A stretch of DNA of 64,000 bases, taken from positions 2,976,001-3,040,000 of the forward strand of contig CM060849.1 in assembly GCA_030737835.1 (NCBI GenBank). The letters are read 5' to 3'. Shown in pieces: positions 1 through 64,000 of the stretch. Each line of letters starts with the position of its first letter. Positions within the stretch are counted from its first letter, which is position 1. This DNA is from Acorus gramineus. Lineage: Eukaryota; Streptophyta; Magnoliopsida; Acorales; Acoraceae. The position numbers and the translations under genes were made by a program. The notes beneath the pieces are model-generated. The model worked only from the letters and a program-made list of their open reading frames with translations, was not told the origin of the DNA and searched no databases.

Positions 1-943
1 GCTTTGTTTTTGTTTTTCTTTTCATCTCATATATTTTGATTCTTGTATTCCATTAGATCTGAATTTTAATATTAATTTTGTGTTTTTATTTTCAAGAATT
101 TTTTAATAATATGATGTCTTTTATTTTTCTTTTCTTTTATTTGATCATGTTTTCTAGTAGCTAAATCTTCAACTAGGGTTGAAGATGAAACCATGCAATG
201 CTAGTTTAGGATTTTATATTTAAATCTGAATTCTCCATATTGTTTGTTTTATTGCGTATCAATCTCTCCTTCAATTCTCTTTTGAAACCTTTTATGTGAA
301 TTTCTTATTACCTTCTTCAAAAATCTCTTGTATTTGATTTGATAAAATATGCTTTGATTGAGTTCTATGATATTTTGTGCTCTTCTTAACATGTTGAATA
401 TTGAGTTGGTAGATTTTATACAGGGAAGGGAGATAGATCATTCTATTGGGTTTTCATAAATCAAGATTTTTAATCGTAGAACCATCTTCAATGATCTCTT
501 ATTTAGGGTTTGATAGGGTATGCTTGGTTAACTATTTGATATCTTATTATCTTCCTAATATGTGAATATTGAGATGATTGTTTTGATTTCAAATCTGATT
601 TTATGAAATAATTAATATGATTTTAAATATTTATTTTCCGATTGGTATTTGATTAACGTCAATATTGATTGAGTTAGATGGTGCAGTTTCATATTTGAAT
701 ATAATCCCTAAATTGGTATTGCATGGTGGATTTTAAAACCCTAGTTATCTTTTCATATTAATATTCTCTTTTTAATAATAATAATAATAACAAAAACTTC
801 ATCAATCTTTCTTTCTAGTTCGATTAGTTAAATTGATTAATAATTTGATTTGAACAACTGTGGGTTCGACCCGTATTTGCTAGATCTATACTTCTGTAAC
901 GATCCGTGCACTTGCGGTAATTAATAACAAGTACAATATTCAA
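1..943. other. AT-rich unassigned sequence, probably the end of another retroelement
   Basis: No coding region or known domain is visible. The stretch is strongly AT- and pyrimidine-rich and has a short (TAA)n run near 776-790. Its last 90 bases hold a block (GGTTCGACCCG, then GTGCACTTGCGG) that resembles blocks I associate with plant LTR retroelements, but I cannot name the family. It stops abruptly at about 943, where a Tekay-type LTR begins in mid-sequence, so the boundary is a truncation or insertion junction. Confidence 0.35.
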
Positions 944-2983
944 TCACAAGCCTAATATTCCCTTGCGATAAGACTCGAGAGCGTGGTGTAGTTGTTGCGC
1001 CCATGATAATGTGGGAAAGCTATGACCAACTTCAAGAGATGATGAGATCTCTTTCGCCCACTCCCTTTGTACGAACTGAATAAGTAGGTGCGATTTCCTA
1101 CTCGACTCAGGTTCGTTTGGAATATTGGCAAGCACCTGCTAGTGCGCGAGATTGCGCTTGACCCTTCCCTTTTAAGTTGGTGATATCCAACGTATGCTTA
1201 AGTTATGCCTTGTGTTCTTATGTGATTATTGGCCATGTCTGCATGTTGTTTATGATGTAAATCCTTGTTAGAGAGTATCCCTATAATTAATTGATAGGTT
1301 ATCGTGCATGTAGTTCATGTACATAACTAAGATATAATTCTCCTGGATATATATGCGCATGTTAAAACTTATTAGGCCTATCTGAAATAGGCGTGGGTAT
1401 GACCTGTTGTCGGGTTGTACCTTATTAGTTAGAGTGCTAGCGATGTAATCGCCCTCGTGCATCCGAGCGATGCACTCGTTTGGAATTCAGGAGAATTCAT
1501 TATCTTATCAGTTTTGTTAAGCCGGTAGTTGTGGCATGCATTAAGATAGGCATACCCGTGCTAGGCGTTTATATGAACTGCCTATTGGGTTGTGTGCCTT
1601 GGGATTATTTCTGCGTGAGAGCGGAGGCAACCCCCTTGTGACTGAGCGACACAACCGTGTGGGAGTACAAAAGTGTTCGATATCATCGATATGTGATTAT
1701 CGAGAGTAGTTGTTTTTTCATTTGGGTTCGGTTTGTGAACATGGACTGTTTCCTCCCAATGTCATCCGTGTTGAAGCGGCCCGGGTTGAAGCTGTATTGA
1801 TAGAGGGCTCCCATCCGTAGGTACCACCGATGCGTTCGGAAGCGTACTGATCGTGGGAGTGTACCAGGTAGAGGCTACCCGGGAGAGGGCTAACGAATGA
1901 TATTGCGAGCGTGAAATCGTTCTCCCCTTCATTGGATCCGATGTAGGAACTTCCCGGCGTTGGAAAAGCTGTCCTGACAGAGGGCTCCCATCCATAGGTA
2001 CCACCGATGCGTTCGGAAGCATACTGATCGTGGGAGTATACCAGGTAGAGGCTACCCGGGGAAAGGGCTACCGGTGGACCAAGGGTGTAGAGGAGTCTAA
2101 TCTCTCCAAAAGTCCTATGTCACCTCTAAAGGGTGAGGGTGAGGATGAGGTGAAGACACGTCGCCGCGTGACCCATTCGTTGTTCGTCCGTTCCCATAGT
2201 TGTTGGGTCCGGTCTTGTATCGATGTTCAAAGACATCGTTGGGCAGTTATCTCAATGTAGATGATCCAGTAGGGTTGCGTAGACTAGTAATTCCGGGTCT
2301 CTTCGACCAACGGTATGCTCTCTCCCCAAAAGTCCCAAGAGTCTCCCTCCGGGAGTGAAGGTGAGAGGTTAGTGATCCAGTCGTGTTGTGTGGACCAGTA
2401 ATCCCAGGTCTCCTCAACCAACGGTATGGTCTCTCCCCAAGAGTCCCAAGAGTCTCCCTCTAGGAGTGAGGGTGAGGGTGAGGTTGGTCGCGCAGCCGTG
2501 TGACCTTGTTATCCATTGGGTTTCTACCAATGTTTTCCTTGGAAGGAAATTGTTTTAGTATTGAACTGTTGTATTGGTGATTGGTTTCCAGCCACTCACT
2601 TAGCTTGTAGCTCACCCCTCGCATACTGTTTCTTTTCAGGGGCAGTGTTGGGCGTGGAGCGTTCTTCCGGCGGGTGGCGAGTGGGAGGCTGTCAGCAGTC
2701 CTAGAGTCATTTTATGTATTGTAAATCGTGCATGTGGCACAGGTTGTATTTTATTTGGACTAGACTTGGCTCTCACAGGACAGTGATTGTGTATTCCAGT
2801 CTGTAATAATGTTTTTGGTTTACAGACATTGTTGATATCTTATGCTTCCGCTTTTCAGTTAGTTATCATTATCTTTGCTTTGCCACCTTGTGTGTTGTTG
2901 TTGGAGTCTTTGTTGACCTCAGGTATTGATAGCTGATATTTCATTATTGCCACGTCTCGGGGACGGCCGCCCTGGGCGTGACA
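944..2983 (+). repeat. Tekay-type LTR, 5'-truncated (5' LTR of a decayed element)
   Basis: The sequence matches the downstream half of the roughly 3.7 kb LTR seen many times in this window, starting at its CCTAATATTCCCTTGCG block. It ends in the family's terminal GACGGCCGCCCTGGGCGTGACA-like block with the TG..CA-type terminus. A tRNA-Met primer site follows a few bases later, which identifies this as a 5' LTR. It holds the two direct duplications typical of the family, one around 1780-2080 and one around 2270-2490. The LTR start is missing. Confidence 0.85.
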
Positions 2984-2988
2984 AAAGT

Positions 2989-3000
2989 TGGTATCAGAGC
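2989..3000 (+). other. Primer binding site, initiator tRNA-Met
   Basis: The sequence TGGTATCAGAGC lies 5 bases after the LTR end. It is complementary to the 3' end of plant initiator tRNA-Met, the usual primer for minus-strand DNA synthesis in Ty3/gypsy elements. Confidence 0.9.
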
Positions 3001-3097
3001 CTGGTCCTGTCAGAGCCTAAGTCTAGTCGTATAGATGATGAGTCGTAGGATTGTCATCCGAGTACTCTTGTTTTAGAAGTTATCTTAGGTTGCTGAC

Positions 3098-4194
3098 ATG
3101 CCTCCTCGCATCCGTTGACGTGGACGTGACCCCTCTGGACCCACCCTTAAGTTGTCGACTGGGTCGACTGAATAGGGTCAGTTGTTGGATCCCTTGTGGT
3201 GGGATTAAGGCTTGGGTAGGAGATTCCAGCCCAGTAGTATGATAGTGATGAATTGGTCGCAATTTCTAAGGTATGGATTGCGTCTCGATAATGGAGCAAC
3301 TTTCCCGAGCATCGGTATTGCTGGTAACCATGGAGTTCACATGCAGCGCCAGTTTCAAGTTTTGAGGATGTGGCGTATTGCTCATTAAGGGGTGATGTCT
3401 TCTTCCAGCCTTCCTACTCAGGATTAAGGGGCCTTGCGGGGTCATCGTTGAGACCCGGGCTAGGGTACTCCGTGTTCCTTGTTTGGTTGTCAGGATATCC
3501 TATATCGGGACCTCAGGGTGCCCTCCCAAGGTTTCTTTTCCCAGTCAAGGAATACCTTTGAAGCATCTATTGATGATTGAGTTTTCCTCTCACTTGGAAG
3601 GTGCTGTGGCGAGTGGTGATGCGTACGATCGGGATTGGGTACATCCTATTGCAGCTTGGTGGGCGATCCCTTGTGGACTGGGTTCCATAGTGGCATCTGG
3701 AGTCGCTTTGATATATCATTGTGCGTTGTAGCTGCCCGGTTGGGGCCAGAGCCCTGTGAGGTGCTCCCAGATACTATGCTTGTTGGTGCGCCCATATGGC
3801 AGAGATAGTGGGCTTGGGAGGCTACCAGGTAGAGGCCACATCGGGAGAGTGCTACTGGATGATGTCGAGAGCGTGGACTCCCTGTGATGAATCTGCCCAT
3901 TGAGTGCATGATGCTGGAGTTCCAATGGTTGTAGTAGGGCGACCTGTCGGTGGCAACATGTGAAGCACAGTTCACAATACTATCACGTTTTGCCCCCACA
4001 TGGGTCGTAAATAAGGAGACGCGATGCTAACATTCGTGATGGGACTCAACCGCCTTATCAGATAGATGACGTCATATAGGCATTGTCGAGGTTCGATGAC
4101 CCCCCTTATTGCGTGTCTGTGGATTAAGTGCGGTTGAGCGGCTTACCAAGCGTGTAAGTGTCATCATGAGCGCCAGCCATGCTCGAGGAGCAGA
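3098..4194 (+). pseudogene. Decayed gag/protease region of a Tekay-type element
   Basis: An ATG at 3098 sits in the same context as the gag start of the better-preserved copy at 41867 (minus strand). The reading MPPRIR meets a stop at 3116-3118. The rest of gag and protease is too eroded to recognise; I see no zinc knuckle and no protease DSGA. Bases 3730-3960 show weak similarity to the internal LTR motif containing ACCAGGTAGAGGC, perhaps from gene conversion or an old fragment. The whole interior of this element (2984-5720) is only about 2.7 kb, so large parts of gag-pol are deleted. Confidence 0.55.
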
Positions 4195-4500
4195 ATCTGG
4201 ACTTAATTGTTTGAAGTGTTGTTTTGATCTTCCCGTGAGGGTTGAAGATCAGGTACCCCTTGTTGTGAATTGATGATCTATTTGACCAGCTCTGGGAGCG
4301 GGTGTCTGCTGTTAGATCGATCTTCGCACAAGGGTACCACAAGTTGGAGATCCGGTAGATGGCCTTTCGTGACCATTTCGGGCACTACGAGTTTTAAGTA
4401 CTGCCGTTGTGGTTGACGAATGCGCCGGATGCCTTCGTGGATCTCAAAGTTTTATTGGGCCTTCATGGACTACTTTGAGGTAGTCTTCATTGAGATTGCT
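4195..4500 (+). pseudogene. Reverse transcriptase remnant, Tekay-type
   Basis: Nucleotide and translated similarity to the intact-looking reverse transcriptase at 39345-39700 (minus strand) is clear. Readings equivalent to IDLR-GY, FGHYEF and LTNAPDAF appear in order around 4312-4440, broken by stops and frameshifts. The catalytic aspartate segment falls near 4480, where the match ends. From about 4530 the sequence corresponds to integrase, so the end of RT, the RNase H and the integrase zinc finger were deleted. Confidence 0.75.
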
Positions 4501-4529
4501 AGTGGTGCAATGAAAAGGTGATATGGGTG

Positions 4530-5640
4530 ACCTTGTTTCTCCAGGATGGCATGCCCTTAGGCAAAGTTCAAGAATCATCATCGCGTTGGAAAGCGTCAGT
4601 CCATGGAGATTCCTCAGTGGACGTAGGAGTGGGTTATCAGGAATTGTTGCGGACTCGCTAATGTCACGTTCGGGTCACGACGCCGTCTAAGTGATCATTG
4701 ATCGACTGACTAAGTCCGCGCTTCCCTCCCTAATCCGACTGATTGAGTCTCTGGACGCCTTGACGTGGGTTTTCACCTTCACGATTGTTCGTCTTCATGA
4801 CACTCCGGTCGGCGCTATTTTTGGTTGAGACGCGAGGGTTACTTTGAGGTTGTGGCGCAGCCTTGGCAGGCTTTGGCGCGAGCCTCCATTTAAGTATAGC
4901 GTTTCATCGCCGATGGACAGCCAGACAAAGAGGACGATTCAGACCTTGGAGGACATGCTAAGTGCCTGCATGCTCGATCTTAAGGGCAGTTGGGTGAGGC
5001 ACCACTCATTTGTTGGGGTACGCCTGCAAGAAGACTGCCATTTGAGCATCCAGATGGATCTGAAAAAGGCACTCTACAGGCGCAGTTTTATACCTCCCTT
5101 GTGTTGGGACGGTTGAGGAGCGCCAGTTGGAGGGGCCACAAGTTATTTATTTGACCTTGTAGTGGCCAGGTTGGTTCATGTGTGCATCTGCACCTCCCAG
5201 AACCGATAGAAGGGCTACGCAGGTCATTGTCGCCAGGAGCTTACCTTCGGGTTTGGCGACCATGTTTTCCTGAAGGTGTCCCAGTTTAACGGCTTTCGAT
5301 GTTTCGACGTTTGGGGCAAGCTGAGTTGGCCCTTCATCGGCCCGTTTCTCGTCATTGAGTGGATTAGGGAGGTGGCTCATCATGTAGCCTTTCCCCCACA
5401 GCTGGCTCATGCCCACGACGTCGTCCTTGTCTCATGGCTGAGGCATTATATCCACGATCCTGCTCAGTCATTCCGTTCGACCGTCTCATTCTCGAGCTGG
5501 ATTTGTCGTTCGTGGAGCAGTGGATCTAGGTCAAGGACCAACATGAGAAGAGGCTCCACGCTAAGACCGTTCCTTTGATTACAGTGTGTCGGTAGCGCCA
5601 GTCTGGTGCATAGACCACTTGGGAGCAAAAGGTCTATGCA
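4530..5640 (+). pseudogene. Integrase and chromodomain remnant, Tekay-type
   Basis: The region is collinear with the integrase and C-terminal part at 57960-59098. A segment reading MEIPQWT lies at about 4600. The integrase core follows, with many frameshifts. The FIGPFLV tail segment is near 5330, and a chromodomain remnant (EKRLHAKTVPL, TTWEQK) lies at 5550-5630. In full-length relatives this integrase inserts the cDNA copy and the chromodomain biases target choice toward heterochromatin. Here it cannot be functional. Confidence 0.8.
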
Positions 5641-5702
5641 TGATACTTGCTATATTCGGTCTTCCCTTTGGGTTTCCTTAAATTTCGAGGACTAAATTTC
5701 CT

Positions 5703-5720
5703 GGGGGGGGGGGGGGAGAA
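5703..5720 (+). other. Polypurine tract
   Basis: A run of about 14 G followed by AGAA lies immediately before the LTR start TGTTATGC. This is the expected position and composition of the plus-strand primer site for reverse transcription. The G-run length is probably unstable. Confidence 0.85.
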
Positions 5721-8700
5721 TGTTATGCTTGTGTCATTTGGAGCCATTTTGGTTAAGCCTTGGTCGCATCTGGGTCATTCAGGGCCTTTTTCTTTTTCGA
5801 TCGGAGTCGCTAAAATTTTGGCTTTTAGCCACCTGCAGGAGTTGGAGTACTCTGATTGGAAATCTAACTGCATATTATGGGTCCTGGTACTGTTTCGTAC
5901 TACTCATAAAAATTTCATCGAATTCCGGTAACGTTTTGAAAAATATGCAGTTCCGAACCGTATCCGGGTTTTGAGAGTTCCTGGTTGGTCGAATAGTGTG
6001 AGATATTTTGGGGATGTGGTGACCCTTGGTAACCTTACCCCCACCTTGCTTGGGGATGAAGAAACCATTGGTTATTTGATATGTGAGTGGGTGAGCTAGG
6101 GGTGCAACTCGGGCGGGTTGGGTCGGGTTAGGCTTTAACCCACATTGCACAGAGCCCACCCTGAACCCGAGCCCGACCCGAAGGGTTCAACCCGAACCCG
6201 AACCCGACCTCAACCCGCGGGTTCGGGTCGGGTTCGGGTTGAATTCGGGCTCGGGTCGGGCTCGGGTTTAATACTTAAAATATCATAAAAATTATTTAAT
6301 AAACAACACAATAAACTCTAATTAATTAAATGTATATTCACCATAAAAAAAACTTACAAAATCTAAATAGTTTATGAATACATATTCTAAATTTTAATTA
6401 AGCTAAACATAACTTCATCGTTTTTCAACAAAAATATAAAAAAAACATTTACCAATTCGGGTTTGGGTTGAGCCCGCATAACCCGATCCTCCAACCCAAA
6501 CCCGACCCGAATTGGGTTCGGGTTAGTTCGGGTTCGGGTCGGGTTGAACCCAGCAGAGAAAAACCTCAACCCAAACCCGCCCATGAACCGGGTTGGGTCA
6601 GGTTCAACCCGCCCAAGTTGCACCCCTAGGGTGAGCCTAACCCTAACCTCACCCCCCCTGAAGGTCACCCCTAGGCACTATTTGGGCATGAAAATGACTT
6701 TTTTGCCCTCTCTCTCCCTCTCTCCCATTTCGTGGAACACCTTCTCTCCCTCTCTCGATCTCTTTTTTTCTCCTCTTTGTGTGTGAAGAAGGAGGAGGAA
6801 GAAGCAATTGAAGGAAAAGATGAAGAAGAAGCACAAGAAAGAGTGAGAAAGGGTGAGTATGTGTTGTTGTTGTTGTTTCTCTTCTCTCTATCCCCTTCTC
6901 ATGCCCCTTTGCACCCCTGTTTTCTGCCATGAAGGGCTTGAGGAGATGCTGATGAGGTGGTGGTAGTGGTGGTAGTGGTTGAGGTGGTCGTGGGTGTGTC
7001 GAGAACCCCGCATCTCCCCATTTCCCTCCCCCTGTTTTGGTAAGGCAGCACTCTGTATTTTAAAGATCTCAGTGCATCTAGTATTTAGAGACACATTTTT
7101 AAGATTATGTCTCATATGATATGATCATCTATGTGTCTAGTTGTTATATATGAAATTTGGGCTCATTATGATATCTGTGGTGTAAGTTAGAACCAGTTTT
7201 GCATGGCCTGTCCAGATTCGTGTAGGAATTGACCTGCTTCTGGAAATAATTTATTTCGGGCTTGTAGAGGCAAAATTAGGTTCTAATGTCTTCATGGATT
7301 ATGATCCCCGCATACCAGAGAATGTGCATGTTTTATTTCATAATTTGTGGAAGTGTATTGGGTGCTGTGGAGATCAATTAGTAGGGCTGGTTGCAGCAAG
7401 TTTGGCAGTTTTGCTCGGTTGTGTGTCAAGGAGTTGTTTGCATGTGTCTTGTGTGATAATATGGAAGCATCAGGAGTTAGGGTCTTCATGAAGTAGGCTT
7501 ATATGTGTGATAGGAGGTTCCATAATTTAATTATGGATCATTGGTTGTGTTTTGCAGATCTCGTAGACCGGACGCGCGGCGATCCGGGTATCGGTGAGTG
7601 GTTTGATCCAATCTCCCCCCCCCCCCTCTCGAGATGCACTCGACGCGCGTAGTCGTGCGTCGCGCATCGATGGGGCATCCTAGCTATACTACTTGTGTAG
7701 ATAAGTAGTATGGCCATGCTTAATCTATAATATGTTAGATATCTTGCATGCTAGGCTTATATGGCATGTATTGTATCCATGTATGTATGATTGTATTGCT
7801 TGCGCCCCTTTAGTATGGGCATGTATTTTGTAATGTGTATGGATGTATAGAATATGGCATGCCTTAGGTAGTATTGTAATACTACTCCCACCATATTAAT
7901 TGGAATATCTAGCATGATTAAGTCTGGGTTAATAACGGGCACCTGCCTAATATTCCCTTGCGATAAGACTCAAGGGCGTGGTGTAGTTGTTGCGCCCATG
8001 CTAATGGGCTATTACCAACTTCATGAGATGATGATCTCTCTCGCCCTCTCCCTCTGCACGAACTGAGTAAGTAGAGGCGATTTCCTACTCGACTCGGGTT
8101 CGTTTGGAATATTAGCATTCACCTGTTAGTGCGCGAGATTGCGCTTGACCCTTCCCTTTTGAGTTGGCGATATCCAACGCATGTTAGAGTATATTTTGTA
8201 TGTTTATACGATTAGTGCCCTCATATGCATGTGTAGTTAGGCCTTGCCTTGTATGTGCGTTGCATGATGTGTTGTTTATGCCATATACTCATGTTAGGGA
8301 GAACCCCTATAGTTAAGCATATGTTATTGTGCATGTGGATCAAGTTCCTTCAGTGATAGAATTCTCCTGTAATAATTATGCGCATATTAAAACTAATCAG
8401 GCCTATCTGAAATAGGCGTGGGTATGACCCGTTGTCGGTTCATGAGGGATGTATATGAACCGCTTGTTGGGTTATGTGCCTTGGGATTATTTCTGCGTAA
8501 GAGCAGAGGCAACCCCCTTGTGTTCGAGCGACGCAACCGTGTGGGAGTACAATAGTATTTGATATCATCGATATGTGATTATCGAGAGTAGTTGTTTTTC
8601 CATTGGGTTCACTTTGCGAACATGGAATGTTTACTCCCAATGTCGTCCGTGTTGAAGAGGCCCGGGTTGTAGCTGTCCTGACAGAGGGCTCCCATCCGTA

Positions 8701-9366
8701 GGTACCACCGATGCGTTCGGGAGCGTACTGATCGTGGGAGTGTACCAGGTAGAGGCTACCTAGGAGAGGGCTAACGAATGATATTGTGAGCATGGAATCG
8801 TTCTCCCCTTCGTTGGATCCGACGTAGAAACTTCCCGGTGTTGGAAAAGCTGTCCTGACAGAGGGCTCCCATCGTAGGTACTACTGATGCGTTCGGAAGC
8901 GTACTGATCGTGGGAGTATACCAGGTAGAGACTACCCGGGGAAAGGGCTACCGGTGGACCAAGGGTGTAGAGCAGTCTAAGTCTCTTCCAAAAGTCCTAT
9001 ATCACCTCTAAAGGGTGAGGGTGAGGATGAGGTGAAGACACGTCGCCGCGTGACCCATTCGTTGTTCGTCCGTTCCCATAGTTGTTGGGTCCGGTTGCGT
9101 ATCGATGTTCAAAGACATCGTTGGGCAGTTATCCTGATGTAGATGATCCAGTAGCGTTGTGTAGACCAGTAATTCTGGGTCTCTTCGACCAACGGTATGG
9201 TCTCTCCCCAAGAGACCCAAGAGTCTCCCTCCGAGAGTGAGGGTGAGGGTGAGGTTGGTGATTCAGTAGTGTTGTGTGGACCAGTAATTCCGCGTCTCTT
9301 TGACCAACGGTATGGTCTCTCCCCAAAAGTCCCAAGAGTCTTCCTCCGGGAGTGAGGGTGAGGGTG
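5721..9366 (+). repeat. Tekay-type 3' LTR, alpha variant, 3'-truncated, with hAT insertion
   Basis: The copy starts at TGTTATGCTTGTGTCATTT right after the polypurine tract, so it is the 3' LTR of the element whose 5' LTR ends at 2983. It carries the AT-type (alpha) middle segment at 7040-7557, bounded by GTAAG and TTTTGCAG. An hAT element is inserted at 6097-6628. At about 9366 the sequence jumps from the downstream GAGGGTGAGGGTG repeat back to an LTR block normally about 280 bp from the LTR start. That jump marks an unequal recombination or deletion junction with the next LTR. Confidence 0.85.
6097..6628. mobile_element. Non-autonomous hAT transposon, 532 bp
   Basis: The terminal inverted repeats begin TAGGGGTGCAACT and end in its complement, with one mismatch over about 21 bp. 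They are flanked by a perfect 8-bp target duplication, GGGTGAGC (6089-6096 and 6629-6636). Unoccupied copies of the same LTR site occur elsewhere, for example near 17446 and 18886, which proves insertion. The subterminal regions are packed with AACCCGA/TCGGGTT repeats, a frequent binding-site layout in plant hAT elements. No transposase is encoded; the centre is AT-rich. Confidence 0.93.
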
Positions 9367-12300
9367 GGTCAAATAGTGTGAGATATTTTGGTGAATGTGG
9401 TGACCCTTGGTAACCTTACCCCCACCTTGCTTAGTGATGAGGAAACCATTGGTTATTTAGAGTCTTAGTGGGTGAGTTTAGGTTTAGGTTCACCCCCTCT
9501 CCCAATCTTGTTCTCACCCCCCCCCCCAAATGAGAATTTCTTTCTCTCCCACTCCCTACGTCTCCCTCTTTTTGGCTCTCTTTCTCTCTTTTACACATCC
9601 CCCATGTGTTTGATGAAATGCCAAGGAGAAGAAGATGGAGCAAGAAGAGGAAGTGCAAGTGTAAGACTAGGTGAGTGTGCGTGAATGCATTGTTGATTGT
9701 TTCTCCTCTCTCTAGCTCCCTTTTATGCCCCTTCTTTTCCTCTATTTTTCAGCCAAGAAGGGCTGGTGGAGAGGCTGAAGAGGAGGTGTTGTGGTGGTGG
9801 TGGTTGAGGTGGTCGTGGGTGCGTCAAGAGCCCCACATCTCCCTCTTTCCCTTCCCCTCTTTTGGTAAGTCCTTTTCCCCTTCTTTTCTAATTTTTAATG
9901 GCTGTTGGGATGGTTGGGGAGGTCTTGCATGCTAGGTAGTTGAGTTAGGGTGTGTGAGGGGGGTTGGGGAGGGGTGTTGGGTGGCTGGGCGCGCGCGCGG
10001 GGCTGTCCGCAGGCGGGCGCAGTCGGGCACGCGGGCGTACGCGCGGGGTCCTGGCGGGGGCGCGGTGTGCGCAGGTCGTGCGCACGGGCGCGCGCGATCG
10101 GGGCAGCGTGTCTTGGCGCACCTAGGTGTGCGGCAGGGCGCCAGTGCGCGTGCGGGGGCACACGCGGGGCTGCCCAAGGGCTCAGGTAGGTGCTGGGGCA
10201 CTCGGGCATGCATGCGTACGCGCGTGATCGCATGCGTGCGATCTCGTATGCGTGCATGTCTAAGTCTTTGCTATTTCTAGTAATTTCTAAGTGTTATATT
10301 CTGATGTTACTCACCAAATTTGATTCCCTTACCTTGCATATCTCATCGGATGGGATGCGTGAGGTCCCGGGTTGCAGTGAGTGGTTTGATCCAATCCCCC
10401 CCCCTCGAGATGCGCCCCTCTTGTATGGGCATATATTTTCTGTAATGTGCATGGATGTATAGAATAGGCATGCCTTAGGTAGTATTGTAATACTACTCCT
10501 ACCATATTAATTGGAATATCCAGCATGATTAAGTCTGGGTTAATAATGGGCACACGCCTAATATTCCCTTGCGATAAGACTCGAGGGCGTGGTGTAGTTA
10601 TTGCGCCCATGATAATGGGGCAAAGCTATGACCAACTTCAAGAGATGATGAGCTCTCTCTCGCCCTCTCCCTCTGCACGAACTGAGTAAGTAGATGCGAT
10701 TTCCTACTCGACTCAGGTTCGTTTGGAATATTGGCATGCACCTGTTAGTGCGCGAGATCGCGCTTGACCCTTCCTTTTTAAGTTGGTGATATCCAACGCA
10801 TTTTAGAGTATAGCTTGTATGCTTATATACTTGTTTGAGGTATGCTCATATGCTTGCACGCTTGTATGCATGTTGTATGATTTTGTTGTTTATGATGAAA
10901 ATACATGTTAGGGGATACCCTTATAGTCAATTATTAGATGATTGTGCATATGGTTCATGCACATAGCTATGATATGATTCTTCTGTTATATATATGCACA
11001 TGTTAAAACTAATTAGGCCTATCTGAAATAGGCATGGGTACGACCCGCTGTCGGGATGTACCTCATTAGTTAGTGTGCGAGCGATGTAATCGCCCTTGCA
11101 TCCGTGTGATGCACTTGAATGGAATTCAGGAGAATTCATTTGTTATATCGATTTTGTTAAACCGGTAGCTTTGACATTAAGTTAGGCCTACCTGTGCTTG
11201 GCGCGTATATGAACCGCCTGTTGGGTTATATGCCTTGGGCTTATTTCTGCGTGAGAGCAGAGGTAACCCCCTCGCGTCTTAGCGATGCACTCGTGTGGGA
11301 GTCGAAAAGAATTTCGTTATGATTGATATGTGATTATCGAGCGTAGTTGACTTTCCCATAGGGTTCGCTTTGCGAATGTGGGGTGCTTCCTCCCGACATC
11401 ATCGTGCGTCGAACACCCCAGCGTCGAAGCTGTCCTGTTTGGGTGCCACCACTTGTAAGTGCTACTGATGCGTATCGTGGTACGCATCTGGCTGATGTAC
11501 CGATCGTGGAAGGCCGACAGGTAGAGGCTACGCGAGAGAGGGCTACCGGATGATTTTTGCGAGCATGGAATCGTTCTCCCCTTCTTCGGATCCGCGTTGA
11601 AGCTACCCGACGTTAAAGCTGTCCTGATAGAGGGCTCCCACCTGTAGGTACTACCGATGCGTTCGGCAGATGTACTGATCATGGGAGTATACCAGGTAGA
11701 GGCTACTCGGGAGAGGGCTACCGGATGATGAAGGGTGTAGAACAAAAGGTTTTCTTCCAACAGTCCTGTGTCACCCTTAGGGGTGAGGGTGAGGATGAAG
11801 TGAAGTCACGTCGCCACGTGACCCATTCGTTTTTCGTCCGTTCCCATAGTTGTTGGGTCCAGTTACGTATCGATGTTCAGAGACATTGTTGGGCAGTTAT
11901 CGCGATATAGATGATCCAGTAGTGTTGTGTAGACCAGTAATTCCGCGTCTCTTCGACCAACGGTATGGTCTCTCCCCAAAAGTCCCAAGAGTCTTCCTCC
12001 GGGAGTGAGGGTGAGGGTGAGGTTGGTCGCGCCACCGCGTGACCTTGTTATCCATTGGGTTTCCACTCATGTTTTCCTTGAAAGGAAATTGCTTTTGTAT
12101 TGAACTATTGTATTGGTGATTGGTTTCCAGCCACTCACTGAGCTTGTAGCTCACCCCTCGCATACTGTTTCTTTTCAGGGGCAGTGTTGGGCGTGGAGCT
12201 GGAGCTTCCCTGTGGCGTGGTCTTATGTGCGTGGAGCGTTTTGTCCGACGGGTGGCGAGTGCGAGGCTGTCAGTCCTAGAGTCATTTTATGTATTTTAAA

Positions 12301-12560
12301 TCGTGCATGTGGCACAGGTTGTATTTTATTTGGACTAGACTTGGCTCTCACAGGACAGTGATTGTGTATTCGAGTTTGTAATAATGTTTTTGGTTTATAG
12401 ACATTGTTGATATTTTATGCTTCCGCTTTTCAGTCAGTTTCATTTATCTTTGCTTTGCCACCTTGTGTGTTGTTGTTGGAGTCTTTGTTGACCTCAGATA
12501 TAGATAGCTGATACTTTATATATTGCCACGTCTCGGGGACGGCCGCCCTGGGGCGTGACA
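9367..12560 (+). repeat. Tekay-type LTR, beta variant, missing its first ~280 bp
   Basis: The copy starts inside the family's early block (GTGTGAGATATTTTGG) and ends with GCCGCCCTGGGGCGTGACA at 12560. It carries the GC-rich (beta) middle segment at 9865-10338, with a CpG-dense core at about 9990-10260. A short deletion lies at about 10411. After 12560 the bases GAGAT fit a target site in an inverted LTR copy (compare 15335-15345), so this LTR probably inserted into a reverse LTR; the left target duplication is lost. Confidence 0.85.
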
Positions 12561-14684
12561 GAGATAACTGCCCAACGATGTTTTTGAACATCGCTACACA
12601 ACCGAACCCAACAACTATGGGAACGGACGAACAACGAATGGGTCACGCGGAGATGTGGCTTCACCTCCTCCTCACCCTCACCCTTTAGAGGTGACATAGG
12701 ACTTTTGGAAGAGATTAGACTGCTCTACACCCTTGGTCCTCCAGTACCCCTTTCCCCGGGCTAGCTACCTGGTATACTCCCATGATCAGTACACTTCCGA
12801 ACGCATCAGTGGTACCTGCGGAAGGGAGCCCTCTGTCAGGACAGCTTTTCCAACGCCGGGAAGTTCCAACATCGGATCCAACAAAGGGGAGAACTATTTC
12901 ACGCTCGCAATATCATTCGTTAGCCCTCTCCCGTGTAGCCTCTACCTGGTATACCGCTCTACACCCTAACGGACGAACAACGAATTGGTCACGCGACGAC
13001 GTGTCTTCACCTCATCCTCACCCTCTCCCTTTAGAGGTGACATAGGACTTTTGGAAGAGATTAGACTACTCTACACCCTTGGTCCACTGGTAGCCCTTTC
13101 CCCGGGTAGCCTCTACCTGGTATACTCCCACGATCAGTACGCTTCCAAATGCATCGGTGGTACCTACGGATGAGAGCCCTCTGTTAGGACAGCTTTTCCA
13201 ACGCCGGGAAGCTCCTACATCGGATCAAACGAAGAGGAGAACGATTTCACGCTCGCAATATCATTAGTTAGCCCTCTCCCGGGTAGTCTCTACCTGGTAT
13301 ACTCCCACGATCAGTACGCTCCCGAACGCATCGGTGGTACCTACGGATGGGAGCCCTCTGTCAGAACAGCTACAATCCGGGCCACTTCAACACGGACGAC
13401 ATTGGGAGTAAACACTCCATGTTCGCAAAGCGAACCGAAGGGAAAAACCACTACTCTCGATAATCGCCTAACTTAATGCCAAATCTATCGGTTTAACAAA
13501 ACCGATACAACAAATTAATTCTCCTGAAATCCATTCAAGTGAATCGCACGAATGCAGGGGCGATTACATCGCTCTCACACTAACTAATGAGGTACATCCC
13601 GACGGTGGGTCGTACCCACGTCGGCTTCAGATAGGCCTAATTAGTTTTAACATGTTCGTATATATAACAGGAGAATTATATCTTAGTTATGTACATGAAC
13701 TACATGCACGATAATCTATCAAATAATTATAGGAAACTCCCTAACATGGATTCACATCATAAACAACAAATCCTACAACATGCATACATGGTCATTAATC
13801 ATTTAAGCACACTCAAGGCATAACTTTAGCATGCGTTGGATATCACCAATTTAAAAGGGAAGGGTAAAGCGCGATCTCGCGCACTAATAGATGAATCCCA
13901 ATATTCCAAACGAACTTGAGTCGAGTAGGAAATCGAACCTACTTACTCAGTTCGTGCAGAGGGAGAGGGCGAGAGAGATCATCATCTCGTGAAGTTGGTC
14001 ATAGATTTGCCCCATTGGCATGGGCGCAACAACTACACCACGCCCTCGAGTCTTATCGCAAGGGAATATTAGGCAAGTGCCCTTTATTAACCCAGACTTA
14101 ATCATGCTGGATATTCCAATTAACATGGTGGGAGTAGTATTACAATACTACCTAAGGCATGCCATATTCTGTACATCCATACACATTACAGAATACATGC
14201 CCATAGTAGAGGACCGCATGCGATACACTCATTCATACACGAATACAATGCATGCAATATAAGCCTAGCATGCAAGATATCTAACATATTATAGTTTAAG
14301 CATGGCCGTACTACTTATCTACATAAGTAGTATAGCTAGGGTGCCCCATCGATGCGCAATGCACGACTACGCGCGTCGAGCGCATCTCGAGGGGGGGGAT
14401 TGGATCAAACCACTCATAGATACCCGGATCATCGCGCGTCCGATCTACGAGATCTGCAAAACACAACCAATGATCCACAATTAAAATATGGAACCTCCTA
14501 TCACACATATAAGCCTACTTCATGAAGACCCTAACCCCTGATACTTCCATATTATCACCCAAGACACATGCAAACAACTCCTTGACACTCAACCAAGCAA
14601 AACTGCCAAATCTGCTGCAACCAGCCCTACTAATTGATCTCCACAGCACTTAATACACTTCCAAAAATTATGAAATAAAACATG
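12561..14684 (-). repeat. Tekay-type LTR in reverse, partial, with internal duplication
   Basis: This is the reverse complement of the LTR, from about 600 bp before the LTR 3' end up to the alpha middle segment (acceptor-like CTGCAAAAC complement near 14455). Bases about 12640-12960 are repeated at about 12965-13290. This is the ACCAGGTAGAGG block found in two to three copies in most LTRs of this family. A short deletion sits at about 13463. The copy ends within the alpha segment, where another reverse LTR starts. Confidence 0.85.
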
Positions 14685-15999
14685 CACGCCCCAGGGCACC
14701 GTCCCCGAGACATGGCAATAATGAAGTATCAACTATCAATACCTGAGGTCTACAAAGACTCCAACAACAAGACACAAGGTGGCAAAGCAAAGATAAAATG
14801 ATAACTAACTGAAAAGCGGAAGCATAAGATATCAAAAATGTCTGTAAACCAAAAAACATTATTACAGACTCGAATACACAATCACTGTCCTGTGAGAGCC
14901 AAGTCTAGTCCAAATAAAATACAACATGTGCCACATGCACGATTTATAATACATAAAATAACTCTAGGACTGCTGACAGCCTCGCACTCGCCACCCGTCA
15001 GAAGAACGCTCCATCGCCCATAAGACCACGCCACAGGGAAGCTCCAGCTCCACGCCCAACACTGCCCCTGAAAAGAAACAGTATGCGAGGGTGCGCTACA
15101 CGCTCAGTGAGTGGCTAGAAGCCAATCACCAATACAATAGTTCAATACGAAAGCAATTGCCTTTCAAGGAAAACATGGGTGGAAACCCAATGGATAACAC
15201 GGTCACGCGGTGGCGTGACCAACCTCACCCTCACTCCCGGAGGAAGACTCTTGGGACTTTTGGACAGAGACCATACCGTCGGTCGAAGAGACGCGGAATT
15301 ACTGGTCTACACAACACTACTGGATCATCTACATCGAGATAACTGCCCAACGATGACTTTGAACATCGCTACACAACCGAACCCAACAACTATGGGAACG
15401 GACGAACAACGAATGGGTCACGCGGCGATGTGGCTTCACCTCATCCTCACCCTCACCCTTTAGAGGTGACATAAGACTTTTGGAAAAGATTAGATTGCTC
15501 TACACCCTTGGTCCACTGGTAGCCCTTTCCCCGGGTAGCCTCTACCAGGTATACTTTTGTCATTTTCATGCCCAAATAGTGTCTAGGGGTGACCATAAGG
15601 GGGGGGGTGAGGTTACGGTTAAGCTCAGCCACTCATATACCAAAAGACCAATGGTTTCTTCACCATTAAGCAAGGTGGGGGTAAGGTTACCAAAGGTCAC
15701 CACATCCTCAAAATATCTCACACTATTCGACCAACCAGGAACTCTCAAAACCCGGATACGGTTCGGAACTGCATATTTTTCAAAACGTTACCGGAATTCG
15801 ATGAAATTTTTATGGGTAGTACGAAACAGTACCAGGACCCATAATATGCAGTTAGATTTTCAATCAGAGTACTCCAACTCCCGCAGGTAGCTAAAAGCCA
15901 AAATTTTAGCGACTCCGATCGAAAAAGAAAAAGGCCCTGAATGACCAAGATGTGACCAAGGCTTAACCGAAATGGCTCCAAATGACACAGGGCATAACA
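14685..15999 (-). repeat. Tekay-type LTR in reverse with a large central deletion
   Basis: The LTR 3' end (CACGCCCCAGGGC, lacking the terminal TGT) begins at 14685. The LTR 5' end (complement of TGTTATGCC) lies at 15991-15999. At about 15550 the sequence jumps from the ACCAGGTATACT block to the TCATTTTCATGCCC block. About 2.4 kb of the middle is therefore missing, including both alpha/beta segments and the GC-rich part. Reverse orientation is shown by both termini. Confidence 0.85.
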
Positions 16000-17078
16000 G
16001 TTAGTGCTCGAGCGATGTAATCGCCCCTGCACCCCACTTGAATGGAATTCAGGAGAATTCATTTGTTTGATCGGTTTTGATAAACCGGTGGCTATGGCAT
16101 TAAGTTAGGCCTACCCGTGCTAGGCATGTATATGAACTGCTTGTTGGTTATATGCCTTGGGCTTATTTCTGCGTGAGAGCAGAGGTAACCCCTCGCGTCT
16201 GAGCGACGAACCCGTGTGGCAGTACAAGAGTATTCAATATCATCGATATGTTATTATTGAGTGTGGTAGACTTTCCCATAGGGTTCGCTTTGCGAATGTG
16301 GGGTGCTTCCTCCCAACATCGTCGTGCGTCGAACACCCCAGCGTCGAAGCTGTCCTGTTTGGGTGCCACCACTTGTAGGTGCTACTGATGCGTATCGCGG
16401 TACGCATCTAGCTGATGTACCAATCGTGGAAGGCCGACAGGTAGAGCCTACGTGGGAGACGGCTACCAGATGATTTTGTGAGCATGGAATCTTTCTCCCC
16501 TTTTTCGAATCCGCGTTGAAACTACCCGACGTTAAAGCTGTCCTGATAGAGGGCTCCCACCTGTAGGTACTACCGATGCATTCGGCAGATGTACTGATCA
16601 TGGGAGTATACCAGGTAGAGGCTACTCGGGAGAGGGCTACCGGATGACGAAGGGTGTAGAACAAAAGGTTTTCTTCCAACAGTCCTGTGTCACCCTTAGG
16701 GGTGAGGGTGAGGATGAGGTGAAGTCACGTCGCCACGTGACCCATTCGTTTTTCGTCCATTCCCATAGTTATTGGGTCCAGTTACGTATCGATGTTCAGA
16801 GACATCGTTGGGCAGTTATCTCGATGTAGATGATCTAGTAGTGTTGTGTAGACCAGTAATTCCGCGTCTCTTCGACCAACGGTATGGTCTCTCCCCAAAA
16901 GTCCCAAGAGTCTTCCTCCGGGAGTGAGGGTGAGGTTGGTCACTCCGCCACGTGACCTTGTTATCCATTGGGTTTCCACCCATGTTTTCCTTGAAAGGAA
17001 ATTGCTTTAGTATTGAACTGTTGTAATGGTGATTGGTTTCCAGCCACTCACTGAGCTTGTAGTTCACCCCTCGCATAT
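16000..17078 (+). repeat. Tekay-type LTR fragment, downstream half
   Basis: The copy starts at GTTAGTGCTCGAGCGATG, directly after the end of a reverse LTR, and runs to CACCCCTCGCATAT at 17078, where a new LTR start (TGTTATG) follows. The same breakpoint sequence recurs at 18509-18513, which suggests duplication of this junction by unequal crossing over. Confidence 0.8.
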
Positions 17079-18513
17079 TGTTATGTCTATGTCATTTGGA
17101 GCCATTTTGGTTAAGCCTTGGTCACATCTAGGTCGTTCAGGGCCATTTCTTTTTTTCGATTGGAGTCGCTAAACTTTTGGCTTTTATCCACCTGCGGAGT
17201 TAGAGCACTCTGATTGGAAATCTAACTGCATATTATGGGTCCTGGTACTGTTTCGTACTACCCATAAAAATTTCATCGAATTCCGGTAACATTTTGAAAA
17301 ATATGCAGTTCCGAACCGTATCCGGGTTTTGAGAGTTTCTTGGTTGGGCGAATAGTGTGAGATATTTTGGGGATGTGGTGACCCTTGGTAACCCCACCTT
17401 GCTTGGGGAGGAAGAAAACATTGGTTATTTGATTTGTGAGTGGGTGAGCCTAACCCTAACCTCACCCCCCCTTATGGTCACCCCAAAACACTATTTGGGC
17501 ATGGAAATGACCATTTTGCCCTCTCTCTCTCTCCCCTCTCTCCCAACTCGTGGATCTCTCTTTCTCTCCCTCTCTTGATCTCTTTTTCCCCTCTTTGTGT
17601 GTGTGGAGAAGGAGGAGGAAGAAGCAAAAGAAGGAGAAGGTGAAGGAGGAAGAGCAAGGTTTGTGTTTGTGTTGTTGTTGTTGTTGATCCTCCTCTCTCT
17701 AGCTCCCTTTTCATGTCTTCCCCCCCCCCCCATGTTTTGCAGCCAAAGAAAGCTGAGGAGGGCTGTGGAGGTGGTGGTAGTGGTGGTGGTCCTATTTGGG
17801 TGCAACCACTTGTAGGTGCTACTGATGCGTATCGCGGTATGCATCTAGCTGATGTACCGATCGTGGAAGGCAGATAGGTAGAGGCTACGTGGGAGAGGGC
17901 TACCAGATGATTTTGCGAGTGTGGAATCATTCTCCCCTTTTTTGGCTCCGCGTTGAAGCTACCCGACGTTAAAGCTTTCTTGACAGAGGGCTCCCACCTG
18001 TAGGTACTACCGATGCGTTCGGCAGATGTACTGATCATGGGAGTATACCAGGTAGAGGCTACTCAAGAGAGGGCTACCGGATGACGAAGGGTGTAGAACA
18101 AAAGATTTTCTTCCAACAGTCCTGTGTCACCCTTAGGGGTGAGGGTGAGGATGAAGTGAAGTCACGTCGCCACGTGACCCATTCGTTTTTCGTCCATTCC
18201 CATAGTTGTTGGGTCCGGTTACGTATCGATGTTCAAAGACATCGTTGAGCACTTATCTCGATGTAGATGATCCAGTAGTGTTGTGTAGACCAGTAATTCC
18301 GCGTCTCTTCGACCAACGGTATGGTCTCTCCCCAAAAGTCCCAAGAGTCTTCCTCCGGGAGTGAGGGTGAGGTTGGTCGCGCCACCGCGTGACCTTGTTA
18401 TCCATTGGGTTTCCACCCATGTTTTCCTTAAAAGGAAATTGCTCTAGTATTGAACTGTTGTAATGGTGGTTGGTTTCCAGCCACTCACTGAGCTTGTAGC
18501 TCACCCCTCGTAT
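17079..18513 (+). repeat. Tekay-type LTR with central deletion (first part)
   Basis: The LTR starts with TGTTATGTCTATGTCATTT at 17079. At about 17790 it jumps from the GGTGGTGGT-rich exon-like block to CTATTTGGGTGCAACCACTTG, which lies far downstream in other copies, so roughly 2.5 kb is deleted. It is interrupted at 18513 by another LTR and resumes at 24986-25392. The target duplication CGTAT is present at 18509-18513 and 24986-24990. Confidence 0.8.
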
Positions 18514-21198
18514 TGTTATGCCTGTGTCATTTGGAGCCATTTCGGTTAAGCCTTGGTCACATCTGGGTTATTCAGGGCCTTTTCTTTTTTCAATCGGAGT
18601 CGCTAAAATTTTGGCTTTTAGCCACATGCAGGAGTTAGAGTACTCTGATTGGAAATATAACTGCATATTATGGGTCCTTATACTGTTTTGTACTACCCAT
18701 AAAAATTTCATCGAATTCCAGTAACATTTTGAAAAATATGCAGTTCTGAACCGTATCCGGGTTTTGAGAGTTCCTGGTTGGTCGAATAGTGTGAGATATT
18801 TTGGGGATGTGGTGACCCTTGGTAACCTTACCCCCACCTTGCTTGGGGAGGAAGAAAACATTGGTTATTTGATTTGTGAGTGGGTGAGCCTAACCCTAAC
18901 CTCACGACCCACTTATGGTCACCCCAAACACTATTTGGGCATCAAAATGACCATTTTGCCCTCTCTCTCTCTCCCCCTCTCTCCCAACTCGTGGATCTCT
19001 CTTTCTCTCCCTCTCTTGATCTCTTTTTCCCCTCTTTGTGTGTGTGGAGGAGGAGGAGGAAGAAGCAAAAGAAGGAGAAGGTGAAGGAGGAAGAGCAAGG
19101 TTTGTGTTTGTGTTGTTGTTGTTGATTCTCCTCTCTCTAGCTCCTTTTCATGTCTTCCCCCCCTGTTTTGCAGCCAAAGAAGGCTGAGGAGGGTTGTGGA
19201 GGTGGTGGTAGTGGTGGTGGTGGTTGAGGTGGTCGCGGGTGCATCGAGGGTCCCCGAATCTCCCCCTTTCATTCCCCCTCCCAAGGTGAGCTCTTCCCCT
19301 TCTTTTCTTTGGTTTTTCATGGCTTAGGGGTTGTTGGGAAGTCATGCATGCTAGGTAATTGGTTTAGGGTGAGTGAGAAGTGTGGGGGAGGGGTTAAAAG
19401 GGGTTAAAAGGGGGTTAAGAATAGCTGGGCGCGCGCAGGGGTCTGTCTGCTCGCATGAGGGGTACTGGCAGGCGTAGGCGGGCGCGTGCGCGTGGGCGCG
19501 CGGGTGCGCGCGGACGCTGGCAGCGAGCGGGGTGCGCAGGACGTGCGCGCAGGCCCGCGGGAGTGCGCGTGGGCGCGGGGCAGTGCGCCTGGGCATGCGG
19601 CAGGGTGCCAGTGCGCGCGCGCGCGGGCGTGCTCGTGCGTGCGCGTGCTGGGGCATGCGCGGGGCTGCCCAGGGGCTCAGGTAGGTGCTGGGGCACTCGG
19701 GCATGCGTGCGTACGTGCGTGCTCGCATGCGTGCAAGCCCGTATGCGTACTAGTCTAAGTCTTTGGTATTTCTAGTAATTTCTAAGTGTTATAATGTGAT
19801 GTTGCTCACCAAATTTGATGCCCTTACCATGCAGATCTCGTCGGAAGGGATGCGCGAGGTCCCGGGTTGCGGTGAGTGGTTTGGTCCAATCCCCCCCCCC
19901 CTCGAGATGCGCTCGACGCGCGCGGAGTCGTGCGTCGCGCATCGATGGGGCATCCTAGCTATACTACTTGTGTAGATAAGTAGTATGGCCATGCTTAGAC
20001 TATAATATGTTAGATATCTTGCATGCTAGGATTATATTGCATGTATTGTATCTATGTATGAATGATTGTGTTGCATGCGCCCCTCTAGTATGGGCATGTA
20101 TTTTTGTAATGTGTATGGATGTATAGAATATGGCATGCCTTAGGTAGTATTGTAATACTACTACTCCCACCATATTAATGGAATATCCAGTATGACCTGC
20201 CTAATATTCCCTTGCGATAAGACTCGAGGGCGTGGTGTAGTTGTTGCGCCCATGCTAATGGGGCAAAACTATGACCAACTTCATGAGATGATGATCTCTC
20301 TCGCCCTCTCCCTCTGCACGAACTGAGTAAGTAGAGGCGATTTCCTACTCGACTCGGGTTCGATTGGAATATTAGCATTCACCTGTTAGTGCGCGAGATC
20401 GCGCTTGACCCTTCCCGTTTAAGTTGACAATATCCAACGTATGTTAGAGTATATTTTGTATGTTTATACGAGTAGTGCCCTCATATGCATGTGTAGTTAG
20501 GCCTTGCCTTGTATGTATATTGCATGATGTGTTGTTTATGCCATATACTCACGTTAGGGAGAACCCCTATAGTTAAGCATATGTTATTGTGAATGTGGAT
20601 CAAGTTCCTTCAGTGATAGAACTCTCCTGTAATAATTATGCGCATGTTAAAAATTGATAGGCCTATCTGAAATAGGCGTGGGTATGACCCGCTGTTGGGT
20701 TGTACCTTATTAGTTAGAGCGCTAGCGATGTAATCACCCCGTGCATTCGAGCGATGCACTCGTTTGGAATTAAGGAGAATTCATTATCTTATCGGTTTTG
20801 TTAAGCCGGTAGTTGGGGCATTAAGCTAGGCCTACCCGTGCTAGGCGTGTATATGAACCGCCTGTTGGGTTATGTGCCTTGGGATTATTTCTGCGTGAGA
20901 GCAGAGGCAACCCCCCTTGTGTCCGAGCGACGCAACCGTGTGGGAGTACGATAGTGTTCGCTATCATCGATATGTGATTATCGAGAGTAGTTGTTTCATT
21001 CCATTGGGTTCGCTTTGCGAACATGGAGTGTTTTCTCCAATTGTCGTCTGTGTTGAAGCGGCTCAGGTTGTAGCTGTCCTGACAGAGGGCCCCCACCTGT
21101 AGGTACTATCGATGCATGCGGCAAGATGTACTGATCGTGGGGCCAGGTAGAGGCTATCCGGGGGAGGGCTAACGAATGATATTGCGAGCGTGGAATCT
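18514..21198 (+). repeat. Tekay-type LTR, beta variant, 5' portion
   Basis: The LTR start TGTTATGCC lies at 18514, immediately after CGTAT. It carries the beta middle segment at 19286-19834, with a CpG-dense core at about 19425-19745. It breaks off at GGAATC (21198), where a second LTR start abuts it. The matching CGTAT at 24986 suggests that the 3' end of this insertion is the terminus at 24985, contributed through recombination with the next copy. Confidence 0.85.
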
Positions 21199-24100
21199 GT
21201 TATGCCTGTGTCATTTGGAGCCATTTCGGTTAAGCCTTGGTCACATCTGGGTCATTCAGGGCCTTTTAATTTTTCGATCGGAGTCGCTAAAATTTTAGCT
21301 TTTAGCCACCTGCGAGAGTTGGAGTACTCTGATTGAAAATCTAACTGCATATTATGGGTCCTGGTACCGTTTAGTACTACCCATAAAAATTTCATCGAAT
21401 TCCGGTAATGTTTTGAAAAATATGCAGTTCCGAACCGTATCCGGGTTTTGAGAGTTCCTGGTTGGTCGAATAGTGTGAGATATTTTGGGGATGTGGTGAC
21501 CCTTGGTAACCTTACCCCCACCTTGCTTGGGGATGAAGAAACCATTGGTTATTTGATTTGTGAGTGGGTGAGCCTAACCCTAACTTCACCCCCCCCCCCT
21601 TATGGTCACCCCTAAACACTATTTGGGCTTGAAAAAGACATTTTTGCCCTCTCTCTCTCTCCCCCTCTCTCCCATTTCGTGGAACTCTCTCAAGCTCCCT
21701 CTCTTGGTCTTTTTTCCCCTCTTTGTGTGTGGAGAAGGAGGAGGAAGAAGCAAATGAAGGAGAAGGTGAAGAAGGAAGCACAAAGAAGGTGAGTTTTGTG
21801 TATGTGTTGTTGTTGTTGTGGTTTCTCCTCTCTCAAGCTCCCTCTCATGTCTTCCCCCCCCCCCCCCTGTTTTTCAGCCAAAGAAGGCTGAGGAGATGCT
21901 GATGAGGTGGTGGTGGTGGTTGAGGTGGTCGTGGGTGTGTCGAGAACCCCGCATCTCCCCATTTCCCTCCCCCTGTTTTGGTAAGGCAGCACTCTGTATT
22001 TTAAAGATCTCAGTGAACCTAGTATTTAGAGGCACATTTCTAGGATTATGTCTGCATATGATATGATCATCTATGTGTCTAGTTGTTATATATGAAATTT
22101 GGGGTCATTATGATATCTGTGGTGTAAGTTAGAACCAGTTTTGCATGGCCTGTCCAGATTCGCGTAGGAATTGACCTGCTTCTGGAAATAATTTATTTCG
22201 GGCTTGTAGAGGCAAAATTAGGTTCTAATGTCTGCATGGATTATGATCCCAGCATATCAGAGAATGTGCATGATTTATTTCATAATTTTTGGAAGTGTAT
22301 TGGGTGCTGTGGAGACCAATTAGTATGGCTGGTTGCATTAGGTTTGGTAGTTTTGCTTGGTTGAGTATCAAGGAGTTGTTTGCATGTCTTGTGTGATAAT
22401 AGGGAAGTATCAAGGGTTAGGGTCTTCATGAAGTAGGCTTATTTGTGTGATAGGAGGTTCCATATTTTAATTGTGGATCATTGGTTGTATTTTGCAGATC
22501 TCGTAGACCGGACGAGCGACGATCCGGGTATCTGTGAGTGGTTTGATCCAATCCCCCCCCCCCTCGAGATGCGCTCGACGCGCGTAGTCGTGCGTCGCGC
22601 ATCGATGGGGCATCCTAGCTATACTACTTGTGTAGATAAGTAGTATGGCCATGCTTAGACTATAATATGTTAGATATCTTGCATGCTAGGCTTATATTGA
22701 TGTATTGTATCTATGTATGAATGATTGTGTTGCATGCGCCCCTCTAGTATGGGCATGTATTTTTGTAATGTGTATGGATGTATAGAATATGGCATGCCTT
22801 AGGTAGTATTGTAATACTACTCTCACCATATTAATCGAAATATCCAGTATGATTAAGTTTGGGTTAATAACGGGCACCTGCCTAATATTCCCTTGCGATA
22901 AGACTCGAGGGCGTGGTGTAGTTGTTGCGCCCATGCTAATGGGGCAAAGCTATGACCAACTTCATGAGATGATGATCTCTCTCGCCCTCTGCACGAACTG
23001 AGTAAGTAGAGGCGATTTCCTACTCGACTCGGGTTCGTTTGGAATATTAGCATTCACCTGTTAGTGCGCGAGATCGCGCTTGACCCTTCCCTTTTGAGTT
23101 GGCGATATCCAACGCATGTTAGGGTATATTTTGTATGTTTATACGATTAGTGCCCTCATATGCATGTGTAGTTAGGCCTTGCCTTGTATATATGTTGCAT
23201 GATGTGTTGTTTATGCCATATACTCATGTTAGGGAGAACCCCTATAGTTAAGCATATGTTATTGTGCATGTGGATCAAGTTCCTTCAGTGATAGAATTCT
23301 CCTGTAATAATGATGCGCATATTAAAACTGATTAGGCCTATCTGAAATAGGCGTGGGTATGACCCGTTGTCGGGTTGTACCTTATTAGTTAGACCGCTAG
23401 CGATGTAATTGCCCCCATGCATCTGAGCGATACACTCGTTTGGAATTCAGGAGAATTCATTATCTTATCGGTTTTGTTAAGCCGGTAGTTGTGGCATTAA
23501 GCTAGGCCTACCCGTGCTAGGCGTGTAGATGAACCGCCTGTTGGGTTATGTACCTTGGGATTATTTCTGCGTGAGAGCAGAGGCAACCCCCCCCCCCCTT
23601 TGTGTCCGAGGGACGCAACCGTGTGGGAGTACAATAGTGTTCAATATCATCGATATGTGATTATCGAGAGTAGTTGTTTTTCCATTGGGTTCACTTTGTG
23701 AACATGGAATGTTTACTCCCAATGTCGTCCGAGTTGAAGAGGCCCGGGTTGTAGCTGTCCTGACAGAGGGCTCCCATCCGTAGGTACCACCGATGCGTTC
23801 GGAAGCGTACTGATCGTGGGAGTGTACCAGGTAGAGGCTACCCGGGAGAAGGTTAACGAATGACATTGCGAGCGTGGAATCGTTCTCCCCTTCGTTGGAT
23901 CCGATGTAGGAACTTCCCAGCGTTGAAAAAGCTGTCCTAACAGAGGGCTCCCATTCGTAGGTACCACCGAGGCGTTCGGAAGCGTACTGATCGTGGGAGT
24001 ATACCAGGTAGTGACTACCCGGGGAAAGGGCTACCGGTGGACCAAGGGTGTAGAGGAGTCTAATCTCTCCAAAATTCCTTTGTCACCTGTAAAGGGTGAG

Positions 24101-24985
24101 GTTGAGGATGAGGTGAAGACACGTCGCCGCGTGACCCATTCGTGGTTCGTCCGTTCCCATAGTTGTTGGGTCCGGTTGCGTATCGATGCTCAAAGACATC
24201 GTTGGGCAGCTATCCCGATGTAGATGATCCAGTAGTGTTGTGTAGATCAGTAATTCTGGGTCTCATCGACCAACGGTATGGCCTCTCCCCAAGAGACCCA
24301 AGAGTCTCTCTCTGGGAGTGAGGGTGAGGGTGAGGTTGGTGATTCAGTAGTGTTGTGTGGACCAGTAATTTCGCGTCTCTTCGACCAACGGTATGGTCTC
24401 TCCCCAAAAAGTCCCAAGAGTCTTCCTTCAGGAGTGAGGGTAGGTGAGGTTGGTCGCGCCGCCGCGTGACCTTGTTATCCATGGGTTTCCACCCATGTTT
24501 TTCCTTGAAAGGAAATTGTTTTAGTATTGAACTGTTGTAGGGTGATTGGTTTCCAGCCACTCACTGAGCTTGTAGCTCACCCCTCCCATACTGTTTCTTT
24601 TCAGGGGCAGTGTTGGGCGTGGAGCTGGAGCTTTCCTGTGGCGTGGTCTTATGGGCGTGGAGCGTTCTTCCGGCGGGTGGCGAGTGCGAGGCTGTCAGCA
24701 GTCCTAGACTCATTTTATGTATTGTGAATCGTGCATGTGGCACCGGTTGTATTTTATTTGGACTAGACTTGGCTCTCACAGGACAGTGATTGTGTATTCG
24801 AGTCTGTAATAATGTTTTTGGTTTACAGACATTGTTTATATATTATGCTTCCGCTTTTCAGTCAGTTATCAATCCTTGCTTTGCCACCTAGTGTGTTGTT
24901 GTTGGAGGCTTTATTGACCTCAGGTATTGATAGCTGATATTTCATTATTGCCACGTCTCAGGGACGGCCGCCCTGGTGCCTGACA
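21199..24985 (+). repeat. Complete Tekay-type LTR, alpha variant, 3787 bp
   Basis: This is the best reference copy in the window. It runs from TGTTATGCC (21199) to TGACA (24985), with the alpha segment at 21981-22497. It shows the family's internal duplications: the block with TAGGTACCACCGA around 23758 and again around 23940, and a ~115-bp repeat with GACCAACGGTATGG around 24230-24450. It encodes no protein. It contains long C- and G-runs and a GGTGGT-rich block near 21890-21930. Confidence 0.9.
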
Positions 24986-25392
24986 CGTATACTATTTCTT
25001 TTATAGGGGCAGTGTTGGGCAAGGAGCTGGAGCTTCCCTGTGGCGTGGTCTTATGTGCGTGGAGCGTTCCGTTCGGTGGGTGGCGAGTGCGAGGCTGTCA
25101 GCAGTCCTAGAGTCATTTTATGTATTGTAAATCGTGCATGTGGCACATGTTGTGTTTTATTTGGACTAGACTTGGCTCTCACAGGACATTGATTGTGTAT
25201 TCGAGTCTATAATAATGTTTTTGGTTTACAGACATTGTTGATATCTTATGCTTCCGCTTTTCAGTTAGTTATCATTTTTCTTTGCCTTGCCACCTTGTGT
25301 GTCATTGTTTGAGTCTTTGTTGACCTTAGGTATTGATAGCTGATACTTAATATATTGTCGTGTCTCGGGGACGGCCGCCCTGGGGTGTGATA
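24986..25392 (+). repeat. Tekay-type LTR, 3' end (continuation of the copy ending at 18513)
   Basis: It resumes at CGTATACTATTTC, the exact continuation of CACCCCTCGTAT at 18513, and reaches a mutated terminus, TGATA instead of TGACA, at 25388-25392. Next to it lies a reverse Tat LTR fragment whose sequence (GTTTGGGGTCGG) is intact in the homologous copy near 62840. This fits insertion into a Tat LTR; the left flank is not found. Confidence 0.8.
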
Positions 25393-25803
25393 GTTTGGGG
25401 TCGGTCAGGGGGGCGGCTATAATATATAATCTTCCATTTCATTATATATTCTATTAGAAAAATGTAAAAAAAATAATTCATTAACTAGTATTACTTCTAC
25501 AAAAAAATTAAAGCGACTCTAGATTGCAAATGACACCAGAAAAACAAGGATGAACATATCAATTTAAACAATGAAATTATATGAAATGGATCTTCTATGT
25601 ATGCTCGGTTAGTTCCAACTAGCCGCCTGGTATGAGAGTAGCCGCCCCTGTCCATGCTCTTAGATATTTCTAAGTGTTGGACTTAGGGTTTTTGGTTTCA
25701 ATTTCTAAGGGAGCTTTCTATTTGAATGTCCAAATGTGGCTGTTTCCAATATTACTTGAAATAAATTTCCTTTCTTTGGACGGTCAAAATTAGGGTATCT
25801 ACA
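25393..25803 (-). repeat. Tat-lineage LTR, 5' portion, reverse
   Basis: The reverse complement begins TGTAGATACCCTAATTTTG and matches the start of the Tat 3' LTR at 62618 over about 245 bp. The match is interrupted by an extra AT-rich block at about 25418-25608. The LTR terminus falls exactly at 25803, next to Tekay LTR sequence. This suggests that a second, oppositely oriented Tat element inserted into the Tekay LTR there. Only its outer 220 bp or so remain. Confidence 0.8.
25418..25608. mobile_element. Small AT-rich MITE-like insertion in a Tat LTR
   Basis: About 190 bp is present here and absent from the homologous Tat LTR at 62618-62860. Its ends form an imperfect inverted repeat built on ATCTTCCATTTCAT at the left and ATGAAATGGATCTTC at the right. 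No coding capacity is seen. The superfamily and exact target duplication (perhaps TA) cannot be fixed by eye. Confidence 0.5.
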
Positions 25804-28220
25804 GGCGCGACCAACCTCACCCTCACCCTCACTCCCGGAGGGAGACTCTTGGGACTCCTGAGGAGAGACCATACCTTTTTTCGAGGAGACGCGTAATTAC
25901 TGGTCCACACAACACTACTGGATTATTTACATCGAGATAACTGCCCAACGATGTCTTTGAACATCGATACATAGCTGGACCCAACAACTATGGGAACGGA
26001 TGAACAAGGAATGGGTCACGCGGCGATGTTAGTTCAACTCATCCCCCGCCCCTGCCCCGAAGGGAAACTCTTGGGACACCCGGGGAGAAATGAAGGTTAA
26101 CCAGAACACCTAGTGTTACTGGATAACCTAACAAACTAGTCCCTCTGCTACGAGGCAGAGCTATACTATGATACCTCAAGGATTAGGAGTAGCATACCCA
26201 GAGTATACTCTATGGGGCTGTTTGGCTAGAGGAATAGGGGTGGAATAGGGGGGAATAAGGCAAAAAAGGTGTTTGGGTAGAGGGAATAAAGGGGTATAGC
26301 TATGCGGAATTAGGAGAGAATAAGCTGGTATTTGTATTCCAAGTCCACCCATGGAATTGTGTTATTCCTCCACTGGAATAAGGGGACCCACCTATCAAAT
26401 CACATATCATCACATCAAATCACCTGTCATCACCTCTTATACATCAATGGGGCCCACATGTCAAATCAACTTTTTACACCTTATTCACATCTTATTCTTC
26501 ATCAACCAAATACTCCAACCTTTATTATTACGTTTCTCAATGAGAATAACTGAAAACACAACCAAACACAAAATCTCTTATTCCATTAATAAAGTCAACA
26601 ATTCCTGGAATAGGTATAAACCCCAGAATAGCTTATGTCTCTATCCAAACGGGCCAGATGGGTATAAGGGTCACGTGACGACGTGACTTCAACTCATCCT
26701 CACCCTAGTCCCCGGAAAGGTGACCCTAGGGACTTTTGGAATAATCCTTATGCTTTACACCCTTCGTCATCCGGTAGCCCTCTCCCGGGTAGCCTCTACC
26801 TGGTATACTCCCATGATCAGTACATCTACCGAATGCATCGGTAGTACCTACAGGTTGGAGCCCTCTGTCAGGACAGCTTCAATACCAGGCAGCTTCAACA
26901 CGGATCCAACAAAGGGGAGAACGACTCCACACTCACAATATCGTTCGTTAGCCCTCTCACGCTGAGCCTCTATCTGTCGGCCTTCCACGATCAGTACATC
27001 AGCCAGATGTGTACCGCGATACGCATCGGTAGCACCTACAAGTGGTGGCACCAAACAAGACAGCTTCGACGCTGGGTAGTTTTGACGCACGACGATGTCG
27101 GGAGGAAGCACCCCACGTTCGCAAAGCGAACCCTATGGGAAAGTCAACTACTCTTGATAATCACATATCGACGATAACGAATACTCTTGTACTCCCACAC
27201 GAGTGCGTCGCTCGGACGCGAGGGGTTACCTCTGCTCTCACGCAGAAATAAGCCCAAGGCATATAACCCAACAGGCGGTTCATACACGCGCCTAGCACGG
27301 GTAGGCCTAACTTAATGCCATAGCCACCGGTTTAACAAAACAGATACAACAATGAATCTTCCTGAATTCCATTCAAGTGCATCACTCGGATGCGGGGTGG
27401 CAATTATATTGCTCGCGCTCTAACTAATGAGGTACAACCTGACAGCGGGTCGTACCCACACCTATTTTAGATAGGCCTAATTAGTTTTAAAATGCATGAT
27501 AACATATAATTAATTATAAGGTACTCCCTAACATGAATATACATCATAAACAATAAATCACGCAACATACATACAAGGCATGGCCTAACTACACATGCAT
27601 ATGAGGCACATTAATCATATAAGCACACAAGGTATAACTTAAGCATGCGTTGGATATCACCAACTTAAAAGGGAAGGGTTAAGCGCGATCTCGCGCACCA
27701 ACCGGTGCATGCCGATAATCCCAAGCGGACCTGAGTCAAGTAGGAACCATATCTACTTACTCAGTTTCCGCAAAGAGGGAGGGCGAGAGAGAGGGAAAGT
27801 CTCATCCTCTTTAGAAGATGGTCATAGCTTTGCCCCAACAAGATGGGTGCAACAGCCATACCACGTCCTCCAAGTCTTATGACAAGGGAATATTAAGTAT
27901 ACACCCGGTTATTAACCCAGGTTTAATCATGCTAGATATTATTAACATAGGGAGGTAGTACAATAAATAGGGACTACCTAAGGCATGCATATTGTATACA
28001 TTCATTATAAACACACATCAAACATGCCCATACATGAAGGGTGCATACAAACATAATAATTCACACATGAATATGTTACATAGGAAAGTATATGGTAGAA
28101 TACGGGGTTCTACACAATATACGAGCTATACTAACCAAGCATGCAAATATCTAGCATATTATGGGTTAGACATGACCATACTACTTATCTAAATAAGTAG
28201 TATAGTTAGGGTGCCCAACG
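25804..28220 (-). repeat. Tekay-type LTR 'Q', 3' part, reverse, with MITE insertion
   Basis: The reverse LTR sequence is truncated at its 3' end at 25804, next to the Tat LTR terminus. It continues to CAACG at 28216-28220, where the plus-strand solo LTR R is inserted. The remaining 5' part of Q resumes at 35463. A DNA transposon of about 440 bp interrupts it at 26215-26656. Confidence 0.85.
26215..26656. mobile_element. Non-autonomous DNA transposon (MITE-like), ~440 bp
   Basis: The termini GGGCTGTTTGGCTAGAG and the complement of CTCTATCCAAACGGGCC form an inverted repeat of about 25 bp with mismatches. The uninterrupted site is present in another LTR copy near 34720-34760, so the block is an insertion. 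The left interior is rich in GGAATAGG and GGAATAAGG motifs. The flanks share ATG/ATGG, so the target duplication length is uncertain. The ends resemble Tourist/PIF-type MITEs, but I cannot confirm that. Confidence 0.65.
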
Positions 28221-29682
28221 TGTTATGCTTGTATCATTTGGAGCCTTATATTTTTTCGATCGGAGTCGCTAAAATTTTGGGTTTTAGTTAACTATGGGAG
28301 TTGGAATACTCTGATTGAAAATCTAACTGCATATTATGGGTCCTAATACCGTTTTGTACTACCCATAAATATTTCATCAAATTCCGGTAACGTTTTGAAA
28401 AATATGTAGTTCCGAACCGTATCCGGGTTTTGAGAGTTCCTGGTTTGGTTGGTCAAATAGTGTGAGATATTTTTGATGATGTGGTGACCTTTGGTAACCT
28501 TACCACCCTTTGCTTAGTGGTGAAGCAACCACTTGGTTACTTAGAGTGTTAGTGGGTGAGTTTAGGTTAGGTTCACCCCCACATTTTTTCTTTTGGACTC
28601 ACCCCCCAAAGAGAGAAATCCCTCACTCTCTCACTCTCTTTCACTCTCGTCTCTCCCTCTCCCTCTCTGTTTTTGTGTGTGTGTGTGTGTTGTTAAAGAA
28701 GGAAAAGAAGAAGAAGAAGCACAAGAAAGAGTGAAAAAGGGTGAGTGTGTGTGTTGTTGTTGTTGTTGTTTCTCTTCTCTCTATCTCCCTCTCATGCCCC
28801 CTTTACACCCCTGTTTTCAGCCATGAAGGGCTTGAGGAGATGCTGATGAGGTGGTGGTAGTGGTTGAGGTGGTCGTGGGTGTGTCGAGAACCCCGCATCT
28901 CCCCATTTCCCTCCCCCTCTTTTGGTAAGGTAGATCTCTTCTATCTTATAAAGATATTTGTGGAACTAGTAATGAGAGGCATATTTGTGGGATTGTGTCC
29001 TCATGTGATATGATCATCTATGTGTCTAGTTGTTATATATGAAATTTGGGGTCATTATGATATCTGTGTTGTAAGTTAGAACCTGTTTTGCATGGCCTGT
29101 CTAGATTCGCGTATCAATTGACCTGCTGCTGGAAATAATTTATTTTGGGCTTGTAGAGGCAAAATGAGGCTGTAATGTCTTCATGGATTATGATCCCAGA
29201 ATATCAGAGAATGTGTATGATTTATTTCATAATTTGTAGATGCGTATTTGGTGTTGTAGAGATCAAATAGTAGGGCTGGTAGCAGCAGGTTTAGCAGTTT
29301 TTCTCGATTGTGTGTCAAGGAGTTGTTATGCATGTTGTGGAAAGTAACAGGAGTTAGGGTCTTCATGAATTAGGCTTTAAGTGTGTCAGGATGTTCCATA
29401 GTTTAATTGTGAATCATTGGTTGTGCTTTGCAGATCTCGTAGACTGGACGCGCGGTGATCCGAATATCGGTGAGTGGTTCAATCTAACCCTTCGGGAAGC
29501 GTTGGATGCACATAGTTGTGCGTTGCGCATTTGTTGGGCACCTTGATTATACTACCTATTTAGAAAAGTAGTATGGTCATGTCTAACCGACAAATATGCT
29601 AGATATTTTGCATGCTAGGTTTGTATAACTTGTATATTGCTGTTATGTCTCTTCTTCTACCATATACTTGCCTATGTATCAT
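28221..29682 (+). repeat. Tekay-type solo LTR 'R', first part (alpha variant)
   Basis: The LTR start TGTTATGCTTGTATC lies at 28221, preceded by target duplication CAACG (28216-28220); the same CAACG follows its end at 35458-35462. The alpha segment is at 28925-29433, with GTAAG and TTTGCAG borders. The reverse solo LTR S (target ATCAT) is inserted after 29682. Without S, R is about 3.6 kb, a full-length solo LTR. Confidence 0.93.
28674..28692. repeat. (GT)n microsatellite in an LTR
   Basis: A short GT dinucleotide run lies just before the AAGAAGG-rich block. The same position carries GT runs in other copies, for example 59650-59671, so it is a family feature of variable length. Confidence 0.8.
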
Positions 29683-32600
29683 TGTCACGCCCCAGGCGTC
29701 CCCGAGACGTGGCAATAATAAATAAGATATCAGCTATCAATACCTGAGATCAATAAGGACACCAAAAACAATACACAAGGCGTCAAAGCAAGATAAAGAT
29801 AACTGACTGAAAAGCGGAAGCATAATATATAACAATGTCTGTAAATCAAAAACATTATTACAGACCCGAATACACAATCAATGTCCTGTGGAAGCCAAGT
29901 CTAAACCAAAGAAAATACAACCTGTGCCACATGCACGATTTACAAAGCATAAAAAGACTCTAGGAATGCTGACAGCCTCACACTCGCCACCCGCCGGAAG
30001 AACGCTCCACGCCCATAAGACCACGCCACAGGAAAGCTCCAGCTCCACTCCCAAAACTGCCCCTGAAAAGAAACAGTATGCGAGGGGTGAGCTACAAGCT
30101 CAGTGAGTGGCTGGAAACCAATCACCATTCTACAGCTCAATACATAAATCAGTTCCCTTCTTCAAGGAAAAACATGGGTAGAAACCCAAGGATCACTGGG
30201 TCAGGCGGCGGCGCAACCAACCTCACCCCCACCCTCACTCCCGGTGGGAGTCTTTTGGGACTTATGGGGAGAGACCATACCGTCGGTCGAAGAGACCCGG
30301 ATTTACTGGTCTAGGGACCATGTCGTCGGTCGAAGAGACCCGGATTTACTGGTCCACTCAACACCACTGGATCATCTACATCTAGATAATCGCCAATCGA
30401 TGTCCTTCAATCATCGATCACGAGACCGGACCCAACATCTATGGGAACGGTCGAACAACGTGTCACGAGGCGACGCGTCTTCGCCTCATCCATACCCTCA
30501 CTCCTGAAAGGAGACATTTTGGGACTTTGGGAGAGACTTAGACTGCTCCTCACCCCTGGTCCACCGGTAGCCTCTCCCCGCTCCGTAGCTCGCCTGGTCT
30601 ACTCCCACGATTCAGCACAGTCCGAAACCAAATCAGGAGGTGCTACTGATGGGAGCCCTCTGTCAGGACGGCCTGTCTAATGCCGGGGATGTCACTACAT
30701 CGGATCCAAATGAAGGGGGAGAACGATCCCATGTTCGCAAAGCGGAACCCAATGGAAAACAACCACTCCCGATACTCGCTCATCGCGATATCACACAAAT
30801 GCATAACAGCAACCAATACACTCATATTAATCTCAAAGTAGTCAAAGTCCCTAAACGGGAGTAACTACACAAGCTAGTGGGTCGTTACATCGCCGACCCA
30901 CCACACCCTCATCCTCACCCTCAAGGGGGTGACATAGGCTTTTGGGACTGACTAGGCTGTTAATCACCCTTGGTCCACCGATAGCCTCTCCTCCACACCG
31001 TAGCTCGCCTGGTCTACTCCCACGATTCAGCACAGTCCGAAACCAAATCAGGAGGTGCCTACTAATGGGAGCCCTCTGTCAGGACGGCCTGTCTAACGCT
31101 GAGGAGTCCCTACACGGATCCAACGAAGGGAAGAGAAACAGCCTACCCACACGGATACGATCAACTTGGATCCGCTGACACCGATCTCAACTCTATATAT
31201 GACATGAATTCTTCAGAATTCCACCAGGGCGCATAACTCAGATGCGGTGAAAGCATATATTATAACAACTGGGTTATAATAATCTCTAAGGCATGCTTGC
31301 AACTAAATGCTCACATAATCCCCTAAGATGTGGGGAGACATATATCATAACCACAAGGTTACAATATTCACTAAGGCATGCTCACATTCTGATTTAATTA
31401 GATTAAACTAGATGGGAACATGTATAGCTCGGGGCTTGGTATCTAAGCATGCATAGGCCGCTATACATGATATAAGGGTGCATATCCCTAGCATACAAAG
31501 TCTAAGGTGGCATGAATGCATCATAGCAAAACATGCATAGATCAAGGCTCTTAAGTACAGGACATGGTGTCCAGGCATGTACGGGCCTCTATACATGATG
31601 TATGGGTGTATATCCCTAGCATGCAAGGTCTAAGGTGGCATGGATACATCATAATAATCAGGCATGCACAGGTGGCTACATCATTTAGCTAGGGGCCCCC
31701 ATCGATGCGCGACGCGCGTCTATGCGGGTCGAGCGCATCCCTAGAGAGGGGGGGGGGGATTGGAATCGAACCACTCACCATACGACCCGGGACCTCGCGC
31801 ATCCCATCCGACGAGATCTGCAAGGTAGGGGCATCGAACTGGTGAGAAACAATACAATTTACACAAAGAAATGATTAGAAATACCCAATACTCGGACAAG
31901 CATGCATACGGGCGAGCACGCATGCGAGCACGCATGTACGCACGCGAGTCCGAGTGCCCTGACACCTACCTGAACACTCGGGCTGCCACACGCATGGCCC
32001 CCCGCATGCGCACGCACGAATGCGCACGCACGCACGCACCCCAGCACCATCGGCGCACTGCCGCGCGCCTTCCCGCGTGTCCAGCCCAGCGCGCCCCCGC
32101 GCGCACTGTGCCCCCGCGCACGCGCACGCACTGGTCCCCTGCAGCGCGCCCAGGCGCATGCCCTAGCGCCCTGCCGCGCGCGCGCACTCCCGCGCGCAAC
32201 CCCGCTCGCACCCCCGCTAGCGCCTGCACCCACGTGCACCCGCACACCCGCGCGCGTCTGCGCGCCCAATTTCGCCTGCCAGCGCCTGCCTGCGCCCGAT
32301 TGCGCGCGCTCACGCGCAGATAGCCCCCAACGTGCGCCCACCTTGCCCTAACCCCATTTTAACCCTTCCCAACCCCTCACACACACCCTAACACATCTAC
32401 CCAACATGCATGACTTTCCCACAACCGCTTAAGCCAAGAAAATCAAGAAAAGAAGGGGAGGAGCTCACCTTGGAGGGGGAACAAAAGGGGGAGGTTCGGG
32501 GGCCCTCGACGCACTCGCGACCACCTCAACCGCCACCACCACCACCACCACCTCCTCAGCCTCTCCTCAGCCTCCTCCTCAGCTGAGAATCTGGGGGGGG

Positions 32601-33285
32601 GGGGATTCATGCAAAGAGAGCTTGAGAGAGGGAAGAACAAACAACCACAACACAAAAACCAACCTTCACTTCCTTCTCCACCATCTCCTTCTCTTTGGGG
32701 CAATTTATCAAACACATGGGGGCTTGAATGAGAGAAAGAGAGGGAGCTGGAAATGCAGTCGATGAGGGGATTTGGGAGGGGAGAGAGAGAGAGAGAGAGA
32801 GATTTATCAAAATATCTTAAGGGGGAATTACTAAGTCGCCCTTTGACTAGAAATTCTGCACAAGCTTCACTGGAACAGCCATAACTTCCTCGATATAGCT
32901 CCGAATTGCACAATTCTAAAACCGTTGGAAAGCTAAGAAGATTATCTACAACTTTCATGTTCATGCCAAGATCAAATAATCTCTCCAGATATTCCGAAAT
33001 TAGAGCTAAACATCGAGCAGGGCTGTTGCCAGAATTTCCATCCCCGGGGTATACTTGGAAAAATACCCATAACTTTTACTACAAGAATCCAGTTGATCTA
33101 ATTCCACTTCTGTGCGAAAGCTAACTCAAAACTGGACATCTTGTAGTAAACTCATATTTAAACCTCTTCATCTTGGATTTTAACAAAATCAAATCCAAAT
33201 ACCAAATTAGGAATACATAACTTCGAAAAAAAATTATGTACCCAAAATTTTCAAACAGAGCGCTGCAAATGACACAGGCACAACA
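29683..33285 (-). repeat. Complete solo LTR 'S', divergent Tekay subfamily, reverse, 3603 bp
   Basis: The reverse complement runs from TGTTGTGCCTGTGTCATTTG (ending at 33285) to the terminus at 29683 (TGTCACGCC on the plus strand). The target duplication ATCAT is perfect (29678-29682 and 33286-33290). Its first ~430 bp differ from the other copies, so it is a separate subfamily. Internal duplications lie at about 30250-30360 and about 30540-31100. It has a beta segment with a CpG-dense core (about 31905-32335) and a (GA)n run at 32781-32802. Confidence 0.93.
32781..32802. repeat. (GA)n microsatellite in solo LTR S
   Basis: About eleven GA units lie within the purine-rich block near the LTR 5' side. 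The matching region of other copies is CTCTCTCC-rich on the sense strand, so this is a local expansion. Confidence 0.85.
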
Positions 33286-35457
33286 ATCATATTCATGTGT
33301 GAATTATTATGGTTGCTTGCGCCCTTCATGTATGGGCATGTGTGAAGTGTGTTTATATGAATGTATAGAATATGCATGACTTAGGTTGCCCCTATTTATA
33401 GTACTACCTCCCTATGTTAGTAATATCTAGCATGATTAAACCTGGGTTAATAACCGGTGCATACTTAATATTCCCTGGTCATAAGACTAGAGGACGTGGT
33501 ATGGTTGTTGCACCCATCTTGTTAGGGCAAAGCTATGACCAGCTTTCCGAAAGAGGATGAGACTTTCCCTCTCTCTCGCCCTCCCTCTTTGCGTAAACTG
33601 AGTAAGTAGATGTGGTTCCTACTTGACTCAGGTCCGCTTGGGATTATCGACATGCACCGATTGGAGCGCGAGATCGCGCTTAACCCTTCCATCTTAAGTT
33701 GGTGATACCCAACGCATATTAGGGTAATGCTTGTGTGCTTGTATGCATATTATTTAGGCCATGCCTGGTATGTATGTTGTATATATATCTATTTATGTTT
33801 TATCCATGTTAGGGAGTATCCCTAAAATTAATTGTTATGTTATTGGGCATGTAAGTTCATGTACATAACTATGATATAATTCTCCTGTAATGTATATGCA
33901 CATGTTAAAACTGATTAGGCCTATTTGAAATAGGCATGGGTACGACCCGTTGTCGGGTTGTACCTCATTAGTTAGAGCGCGAGCGATATAATCGCCACCC
34001 TACATCCGAGAGATGCACTTGAATGGAATTCAGGAGAATTCATTGTCATATCGGTTCTGTTAAGTCGGTAGTTATGGCATTTAGCTAGGCCTACCCATGT
34101 TAGGCGAGTGTATGAACCACCTGTTAGGTTATGCCTTAGGGTTTATCCTTGCGGGAAAGCAGAGGTGACTCCCTGCGTCCTCTGAGCGATGCATCTCTAT
34201 GGGAGTTCAAGCGTATTTCGATAGCATCGGTATGGGATTACCTAGGATAGTTGATTTTTCATAGGGTTCGCATTGCAAACGTGAAGTCTTCCTCCCAATA
34301 TCATCGTGCACCGAGGCTGCCCAGCGTCGAAGCTGTCCTGTGTAGTGCCACCACTTGTAAGTGCTACCGATGCGTACTGTTGTACCCATCTGGCGGATGT
34401 ACCGATCGTGGAAGGCCGATAGGTAGAGGCTACGCGGGAGAGGGCTACCGGACGATATTGCGAGCATGGAATCATTCTCCCCTTCATCGGATCCGCGTTG
34501 AAGCTGCCCGACGTTGAAGCTGTCCTGACAGAGGGCTCCCACTTGTAGGTACTACCGATGCATTCGGCAGATGTACTGATCATGGGAGTATACCAAGTAG
34601 AGGCTACTCGGGAGAGGGCTACCGGATGACGAAGAGTGTAGAGCAAAAGGTTCTCTTCCAACAGTCCTGTGTCACCCTTAGGGGTGAGGGTGAGGATGAG
34701 TTGAAGTCACGTCGTCACGTGACTCTTATACCCATCGAGTATACTCTGGGTATGCTGCTCCTAACGCTTGAGGTATCGAAGTATATCTCTACCTCGTAGC
34801 GGATGGACTCGTTGTATTTTGTTAACCAGTAACACCAAGTGTTATGGTTAATAGTTATTCCTTCCCAAGTGTCCCAAAAGCCTCCCTCTAGGGAGTGAGG
34901 GTGGGGGAGAGGTTCGGTCGCGCCGTCGCTTGACCTTGTTATCCTTGGGGTTTCTACCGATGTTTTTCCTTGAAAGGAAATTATCTTAGTATTGAATTGT
35001 TGTAATGGTGTTTGGTTTTCAGCCACTCACTGAGCTTGTAGCTCACCCCTCGCGTACTGCTTCTTTGTCAGGGGTAGTGTTGGGCGTGGAGCTGGAGCTT
35101 CCCTGTGGCGTGGTCTTGCGTGCGTGGAGCGTTCTGTCTGGCGGTTGGCGAGTGCGAGGCTGTCAGCAGTCCTAGAGTCATGTATTTGTTAATCGTGCGT
35201 GTTGCACATGATGTATTTTATTTGGGTTAGACTTCGCTCTCACAGGACAATGATTGTGTATTCGAGTCTGTAATAATGTTTTTGGTTTACAGACTTATTG
35301 ATATTTTTATGCTTCCGCATTTTAGTTGAACTATCAGTTATCATTGTTTTGCCAGCTTTGTGTGTTATTTATTGGAGTCGTTGTTGACCTCTTGTACTTG
35401 ATAGCTAATACTTTATATATTGCCACGTCTCGGGGACAGCCGCCCTGGGGCGTGACA
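33286..35457 (+). repeat. Tekay-type solo LTR 'R', second part
   Basis: It continues from ATCAT through the downstream LTR blocks and ends with GCCGCCCTGGGGCGTGACA at 35457. The following CAACG (35458-35462) matches the left target duplication. No primer site follows, so R is a solo LTR formed by recombination between the LTRs of a full element. Confidence 0.92.
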
Positions 35458-36812
35458 CAACGGATGTGCGACTTACGACTACGTGCATCCAACGCTTCCC
35501 GAAGGGTTGGATCGAACAACTCATTAATACCCAGATCACCGCACGTCCGGTCTACGAGATCTGCAAAACACAACCAATGATCCACAATTAAAATATGGAA
35601 CCTCCTGACACACATATAAGCCTAATTCATGAAAACCCTTACTCGTGATACTTTCCACAACATGCATAACAACTCCTTGACACACAATCGAGCAAAACTG
35701 CTAAACCTGCTACAACCATCCCTACTATTTGATCTCCACAGCACCAAATACACATCCAAAAATTATGAAATAAATCATACACATTCTTTGACATGCTGGG
35801 ATCATAATCCCTGAAGACATTATAACCTAATTTTGCCTCTACAAGCCCGAACTAAAATATTTCCAGAAATTGGTCAATTGCCCCGCGAATCTGGACAGGC
35901 CTTGCAAATCAGGTTATAACTTACAACACAGATATCATAATGACACCAAATTTCATATATAACAACTAGACACATAGAGGATCATATTACATGCCGACAC
36001 AATCCCAAAAATATGCCTCTAATTACTAGTTTCACATATATCTTTATAAGACAGAGATCTGCCTTACCAAAAGAGGGGGAGGGAAATGGGGAGATGCGGG
36101 GCTCTCAACACACCCACGACCACCTCAACCACCACCACCACTACCACCACCTCATCAGCATCTCCTAAATCCCTTCATGGCTGAAAACAGGGCTGCAAAG
36201 GTGGCATGAGAAGGAGATAGAGAGAAGAGAAACAAGGCACACCAACAATACATGAACACACAAGCACAAACACCTACCTTTCACTTCTTTTTCCTTTTCA
36301 CCTTCACCTTCTCCTTCTATCTCTTCTTCTTCCCTTAAAAACCAACAAAAGGAGCAGAAAAAAGGAGAGTGAAGAGGAGGGCACGTTGAGGGAGAGAGGG
36401 GAGAGAGAGAGAGCAAAAGTCACTCACAAATAGGGCTTTAAATGGGGAAAAAGTGAGTTGGTGGGAGCTTTGACAAGTCAACCCAACCAAGCTAAAGGAC
36501 AAAACCATTTGACCATGGTCAATGGTCTTTTTCGACTTGTCAAAGTCTCCAATTGACTTGGTCATAGTCCCCCCCACCCCTAACAAGCCAGCATCGACCA
36601 AAATCTGGATACGATTCGAAATTGCATAATTTTCTAAAACGTAACCGGAATTCGATGAAATTTCTATGGGCACTACTACTAAATGGTACCTCGACCCATA
36701 ATATGCAGTTAGATTTTCAATCAGAGTACTCCAACTCCCACAGGTCGCTAAAAACTAAAATTTTAGCGACTCCGATAGGAAAAAAAAGGCTCCAAATGAC
36801 ACAGGCATAACA
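35458..36812 (-). repeat. Tekay-type LTR 'Q', 5' part, reverse (alpha variant)
   Basis: The reverse complement of the LTR 5' region contains the alpha segment at about 35562-36075 and ends at the LTR start (complement of TGTTATGCC) at 36812. The next bases, CGAGT (36813-36817), would be its target duplication in the Tat gag sequence; the matching left copy is not found because Q is truncated at 25804. Confidence 0.88.
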
Positions 36813-37636
36813 CGAGTCCCTGATCAAGGGTCAGCTCCGAGATAGTACACGCCCGGTTCATCCGGATATGTGCCGCCTCGGCAAGCCAATCAAAACTTCA
36901 TTCCTCGATCAGTACCCGCCCCCGTGCCGATAAGACAAAACCCAGTAGCCCGAAGTCCTCTAGTCCAGAGCCCCATAATTCAAAGCCAAGGCCAAACTAG
37001 GACTCCCCCTGCTTATTCCGCTCCCCCAAGAGCGCAAAGCCTAACCCCTAGGCCGCCTACATAGAGCTCCTACAATAAAGTCACTTCCCCTTCCTCCTAT
37101 GGCCCAAGATGGTTAAATAGAAGGGATTGTTATCCACCGCTCCTGGAAACCCAAGCAAACATCTTCAGGGCCTTGGTAAAGACCAATAGTATTTCTTTGC
37201 CTATAATCAGACCTTCGCCTCTTGGTGCCGATACTGCTCGTTACTACCCATACCATCAACATCATGGTCACACCATTGAACAGTGCTTTTTATTCAGAGA
37301 CATCGTTTATGACCTCGATAAAGAGAGACGCCTGATTGAGCCACCATCAGGGGACTCAAAAATGGCCCAACTACGAAACCACTAGGGACCCACTTGAATT
37401 CTTTACCCAAACAAAACCAAACCCTAGCGTGTCCCAAACCTGTAATCAATGCCCAAACACAAGACCAAACCAAACATGCAAGCCTTCATAGAAGAACTAG
37501 AAAGCCTGAGTTTTGAAAGCATCTACACCATAGGGGCCACAAACCACGAAGAACTGCCCAGGATCATTCACGGTGGCCTAATTCTTCAAGCAACTTCCCC
37601 CATCTTCCCAAGCCCCATAAAGTCCCTCCCCTCTCA
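36813..37636 (+). pseudogene. Tat-lineage gag fragment
   Basis: Translation gives a proline- and glutamine-rich stretch (from 36870) and then, in another frame, a segment reading RYYPYHQHHGHTIEQC (about 37230-37285). This is the zinc-knuckle-like C-x2-H...GH-x4-C segment of Tat/Ogre-type gag, with the first cysteine apparently replaced by tyrosine. A downstream segment (from 37449) reads FIEELESLSFESIYTIG. Several stops and frameshifts break it. The 5' part of gag is cut off by LTR Q, and the 3' part stops at the inversion breakpoint near 37636. The rest of the element lies inverted at 54762 and below. Confidence 0.8.
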
Positions 37637-39121
37637 TATAGTCTAAGCATGGTCATACTTCTTATCTACACAAGTAGTATAGCTAGGACGCCCCATCGAT
37701 GCGCGACGCACGACTACGGGCGTCGAGCACATCTCGAGAGAGGGGGGGGGGGGGGGTTGGGCCAAACAACTCACCTCAATCCGGGACCTCGCGCATCCCA
37801 TCCGACGAGATCTGTAAGGTAAGGGCATCAAATTTGGTGAGTAACAACACATTATAACACTTAGAAATTACTAGAAATACCAAAGACTTAGACATGCACG
37901 CATACGGGCTCGCACGCATGCGAGCACGCGCGTACGCACGCATGCCCGAGTGCCCCAGCACCTACCCGAGCCCCTGGGCAGCCCCGCGCATGCCCCAGCA
38001 CGCGCACGCGCGCGCGCTCCCGCATTGGCACCCTGCCGCATGCCCAGGCCCCCCAGACAACCTGCCCCGTGCGTGCGCAAGCTCGCGCGCACCCGCGCGC
38101 ACTTGTTCGCACGTATTGCGCGCACCCCGCTCGCTGCCAGCGTCCGCGCGCACCCGCGCGCCCGCCTGCGCCTGCCAGTGCCCCTCTGCGCGCGCGTCTC
38201 CGGCACGCACGCGGACAGACCCCTGCGCGCCCCCAGCCATTCTTAACCCCTTTTTAACCCCTCCCCAACCCCTCACACACCCTAACCCATCTACCTAGCA
38301 TGCATGACTTCCCAACAACCCCCTAAGCCATGAAAACCAAGAAAAGAAGGGGAAGAGCTCACCTAGGGAGGGGGAATGAAAGGGGGAGATTCGGGATCCC
38401 TCGATGCACCCGCTACCACCTCAACCACCACCACCACTACCACCACCTCCACAGCCCTCCTCAGCCTTTTTTGGCTGCAAATCAGGGGGGGAAAGACATG
38501 AGAGGGGGCTTGAGAGAGGAGAAACCACAACAACAACAACACATACACAAAACTCACCTCTTGTTTCCTTCTTCACCTTCACCTTCAATGGATTCTTCCT
38601 CCTCCTTCTCCACACACAAAGAGAGGAAAAAAAAGAGACCAAGAGAGGGAGAGAAGATGAGATCCACGAGTTGGGAGAGAGGGGGAGAGAGAGAGAGGGC
38701 AAAATGGTCATTTCCATGCCCAAATAGTGTTTTTGGGTGACCATAAGGATGTGGTGAGGTTAGGGTTAGGCTCACCCTCACTCAACCACTTATTTTTGCT
38801 TTATTGGGAAGTGTGCGGAGAAGCACCACACACTCGAAAATATCTCGCCCACCGAAACCCAGTAACGGCCAAACCCGGATGCGATTCGGAACTGCATATT
38901 TTTCAAAACGTTACCGGAATTCGATGAAATTTTTATGGGTAGTACGAAACAGTACCAGGACCCATAATATGCAGTTAGATTTCCAATCAGAGTACTCTAA
39001 CTCCCGCAGGTGGCTAAAAGCCAAAATTTTAGCTACTCCTATCGAAAAAAAAAAAGGCCCTGAATGACCCAGATGTGACCAAGGCTTAACCGAAATGGCT
39101 CCAAATGACACAGGCATAACA
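37637..39121 (-). repeat. Solo LTR 'p', 5' half, reverse (beta variant)
   Basis: The reverse complement starts TGTTATGCCTGTGTCATTT at 39121 and runs to the block GCATGCTTAGACTATA, where it stops at the inversion breakpoint. The missing half is at 54763-57060 on the plus strand. Its target duplication is CGTGC (complement of 39122-39126), identical to 57061-57065. It contains the CpG-dense core at about 37890-38245. The two halves together give about 3.78 kb, a complete LTR. Confidence 0.92.
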
Positions 39122-40475
39122 GCACGGCTATCTTCGAGAAACCCTCGACAAACCTCTGATAATAATCCGCCAAAGCCAGGAAGCTCTGAATCTTGGTGGG
39201 GTTCGACGGTCGCCGCCAATTCGACACGGCGAGCGTCTTGTCCGGGTCCACAGATATACCCTCGCCGGAAATCATGTGGCCCAGAAAGGCCACACGCTCC
39301 AACCAGAACTCGCACTTACTGAACTTGGCGAACAACTGATGTTAGGCCAAAGTCTCCAAGACAATGCGAAGATGGTCAGTGTTCTCCTCAAGACTCCTCG
39401 AGTACACTAGAATATCATCGATGAAGACTACCACAAAGGAGTCGAGGAAGGGCCGAAACACCCGGTTCATCAGATCCATGAAGGCCGCCGGTGCATTCGT
39501 CAACCCAAACGGCAGTACTCGGAACTCGTAGTGCCCATAACGGGTACGAAAGGCCGTCTTCGGAATATCTGACTCCCGGATCTTCAGCTGATAGTAGCCC
39601 GAACGGAGATCGATCTTTGAAAAGACACGCGCTCCCTGGAGCTAGTCAAACAGATCGTCAATCCGTGGTAAGGGGTACTTGTTCTTCACGGTCCGCTTGT
39701 TCAGCTGCCTGTAATCAATACAAAGACGCAGCGAACCGTCCTTCTTCCGAACAAATAGAACAGGGGCTCCCCACGAAGAGACACTCGGACATGCGAAGCC
39801 CTTCACGAGCAACTCTTCCAGCTGCTCCTTGAGCACCTTCAGCTCTGCCAGGGCCATCTGGTACGGAGCCCTCAAAATCAGCTCAGTCCTTGGAATCAGA
39901 TTAATCTCGAACTCGATCGCGCGATCCGGCGGTAGTCCCGGAAGATCATCGGGAAAAACCTCTGGATATTCTGCCACGACCGGAGTCTGACTGATATCTG
40001 CCCGCAGTGGTGCATCCTCCTCAGCAATGTACGCCAGAAAACCCTCACATCCTCCCTGAAGGAGTCTCCACGCCTGGATGGATGACACAAACCCCAAAGG
40101 GGCTATGTCTCGATCGCCCACGAACTGGAAAGATCTCTGACCAGGGATGTGGAAGGACACCGACTTGGCAAAACAGTCGCTACTGGCGTGGCTAGCTGAG
40201 AGCCAATCCATTCCCAGGATGGCGTCGAAGTCCGTCATGGCGAGTTCGACCAACTCCAATGGAAACTCATGCTCCGCAATCGCCACGGTACACCCCTGAT
40301 AAACAGAACGGAGGAGAATACGGTCTCCGACTGGCAATGATATCTCCAGCATAGCATCAAGAGGGGCGGACACCACGCCCATCCGTCTCGCGAAAATGGG
40401 AGACACGAACGAGTGCGTAGCCCCAGAATCAAATAGCACATAAGCAGGAAGCTGGGAGATTAGAACAATACCTCA
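39122..40475 (-). pseudogene. Tekay-type protease and reverse transcriptase (5' half of pol)
   Basis: One reading frame encodes an aspartic protease with catalytic [10 protein letters not shown] near 40435. It then encodes a reverse transcriptase with the motifs [35 protein letters not shown] and [12 protein letters not shown], plus the catalytic FIDDILVYS (its FIDD at 39414-39425). The frame is open except for in-frame stops at 40473-40475, 39642-39644 and 39342-39344; no frameshift is seen. The frame ends at 39122, where solo LTR p begins after a codon for valine in IAV. The same frame resumes at 57061 on the other strand. In an intact element this part would process Gag-Pol and copy the RNA inside virus-like particles. 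Confidence 0.95.
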
Positions 40476-41867
40476 GACAATGCTACCCGAAGCCTGCGCC
40501 TCCTCGGTCGTAAGTGCTGCAACACGACCCTGAACAAGCTGCGGCTGAGGAGCAGGGGCACGCCTCGCAGGCTGCACTGGCTGCCTCCTCTGGTCAATCC
40601 GACCACCCTGTGGCTGCTGTTGCTGACGCTGCGGCTGCTGCTGCTGGCGTGGCTGCTGCTGCTGCGGTTGCTGCCGAGGCACAGGAGGTCAGCTCGCATC
40701 AGGGCAATCATAGGAAATATGTCCGACCCGCTGACAATGGTAACAACGTCGCGTCTCCGGTCGCCTAGCCTGGAATGGTACTACAGCAATGGGTGCTGGA
40801 CCCCGCACTGGCACCACATAGACTGGAGTAGCGGCGGCCGCTGGCCGATCAAAGAGGGGCCGCTTGTTCTTGCGACGTCCTTGGTCCTGGCTCTTGGGGG
40901 GCCTCTGGTCCGCAGAAGGGGTTTGAACCCCCAAGGGAACCCCAAGGTCTCGCTCGACTGTCCTCGCACGAGACACCAAGTCTGAGTACCTTGAGAACGC
41001 CTGAGAGGTGACGTGCACCCTGATGGTGCTAATGAGACCCATCTCGAACTGACGGCATCGCGTCTCCTCATCCATCACTAAGGCGGGGGCGAACCGAGAA
41101 AGCCTCGTGAAACGTGTAGAGTAATCAGCGACTGACATGGAGCCCTTCGTCAGCTGCTTGAACTCCCGCATCACGATCTGACGTGTCAAAAACGGGAAGT
41201 ACTCCTCCAGGAAGTAGCTTCGGAATCCGGCCCATAGAAGTTGCCCCACACCCTCAGGGATGTGCATCGATCGGGTAGCCCACCAGTCGGCGGCGCTACC
41301 CTTCAACATGAAGGTGGCCAGTGAGACACACTGGCGGTCGGTGTAGTGCATGGTCGAGAAGATCTTGTCTATCTCCATCAACCAACGCTCGGGGGCAAGG
41401 GGGTTCGTCGACAAGCCATGGAACTCGGGAGGGTCAAGCTTCAGAAAGGCGGTGAGGCCGGTCTGATGCACACGTGCCGGCGGTGCCGCAGCCTCTAGCT
41501 CCACCTCCCCCTCCAGGGGATCCTTAATTCCCTCTACTGGAATCTCCACTGGGACAGGGGGTACTTCGGGCACCACCGATGGATCTGCTACCAAGGGGAC
41601 CTGTGGGACTGCCTCACGGGCCGCTCGCAGCTCCTGGATCTTTCACACCTGCTCAGCCAATGCCCTAGTCTGGGCCTCCAATGCCCTAGTCTGAGTCTCC
41701 AATATATCTGCTATACGAGCATAAGCACGCTCCCAAGCAGGAGGCTCGTGCGCTGGTCCTAGCCCAATAGCCGAGGACCCTTCAGTAGGCTCCTCGCCTC
41801 TGGTAGGTTTAGAAACCTCCAAGGCTTGAGGGGGACCACATCCACGCATCCGTCTGTGAGGAGGCAT
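40476..41867 (-). pseudogene. Tekay-type gag (capsid and nucleocapsid)
   Basis: The start ATG at 41867 reads MPPHRRMRG, with the same start context as the decayed copy at 3098. The N-terminal part is coiled-coil-like (TQTRALEAQTRAL). It is followed by the retrotransposon gag capsid domain (KLDPPEFHG, AERWLMEIDKIF, ADWWATRS, YFPFLTRQIVMREF, MSVADYSTRF). A CCHC zinc knuckle, CYHCQRVGHISYDC, lies at about 40704-40745, and a glutamine-rich linker comes before protease. Stops at 41643-41645 and 40689-40691 are in frame, so gag, protease and pol share one frame, as usual for this lineage. Confidence 0.93.
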
Positions 41868-41962
41868 ATCAGCAACCTAAGAAACAGACAATAGGATCAA
41901 AATACTCATACAGAAATCCTAGGACTCATCTCTAAGAAAACAATTGGCTTTGACAGGACCAG

Positions 41963-41974
41963 GCACTGATACCA
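41963..41974 (-). other. Primer binding site, tRNA-Met type
   Basis: The minus strand reads TGGTATCAGTGC, 5 bases after the 5' LTR end. It differs by one base from the site at 2989-3000 (CAGAGC), probably by mutation. Confidence 0.88.
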
Positions 41975-41979
41975 ACTTT

Positions 41980-43381
41980 TGTCACACCCCAGGGCGGCCG
42001 TCCCCGATACGTGGCAAATATATATAATATCAGCAGTCCATACACGAGATCAATAAAAGACTCTAAACAACATCAAAGGTAATAACACAATTAACAATGT
42101 AGCTGACATAATATACATACATATAACGGAAGCTTAAACGACTAAGTCTGTAATTCAAAGACATATTACAGACCAGAATACATAATCAACTGTCCTGTGA
42201 GAGCCAATATAAAACAAAGACATCCACATACAAGTACTGTGCCCAAGCACGAGTAACAATACATACAAGGAAAAGGGGGATGTTGATGGCCTCTCACTCG
42301 CAAGACCCAAAACGCGAACGCTGCTCCGCTACTGGTGTGATGCCTCGGGGAGCTCCTCCTTCAGATCCGACTCAGCGACAACTGGAGGAAAAAGATATGC
42401 GAGGGGTGAGCCACACGCTCAGTGAATGGTACAATCCATGCAACACAACTCATATTTAACCTTTAAAATCATTAAAGTCCCTAAGATGGGAGTAACTACA
42501 CAAATTGGTGGGTCGTACCGACGCCGGCCCACCACACCCTCACCCTCACCCTTTAGAGGTGACATAGGACTTTTGGGAGAGATTAGACTGCTCTACACCC
42601 TTGGTCCACCGGTAGCCCTTTCCCCGGGTAGCCTCTACCTGGTATACTCCCATGATCAGTACGTTTCCGAATGCATCGGTAGTACCTACGGATGGGAGCC
42701 CTCTGTCAGGACAGCTTTTCCCAACCCGGGTAGTTCCTACACGGATCCAACGAAGGGGAGAAAACAATCTACACTCACGGATACGATCCTCTTGGATCCG
42801 TCGACAACGGTTACTAAACACTGATGAGGTAACGAATTCTCCTTCTTTTTTTCCTTCAAAACACACACACACACACACACAAACAAGAGGGAGAGGGAGG
42901 CGTGAGAGGTGGTGAAAGAGAGAGAGAGAGAGAAATCACTTTTTCTCAAATGGGGGGGTGATGAGAAGGGAAAAAGGGGGTGGTGAACCTAAGTTAAACT
43001 CACCCACACACATCAAAAATAACCAAAGTTTTCTTACCTATTAAGCAAGAGGGGGGGGGTGAGGTTACCCAAGGTTACCATAACCACCAAAATATCCCAA
43101 CAGTATTCCACCTAACAAACCAGAAATGACTGAAACCCGGATACGATTCGGAACTGCATAATTTTTAAAACGTTACCGGAATTCGATGAAATTTTTATTA
43201 GTACAAAATGGTACCAGGACTCATAATATGCAGTTAGATTTCCAATCGGAGTACTCGAACTCACGCAGATAGCTAAAAGTCCAAAATTTTAGCGACTCCA
43301 ATCGAAAAAAGAAAAATTGGAAAATGGCCAGAAAAGACCCAAATGTGACCAATAGGCTAAAAAGTGACACATATATAACAC
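41980..43381 (-). repeat. 5' LTR of the split Tekay element, with ~1.3 kb deletion
   Basis: The reverse complement starts TGTTATATATGTGTCAC (43381) and ends GGCCGCCCTGGGGTGTGACA (41980). It matches the 3' LTR at 59147-61870 at both ends, but the part equivalent to about 59692-61019 is missing. The deletion joint falls at a shared GAGAA, suggesting microhomology-mediated loss after insertion. By eye the two LTRs differ by a few percent, mainly transitions. The target duplication AACGG adjoins it (complement of 43382-43386). Confidence 0.93.
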
Positions 43382-43386
43382 CGTTT
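43382..43386. other. Target site duplication AACGG, left copy
   Basis: The complement of CCGTT reads AACGG and matches 61871-61875 exactly. These are the two flanks of the Tekay element whose halves now lie 17 kb apart in opposite orientation. Confidence 0.9.
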
Positions 43387-43501
43387 GAAACCAAAAAACT
43401 TGGTTTTGATTCGCTTAATTTCACCCTAGATCACTCCTTTCTTCTGGATTTCAAAACCCTAAGAACTTTTGGGTTCTCGTTTTTCTTGTGAAATCGAGGA
43501 G

Positions 43502-46500
43502 ATGACGAAGGGGAATAGAACGGCTTCGATGATGCCTTAGGTCTTCCCAAGGGCAGAGTGGGGCTGCCTCGGGGTCTAGCTCGTCGGAGAGCAACGGGGC
43601 GGAGAGAAGGGTCGTGGAGGAGATGACCCAAATGGCGGAGGCGCCGTCCGGAGGTGCTGGCGCGGGTGTGGTCGGGGACGTGCCTTCGGGGGCTGTTCCG
43701 GGGGTTTCTACAGTTCCTAGGGGTGATGTGATTGGGTATACGGGCAAGAGGAGGCGCAGTGATCGACCGGTGGCAGCTGAAAGCGTTGGTTTGGAGGTTG
43801 GAGGATCGGCCAAGGGTGTAGCCGAGGAGGTAGGGGCTGAGGGGTTTAGTGAGGGTGTGAGGGCATCATTGGATGCCATCATAGGGATGTTGGATAGGGA
43901 GGCTACAGAGGTTAGGGCCGAGGAGGAGGCCTCGAGGGCCTTGGGGGTTTTTGAAATGTTGGCTTCCGGTGCGGTGGGCACGGAGGAAAGTGAGGGAGTT
44001 GGGGTTGGGGGTGAAGAGGCCATGGGTGTGGACACAAGGGCCACGGGGGCCGGTGCTGAGGTTGAGGCCGAGGAGGCCATGGCTGAGGAGGAGGGGGATG
44101 ATGAGGAGGGAGACGACGACGGGATGGACGATCCCGATGAGGCTGAGGTGGAGGCTCCTGGAGCCACCCGAGCCGTGATATGCCTCTATTTCCCTTTGTC
44201 TATTATTTTGTTCTAGATATATGTATATATATGTTTCGGTGGTATGAAATGTGTTAGAAGTATATATATGCGTCCTTTTAATAGGCATGCTTGTTTGTGT
44301 ATGAAAAATGATCACGGTGGGATTTCATAAGCATGCATTTCTTTATGGCTTATGTGGTGCTTCATTGTGTATAGAGATATGGTGTTGGTTTTGATAAGAG
44401 ATGTATGTGTTTGTAAAAGGGAATAACTCTTTGAAATAATATGCCTTTAGGTGTGATAGTAATATAGGATGGCATGTAGGCATGCGTTTATGATCATGGT
44501 GGGAGTGTTATAAGCATGCTATTTCATAGTCTATAGAATGTTTTAACATGCTTGCATAATGGGTTTGCATATATAGGTATGGTGTTGTTCTAGTACAAGA
44601 GATGGTGGTGGGTTTGCATATGCCTGAGTATGTGAGTTTTTTAGGGGAGTGACAACTTTTGAAATAGATATGCTTTGATGTGATAGTGGCATAGAAAGGC
44701 AAGTAAGCATGTGTTGATGGTCACGGTGGGAGTTTTATAAGCATGCTTTACAGGGATGAATAGGTTTATATATATAAAAAAAAAAAAGAAAATGTCTTTG
44801 TGTAGTTTTAAGCAAGTTAAATCTTGAATAGTCTTTGGTCGTCTTAAGAGATAGGCCATGGTGGGATATTTTTGGGGAAAGTACAGGTGTATTTCATGCT
44901 TTGTTTAATTTGAATAATTTTCTAAGCATTCGTTTAGGATTCTCACCTTTCAGACGTCTTTTGTTTCGGACTAACCCCCCTTCTTCCGTTGTTTCAGCGG
45001 CCGAATCACATTCAAGCCTTGTGGCACGGCACGAAGAGATGGTACTCCGCCTTGGGGCAGTGGGAGAGGGACGTGGTGGATGGAGCGGGCTTCCGCTCCT
45101 TCTTTTTGATTGAGCCCTTTCACGTTCATCGCCCATATCTTGAGGCATTGGCGGAGCGATGGGATCCGGAGAGCTGCACATTCATCCTCCCCACCGGTTC
45201 GGTGATGCCGACGCTCGAGTATGTTGAACGGATCACGGGCCTCCCAGTCCTGACTACAAGGTGCTCTTCCGGGCGTTGATTGGGGATTGGGAGTACGTGG
45301 TGCGCGAGAGGTCACTGAACCAGATTCCCCTTGGTCAATTGTCGTGGCAGTATGGCCTTGGCTCCTTCACGCAGCGTTAGAAGGGTGAAGCTGCGGCTAG
45401 CTTTGAGATGAGACGGCTAATGATTGAGGCGAGAGAGGCGGCCGCGTGCCCACAAAGGGCACGGAGGGAGTTGAGGGCGTTCTTCCTCTATTTTTTTTGG
45501 CCGGGTCCTCTTCTCGACAGCCTCTGACAAGGTCTCCTCCCACTTCTTGTTGCTGATGGGGGACTTGGCGACGATGGGCCGCTTCGCTTGGGGTGCGAAC
45601 ATGCTGGCTCATCTCTTCGTAGAGCTGTCGAAGAAGGTGAAGAGGGCCGGGGGCAAGAATTTTAGCGATTTTGCAGCATTTCTACAGGTATAATTAGCGA
45701 AAATAGAAATGATTTGATCTTTGTTTCTTCACTTCACCTGACTTTGGTTTTGGTTTTCCTTCTACATATCGCCATTGCTCGTCCGACCCAGCTGATCTTC
45801 AACCGCACCCTCCCTTGGGCTATGAGATGGCCGCCTCTAGGGGCTTCTCGCTTACGTCGCCTCGCTCAGTTCCAGGAGGCCTTCCGCGCTTTAAAGGAAG
45901 AAGAGGTATATATCTTTTGGATTTCTTGCTTGTACTTGATTTTCTTTTGTCTGAGCTCTCTTCTTTATTCCGTGGTATTCTTTGTTGTAGATGACCTCGA
46001 GACCCTATACTGAGGAGGCAGTCCCTGAGGAGCTGTCGCGGGACATCTGGCTGATCTTCTTCAACGAGGTGGTCTTTCATGCAATCAGCCGGGTGGTCCA
46101 CCAGCTTGGGTACCATCAGTGGGTGCCTGATCCTCTATCGAAGCATCCCCCAATCCTTGTGGCCAGAATTCCTTGGGATACGAACCTCCCGAGGAACTAC
46201 GCAGTGTACGTGGCGGGATGGGATGCGAGAGGGACCTTGGTCGAGCGTCATCCCGAGGTGGTTGGCAGCGAGGAGTACATGGCCTGGTTCCGTCAGGAAT
46301 ATGTTGACATCCTTGGGACTATGGAGGAGGAGATCCCGGACGCTTACGTAAGAAAAAGCTCTCTCTCTTCTCTGTCTTTTCGTTTCTTCTACTCCATATT
46401 TAAAAGATGTGTTCTTGGTGCAGGCTGAGCTGAATGAGCTGGAGAAGAAGCTCAAGACTGCCAATGAGCACCTCCAAGCACGGGCCGGGCAGGTAGAGGG

Positions 46501-47657
46501 GTTGTGGGAGCAGAGGCGACGCTTATAGGACCAGGTTCGGGTCCTTGAGGCTTAGGTGGATGCTCTGTCGAGAGCAAGAGTTGATGGCACTTCTTCCTCC
46601 TCTGGTCCTCCTCCGACCAGTGCCTTCGATCGAGAGCTCGAGTTGACAAACGAGCTAGGCATGGTTTGAAGTGAACTCCTGGCTACTCGGATGGCTTGAT
46701 CTTGCCAGGGAGAGGGTTGCCAGGGCTGAGGGTGAGGTGGACCAGTTGAGGTCTGAGAGATCGTCAAGGGAGGAGGTGTTGGGCCAGTTGCGGTCCGAGA
46801 TGGTGTTGGGAGAGGAGGAGTCATCCACCTTACGCCGCGAGCGAGACTCCCTCCAGGCTAGAGTGTCGGAGTTGGAGGTGTCGGCCGGCGTGCCTGGTGG
46901 TTTGATGGGAGACCTGGTCCGTTCCCTCCAAGCAGATGGGGATAGAGATCGGGAGGCTCTCAAGGTCTCGGAGGTGAGGGCACGGGAGCTGGAAGAGAGG
47001 TTGAATGTCGTCGAGGATTGACCCAGAAGCATGGAGAGCCGCCTTCATCAGAGGTTGGAGAGAAGAGATCGGGATATGCAGCAAGTCCACCTCTGGGAGG
47101 CCACCATGAGGGGAAAGCTGGTTGGCGGAGGGTCTATGACGGAGGCGGACCTCGACTTTCTCCCCCTCGAGCCTGACCATTCTGTCTCTGCCTCCCTAGC
47201 CACCGGAGCTTCTTTGAGCAGAGCTTCCCGTCCATCAGTGATCCAGAGTCGTGATATATATGCGAGGGCGGCTTCATCGGTGAGGGAGGCTCCTGCTGCT
47301 CTAGACGCTCCAGCGGTTCGATCTTCTCCTCTGCTACTACCCCCTTCTCAGCCCGGTCAGGACGTTCCTCCTTCGACCCAGCCTCCCGGGGATGACAATA
47401 CTCCGAGGTATAGTATTTGTGTCTTGATTTTGGTAGAAGAAATGTATATATGCAAGGAATTCATTCTTTTCTTCTTTTCTTTTAGCTTAGGTGATTATTT
47501 TGATGATGGACAGCTCAAGACATCTGGATCAAGGCTTCTTTGGTGGACCTCTACCTTTTTACTTGTTTTATTTTATAAAACACTCTTTTGGTTTATTTTA
47601 GGATTGTTTTCTGTTTATGAACAAACTATACCTTTCTTTTGGTGTATGGATGGGTGA
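43502..47657 (+). pseudogene. Plant mobile domain (PMD) accessory gene, antisense to Tat pol
   Basis: A multi-exon gene. Exon 1 is about 43502-44174 (MTKGNRTASMM, then a frameshift and an acidic Gly/Ala/Glu-rich tail). Exon 2 is 44998-45687, with acceptor TTGTTTCAG and donor CAG|GTATAA. Exon 3 is about 45747-45905, exon 4 is 45991-46347 (acceptor TTTGTTGTAG, donor GTAAGA), exon 5 is 46424-47407, and a last exon starts near 47486. Exon 2 encodes the PMD core (RPNHIQALWHG, YLEALAERWDPESCTF, MPTLEYVERITGLPV, then FAWGANMLAHLFVEL), exon 3 TLPWAMRW, and exon 4 PYTEEAVPEEL and VVHQLGYHQWVPDP. Exon 5 is a long heptad-type coiled coil with a Ser/Pro tail. Junction phases agree between exons. Frameshifts (near 45255 and 45490) and stops in exon 5 show decay. 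The PMD family includes plant MAIN/MAIL proteins and domains carried by transposons. Its position between pol and the 3' LTR, in antisense, matches accessory genes of Tat elements such as maize Grande. Confidence 0.85.
44285..44760. repeat. Degenerate tandem repeat inside intron 1 of the PMD gene
   Basis: Units of roughly 200 bp start at about 44285, 44479 and 44704. Each opens with GCATG(C/T)..., then a CACGGTGGGA or CATGGTGGGAG block and ATAAGCATGC. The third unit is partial. It lies in the putative long first intron (44175-44997). Confidence 0.65.
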
Positions 47658-49544
47658 TTTCTAATTTGGTTTGAAAGGGTGCTCATTAGTTCTAATTTGG
47701 TTTGTGTATGTGTGTGGTGAATGGTTTGGTATGTGATTTTGGTTTCTGCTGCTGTTTGATTCGTTTTTATACAGGTTTTATGAATGTATATGTATATGAA
47801 ATGCGTGTATGCAGGTTTTGGGAAGAAATATTCCAGATAGGTCTCAAAGGTTTGAAGAGTTGATTGTCAATGGGGACTGATAGTGCAGAGTGGGCAGCAG
47901 GTGAGGGGCAGCTAGTTGTGTTTAGCCGCCCTAGGACTGGTGGAATTTACCTGTATGGAGACGGCTAGCCTATTTCAGCCGTCTGATGGCAGGCGGCTAG
48001 TCGGGTTTAGCCAGCCCTGGCCTGGGACAATTTTCTAATTCTACCATTTGTCTGCTACTACTGAAAGTCCTTGTGAGTGTTTGTTCAACCTTCAAAACTA
48101 GTAAAAACATTCTTTCCATGGGCCAAGTGTTAAATCTATCCGGATTGTGCCCCTGCACTGACTTTCAAGTCCTACTTGTTCAAATTGTCAAGGGTGACAA
48201 CCCATCTAAAGTAGTAAAGCAAAGAAAAAGATGCGAGAAACCGCGTCCGGTATACAAAGGAGGATTATGTGAGAATGGAAAAGTTTTAGGTGTGTATGAG
48301 AGTGGGGTAGTTTTCCTTCTCATGTGTGTGTGGAAGGGTATGAAATGAAAGTAATTCTTTTGGCATGGGAGTTAATTGTGGTATTTGAGAAAATTGAATG
48401 CCTAAATGTTTGGAAAAGGAAAATGCAATCTTATGCATAAGTGTGAGTGACATAAGGGAGCATTTTAAGTCTTCAAAGGATCTTTTATGTGGGAGGGCAA
48501 TGTTTTCAATTTCCTAAAGTAAAAGATGCCATCAAGTGCTTGAAGAGGGTCCTTGTGGTCACCCATGTCCAAACCAGGATTGTATTTTAAAGGTGTTGGC
48601 TTCAGGTGTTAATTTCTCAAGTTCATGGTTCTCAAATGCTTGATCATATTATTCTAAACATGCTGGGAAATCCATGAATGCACCAAGATTTAAGTCAAGT
48701 TAAGTGAACTCATGTGAGTGTGTGCTGTTGTAAACATAGGAAAAAGTCTATCTTTGGTTGAGATTTCGTCTTTCCAAGTAGACATAGTTCAATTCAAACT
48801 CCATAGCAAGAAATAAAAGGGTGGGGGTGAATGGGGTAAGAGTAATATCTTCCTTTGGGGCAATATTTTAGAATTGTCCCAGTCTGGCATATGTCTTACT
48901 TTCTAGGTCCCTCTGGCTTTCTTCTTTTTACCACTTCTTTATTTGGGTGGAGAGTACAGCTTGAGGGGCGTATACCCGTGTTTCGAGTGGAGAGTACAAT
49001 CCGTTTGCTTGGATGTGTACTAGTATAGCCTTTTGTTTAGCATATACTGTGCGAAAAGGCGTTTGCGCCTACCAATGTAGAGAGTTTAACCCGTTGTCTG
49101 GGTGTTGTTTTGATTTTTGGCCTCTCATTGCCTTTCTTTTGTTTTTTTGTTTTGTTTTGAGGGGGGGGGGGGGGGCTTTTCTGTTTTTCACCCCTGTTCT
49201 TTTCTGCTTCCCCTCTAGAAGTGTTTATACAGTGCCAGAGCCAGTTTTGGGACATATGCTAGCTCTGGGTAATCCCTCATTTTGCCTTTTGGTTGATACG
49301 AGTGGAGGCGAGAATAAGGGGAGATGCTTTGGGTTTACAAAATTGTCCCAGTCTACAGGGTAGGCAATTTCTCCCTTTATCAGGTAAACCAGTCCCTAAG
49401 TCATACTGGTGTGATGAAGGTGGCATGAGTGGTGAATATATGAGTTCAAATAAAATACAAGTTATCTTTGAGAGTCTTACAATTCTATCATCAGGTTTAA
49501 ACACTGGAAATAACAGAAAGGAAGAATAAGATTTCTCAAGTATT
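47658..49544. other. Tat element spacer between the PMD gene and the end of pol
   Basis: No convincing coding region is seen on either strand. The stretch separates two convergent genes: the PMD gene ends from the left and Tat pol ends from the right. It contains two AGCCGCC motifs (47924-47930 and, reversed, 47992-47998), a G-run near 49160, and a short direct repeat of GTGGAGAGTACA around 48950-48995. Transcription terminators of both genes would be expected here, but no clear poly(A) signal decides them. Confidence 0.55.
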
Positions 49545-50763
49545 GAGAGTTTCATGCATGGAATTTCTTTAGATAAAGTGCATTCCACGAACCTGAGACT
49601 TCGACTCCTCCGGCGTCCACCAAGCAATAGGCATTCCCGGAATAGGCATGGGTGATCACATAGAGTCCCTCCCATGTGGGTTGCAGCTTGCCTTTGGGGT
49701 GGGGCTACCTTGATGGCATGATTTGTTTAAGTACTAGCTCCCCAATTTTAAATTTTCTCTCTATTACTTTCTTTTCAAATGCCCTTGCCACCCTCCTCTG
49801 GTAGGCCTGGGCATGGTCTGTGGCTCTTAACCTCTTTTCGTCTAATAGTTCAAGGCGTAGCAGGAATGCTTCTCTTCTCTCTTCGATCTGCAGGTCTTCT
49901 TCTAATACTATTCTTGAGGATGGGATAAGAATTTTGTAAGGTACTACCGCTTCTACCCCGAATGTGAGTGAATATGGGGCCTGGCCGGTGGGTGTTCATA
50001 TAGAGGTTCGGTAAGCCTAGAGGGCATCAACTAATTTGTCTGGCCAGTCAGTAGCTTTGTGGGTTTCTACTGTCTTATTTATGATTCTGAGCAAGGTTTT
50101 GTTGGTGGGGCCTCTGCTTGCCCATTTCCCTGGGGGTAATATGGTGTGGAGTGATGAAGCTCTATGTGGTGTTTATCACACAGATCTCAGAATTCTTGGG
50201 AAATGAATTAGGGGCCATTATCAGTTATGATCATTCTGGGGGTGCCGAACCATGCAAGGATATGGGTACGAACGAAACGGGCCAAGGTGGAGCTTTTGAT
50301 CAATAAATAGGACTCGGCTTCGGCCCATTTGGTAAAATATTCTGTGGCAGTGGGGATGAAAGCTTTCTGGGTGATTTTCTACTATGTCTCGAAATGGTCC
50401 TACTACATCTAATGCCCACATAAAAAATGGCCATGGTGAAGTCGTGGGATGCAAGGAAGATGCTGGTGCATGTATTTTGTTGGCATCAGTCTGACATTGG
50501 ACACAGCGTCGAACATATTTGTTGCAATCCCCTTCGAGTGTGGGCCAGTAATAGCCCATTCTTAGTACCCTTTTTGCTAGCATTTGAGCATTGACATGAC
50601 CTCCGCAGACTCCAAAGTGAGCTTCTTCCACAATGGTGTGTGCTTCCTCATCGTCTAGGCTTCAGAGTAACTCCCCGTTGAAGGATGCTTGAAAGAGTAT
50701 TCCCCCTTGGAGGCAGTATTTGATCGCTATCCTTTTAACTATCTTCTGATCGCCGTCAGTAGC
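49545..50763 (-). pseudogene. Tat-lineage integrase
   Basis: The minus strand encodes the integrase zinc-binding segment: EEAHFGVCGGHVNAQML, then GYYWPTLEGD, and C-x2-C in CVQCQTDANK, at about 50490-50635. A core follows with WALDVVGPF and, after a frameshift near 50380, MIITDNGP and YYPQGNGQAE. The C-terminal part reads WEGPYV, SGNAYCLVDA and ALYLKKFH in shifting frames and ends near 49545. It catalyses cDNA insertion in intact relatives. Several frameshifts and stops inactivate it. No chromodomain is visible, in contrast to the Tekay integrase. Confidence 0.88.
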
Positions 50764-51370
50764 TTATTCTGGAAATGAACCATCTTCGAGGTAGTTTTTG
50801 ATATCAAAGTACCATGGATTTCCATCATCCGTATCTTCTAGATCAAGGGCAAGGATTTTTATGGTACTAGTGATTCCTTCTGTTTGGTTTTGTTGATTTA
50901 GGAGGTTTTGAGTTTTACAATCTCGAAGTTTGGTGGCAAGTGATGAAGCTAATGAGGCTAAAGAGTCTGCAAGAATATTGTCTGTTCTAGGTATAAAGAT
51001 GTAGGTGACCTTACAAAACTGTTTCAATAGGATTATAGCAAGCTCCCTATATGGTTTTAATTTTGGGTCCCTAGTCTGACACTTTTTCAAGGTCTGGCGA
51101 ATTACTAAAAGTGAGTCTCCAATAATGTCTAGATCTTTGACCCTCAGAGCTAGAGCTATCTTCAAACCTGCTATCAGAGCTTCATATTCTGCAATATTGT
51201 TGGTGGCGTTGAATGTGAGCTGAAACGCCCGTGGGATAATGACGCCTTCAGGGGAGATTAATGCTATTCCTATCCCTCTCCTATCCCTCTCCCTTGTTGA
51301 TTAATTGCTCCGTCGAAGTACAATGTCCATGTCTTCCTATTTTTCTCTTCGATGAGTGCAAATATTTCTT
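50764..51370 (-). pseudogene. Second (archaeal-type) RNase H of the Tat element
   Basis: The minus strand reads TWTLYFDGAINQQGRG near 51340, then after a frameshift NNIAEYEALIAGLKIAL and DIIGDSLLVIRQ. Further on it reads YIFIPRTDNILADSLASLA. This set of motifs (FDGA, E in AEYEAL, GDS, and the ADSLA segment) marks the extra RNase H typical of Tat/Ogre elements, and it separates this element from the Tekay elements nearby. A stop follows at 50764-50766. Confidence 0.9.
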
Positions 51371-52640
51371 CGTCTGGGAAGTCGGTCCTCACTGGTTCGT
51401 AATCAGGGAGAGGGAGCTGAGCGAGATGGTCGGCAATGGCTTGACCTTTAATGGACTTCTGAGTGGCGTAAGTGATGTCAAACTCATTTAACTGGACTTG
51501 CCATCAGGCCAAGCGACCAGTTAATACGGCTTTCTCGAATGGGAACCTTACCGGGTCTATTTAGGCAAAGTAATTGACTTTGTGGGCAAGAAAATAATGG
51601 CGTAGCTTCTGGGAAGCCCATACTAAAGCTAAGCAAGTCTTTTTTATGGGAGGGTAGGCTTGTTCATATTCAATTAATGTCTTACTTAGATAGTAAACAG
51701 CCTTTTCTTTCCTTCCCATGTCATCGTGTTGTGCGAGCACAGCACCAATGGCCTCCTTGGTTGCTGCTACATAAAGAAGTACGGGGTCGTCCGGGTACCG
51801 GGGATGAGAGGACTGGGGGATTAAGGAGGTATTTTTTTAAGCTATCGAAGGCCTTTTGGCATTCGTTATCCCAGTTAAACTTAACTCCCCCTTTTAGTAG
51901 TTTGTAAAAGGGGCGGCATCGTTCGACATGTTGTGAGATGAATCTTCTGATGAATTGTAGCCGACCGATGAGTCCTCTTAATTCCTTTAAGTTCTTGGGT
52001 GGGGGCATTTGGGCAATGGCCCTTGCTTTAGTTGGATCAACTTAAATCCCCCTCTTGCTTACGATGAACCCCAAGAGCTTCCCCGAAGAGACACCAAAGC
52101 AACATTTCTTTGGGTTCATCTTAAGTGAAAATTCCCTGCATCTTTGTAGCACTTGTTTGAGTATATCCGCATGCCCTATTCGAGTCCTAGATTTGACTAG
52201 GATGTCATCTACGTAAACCTCTACTAGCTTGTGCATCATATCAAGAAATATTGAAGTCATCGCTCTTTGATACGTTGCACCCGCATTTTTAAGCCCGAAA
52301 GGCATTACTGCATAGTAGTAAGTCTCCTAGGGATTGGTGAAGGAAGTCTTTTCCTGGTCATCTTCTGCCAACCGAATCTGGTTGTATCCAGAAAATCCAT
52401 CCATAAAAGAGAGCATTTCATATCCTGCCGTGTTATCGACAAGGAGATCAATATGCGGAAGTGGGAAATCATTCTTCGGGCATGCTCGATTGAGGTCCCT
52501 GAAGTCAATGCACACCCGAATATTGCCGTCCTTTTTGGATACCGGAACAATATTGGCTACCCATTTCGGGTACAAGACTACCCAGATAAATTTAGCCTGG
52601 TGGAGTTTGTCCCTCATCTTTAATTTTTAATGCCACCTCC
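51371..52640 (-). pseudogene. Tat-lineage reverse transcriptase and first RNase H
   Basis: Reverse transcriptase motifs lie in one frame from about 52617: WVANIVPVSKKDGNIRVC, IDFRDLNRACPKNDFPLPH, MDGFSGYNQI, MPFGLKNAGATYQRAM and the catalytic YVDD (52204-52215) in EVYVDDILVKSRT. The connection and RNase H region follows (MPPPKNLKELRGLIGRLQF, CRPFYKLLKGG, CQKAFDSLKKYL). In-frame stops lie at 52327-52329 and 52042-52044, and the frame is lost after about 51790. Later fragments include GQAIADHLAQLPLPDYEP. The sequence is of the class that keeps PLPHID-type segments, as in Tat and Athila. Confidence 0.92.
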
Positions 52641-53670
52641 GGATGAAGGCGCCTTAGCTTCTGTTTTACTGGTTTTGTGTTAGGCTCTAAAATTAATCGG
52701 TGCTCGACCAAAGAGGTATCGAGTCCAAGCATGTCTTTGTATGATCAGGGGAAGGCGTCAATATGCTCACGTAGTATTTTAATTGGACTTTCTTTTTCAT
52801 TGGGCTTCAGCTCCGCACTAATTGGAAATGACCTTGGGGCTAGCTTCAGTCCCCAGGTTTAGTTCTTCCACCTTCTAGTCTACTTCTTCCGTCCTCTCAT
52901 CAAACCTCTGTAGGCTCCGCTTAAATTCTTTGGAGATGTCTTCTTCTTCTTTGCTGTCTTCATCGCAGATTTCGAAACTCCCAAACCGTCATCTAAGTTT
53001 TCTATATTATCTAGGTCTGGTTCTTCTATAACTATTATAGACTCAAATTTTTCTAGGCCAAAAAAGGTCCCACTATGATTTTTTATGTGGTTAATGTTAT
53101 GGTCAGGTATCTGACTTCTAGAGGGCTTGACTGTTTAAGTGGGGTACTGGGGCTGGAATGTTTAGTTTGGCTGGCTAGATATCGCAAGTTATTTAGACGA
53201 TCAGAGTCATCACTAAAGGGGTGCCATGCTGGGGTGAAGTCATCTTTGTCAAATAAGGACCCTAAGGTTTTAGTTTCCATTTTTGTTTTGTTGTTTTTTT
53301 TTGTTTCTTTTTTTTTTGGTGTTTTTTTTGTTTTTTGTTTTTTTTTTTAAAGGAAAAGACAACTGATATTTACAACTTACTGGATTAATTTAGGTGCTTC
53401 AACCGACCTTCCTCCAACAGCTGGCGCTCCTTTGTTGTGATGCTTGCGCACGGCGAGGAAAGAGTGCTTGGTCAGCTGGAGTTTCACCGACTGGTGGTGT
53501 GTCTAAGAGTTTATCGGGGTGTGGAAATAACCAGTTAAGGGAGCCCGAGAGATAGTCCGGCTCTCTTTCCTGGATAGAGGTTAAGGGACGAGGATACATG
53601 GCTTCTTCAACCTGCTCTGTGGTTGTTCCCTTTATGAAGTGTTCATATAGTCCCCAATTACATTTCCTTT

Positions 53671-54462
53671 TTAAATCAATATGTTGGTTAGATGAGCCAA
53701 GTTCTTATCTAGCCAGGCTGGGAGTTTGATGGGTTCTAGGATCCCACCTTTTAACCCTAATGTTTTTCCTGGGATGTGACCCATGGCTTTCATCATGTGC
53801 CAACCTGGGTTTTTAGGCTTAGGGTGATTTGCCTTTACAGCACTGGTGAGGGTGTCTTGAGGGTTCAGCCAATTGGCTGGGAAGTCTAGGATGTGGATGG
53901 TGGTTTCTTTTGGCCTTGGGTTGATGGTTTCGATAGTGGTAGTCTCATTATTAGTGAACCCTGATTTGGGTTCCTTAATTGCGTCTCCTTGTATTTTGAG
54001 TATTTGATTTCCCAAGGGGAATTTCAAACACTGGTGCACGGGAGAAGAGACCCCTTTATTTAGGCTAACCATTTACGTCCTAGGATCATGTTATAGTCAG
54101 AGTCCATTTCTAAAACATATGCTTCGACAATTGTTTCTAAGGACCCTATTTTTAATGGGAAGTCTTTAAAACCAAGAACTGGGCGAGCTGTCTTATCATA
54201 GGTGAATATCCGAATATCTGTCTCCAGGAGCGTGGTGATATGTCCGCCAATGTGTTCAAAGGTGCGTAGTGACATGAGGTTTACTCCTGCACCGGTATCG
54301 ACCAGTACTTTATCTATGGGATGCCCGTTAATATCTACTGTGATGCATACGGTTGAGGTGTTGATAACTTTATCGCAGACTTCTTATTTGGCCCTAAATG
54401 TTATCATAGGCCCCAGTCCCGCAGAAGCCAAGGCTACTGGCATGTTTAAGGTGGAGATTTGA
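53671..54462 (-). pseudogene. Tat-lineage protease region
   Basis: The minus strand encodes DTGAGVNLMSLRTFE, with the catalytic DTGA at 54288-54299, and later YNMILGRKWL near 54070. A frameshift there leads into a segment reading NKGVSSPVHQCLKFPLGN and, downstream, a glycine-rich MGHIPGKTLGLKGGILEPI segment like that linking protease to reverse transcriptase in Tat/Athila elements. The frame ends with a stop at 53671. Confidence 0.85.
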
Positions 54463-54762
54463 GGGTCAACTTGGACTCTTCCTAAAAACAACCTTATGGC
54501 CTGTTGGTGGTGTTCCGAGGTTTCGATCAACTCTAGGATAGAGATCTTTGCGGGGATTCTTCGTAGCTGGTCGACGATGTCAATCCTATCCCCGACACTT
54601 GCTTCCTCGGTTTCTGTTTTGGGTATGGGACGTCTATAGGTGGGGACAGCATTAAAGATTCTTCCGGCCCTAGTTGTATGATGGTTTAGCGTATCAACCG
54701 TGGTCTGGGGAATTTGGTTTTTTAATAGGCTAAAGGTTTTTGTTAACTAGCAGGATGGGGCT
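54463..54762 (-). pseudogene. Tat-lineage gag C-terminal part, at the inversion breakpoint
   Basis: On the minus strand a frame is open from about 54745 downward, with segments RAGRIFNAVPTYRRPIPK and DRIDIVDQLRRIPAKISI. It leads into the protease frame. The RIPAKISILELIE segment resembles the linker upstream of protease in Tat elements. The sequence stops abruptly at about 54762, where LTR p continues on the plus strand. It is the natural continuation of the gag fragment ending near 37636. Confidence 0.7.
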
Positions 54763-57060
54763 TAATATATTAGATATTTTGCATGCTAGGCTTATATTAC
54801 ATGTATTGTATCCATGTATGAATAATTGTGTTGTATGCGCCCCTCTAGTATGGGCGTGTATTGCTGTAATGTGTATCGATGTACAGAATATGGCATGCCT
54901 TAGGTAGTATTGTAATACTACTCCCACCATATTAATTGGAATATCCAGTATGATTAAGTCTGGGTTAATAACGGGCACCTGCCTAATATTCCCTTGCGAT
55001 AAGACTCGAGGGCGTGGTGTAGTTGTTGCGCCCATGCTAATGGGGCAAAGCTATGACCGACTTCATGAGATGATGATCTCTCTCGCCCTCTCCCTCTGCA
55101 CGGACTGAGTAAGTAGATGCGATTTCCTACTCGACTCAGGTTCGTTTGGAATATTGGCATGCACCTATTAGTGCGCGAGATCGCGCTTGACCCTTACCTT
55201 TTAAGTTGGTGATATCCAACGCATGCTTAAGTTAGGCCTTGTGTGCTTATGTGATTAATGACCATGTATGCATGTTGTATGATTTATTATGATGTAAATC
55301 TATGATTAGGGAGTATCCCTATGATTAATTGATATGTGATCGTGCATATGGTTCATGCACATAACTAAGATTAAATTCTCCTATAAAATATATGCGCATG
55401 TTAAAACTAATTAGGCCTATCTGAAATAGGCGTGGGTATGACCCGCTGTCGGGTTGTACCTTATTAGTTAGAGCGCTAGCGATGTAATCGCCCCGTGCAT
55501 CCGAGCGATGCACTCGTTTGGAATTCAGGAGAATTCATTATCTTATCGGTTTTGTTAAGCCGGTAGTTGGGGCATTAAGCTAGGCCTACCCGTGCTAGGC
55601 GTGTATATGAACCGCCTGTTGGGTTATGTGCCCTGGGATTATTTCTGCGTGAGAGCAGAAGCAACCCCCCTTATGTCCGAGCGACGAAACCGTGTGAGAG
55701 TACAATAGTGTTCGCTATCATCGATATGTGATTATCGAGAGTAGTTGTTTTTCCATTGGGTTCGCTTTGCGAACGTGGAGTGTTTCCTCCCAATGTCGTC
55801 CGTGTTGAAGCAGCCCAGGTTGTAGCTGTCCTGACAGAGGGCCCCTATCTGTAGGTATTATCAATGAATGCGGCAAGATGTACTGATCGTGGGGGTATAC
55901 CAGGTAGAGGCTACCGGGAGAGGGCTAACGAATGATATTGCGAGCGTGGAATCGTTCTCCCCTTCGTTGGATCCGATGTAGGAACTTCTCGGCGTTGGAA
56001 AAGCTATCCTGACAGAGGGCTCCCATCCGTAGGTACCACCGAGGCGTTCGGAAGCGTACTGATCGTGGGAGTATACCAGGTAGTGACTACTCGGGGAAAG
56101 GGCTACCGGTGGACCAAGGGTGTAGAGGAGTCTAATCTCTCCAAAAGTCCTATGTCACCTGTAAAGGGTGAGGGTGAGGATGAGGTGAAGACACGTCGCC
56201 GCGTGACCCATTCGTGGTTCGTCCGTTCCCATAGTTGTTGGGTCCGGTTGCGTATCGATGTTCAAAGACATCGTTGGGCAGTTATCTCGATGTAGATGAT
56301 CCAGTAGTGTTGTGTAGACCAGTAATTCCGGGTCTCGTCAACCAACGGTATGGTCTCTCCCCAAGAGACCCAAGAGTCTCCCTCCGGGAGTGAGGGTGAG
56401 GGTGAGGTTGGTGATCCAGTAGTGTTGTGTGAACCAGTAATCCCGGGTCTCCTCGACCAACGGTATGGTCTCTCCCCAAAAGACCCAAGAGTCTTCCTCT
56501 GGGAGTGAGGGTGAGGGTGAGGTTGGTCGCGCCGTCGCGTGACCCTGTTATCCATTGGGTTTCTACCCATGTTTTTCCTTGAAAGGAAATTGTGTTAGCA
56601 TTGAACTGTTGTATGGTGATTGGTTTCCAGCCACTCACTGAGCTTGTAGCTCACCCCTCGCACACTGTTTCTTTTCGGAGGCAGTGTTGGGCATGGAGCG
56701 GGAGCTTTCCTGTGGCGTGGTCTTATGGGCGTGGAGCGTTCTTCCGGCGGGTGGCGAGTGCGAGGCTGTCAGCAGTCCTAGAGTCATTTTATGTATTGTA
56801 AATCGTGCATGTGGCACATGTTGTATTTTATTTGGACTAGACTTGGCTCTCACTGGATAGTGATTGTGTATTCGAGTCTGTAATAATTGTTTTTTTTACA
56901 TACATTGTTTGTATATTATGCTTCTATTTTCTAGTCGGTTATCATTATCTTTGCTTTGCCACCTTGTGTGTTGTTGTTGGAGTCTTTATTGACCTCAGGT
57001 ATTGATAGCTGATATTTCATTATTGCCACGTCTCGGGGACGGCCGCCCTGGGGCGTGACA
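54763..57060 (+). repeat. Solo LTR 'p', 3' half, plus strand
   Basis: It starts at TAATATATTAGATATTTTGC in mid-LTR, exactly where the half at 37637-39121 stops, and ends at GGCCGCCCTGGGGCGTGACA (57060). The bases CGTGC follow (57061-57065), equal to the complement of 39122-39126. It carries the family's internal duplications around 56290-56520. Confidence 0.92.
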
Positions 57061-59098
57061 CGTGCCTCTGACCCGCCTCAAACGGAAGGATGTCCAGTTC
57101 GAGTGGTCCCCGTCTGGCGAGGAGAGCTTCCTGGAGTTGAAGCGAAGACTCACCTCAGCGCCAGTCCTTACCATTCCGTCTGGGAGTGGTGGATTCGCAG
57201 TCTACTTCGACACATCGTGGCTGGGTTTGGGTTGCGTCCTGATGCAGTATGGTAAGGTTGTGGCTTATGCGTCACGTCAGTTGAAGCCCCATGAGCAGAA
57301 TTACCCCACCCATGACTTGGAGTTAGCGGCGATCATCTTTGCGTTGAAGATATGGATGCACTATCTCTATGGTGAGGAGTTCGAGCTCTTCACGGATCAC
57401 AAGAGCCTGACTTATTTGCAGTCCCAGCCGGAGCTCAACATGCGTCAGCGACGTTGGGTCGAGTTCCTGAAGGACTATGACTGTGACATCGCTTACCATC
57501 CGGGTAAGGCGAATGTCGTGGCCGATGCTCTCAGCAGGCAGCCCTTGGGCATGGCCGCCCACTTGGCTGTACGTCGTTGGAGGCTTCTGGAGGAGGCCGC
57601 TTGCTGGATCAGCGTTCAAGAGACGCCTGCGGGTGGTTTTTTGGCCAGGCTAGTGGTGCAGCCCGTTCTTCTCGACGAGATCCGCATGGCTCAGGGGTGG
57701 GATCCTCACTTTCTAGTCCTCTCTGAAGGCGTCGCCCGGGGCGAGCGTCCGGACTACCAGATTTGCGAGGACGGAATCCTGTGGTTCAGAGGTCGGGTAT
57801 GCATTCCTGACGACGCAGAGCTGAAGCAGAAGATCTTAGACGAGGCCCATCGTTCGAGGTACACAGTGCATCCTGGTGGCACGAAGATGTACAGGGGCCT
57901 TCGTCGTGGCTACTGGTGGCGCGGGATGAAGGCGGATATTGGCTGTTTCGTTGCCCGTTGCTTGGTATGCCAGCAGGTGAAGTCAGAGCATCAGCGTCCT
58001 GCGGGGAAGCTGCAGTCCATTGAGATTCCTCAGTGGAAGTGGGAGCAGATCACCATGGACTTCGTTTCGGGTCTGCCGAGGTCACGTTCGGGTCGCGATG
58101 CCATCTGGGTGATCATCGACCGACTGACTAAGTCCGCTCATTTCCTCCCCATTCGACTCACCGATTCTCTGGACACCCTGGCGCAGTTGTTTGTCTCCGA
58201 GATTGTTCGTCTCCATGGCACTCCCGTCAGCATCATTTCTGATAGAGATGCGAGGTTTACTTCGAGGTTCTGGCGCAGCCTCCAGCACGCCCTTGGTACG
58301 AACCTCCACTTCAGTACAGCGTTTCATCCGTAGATGGACGGCCAATCGGAGAGGACGATACAGACCCTGGAGGACATGCTGTGAGCGTGCGTTCTCGACT
58401 TTGGGGGCAGTTAGGAGAGGCATCTCCTGTTGGTGGAGTTCACCTACAACAACAGCTACCACTCGAGTATTCGGATGGCACCATATGAAGCACTCTATGG
58501 CCGCAGCTGTAGGTCTCCCTTGTGTTGGGACGAGGTCGGAGAGCGCCAGTTGGAGGGACCAGAGATCGTCCGCCAGACCTCAGAGAAGGTCAAGACGATT
58601 CGTGAGCATATCCGAATCGCTCAGAGCCGTCAGAAGAGCTACGCCGATCGTCGTCGCCGTGAGCTCGCTTTCGAGGCTGGTTACTGTGTTTTCCTGAAGG
58701 TGTCCCCGTCGAAGGGCATCTTCCGTTTTGGTGTGCGGGGCAAGCTGAGTCCGCGTTACATTGGCCCGTTTCTCATCCTTGAGCGGATTGGAGAGATGGC
58801 CTATCACATAGCCTTGCCCCCACAGTTGGCTCAAGCCCGTGACGGCTTTCATGTCTCGCAGCTGAGGTGTTTAGTCCACGATCCTGCTCACGTTATCCCA
58901 TTCGAGCCGCTCGTCTTCGAGCCGGACTTGTCATTCGTGGAGTAGGCGATCGAGATCCTGGACCGACGCGAGAAGAGGCTCTGCACCAAGACCATCCAGT
59001 TGGTTAAGGTGCGTTGGCAGCACCGTTCTGGTGCCGAGGCCACTTGGGAGCGCAAGGACGCCATGCGTGGCGCATATCCACATCTTTTCCCTTCCTAG
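57061..59098 (+). pseudogene. Tekay-type RNase H, integrase and chromodomain (3' half of pol)
   Basis: One frame starts with [10 protein letters not shown], the continuation of the pol half ending at 39122. RNase H follows ([50 protein letters not shown]). Next is integrase: an H-H-C-C zinc segment ([19 protein letters not shown]) and a D-D-E core ([24 protein letters not shown]). The GPFLILE tail and a C-terminal chromodomain (EILDRREKRL, VRWQHRSGAEATWERK) complete it, up to the natural stop at 59096-59098. In-frame stops lie at 58331-58333, 58379-58381, 58409-58411 and 58943-58945; no frameshift is seen. Confidence 0.95.
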
Positions 59099-59134
59099 AT
59101 GTTTTTGTATTAAATTTTGTGGACAAAATTTCCT

Positions 59135-59146
59135 GGGGGGGAAGAA
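59135..59146 (+). other. Polypurine tract of the split Tekay element
   Basis: The purine run GGGGGGGAAGAA lies directly before the LTR start TGTTATATATG, in the plus-strand primer position. Confidence 0.88.
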
Positions 59147-61870
59147 TGTTATATATGTGTCACTTTTTAGCCTATTGGTCACATTTGGGTCTTTTCTGGC
59201 CATTTTCCAATTTTTCTTTTTTCGATCGGAGCCGCTAAAATTTTAGACTTTTAGCTATCTGCGTGAGTTCGAGTACTCCGATTGGAAATCTAACTGCATA
59301 TTATGAGTCCTGGTACCATTTTGTACTACTCATAAAAATTTCATCGAATTCCGGTAACGTTTTAAAAATTATGCAGTTCTGAATCGTATCCGGGTTTCGG
59401 TCGTTTCTGGTTTGTTAGGTGGAATAGTGTTGGGATATTTTGGTGGTTATGGTAACCTTGGGTAACCTCACCCCCCTCTTGCTTAATTGGTAAGAAAACT
59501 TTGGTTATTTTTGATGTGTGTGGGTGAGTTTAACTTAGGTTCACCACCCCCTTTTTCCCTTCTCATCACCCCCCCCCCCATTTGAGAAAAAGTGATTTCT
59601 CTCTCTCTCTCTCTTTCACCACCTCTCACGCCTCCCTCTCCCTCTTGTTTGTGTGTGTGTGTGTGTGTGTTTTGAAGGAAAAAAAGAAGGAGAAGAAGAA
59701 GCAAAAGAAGAGGAGAAGTGAAAGAGAAAGAACACTCAAAGGTGTGTTCATGTGTTGTTGTTATTAGGTGTTGATTCCTTTCTCTTAGGCTCCCTCTCAT
59801 GCTCCCTTTTTGCCCCTGATTTTCAGCCAAGTAAGGCTGAGGAGGTGGTGGTGTTGGTTGCGGTGGTTGCGGTGGTTTTGGTGCGCCAAGAGCACCCGAA
59901 TTCCTCTCCTTTTCTTTCCCCTCTATTGGCTCTCCTCCTCCCTTATCTATGTTTTAATGGTTGTTAGGGCTGTTAGGGTGTTCATGCATGCCATGCATGT
60001 GGGTTAGGGTGTGTGAGAGGGCTGTGGAGGGGGTGGGAGAGGTCTGGGCGCGCGCGTCTGCGTGCGCAGTGGGGTACTGGCGGGCGTACGCTCAGGCGCG
60101 CGAGCGTGCGTGCGAGGAGCGGGCGCACGCGCGTAGTGCGCACGAGCGCGCCCGAACATGCGCGCGCGCGGCAGCGCGTCTGGACGCACGGATGGGCACG
60201 CGGCAGTGCGCCAGGGGGTGCGGGGGAGCGTGCGCGCGTGCTTATGCATGCGTACACGTGCGGGGGCCACGTGTGTGGCTGCCCGAGAGTTCGGGTAGGT
60301 GTCGGGGCACTCGGACTTGCGTGCGTACGTGCGTGCTTGCATGCGTGCGAGCCCGTATGCGTGCTTGTCCTAGTTTTAGGCATTTCTAGTAAATTCCATG
60401 TATATTTATGTAGTTATACTCACCATATTAGATGCCTTTGTCTTGCAGATCTTGGCGAACGGTCACGCAACGACCCGGGTTGTGGTGAGTGGGTCGATCC
60501 AACCCAGTTGGGAGGCGTTCGATGCACGTAGACGTGCATTGCCCTCCCCTGGGGCATCATAACTGCATATTAGCCATATTTGCATGTGGATGTTATTATT
60601 GGGCTTGCTAGGTTGCATCCATGCCATGTTAGAACTAACATGTTAGGGTTATATACATCCTAGTACCATGTGTAGGGACCAATGCTCGTTCATGCATCAT
60701 GTCCCATGTTAGGATAATATTTGATTCCTGCATGTACCCCGACCTTACCTAAGTATACCCTTAGATATTTATGAAAAGCATAAGTGTAAGCATGCCTTAG
60801 AAAATATTACAACCATGTTATTATAATATTTAAATGCTTCCATGATGAATTCCTTGTATATTCATTATCCACGTTATATGCTTAGGTTGAGTCTCAAATC
60901 TTGCCTAATGAGTTTAGGCAAGTGTATGACCGCTTATGGGGATCATACTTGGCAATTGTCACTATGAATAATATGTTTTTCCCCGCATCTTAGTTATGCG
61001 CCCTGGAGGAATTCTTGAGAATTCGTTACCTCATCAGTGTTTAGTAACCGTTGTCGACGGATCCAAGAGGATCGTATCCGTGAGTGTAGATTGTTTTCTC
61101 CCCTTCGTTGGATCCGTGTAGGAACTACCCGGGTTGGGAAAAGCTGTCCTGACAGAGGGCTCTCATCCGTAGGTACTACCGATGCATTCAGAAACGAACT
61201 AATTATGGGAGTATACCAGGTAGAGGCTACTCGGGGAAAGAGCTACCGGTGGACCAAGGTGTAGAGCCATCTAATCTCTCCCAAAAGTCCTATGTCACCT
61301 CTAAAGGGTGAGGGTGTGGTGGGCCGGCGTCGGTACGACCCACCAATTTGTGCAGTTACTCCCATCTTAGGGACTTTAATTATTTTAAAGGTTAAATATG
61401 AGTTGTGTTGCATGGATTGTACCATTCACTGAGTGTGTGGCTCACCCCTCGCATATCTTTTTCCTCTAGTTGTGGCTGAGTCGGATCTGAAGGAGGAGCT
61501 CCCCGAGGCATTACACTAGTAGTGGAGCAGCGTTCGCGTTTTGGGTCTTGCGAGTGAGAGGCCATCAGCATCCCCTTTTCCTTGTATGTATTGTTACTCG
61601 TGCTTGGGCACAGTACTTGTATGTAGATGTCTTTGTTTTATATTGGCTCTCACAGGACAATTGATTATGTATTCTGGTCTGTAATATGTCTTTGAATTAC
61701 AGACTTAGTCGTTTAAGCTTCTGTTATATGTATGTATATTTTGTCAGCTACGTTGTTAATTGTGTTATTACCTTCGATGTTGTTTAGAGTCATTTATTGA
61801 TCTCGTGTCTGGACTGCTGATATTATATATATTTGCCACGTATCGGGGACGGCTGCCCTGGGGTGTGACA
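59147..61870 (+). repeat. 3' LTR of the split Tekay element, 2724 bp
   Basis: It runs from TGTTATATATGTGTCAC to GGCTGCCCTGGGGTGTGACA, with target duplication AACGG at 61871-61875. It retains the middle portion (about 59692-61019) that is deleted in its 5' LTR. That portion includes the GGTGGTTGCGGTGG-type block and the CpG-dense core at about 60045-60365, followed by the acceptor-like TTGTCTTGCAG at 60449. A (GT)n run lies at 59650-59671. It is shorter than the other LTRs because it has single copies of some internal duplications. Confidence 0.93.
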
Positions 61871-62617
61871 AACGGAGAAGAAGAAGAAAAGAGGGAATAG
61901 CAACCGTTTTTAAAAACGTGCGGGAGAGAGAGGGTCCTTTTTTCGGTTATAAGGGACCCAGTCGCCCGGCGGCTACTCGCGAGTACCCGCCCCTATCCGA
62001 TGGCAAAATAACCTAGCCGCCCCTCCCTGCCTGCTAAACACCACTAGACCCCTGCCAGCTTCTCAAACACACTTATTTCTAAGTTTTCTAAAAACAAACA
62101 TCCATGTATTGGTTTATTTCCAAGTTTTACTTGATCAAACACAACTTTTTTGAAGTTTAACCACAATTACCAGTACCATTCGGTTCAAATTTCTTCAGTT
62201 CTGGTTCTTTTCCGGAATCTTTGTCTTTCAAATGATCCAATTCACCAAATCAAAAACACTTTATTTTACTTTCTGTCTGCGATATCCCCTTGATTTGCTG
62301 AGCTACCCAAGCACGGGTACGGTAGGCACAAGGAAACTGACGCCGGGCTGCTCCGTGCACGATGGCTAAGAACCCTGTCCGAGGGTTGGATCACTCGCTT
62401 CCTTACTTTTTACTCACTCTACCACCTGGATCAGTCTTTAGATAATCATTCTAGTCAAAACCTAGCCTCTGATAACCTAAATTAACTCTCTGAATAGTAT
62501 TTGGTCATGTGTCCTAAACTTCTTGAAGGTTGGGTCGGCCAAAATAAGGGTCTCTTTCCTTATCATCGATCGAAGTCTTTCTGTTTCACACAAAGACTCC
62601 GTCCGATGAGGGACAAT
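61871..62617 (+). other. Tat 3' internal region with candidate antisense promoter and polypurine tract
   Basis: The stretch starts with the right AACGG duplication and ends at the Tat 3' LTR. The purine-rich GATGAGGGACAAT just before 62618 fits a Tat polypurine tract. No coding frame is evident. With the inversion undone, this region lies upstream of the antisense PMD gene, so its promoter may be here: on the minus strand a TATAA-like element occurs near 61950, and AGCCGCC motifs lie at 61968-61974 (reversed) and 62015-62021. The promoter role is inference. Confidence 0.6.
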
Positions 62618-62943
62618 TGTAGATACCCTAATTTTGACCGTCCAAAGAAAAGAAATTACTTCAAGTAATATTGGAAACTACCACATTTGGACATCTAATA
62701 GAAAACTGCCTCATAAACCAAGACCGGAAAATCTAAAGTCCAACACTTAGAAAAATCTAAGAGCCTGGACAGGGGCGGCTACTTGTAAGTAGCCGCTCCA
62801 TACCATGCGGATAGTTTTAACTAGTCGCCCCCCTGACCGACCCCAAACCGCCTTCTTGGATGGGACATAAAGAAGGCATGACTGCGGCGGATTGTCCCTT
62901 CTAGCCGCCCCATCTCAGCCGGTTCAACCTTAGTAACCGACCC
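62618..62943 (+). repeat. Tat-lineage 3' LTR, start
   Basis: It begins TGTAGATACCCTAATTTTG right after the polypurine tract and matches the reverse fragment at 25393-25803. It is interrupted at 62943 by a Tekay LTR; GACCC (62939-62943) is the candidate left target duplication. It contains two AGCCGCC motifs, one reversed at 62774-62780 and one at 62903-62909. Confidence 0.85.
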
Positions 62944-64000
62944 TGTTATGCCTGTGTCATTTGGAGCCATTTTGGTTAAGCCTTGGTCACTTCTGGGTCA
63001 TTCAGGGCCTTTTTAATTTTTCGATCGGAGCCGCTAAAATTTTTGCTTTTAGCCACCTGCGGGAGTTAGAGTACTCTGATTGGAAATCTAACTGCATATT
63101 ACGGGTCCTGGTACTGTTTCATACTACCCATAAAAATTTCATCGAATTCCGGTAACGTTTTGAAAAATATGCAGTTCTGAATCGCATCCGGGTTTGGCCG
63201 TTACTGGGTTTCGGTGGGCGAGATATTTTCGAGTGTGTGGTGCTTCTCCGCATGCTTCCCAATAAAGCAAAAATAAGTGGTTGAGTGAGGGTGAGTCTAA
63301 CCCTAACCTCACCACCCCCTTATGGTCACCCCAAAACACTATTTGGGCATGGAAATGACCATTTTGCCCTCTCTCTCTCCCCCTCTCTCCCAACTCGTGG
63401 ATCTCATCTTCTCTCCCTCTCTTGGTCTCTTTTTTCCCTCTCTTTGTGTGCAGAAGGTGGAGGAAGAATCCATTGAAGGTGAAGGTGAAGAAGGAAACAA
63501 GAGGTGAGTTTTGTGTATGTGTTGTTGTTGTTGTGGTTTCTCCTCTCTCAAGCCCCCTCTCATGTCTTTCCCCCCCTGATTTGCAGCCAAAGGAGGCTGA
63601 GGAGGGCTGTGGAGGTGGTGGTAGTGGTGGTGGTGGTTGAGGTGGTCGCGGGTGCATCGAGGGCCCCCGAATCTCCCCCTTTCATTCCCCCTCCCTAGGT
63701 GAGCTCTTCCCCTTCTTTTCTTGGTTTTCATGGCTTAGGGGGTTGTTGGGAAGTCATGCATGCTAGGTAGATGGGTTAGGGTGTGTGTGAGAGACTGGGG
63801 AGGGGTTAAAAGGCTGGGCGTGCGCAGGGGTCTGTCTCCGCGCGTGCACGCGCAGGCGCGCGCGTAGAGGGGCACTGGCAGGCGCAGGCGGGCGCGCAGG
63901 CGGCGCGTGCACGTGCGCGTGGGCGCGCGGGTGCGCGCGGGCAATGGGAGCGCGTGTAGTGCGCGCGCGCAGGGCAGTGCGCCTGGGCATGTGTCTGGGC
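62944..64000 (+). repeat. Tekay-type LTR (beta variant), running off the window
   Basis: It starts TGTTATGCCTGTGTCATTT and passes through the CTCTCTCTCC block, the GGTGGTGGTAGTGG block, a GTGAGC donor-like site near 63699 and into the CpG-dense core from about 63815. It closely resembles LTR p over the same span, including the TTCGAGTGTGTGGTGCTTC block. Whether it is a solo LTR or part of a full element cannot be seen. Confidence 0.9.

What the first reader, a model, noticed from the sequence alone, without database searches (positions are those of the whole stretch)
37637..54762. One 17.1-kb inversion explains two split retroelements and a split solo LTR
Seen directly: Tat gag ends at ~37636 (plus) while the rest of Tat runs leftward from ~54762 (minus). 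A solo LTR is cut in mid-sequence into a reverse half (37637-39121) and a plus half (54763-57060) that abut without loss. The target duplications CGTGC (39122-39126, complement, and 57061-57065) and AACGG (43382-43386, complement, and 61871-61875) match perfectly, but only across the inverted ends. Flipping 37637-54762 repairs all of these at once and also restores the Tekay pol frame at the solo-LTR insertion site. The two breakpoints share only a few AT bases (ATAT) and an inverted 9-mer AAGCCCCAT (37610-37618; complement 54755-54763). That fits end-joining rather than recombination between long repeats, and it makes a repeat-driven assembly error less likely.
Basis: partly seen in the sequence, partly recalled or inferred. 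Interest (0 to 1): 0.88.

Follow-up and report, generated by a model that had tools for sequence, protein, structure and literature searches.

The report
Small inversion through nested retrotransposons
In this plant-like genome a 17.1-kb block of nested, decayed jumping genes lies backwards relative to its flanks in the assembled sequence, most likely because two DNA breaks were rejoined the wrong way round; it is a cleanly documented example of an ordinary kind of rearrangement.

Summary
The finding holds. Flipping one block, about 37637-54762, explains four things at once: the split Tat element, the split Tekay element, the split solo LTR, and two 5-bp target duplications that match only across the block's ends. 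I tested this without rebuilding any element, using contiguous relatives from the same 398.6-Mb assembly. In 33 of 33 fetched relatives (7 Tat, 7 LTR, 19 Tekay, out of 117 non-self rows) the two window pieces lie side by side with one reversed.

The relatives sharpen the breakpoints. The left junction has 4 bp of microhomology (TATA, 37637-37640); the right has none. The LTR break lost essentially nothing (within 2 bp). The inverted 9-mer AAGCCCCAT is mostly an old direct repeat of Tat, not a repair scar.

Simple end joining of two double-strand breaks fits best. No raw reads or un-inverted allele could be examined. The kind of event is well known, so interest is low to moderate. One of the 19 Tekay relatives turned out to carry its own 0.6-kb inversion.

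The parts
36811..37640 (+). Tat element, gag 3' part (decayed), left of the inversion
37637..37640 (.). Left inversion junction; 4-bp microhomology TATA between Tat and LTR
   Evidence: 29 of 36 Tat rows end at 37640 or 37641 (the others at 37637-37639); 3 of 3 LTR rows start at 37637
37637..54762 (.). Inverted block, 17,126 bp
37637..39121 (-). Solo LTR, 5' portion (1485 bp), inside the inverted block
   Evidence: TGTTATG start at 39121; homology to in-window and genome copies ends at 37637
39122..39126 (-). Target duplication CGTGC of the solo LTR, inverted copy
39122..41979 (-). Tekay-like Ty3 element, gag and protease, start of RT by eye
   Evidence: Pfam Retrotrans_gag, zf-CCHC, RVP_2 at 39642-41642; contiguous with 57061+ in 19 of 19 fetched relatives
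41980..43380 (-). Tekay 5' LTR, inverted, about 1.3 kb shorter than the 3' LTR
   Evidence: Matches 59147-59694 and 61017-61870
43381..43385 (-). Target duplication AACGG of Tekay, inverted copy
   Evidence: finding's 43382-43386 is off by one
44938..45690 (+). ORF pieces with plant mobile domain matches, antisense to Tat pol
   Evidence: PF10536, E 3.8e-07 and 6.2e-08, both just below the curated cut-off
50224..54762 (-). Tat element pol pieces (RT, RNase H, integrase; many stops)
   Evidence: RVT_3 at 50764-51300; Integrase_H2C2 at 50224-50661 and RVT_1 on a piece of the translation; the 91-residue piece near the break had no Pfam hit
54762..54763 (.). Right inversion junction, no microhomology
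   Evidence: 2 of 2 Tat rows end at 54762, 37 of 37 LTR rows begin at 54763
54763..57060 (+). Solo LTR, 3' portion (2298 bp), right of the inversion
   Evidence: ends GTGACA at 57060
57061..57065 (+). Target duplication CGTGC of the solo LTR
57061..58945 (+). Tekay RNase H and integrase part, not inverted
   Evidence: RT_RNaseH, Integrase_H2C2, SH3_Tf2-1, and rve below its curated cut-off
59147..61870 (+). Tekay 3' LTR
61871..61875 (+). Target duplication AACGG of Tekay
62618..62943 (+). Putative start of the Tat 3' LTR, plus orientation, cut at 62943 by another LTR
   Evidence: TGTAGATACC after a purine-rich tract; an in-window homology starts exactly at 62618 (25803->25637); the assignment to Tat is inferred and recalled

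Best explanation
A 17.1-kb block (37637-54762) lies inverted relative to its flanks in the assembled sequence, and it likely arose when two double-strand breaks, one in a solo LTR and one in the gag-protease stretch of a Tat retrotransposon, were rejoined the wrong way round by end joining. Shown: the order and orientation of the pieces, the junctions, about 18 bp missing from Tat relative to most fetched copies, essentially nothing missing from the LTR, 4 bp of microhomology at one junction and none at the other, and no inverted match longer than 10 bp near the breakpoints. Inferred: the order of events, namely Tat in place, Tekay inserted downstream of Tat pol, a second Tekay-like element inserted in Tekay pol and reduced to a solo LTR, then the inversion. 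Also inferred: the repair route (classical or microhomology-assisted end joining), and that the assembly reports the real chromosome.
For: In-window LTR copies bridge the LTR break. Own-genome hits split exactly at the junctions. In one search, 36 of 39 non-self rows are Tat only and 3 are LTR only, 37 of 39 are LTR only and 2 are Tat only. No listed non-self row spans either junction (40 of 1413 and 40 of 1241 candidates were scored). Of the relatives fetched (the top 7 of 39 non-self rows, 7 of 39, 19 of 39), all 33 have the two pieces adjacent with one reversed. The Tekay pieces overlap by exactly the 5 bp of the TSD in 17 of 19; the alignment ends of L030 and L035 are trimmed. Three longer Tat stretches (L037 and L039 are the copies of L007 and L008; L038 is a further copy) run about 0.83 kb on the gag side and 1.4 kb on the protease side across an 18-bp spacer. 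The window holds no N. Other opposed LTR pieces in the window pair up by ordinary nesting with TSDs ATGAT and CAACG, so local order is otherwise coherent there.
Against: No raw reads, second haplotype or related accession could be examined. One Tat relative, L003, has its own shorter form at this spot (3 bases between the alignments instead of 18), so part of the loss could predate the inversion. The two flanks of the Tekay insertion were not found contiguous in any of six fetched Tat stretches; that downstream region is diverged or rearranged there, so the AACGG match stands on its own. The search for a second, un-inverted copy with a locus-specific junction did not complete (last try).
Confidence: 0.92

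Rival explanations
1. Assembly artefact: the block was flipped or chimerically joined by the assembler.
For: The region is repeat-rich, and no reads are available to exclude it.
Against: No N in the window. The breakpoints share no inverted match longer than 10 bp within 500 bp on either side. The two junctions are reciprocal to within about 20 bases, with small-scale repair features (4-bp microhomology, 18-bp loss), which two independent chimeric joins or a scaffold flip would not be expected to produce.
Confidence: 0.06
2. Recombination between inverted repeats (for example oppositely oriented LTR copies) flipped the block.
For: Related LTR copies in both orientations are plentiful in the window.
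Against: Each breakpoint joins Tat to LTR, which are non-homologous; the longest shared inverted stretch within 500 bp on either side is 10 bp. The 9-mer pair is unlikely to be the crossover site, because 18 bases of Tat sequence (37619-37636) lie between it and the left junction and are present in all five Tat copies printed.
Confidence: 0.01
3. No inversion: the opposed pieces are unrelated copies inserted separately or nested in each other.
For: Opposed LTR halves elsewhere in the window (26668-36812) do arise by plain nesting.
Against: Two TSD pairs match only across the block ends, pieces abut in relatives of three different sequences, and the Tekay LTR pair spans the block boundary.
Confidence: 0.01

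Closest known systems
Inversions from end joining of two double-strand breaks in plants (CRISPR-induced cases in PMC13094083, passages read)
   Same: Inversion by rejoining of two breaks; junctions seamless or with small deletions that the authors attribute to microhomology; that paper cites 2.9-18 kb inversions in Arabidopsis.
   Different: Those are nuclease-induced; here the breaks are natural and the cause is unknown.
Rearrangements in maize centromere 10 (PMC4806543, passages read)
   Same: Partial, chimeric and deleted retrotransposons and inversions, for which DSB repair, often with microhomology, is proposed.
   Different: In the passages read, the inversions are inferred mainly from synteny and are much larger; here one small inversion is read nearly to the base from TSDs and split elements.
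DSB-repair rearrangements in wheat (PMC7156093, passages read)
   Same: Junctions interpreted as classical, microhomology-mediated or synthesis-dependent end joining.
   Different: The junctions characterised in the passages read are deletions and insertions; the one inversion mentioned is about 6.5 Mb.

Membership tests
Inversion by end joining of two double-strand breaks | Balanced: both junctions reciprocal, little sequence lost or gained | tested here: met
   LTR within 2 bp, Tat about 18 bp short
Inversion by end joining of two double-strand breaks | No long homology at breakpoints; at most microhomology | tested here: met
   4 bp left, 0 bp right; no inverted match longer than 10 bp within 500 bp on either side
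Inversion by end joining of two double-strand breaks | Present in the chromosome, not only in the assembly | not testable with these tools
   No reads held
Inversion by recombination between inverted repeats | Inverted homologous repeats at both breakpoints | tested here: not met
Ty3 Tat lineage | Ty3 pol with a second (archaeal-type) RNase H | tested here: inconclusive
Ty3 Tekay lineage (chromovirus) | gag with CCHC, PR-RT-RH-INT order, chromodomain-type C terminus | tested here: inconclusive
   Gag, CCHC, RVP_2, RNase H, integrase and SH3_Tf2-1 found; no chromodomain was reported for the pieces scanned, no tree made
Solo LTR | TG...CA termini with flanking 5-bp TSD and no internal region | tested here: met
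   TGTTATG...GTGACA, CGTGC on both sides, 3783 bp in two pieces

The most novel reading that the evidence does not exclude
Young nested insertions, with their target duplications, act as base-level witnesses of small inversions that gene synteny never sees; if this locus and the 0.6-kb inversion met by chance in 1 of 19 Tekay relatives are typical, retroelement-rich parts of such genomes carry many end-joined inversions of 0.5-50 kb that are now annotated as truncated or chimeric elements.
Probability: 0.3. Interest if true: 0.45.

Novelty: new member of a known kind. Interest (0 to 1): 0.22.

Why it matters
It gives one well-resolved natural repair event: related uninterrupted sequence known on both sides of both breaks, losses counted nearly to the base, and a relative order of five events. 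It also shows a general check: target duplications that match only across inverted ends reveal inversions where no genes exist to show them. By itself it changes no biological view.

Tried and rejected
Second inversions elsewhere in the window: opposed LTR halves at 26668-36812 looked like further inversions in the self-comparison, but LTR ends and TSDs (33285-29683 minus, ATGAT; 28221-35457 plus, CAACG) show plain nesting. Staggered-break duplication: I considered the 9-mer AAGCCCCAT at both ends as a fill-in scar; relatives show eight of its letters as an older direct repeat of Tat. Filler DNA at 37619-37636: rejected, because the Tat copies printed have the same letters. Tekay insertion site in Tat relatives: six stretches fetched; 43846 onward matched only in L042, more distal parts in L045 and L046, none in L043, L044, L047, and the 61871-62943 flank matched in none. 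Un-inverted second copy: not seen among 39 non-self rows each (best Tat-side identity 96% and 94%, best Tekay 95%; LTR-side rows reach 97%, but that LTR is a common repeat). Only 40 candidates are scored per search, so this is not exhaustive, and a search with the locus-specific junction 39000-39250 did not complete. One search (antisense ORF in Tat) returned nothing.

Identity figures, the Tat pol start and copy counts were also corrected then.

Full report
What was checked. The window is G000:C3:2976001-3040000 of a 398.6-Mb, 137-contig assembly and holds no N.

The split solo LTR. A self-comparison shows that intact LTR copies in the same window align first to the minus strand ending at 37637 and then directly to 54763 onward on the plus strand (7593-7729 then 7728-8235; 18514-20004 then 20003-20450). 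The two portions are 1485 and 2298 bp, begin TGTTATG and end GTGACA, and are flanked by CGTGC on both outer sides. Seven fetched genome relatives (L010-L016, the top 7 of 39 non-self rows) all run straight through, with a 2-bp overlap of the two window pieces.

The split Tekay. Pfam finds gag, CCHC and protease on the minus strand at 39642-41642, and RNase H, integrase zinc-binding and the SH3-type tail on the plus strand at 57059-58942; the integrase core hit is below its curated cut-off. In 19 of 19 fetched relatives (L018-L036, the top 19 of 39 non-self rows) the DNA from 39122 on and from 57061 on is contiguous, with one piece reversed. In 17 the pieces overlap by exactly the 5 bp of the target duplication; in L030 and L035 the alignment ends are trimmed. 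The Tekay LTRs (43380->41980 minus; 59147-61870 plus) match piecewise: 8 differences in 541 sites and 27 in 854, gaps left out (K2P 0.015 and 0.032). They are bounded by AACGG at 43381-43385 (complement) and 61871-61875. With a substitution rate of 1.3e-8 per site per year (recalled, from rice LTRs, uncertain here) the combined 2.5% would put the Tekay insertion near 1 million years ago. The solo LTR and the inversion would be younger still.

The split Tat. The left query 37500-37760 gave 39 non-self rows: 36 cover only the Tat side (29 of them end at 37640 or 37641, the rest at 37637-37639) and 3 only the LTR side, starting at 37637. The right query 54620-54900 gave 39: 37 LTR only, all starting at 54763, and 2 Tat only, ending at 54762. 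No listed non-self row spans a junction; 40 of 1413 and 40 of 1241 candidates were scored. Two copies (C66, C58) appear in both lists and hold the Tat sides 18 bp apart. Longer stretches (L037 and L039, the same copies as L007 and L008, and L038 from C58) run from 36811/36813 to 37640, then 18 bp, then 54762 downward for about 1.4 kb. Of the seven Tat loci L002-L008, six have an 18-bp spacer once trimmed alignment ends are counted; L003 has a different, shorter form. With L038, 7 of 8 copies have it. A putative Tat 3' LTR start, in plus orientation as expected, lies at 62618 (the assignment is inferred).

Junctions and mechanism. The left junction shares TATA (37637-37640); the right shares nothing. 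Depending on where the TATA is placed, the LTR gained or lost at most 2 bp and Tat lost 18-22 bp. The 500 bp on either side of the two breakpoints share no inverted match longer than 10 bp (blastn, word 7). These features are those expected of two breaks rejoined by end joining, with slight trimming at one break. Junctions of nuclease-induced inversions in tomato protoplasts look alike: seamless or with small deletions that the authors attribute to microhomology (PMC13094083, passages). DSB repair, often with microhomology, has been proposed for inversions and broken retrotransposons in a maize centromere (PMC4806543, passages). PMC7156093 (passages) treats wheat deletions and insertions the same way. 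PMC2773423 and PMC2686159 (passages) gave background only.

A second case met by chance. In Tekay relative L020 (C61 near base 6096; fetched further as L048) the stretch matching window 57061-57652 is followed by 57667-58268 reversed and then by 58629 onward forward again. That is a 0.6-kb inversion with about 14 and 360 bp missing at its edges, by alignment ends. The other 18 fetched Tekay loci show this piece in one orientation only. It does not bear on the window's inversion but shows that such events occur elsewhere in this assembly.

Order of events (inferred). Tat was in place; Tekay inserted downstream of Tat pol (AACGG); a related element inserted in Tekay pol (CGTGC); its LTRs recombined to leave a solo LTR; then the inversion. 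Whether the block or its surroundings 'turned' cannot be told and does not matter.

Limits. No reads, no second haplotype and no other accession were available. No near-identical un-inverted copy appears among the listed hits (best Tat-side identity 96% and 94%, Tekay 95%), but each search scores only 40 candidates, and the locus-specific search did not complete (last try). The empty Tekay site was not found in six fetched Tat stretches.

Noticed in passing
L048 3688-4288 (C61; also seen in L020): A Tekay relative carries its own 0.6-kb inversion in pol: the stretch matching window 57667-58268 is reversed between forward flanks, with about 14 and 360 bp missing at the edges.
   Followed up: partly
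44938-45276 and 45475-45690 (+): ORF pieces with plant mobile domain matches (PF10536, just under the curated cut-off) lie antisense and downstream of Tat pol, as if carried by the element.
   Followed up: partly
41980-43380 versus 59147-61870: The left Tekay LTR lacks about 1.3 kb present in the right one; the edges share a 5-bp GAGAA, which suggests a microhomology deletion.
   Followed up: partly
26668-36812: Three LTRs nested in one another in alternating orientation, with TSDs ATGAT and CAACG; by BLAST ends the two inner insertions fall at roughly LTR position 1400-1530, near where the inversion broke the solo LTR (1485).
   Followed up: partly
37738-37757: A long G run lies about 100 bp inside the left breakpoint.
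   Followed up: no
18514-24985 (+): An LTR start and an LTR end with matching CGTAT target duplications hold a further LTR start at 21198 between them.
   Followed up: no
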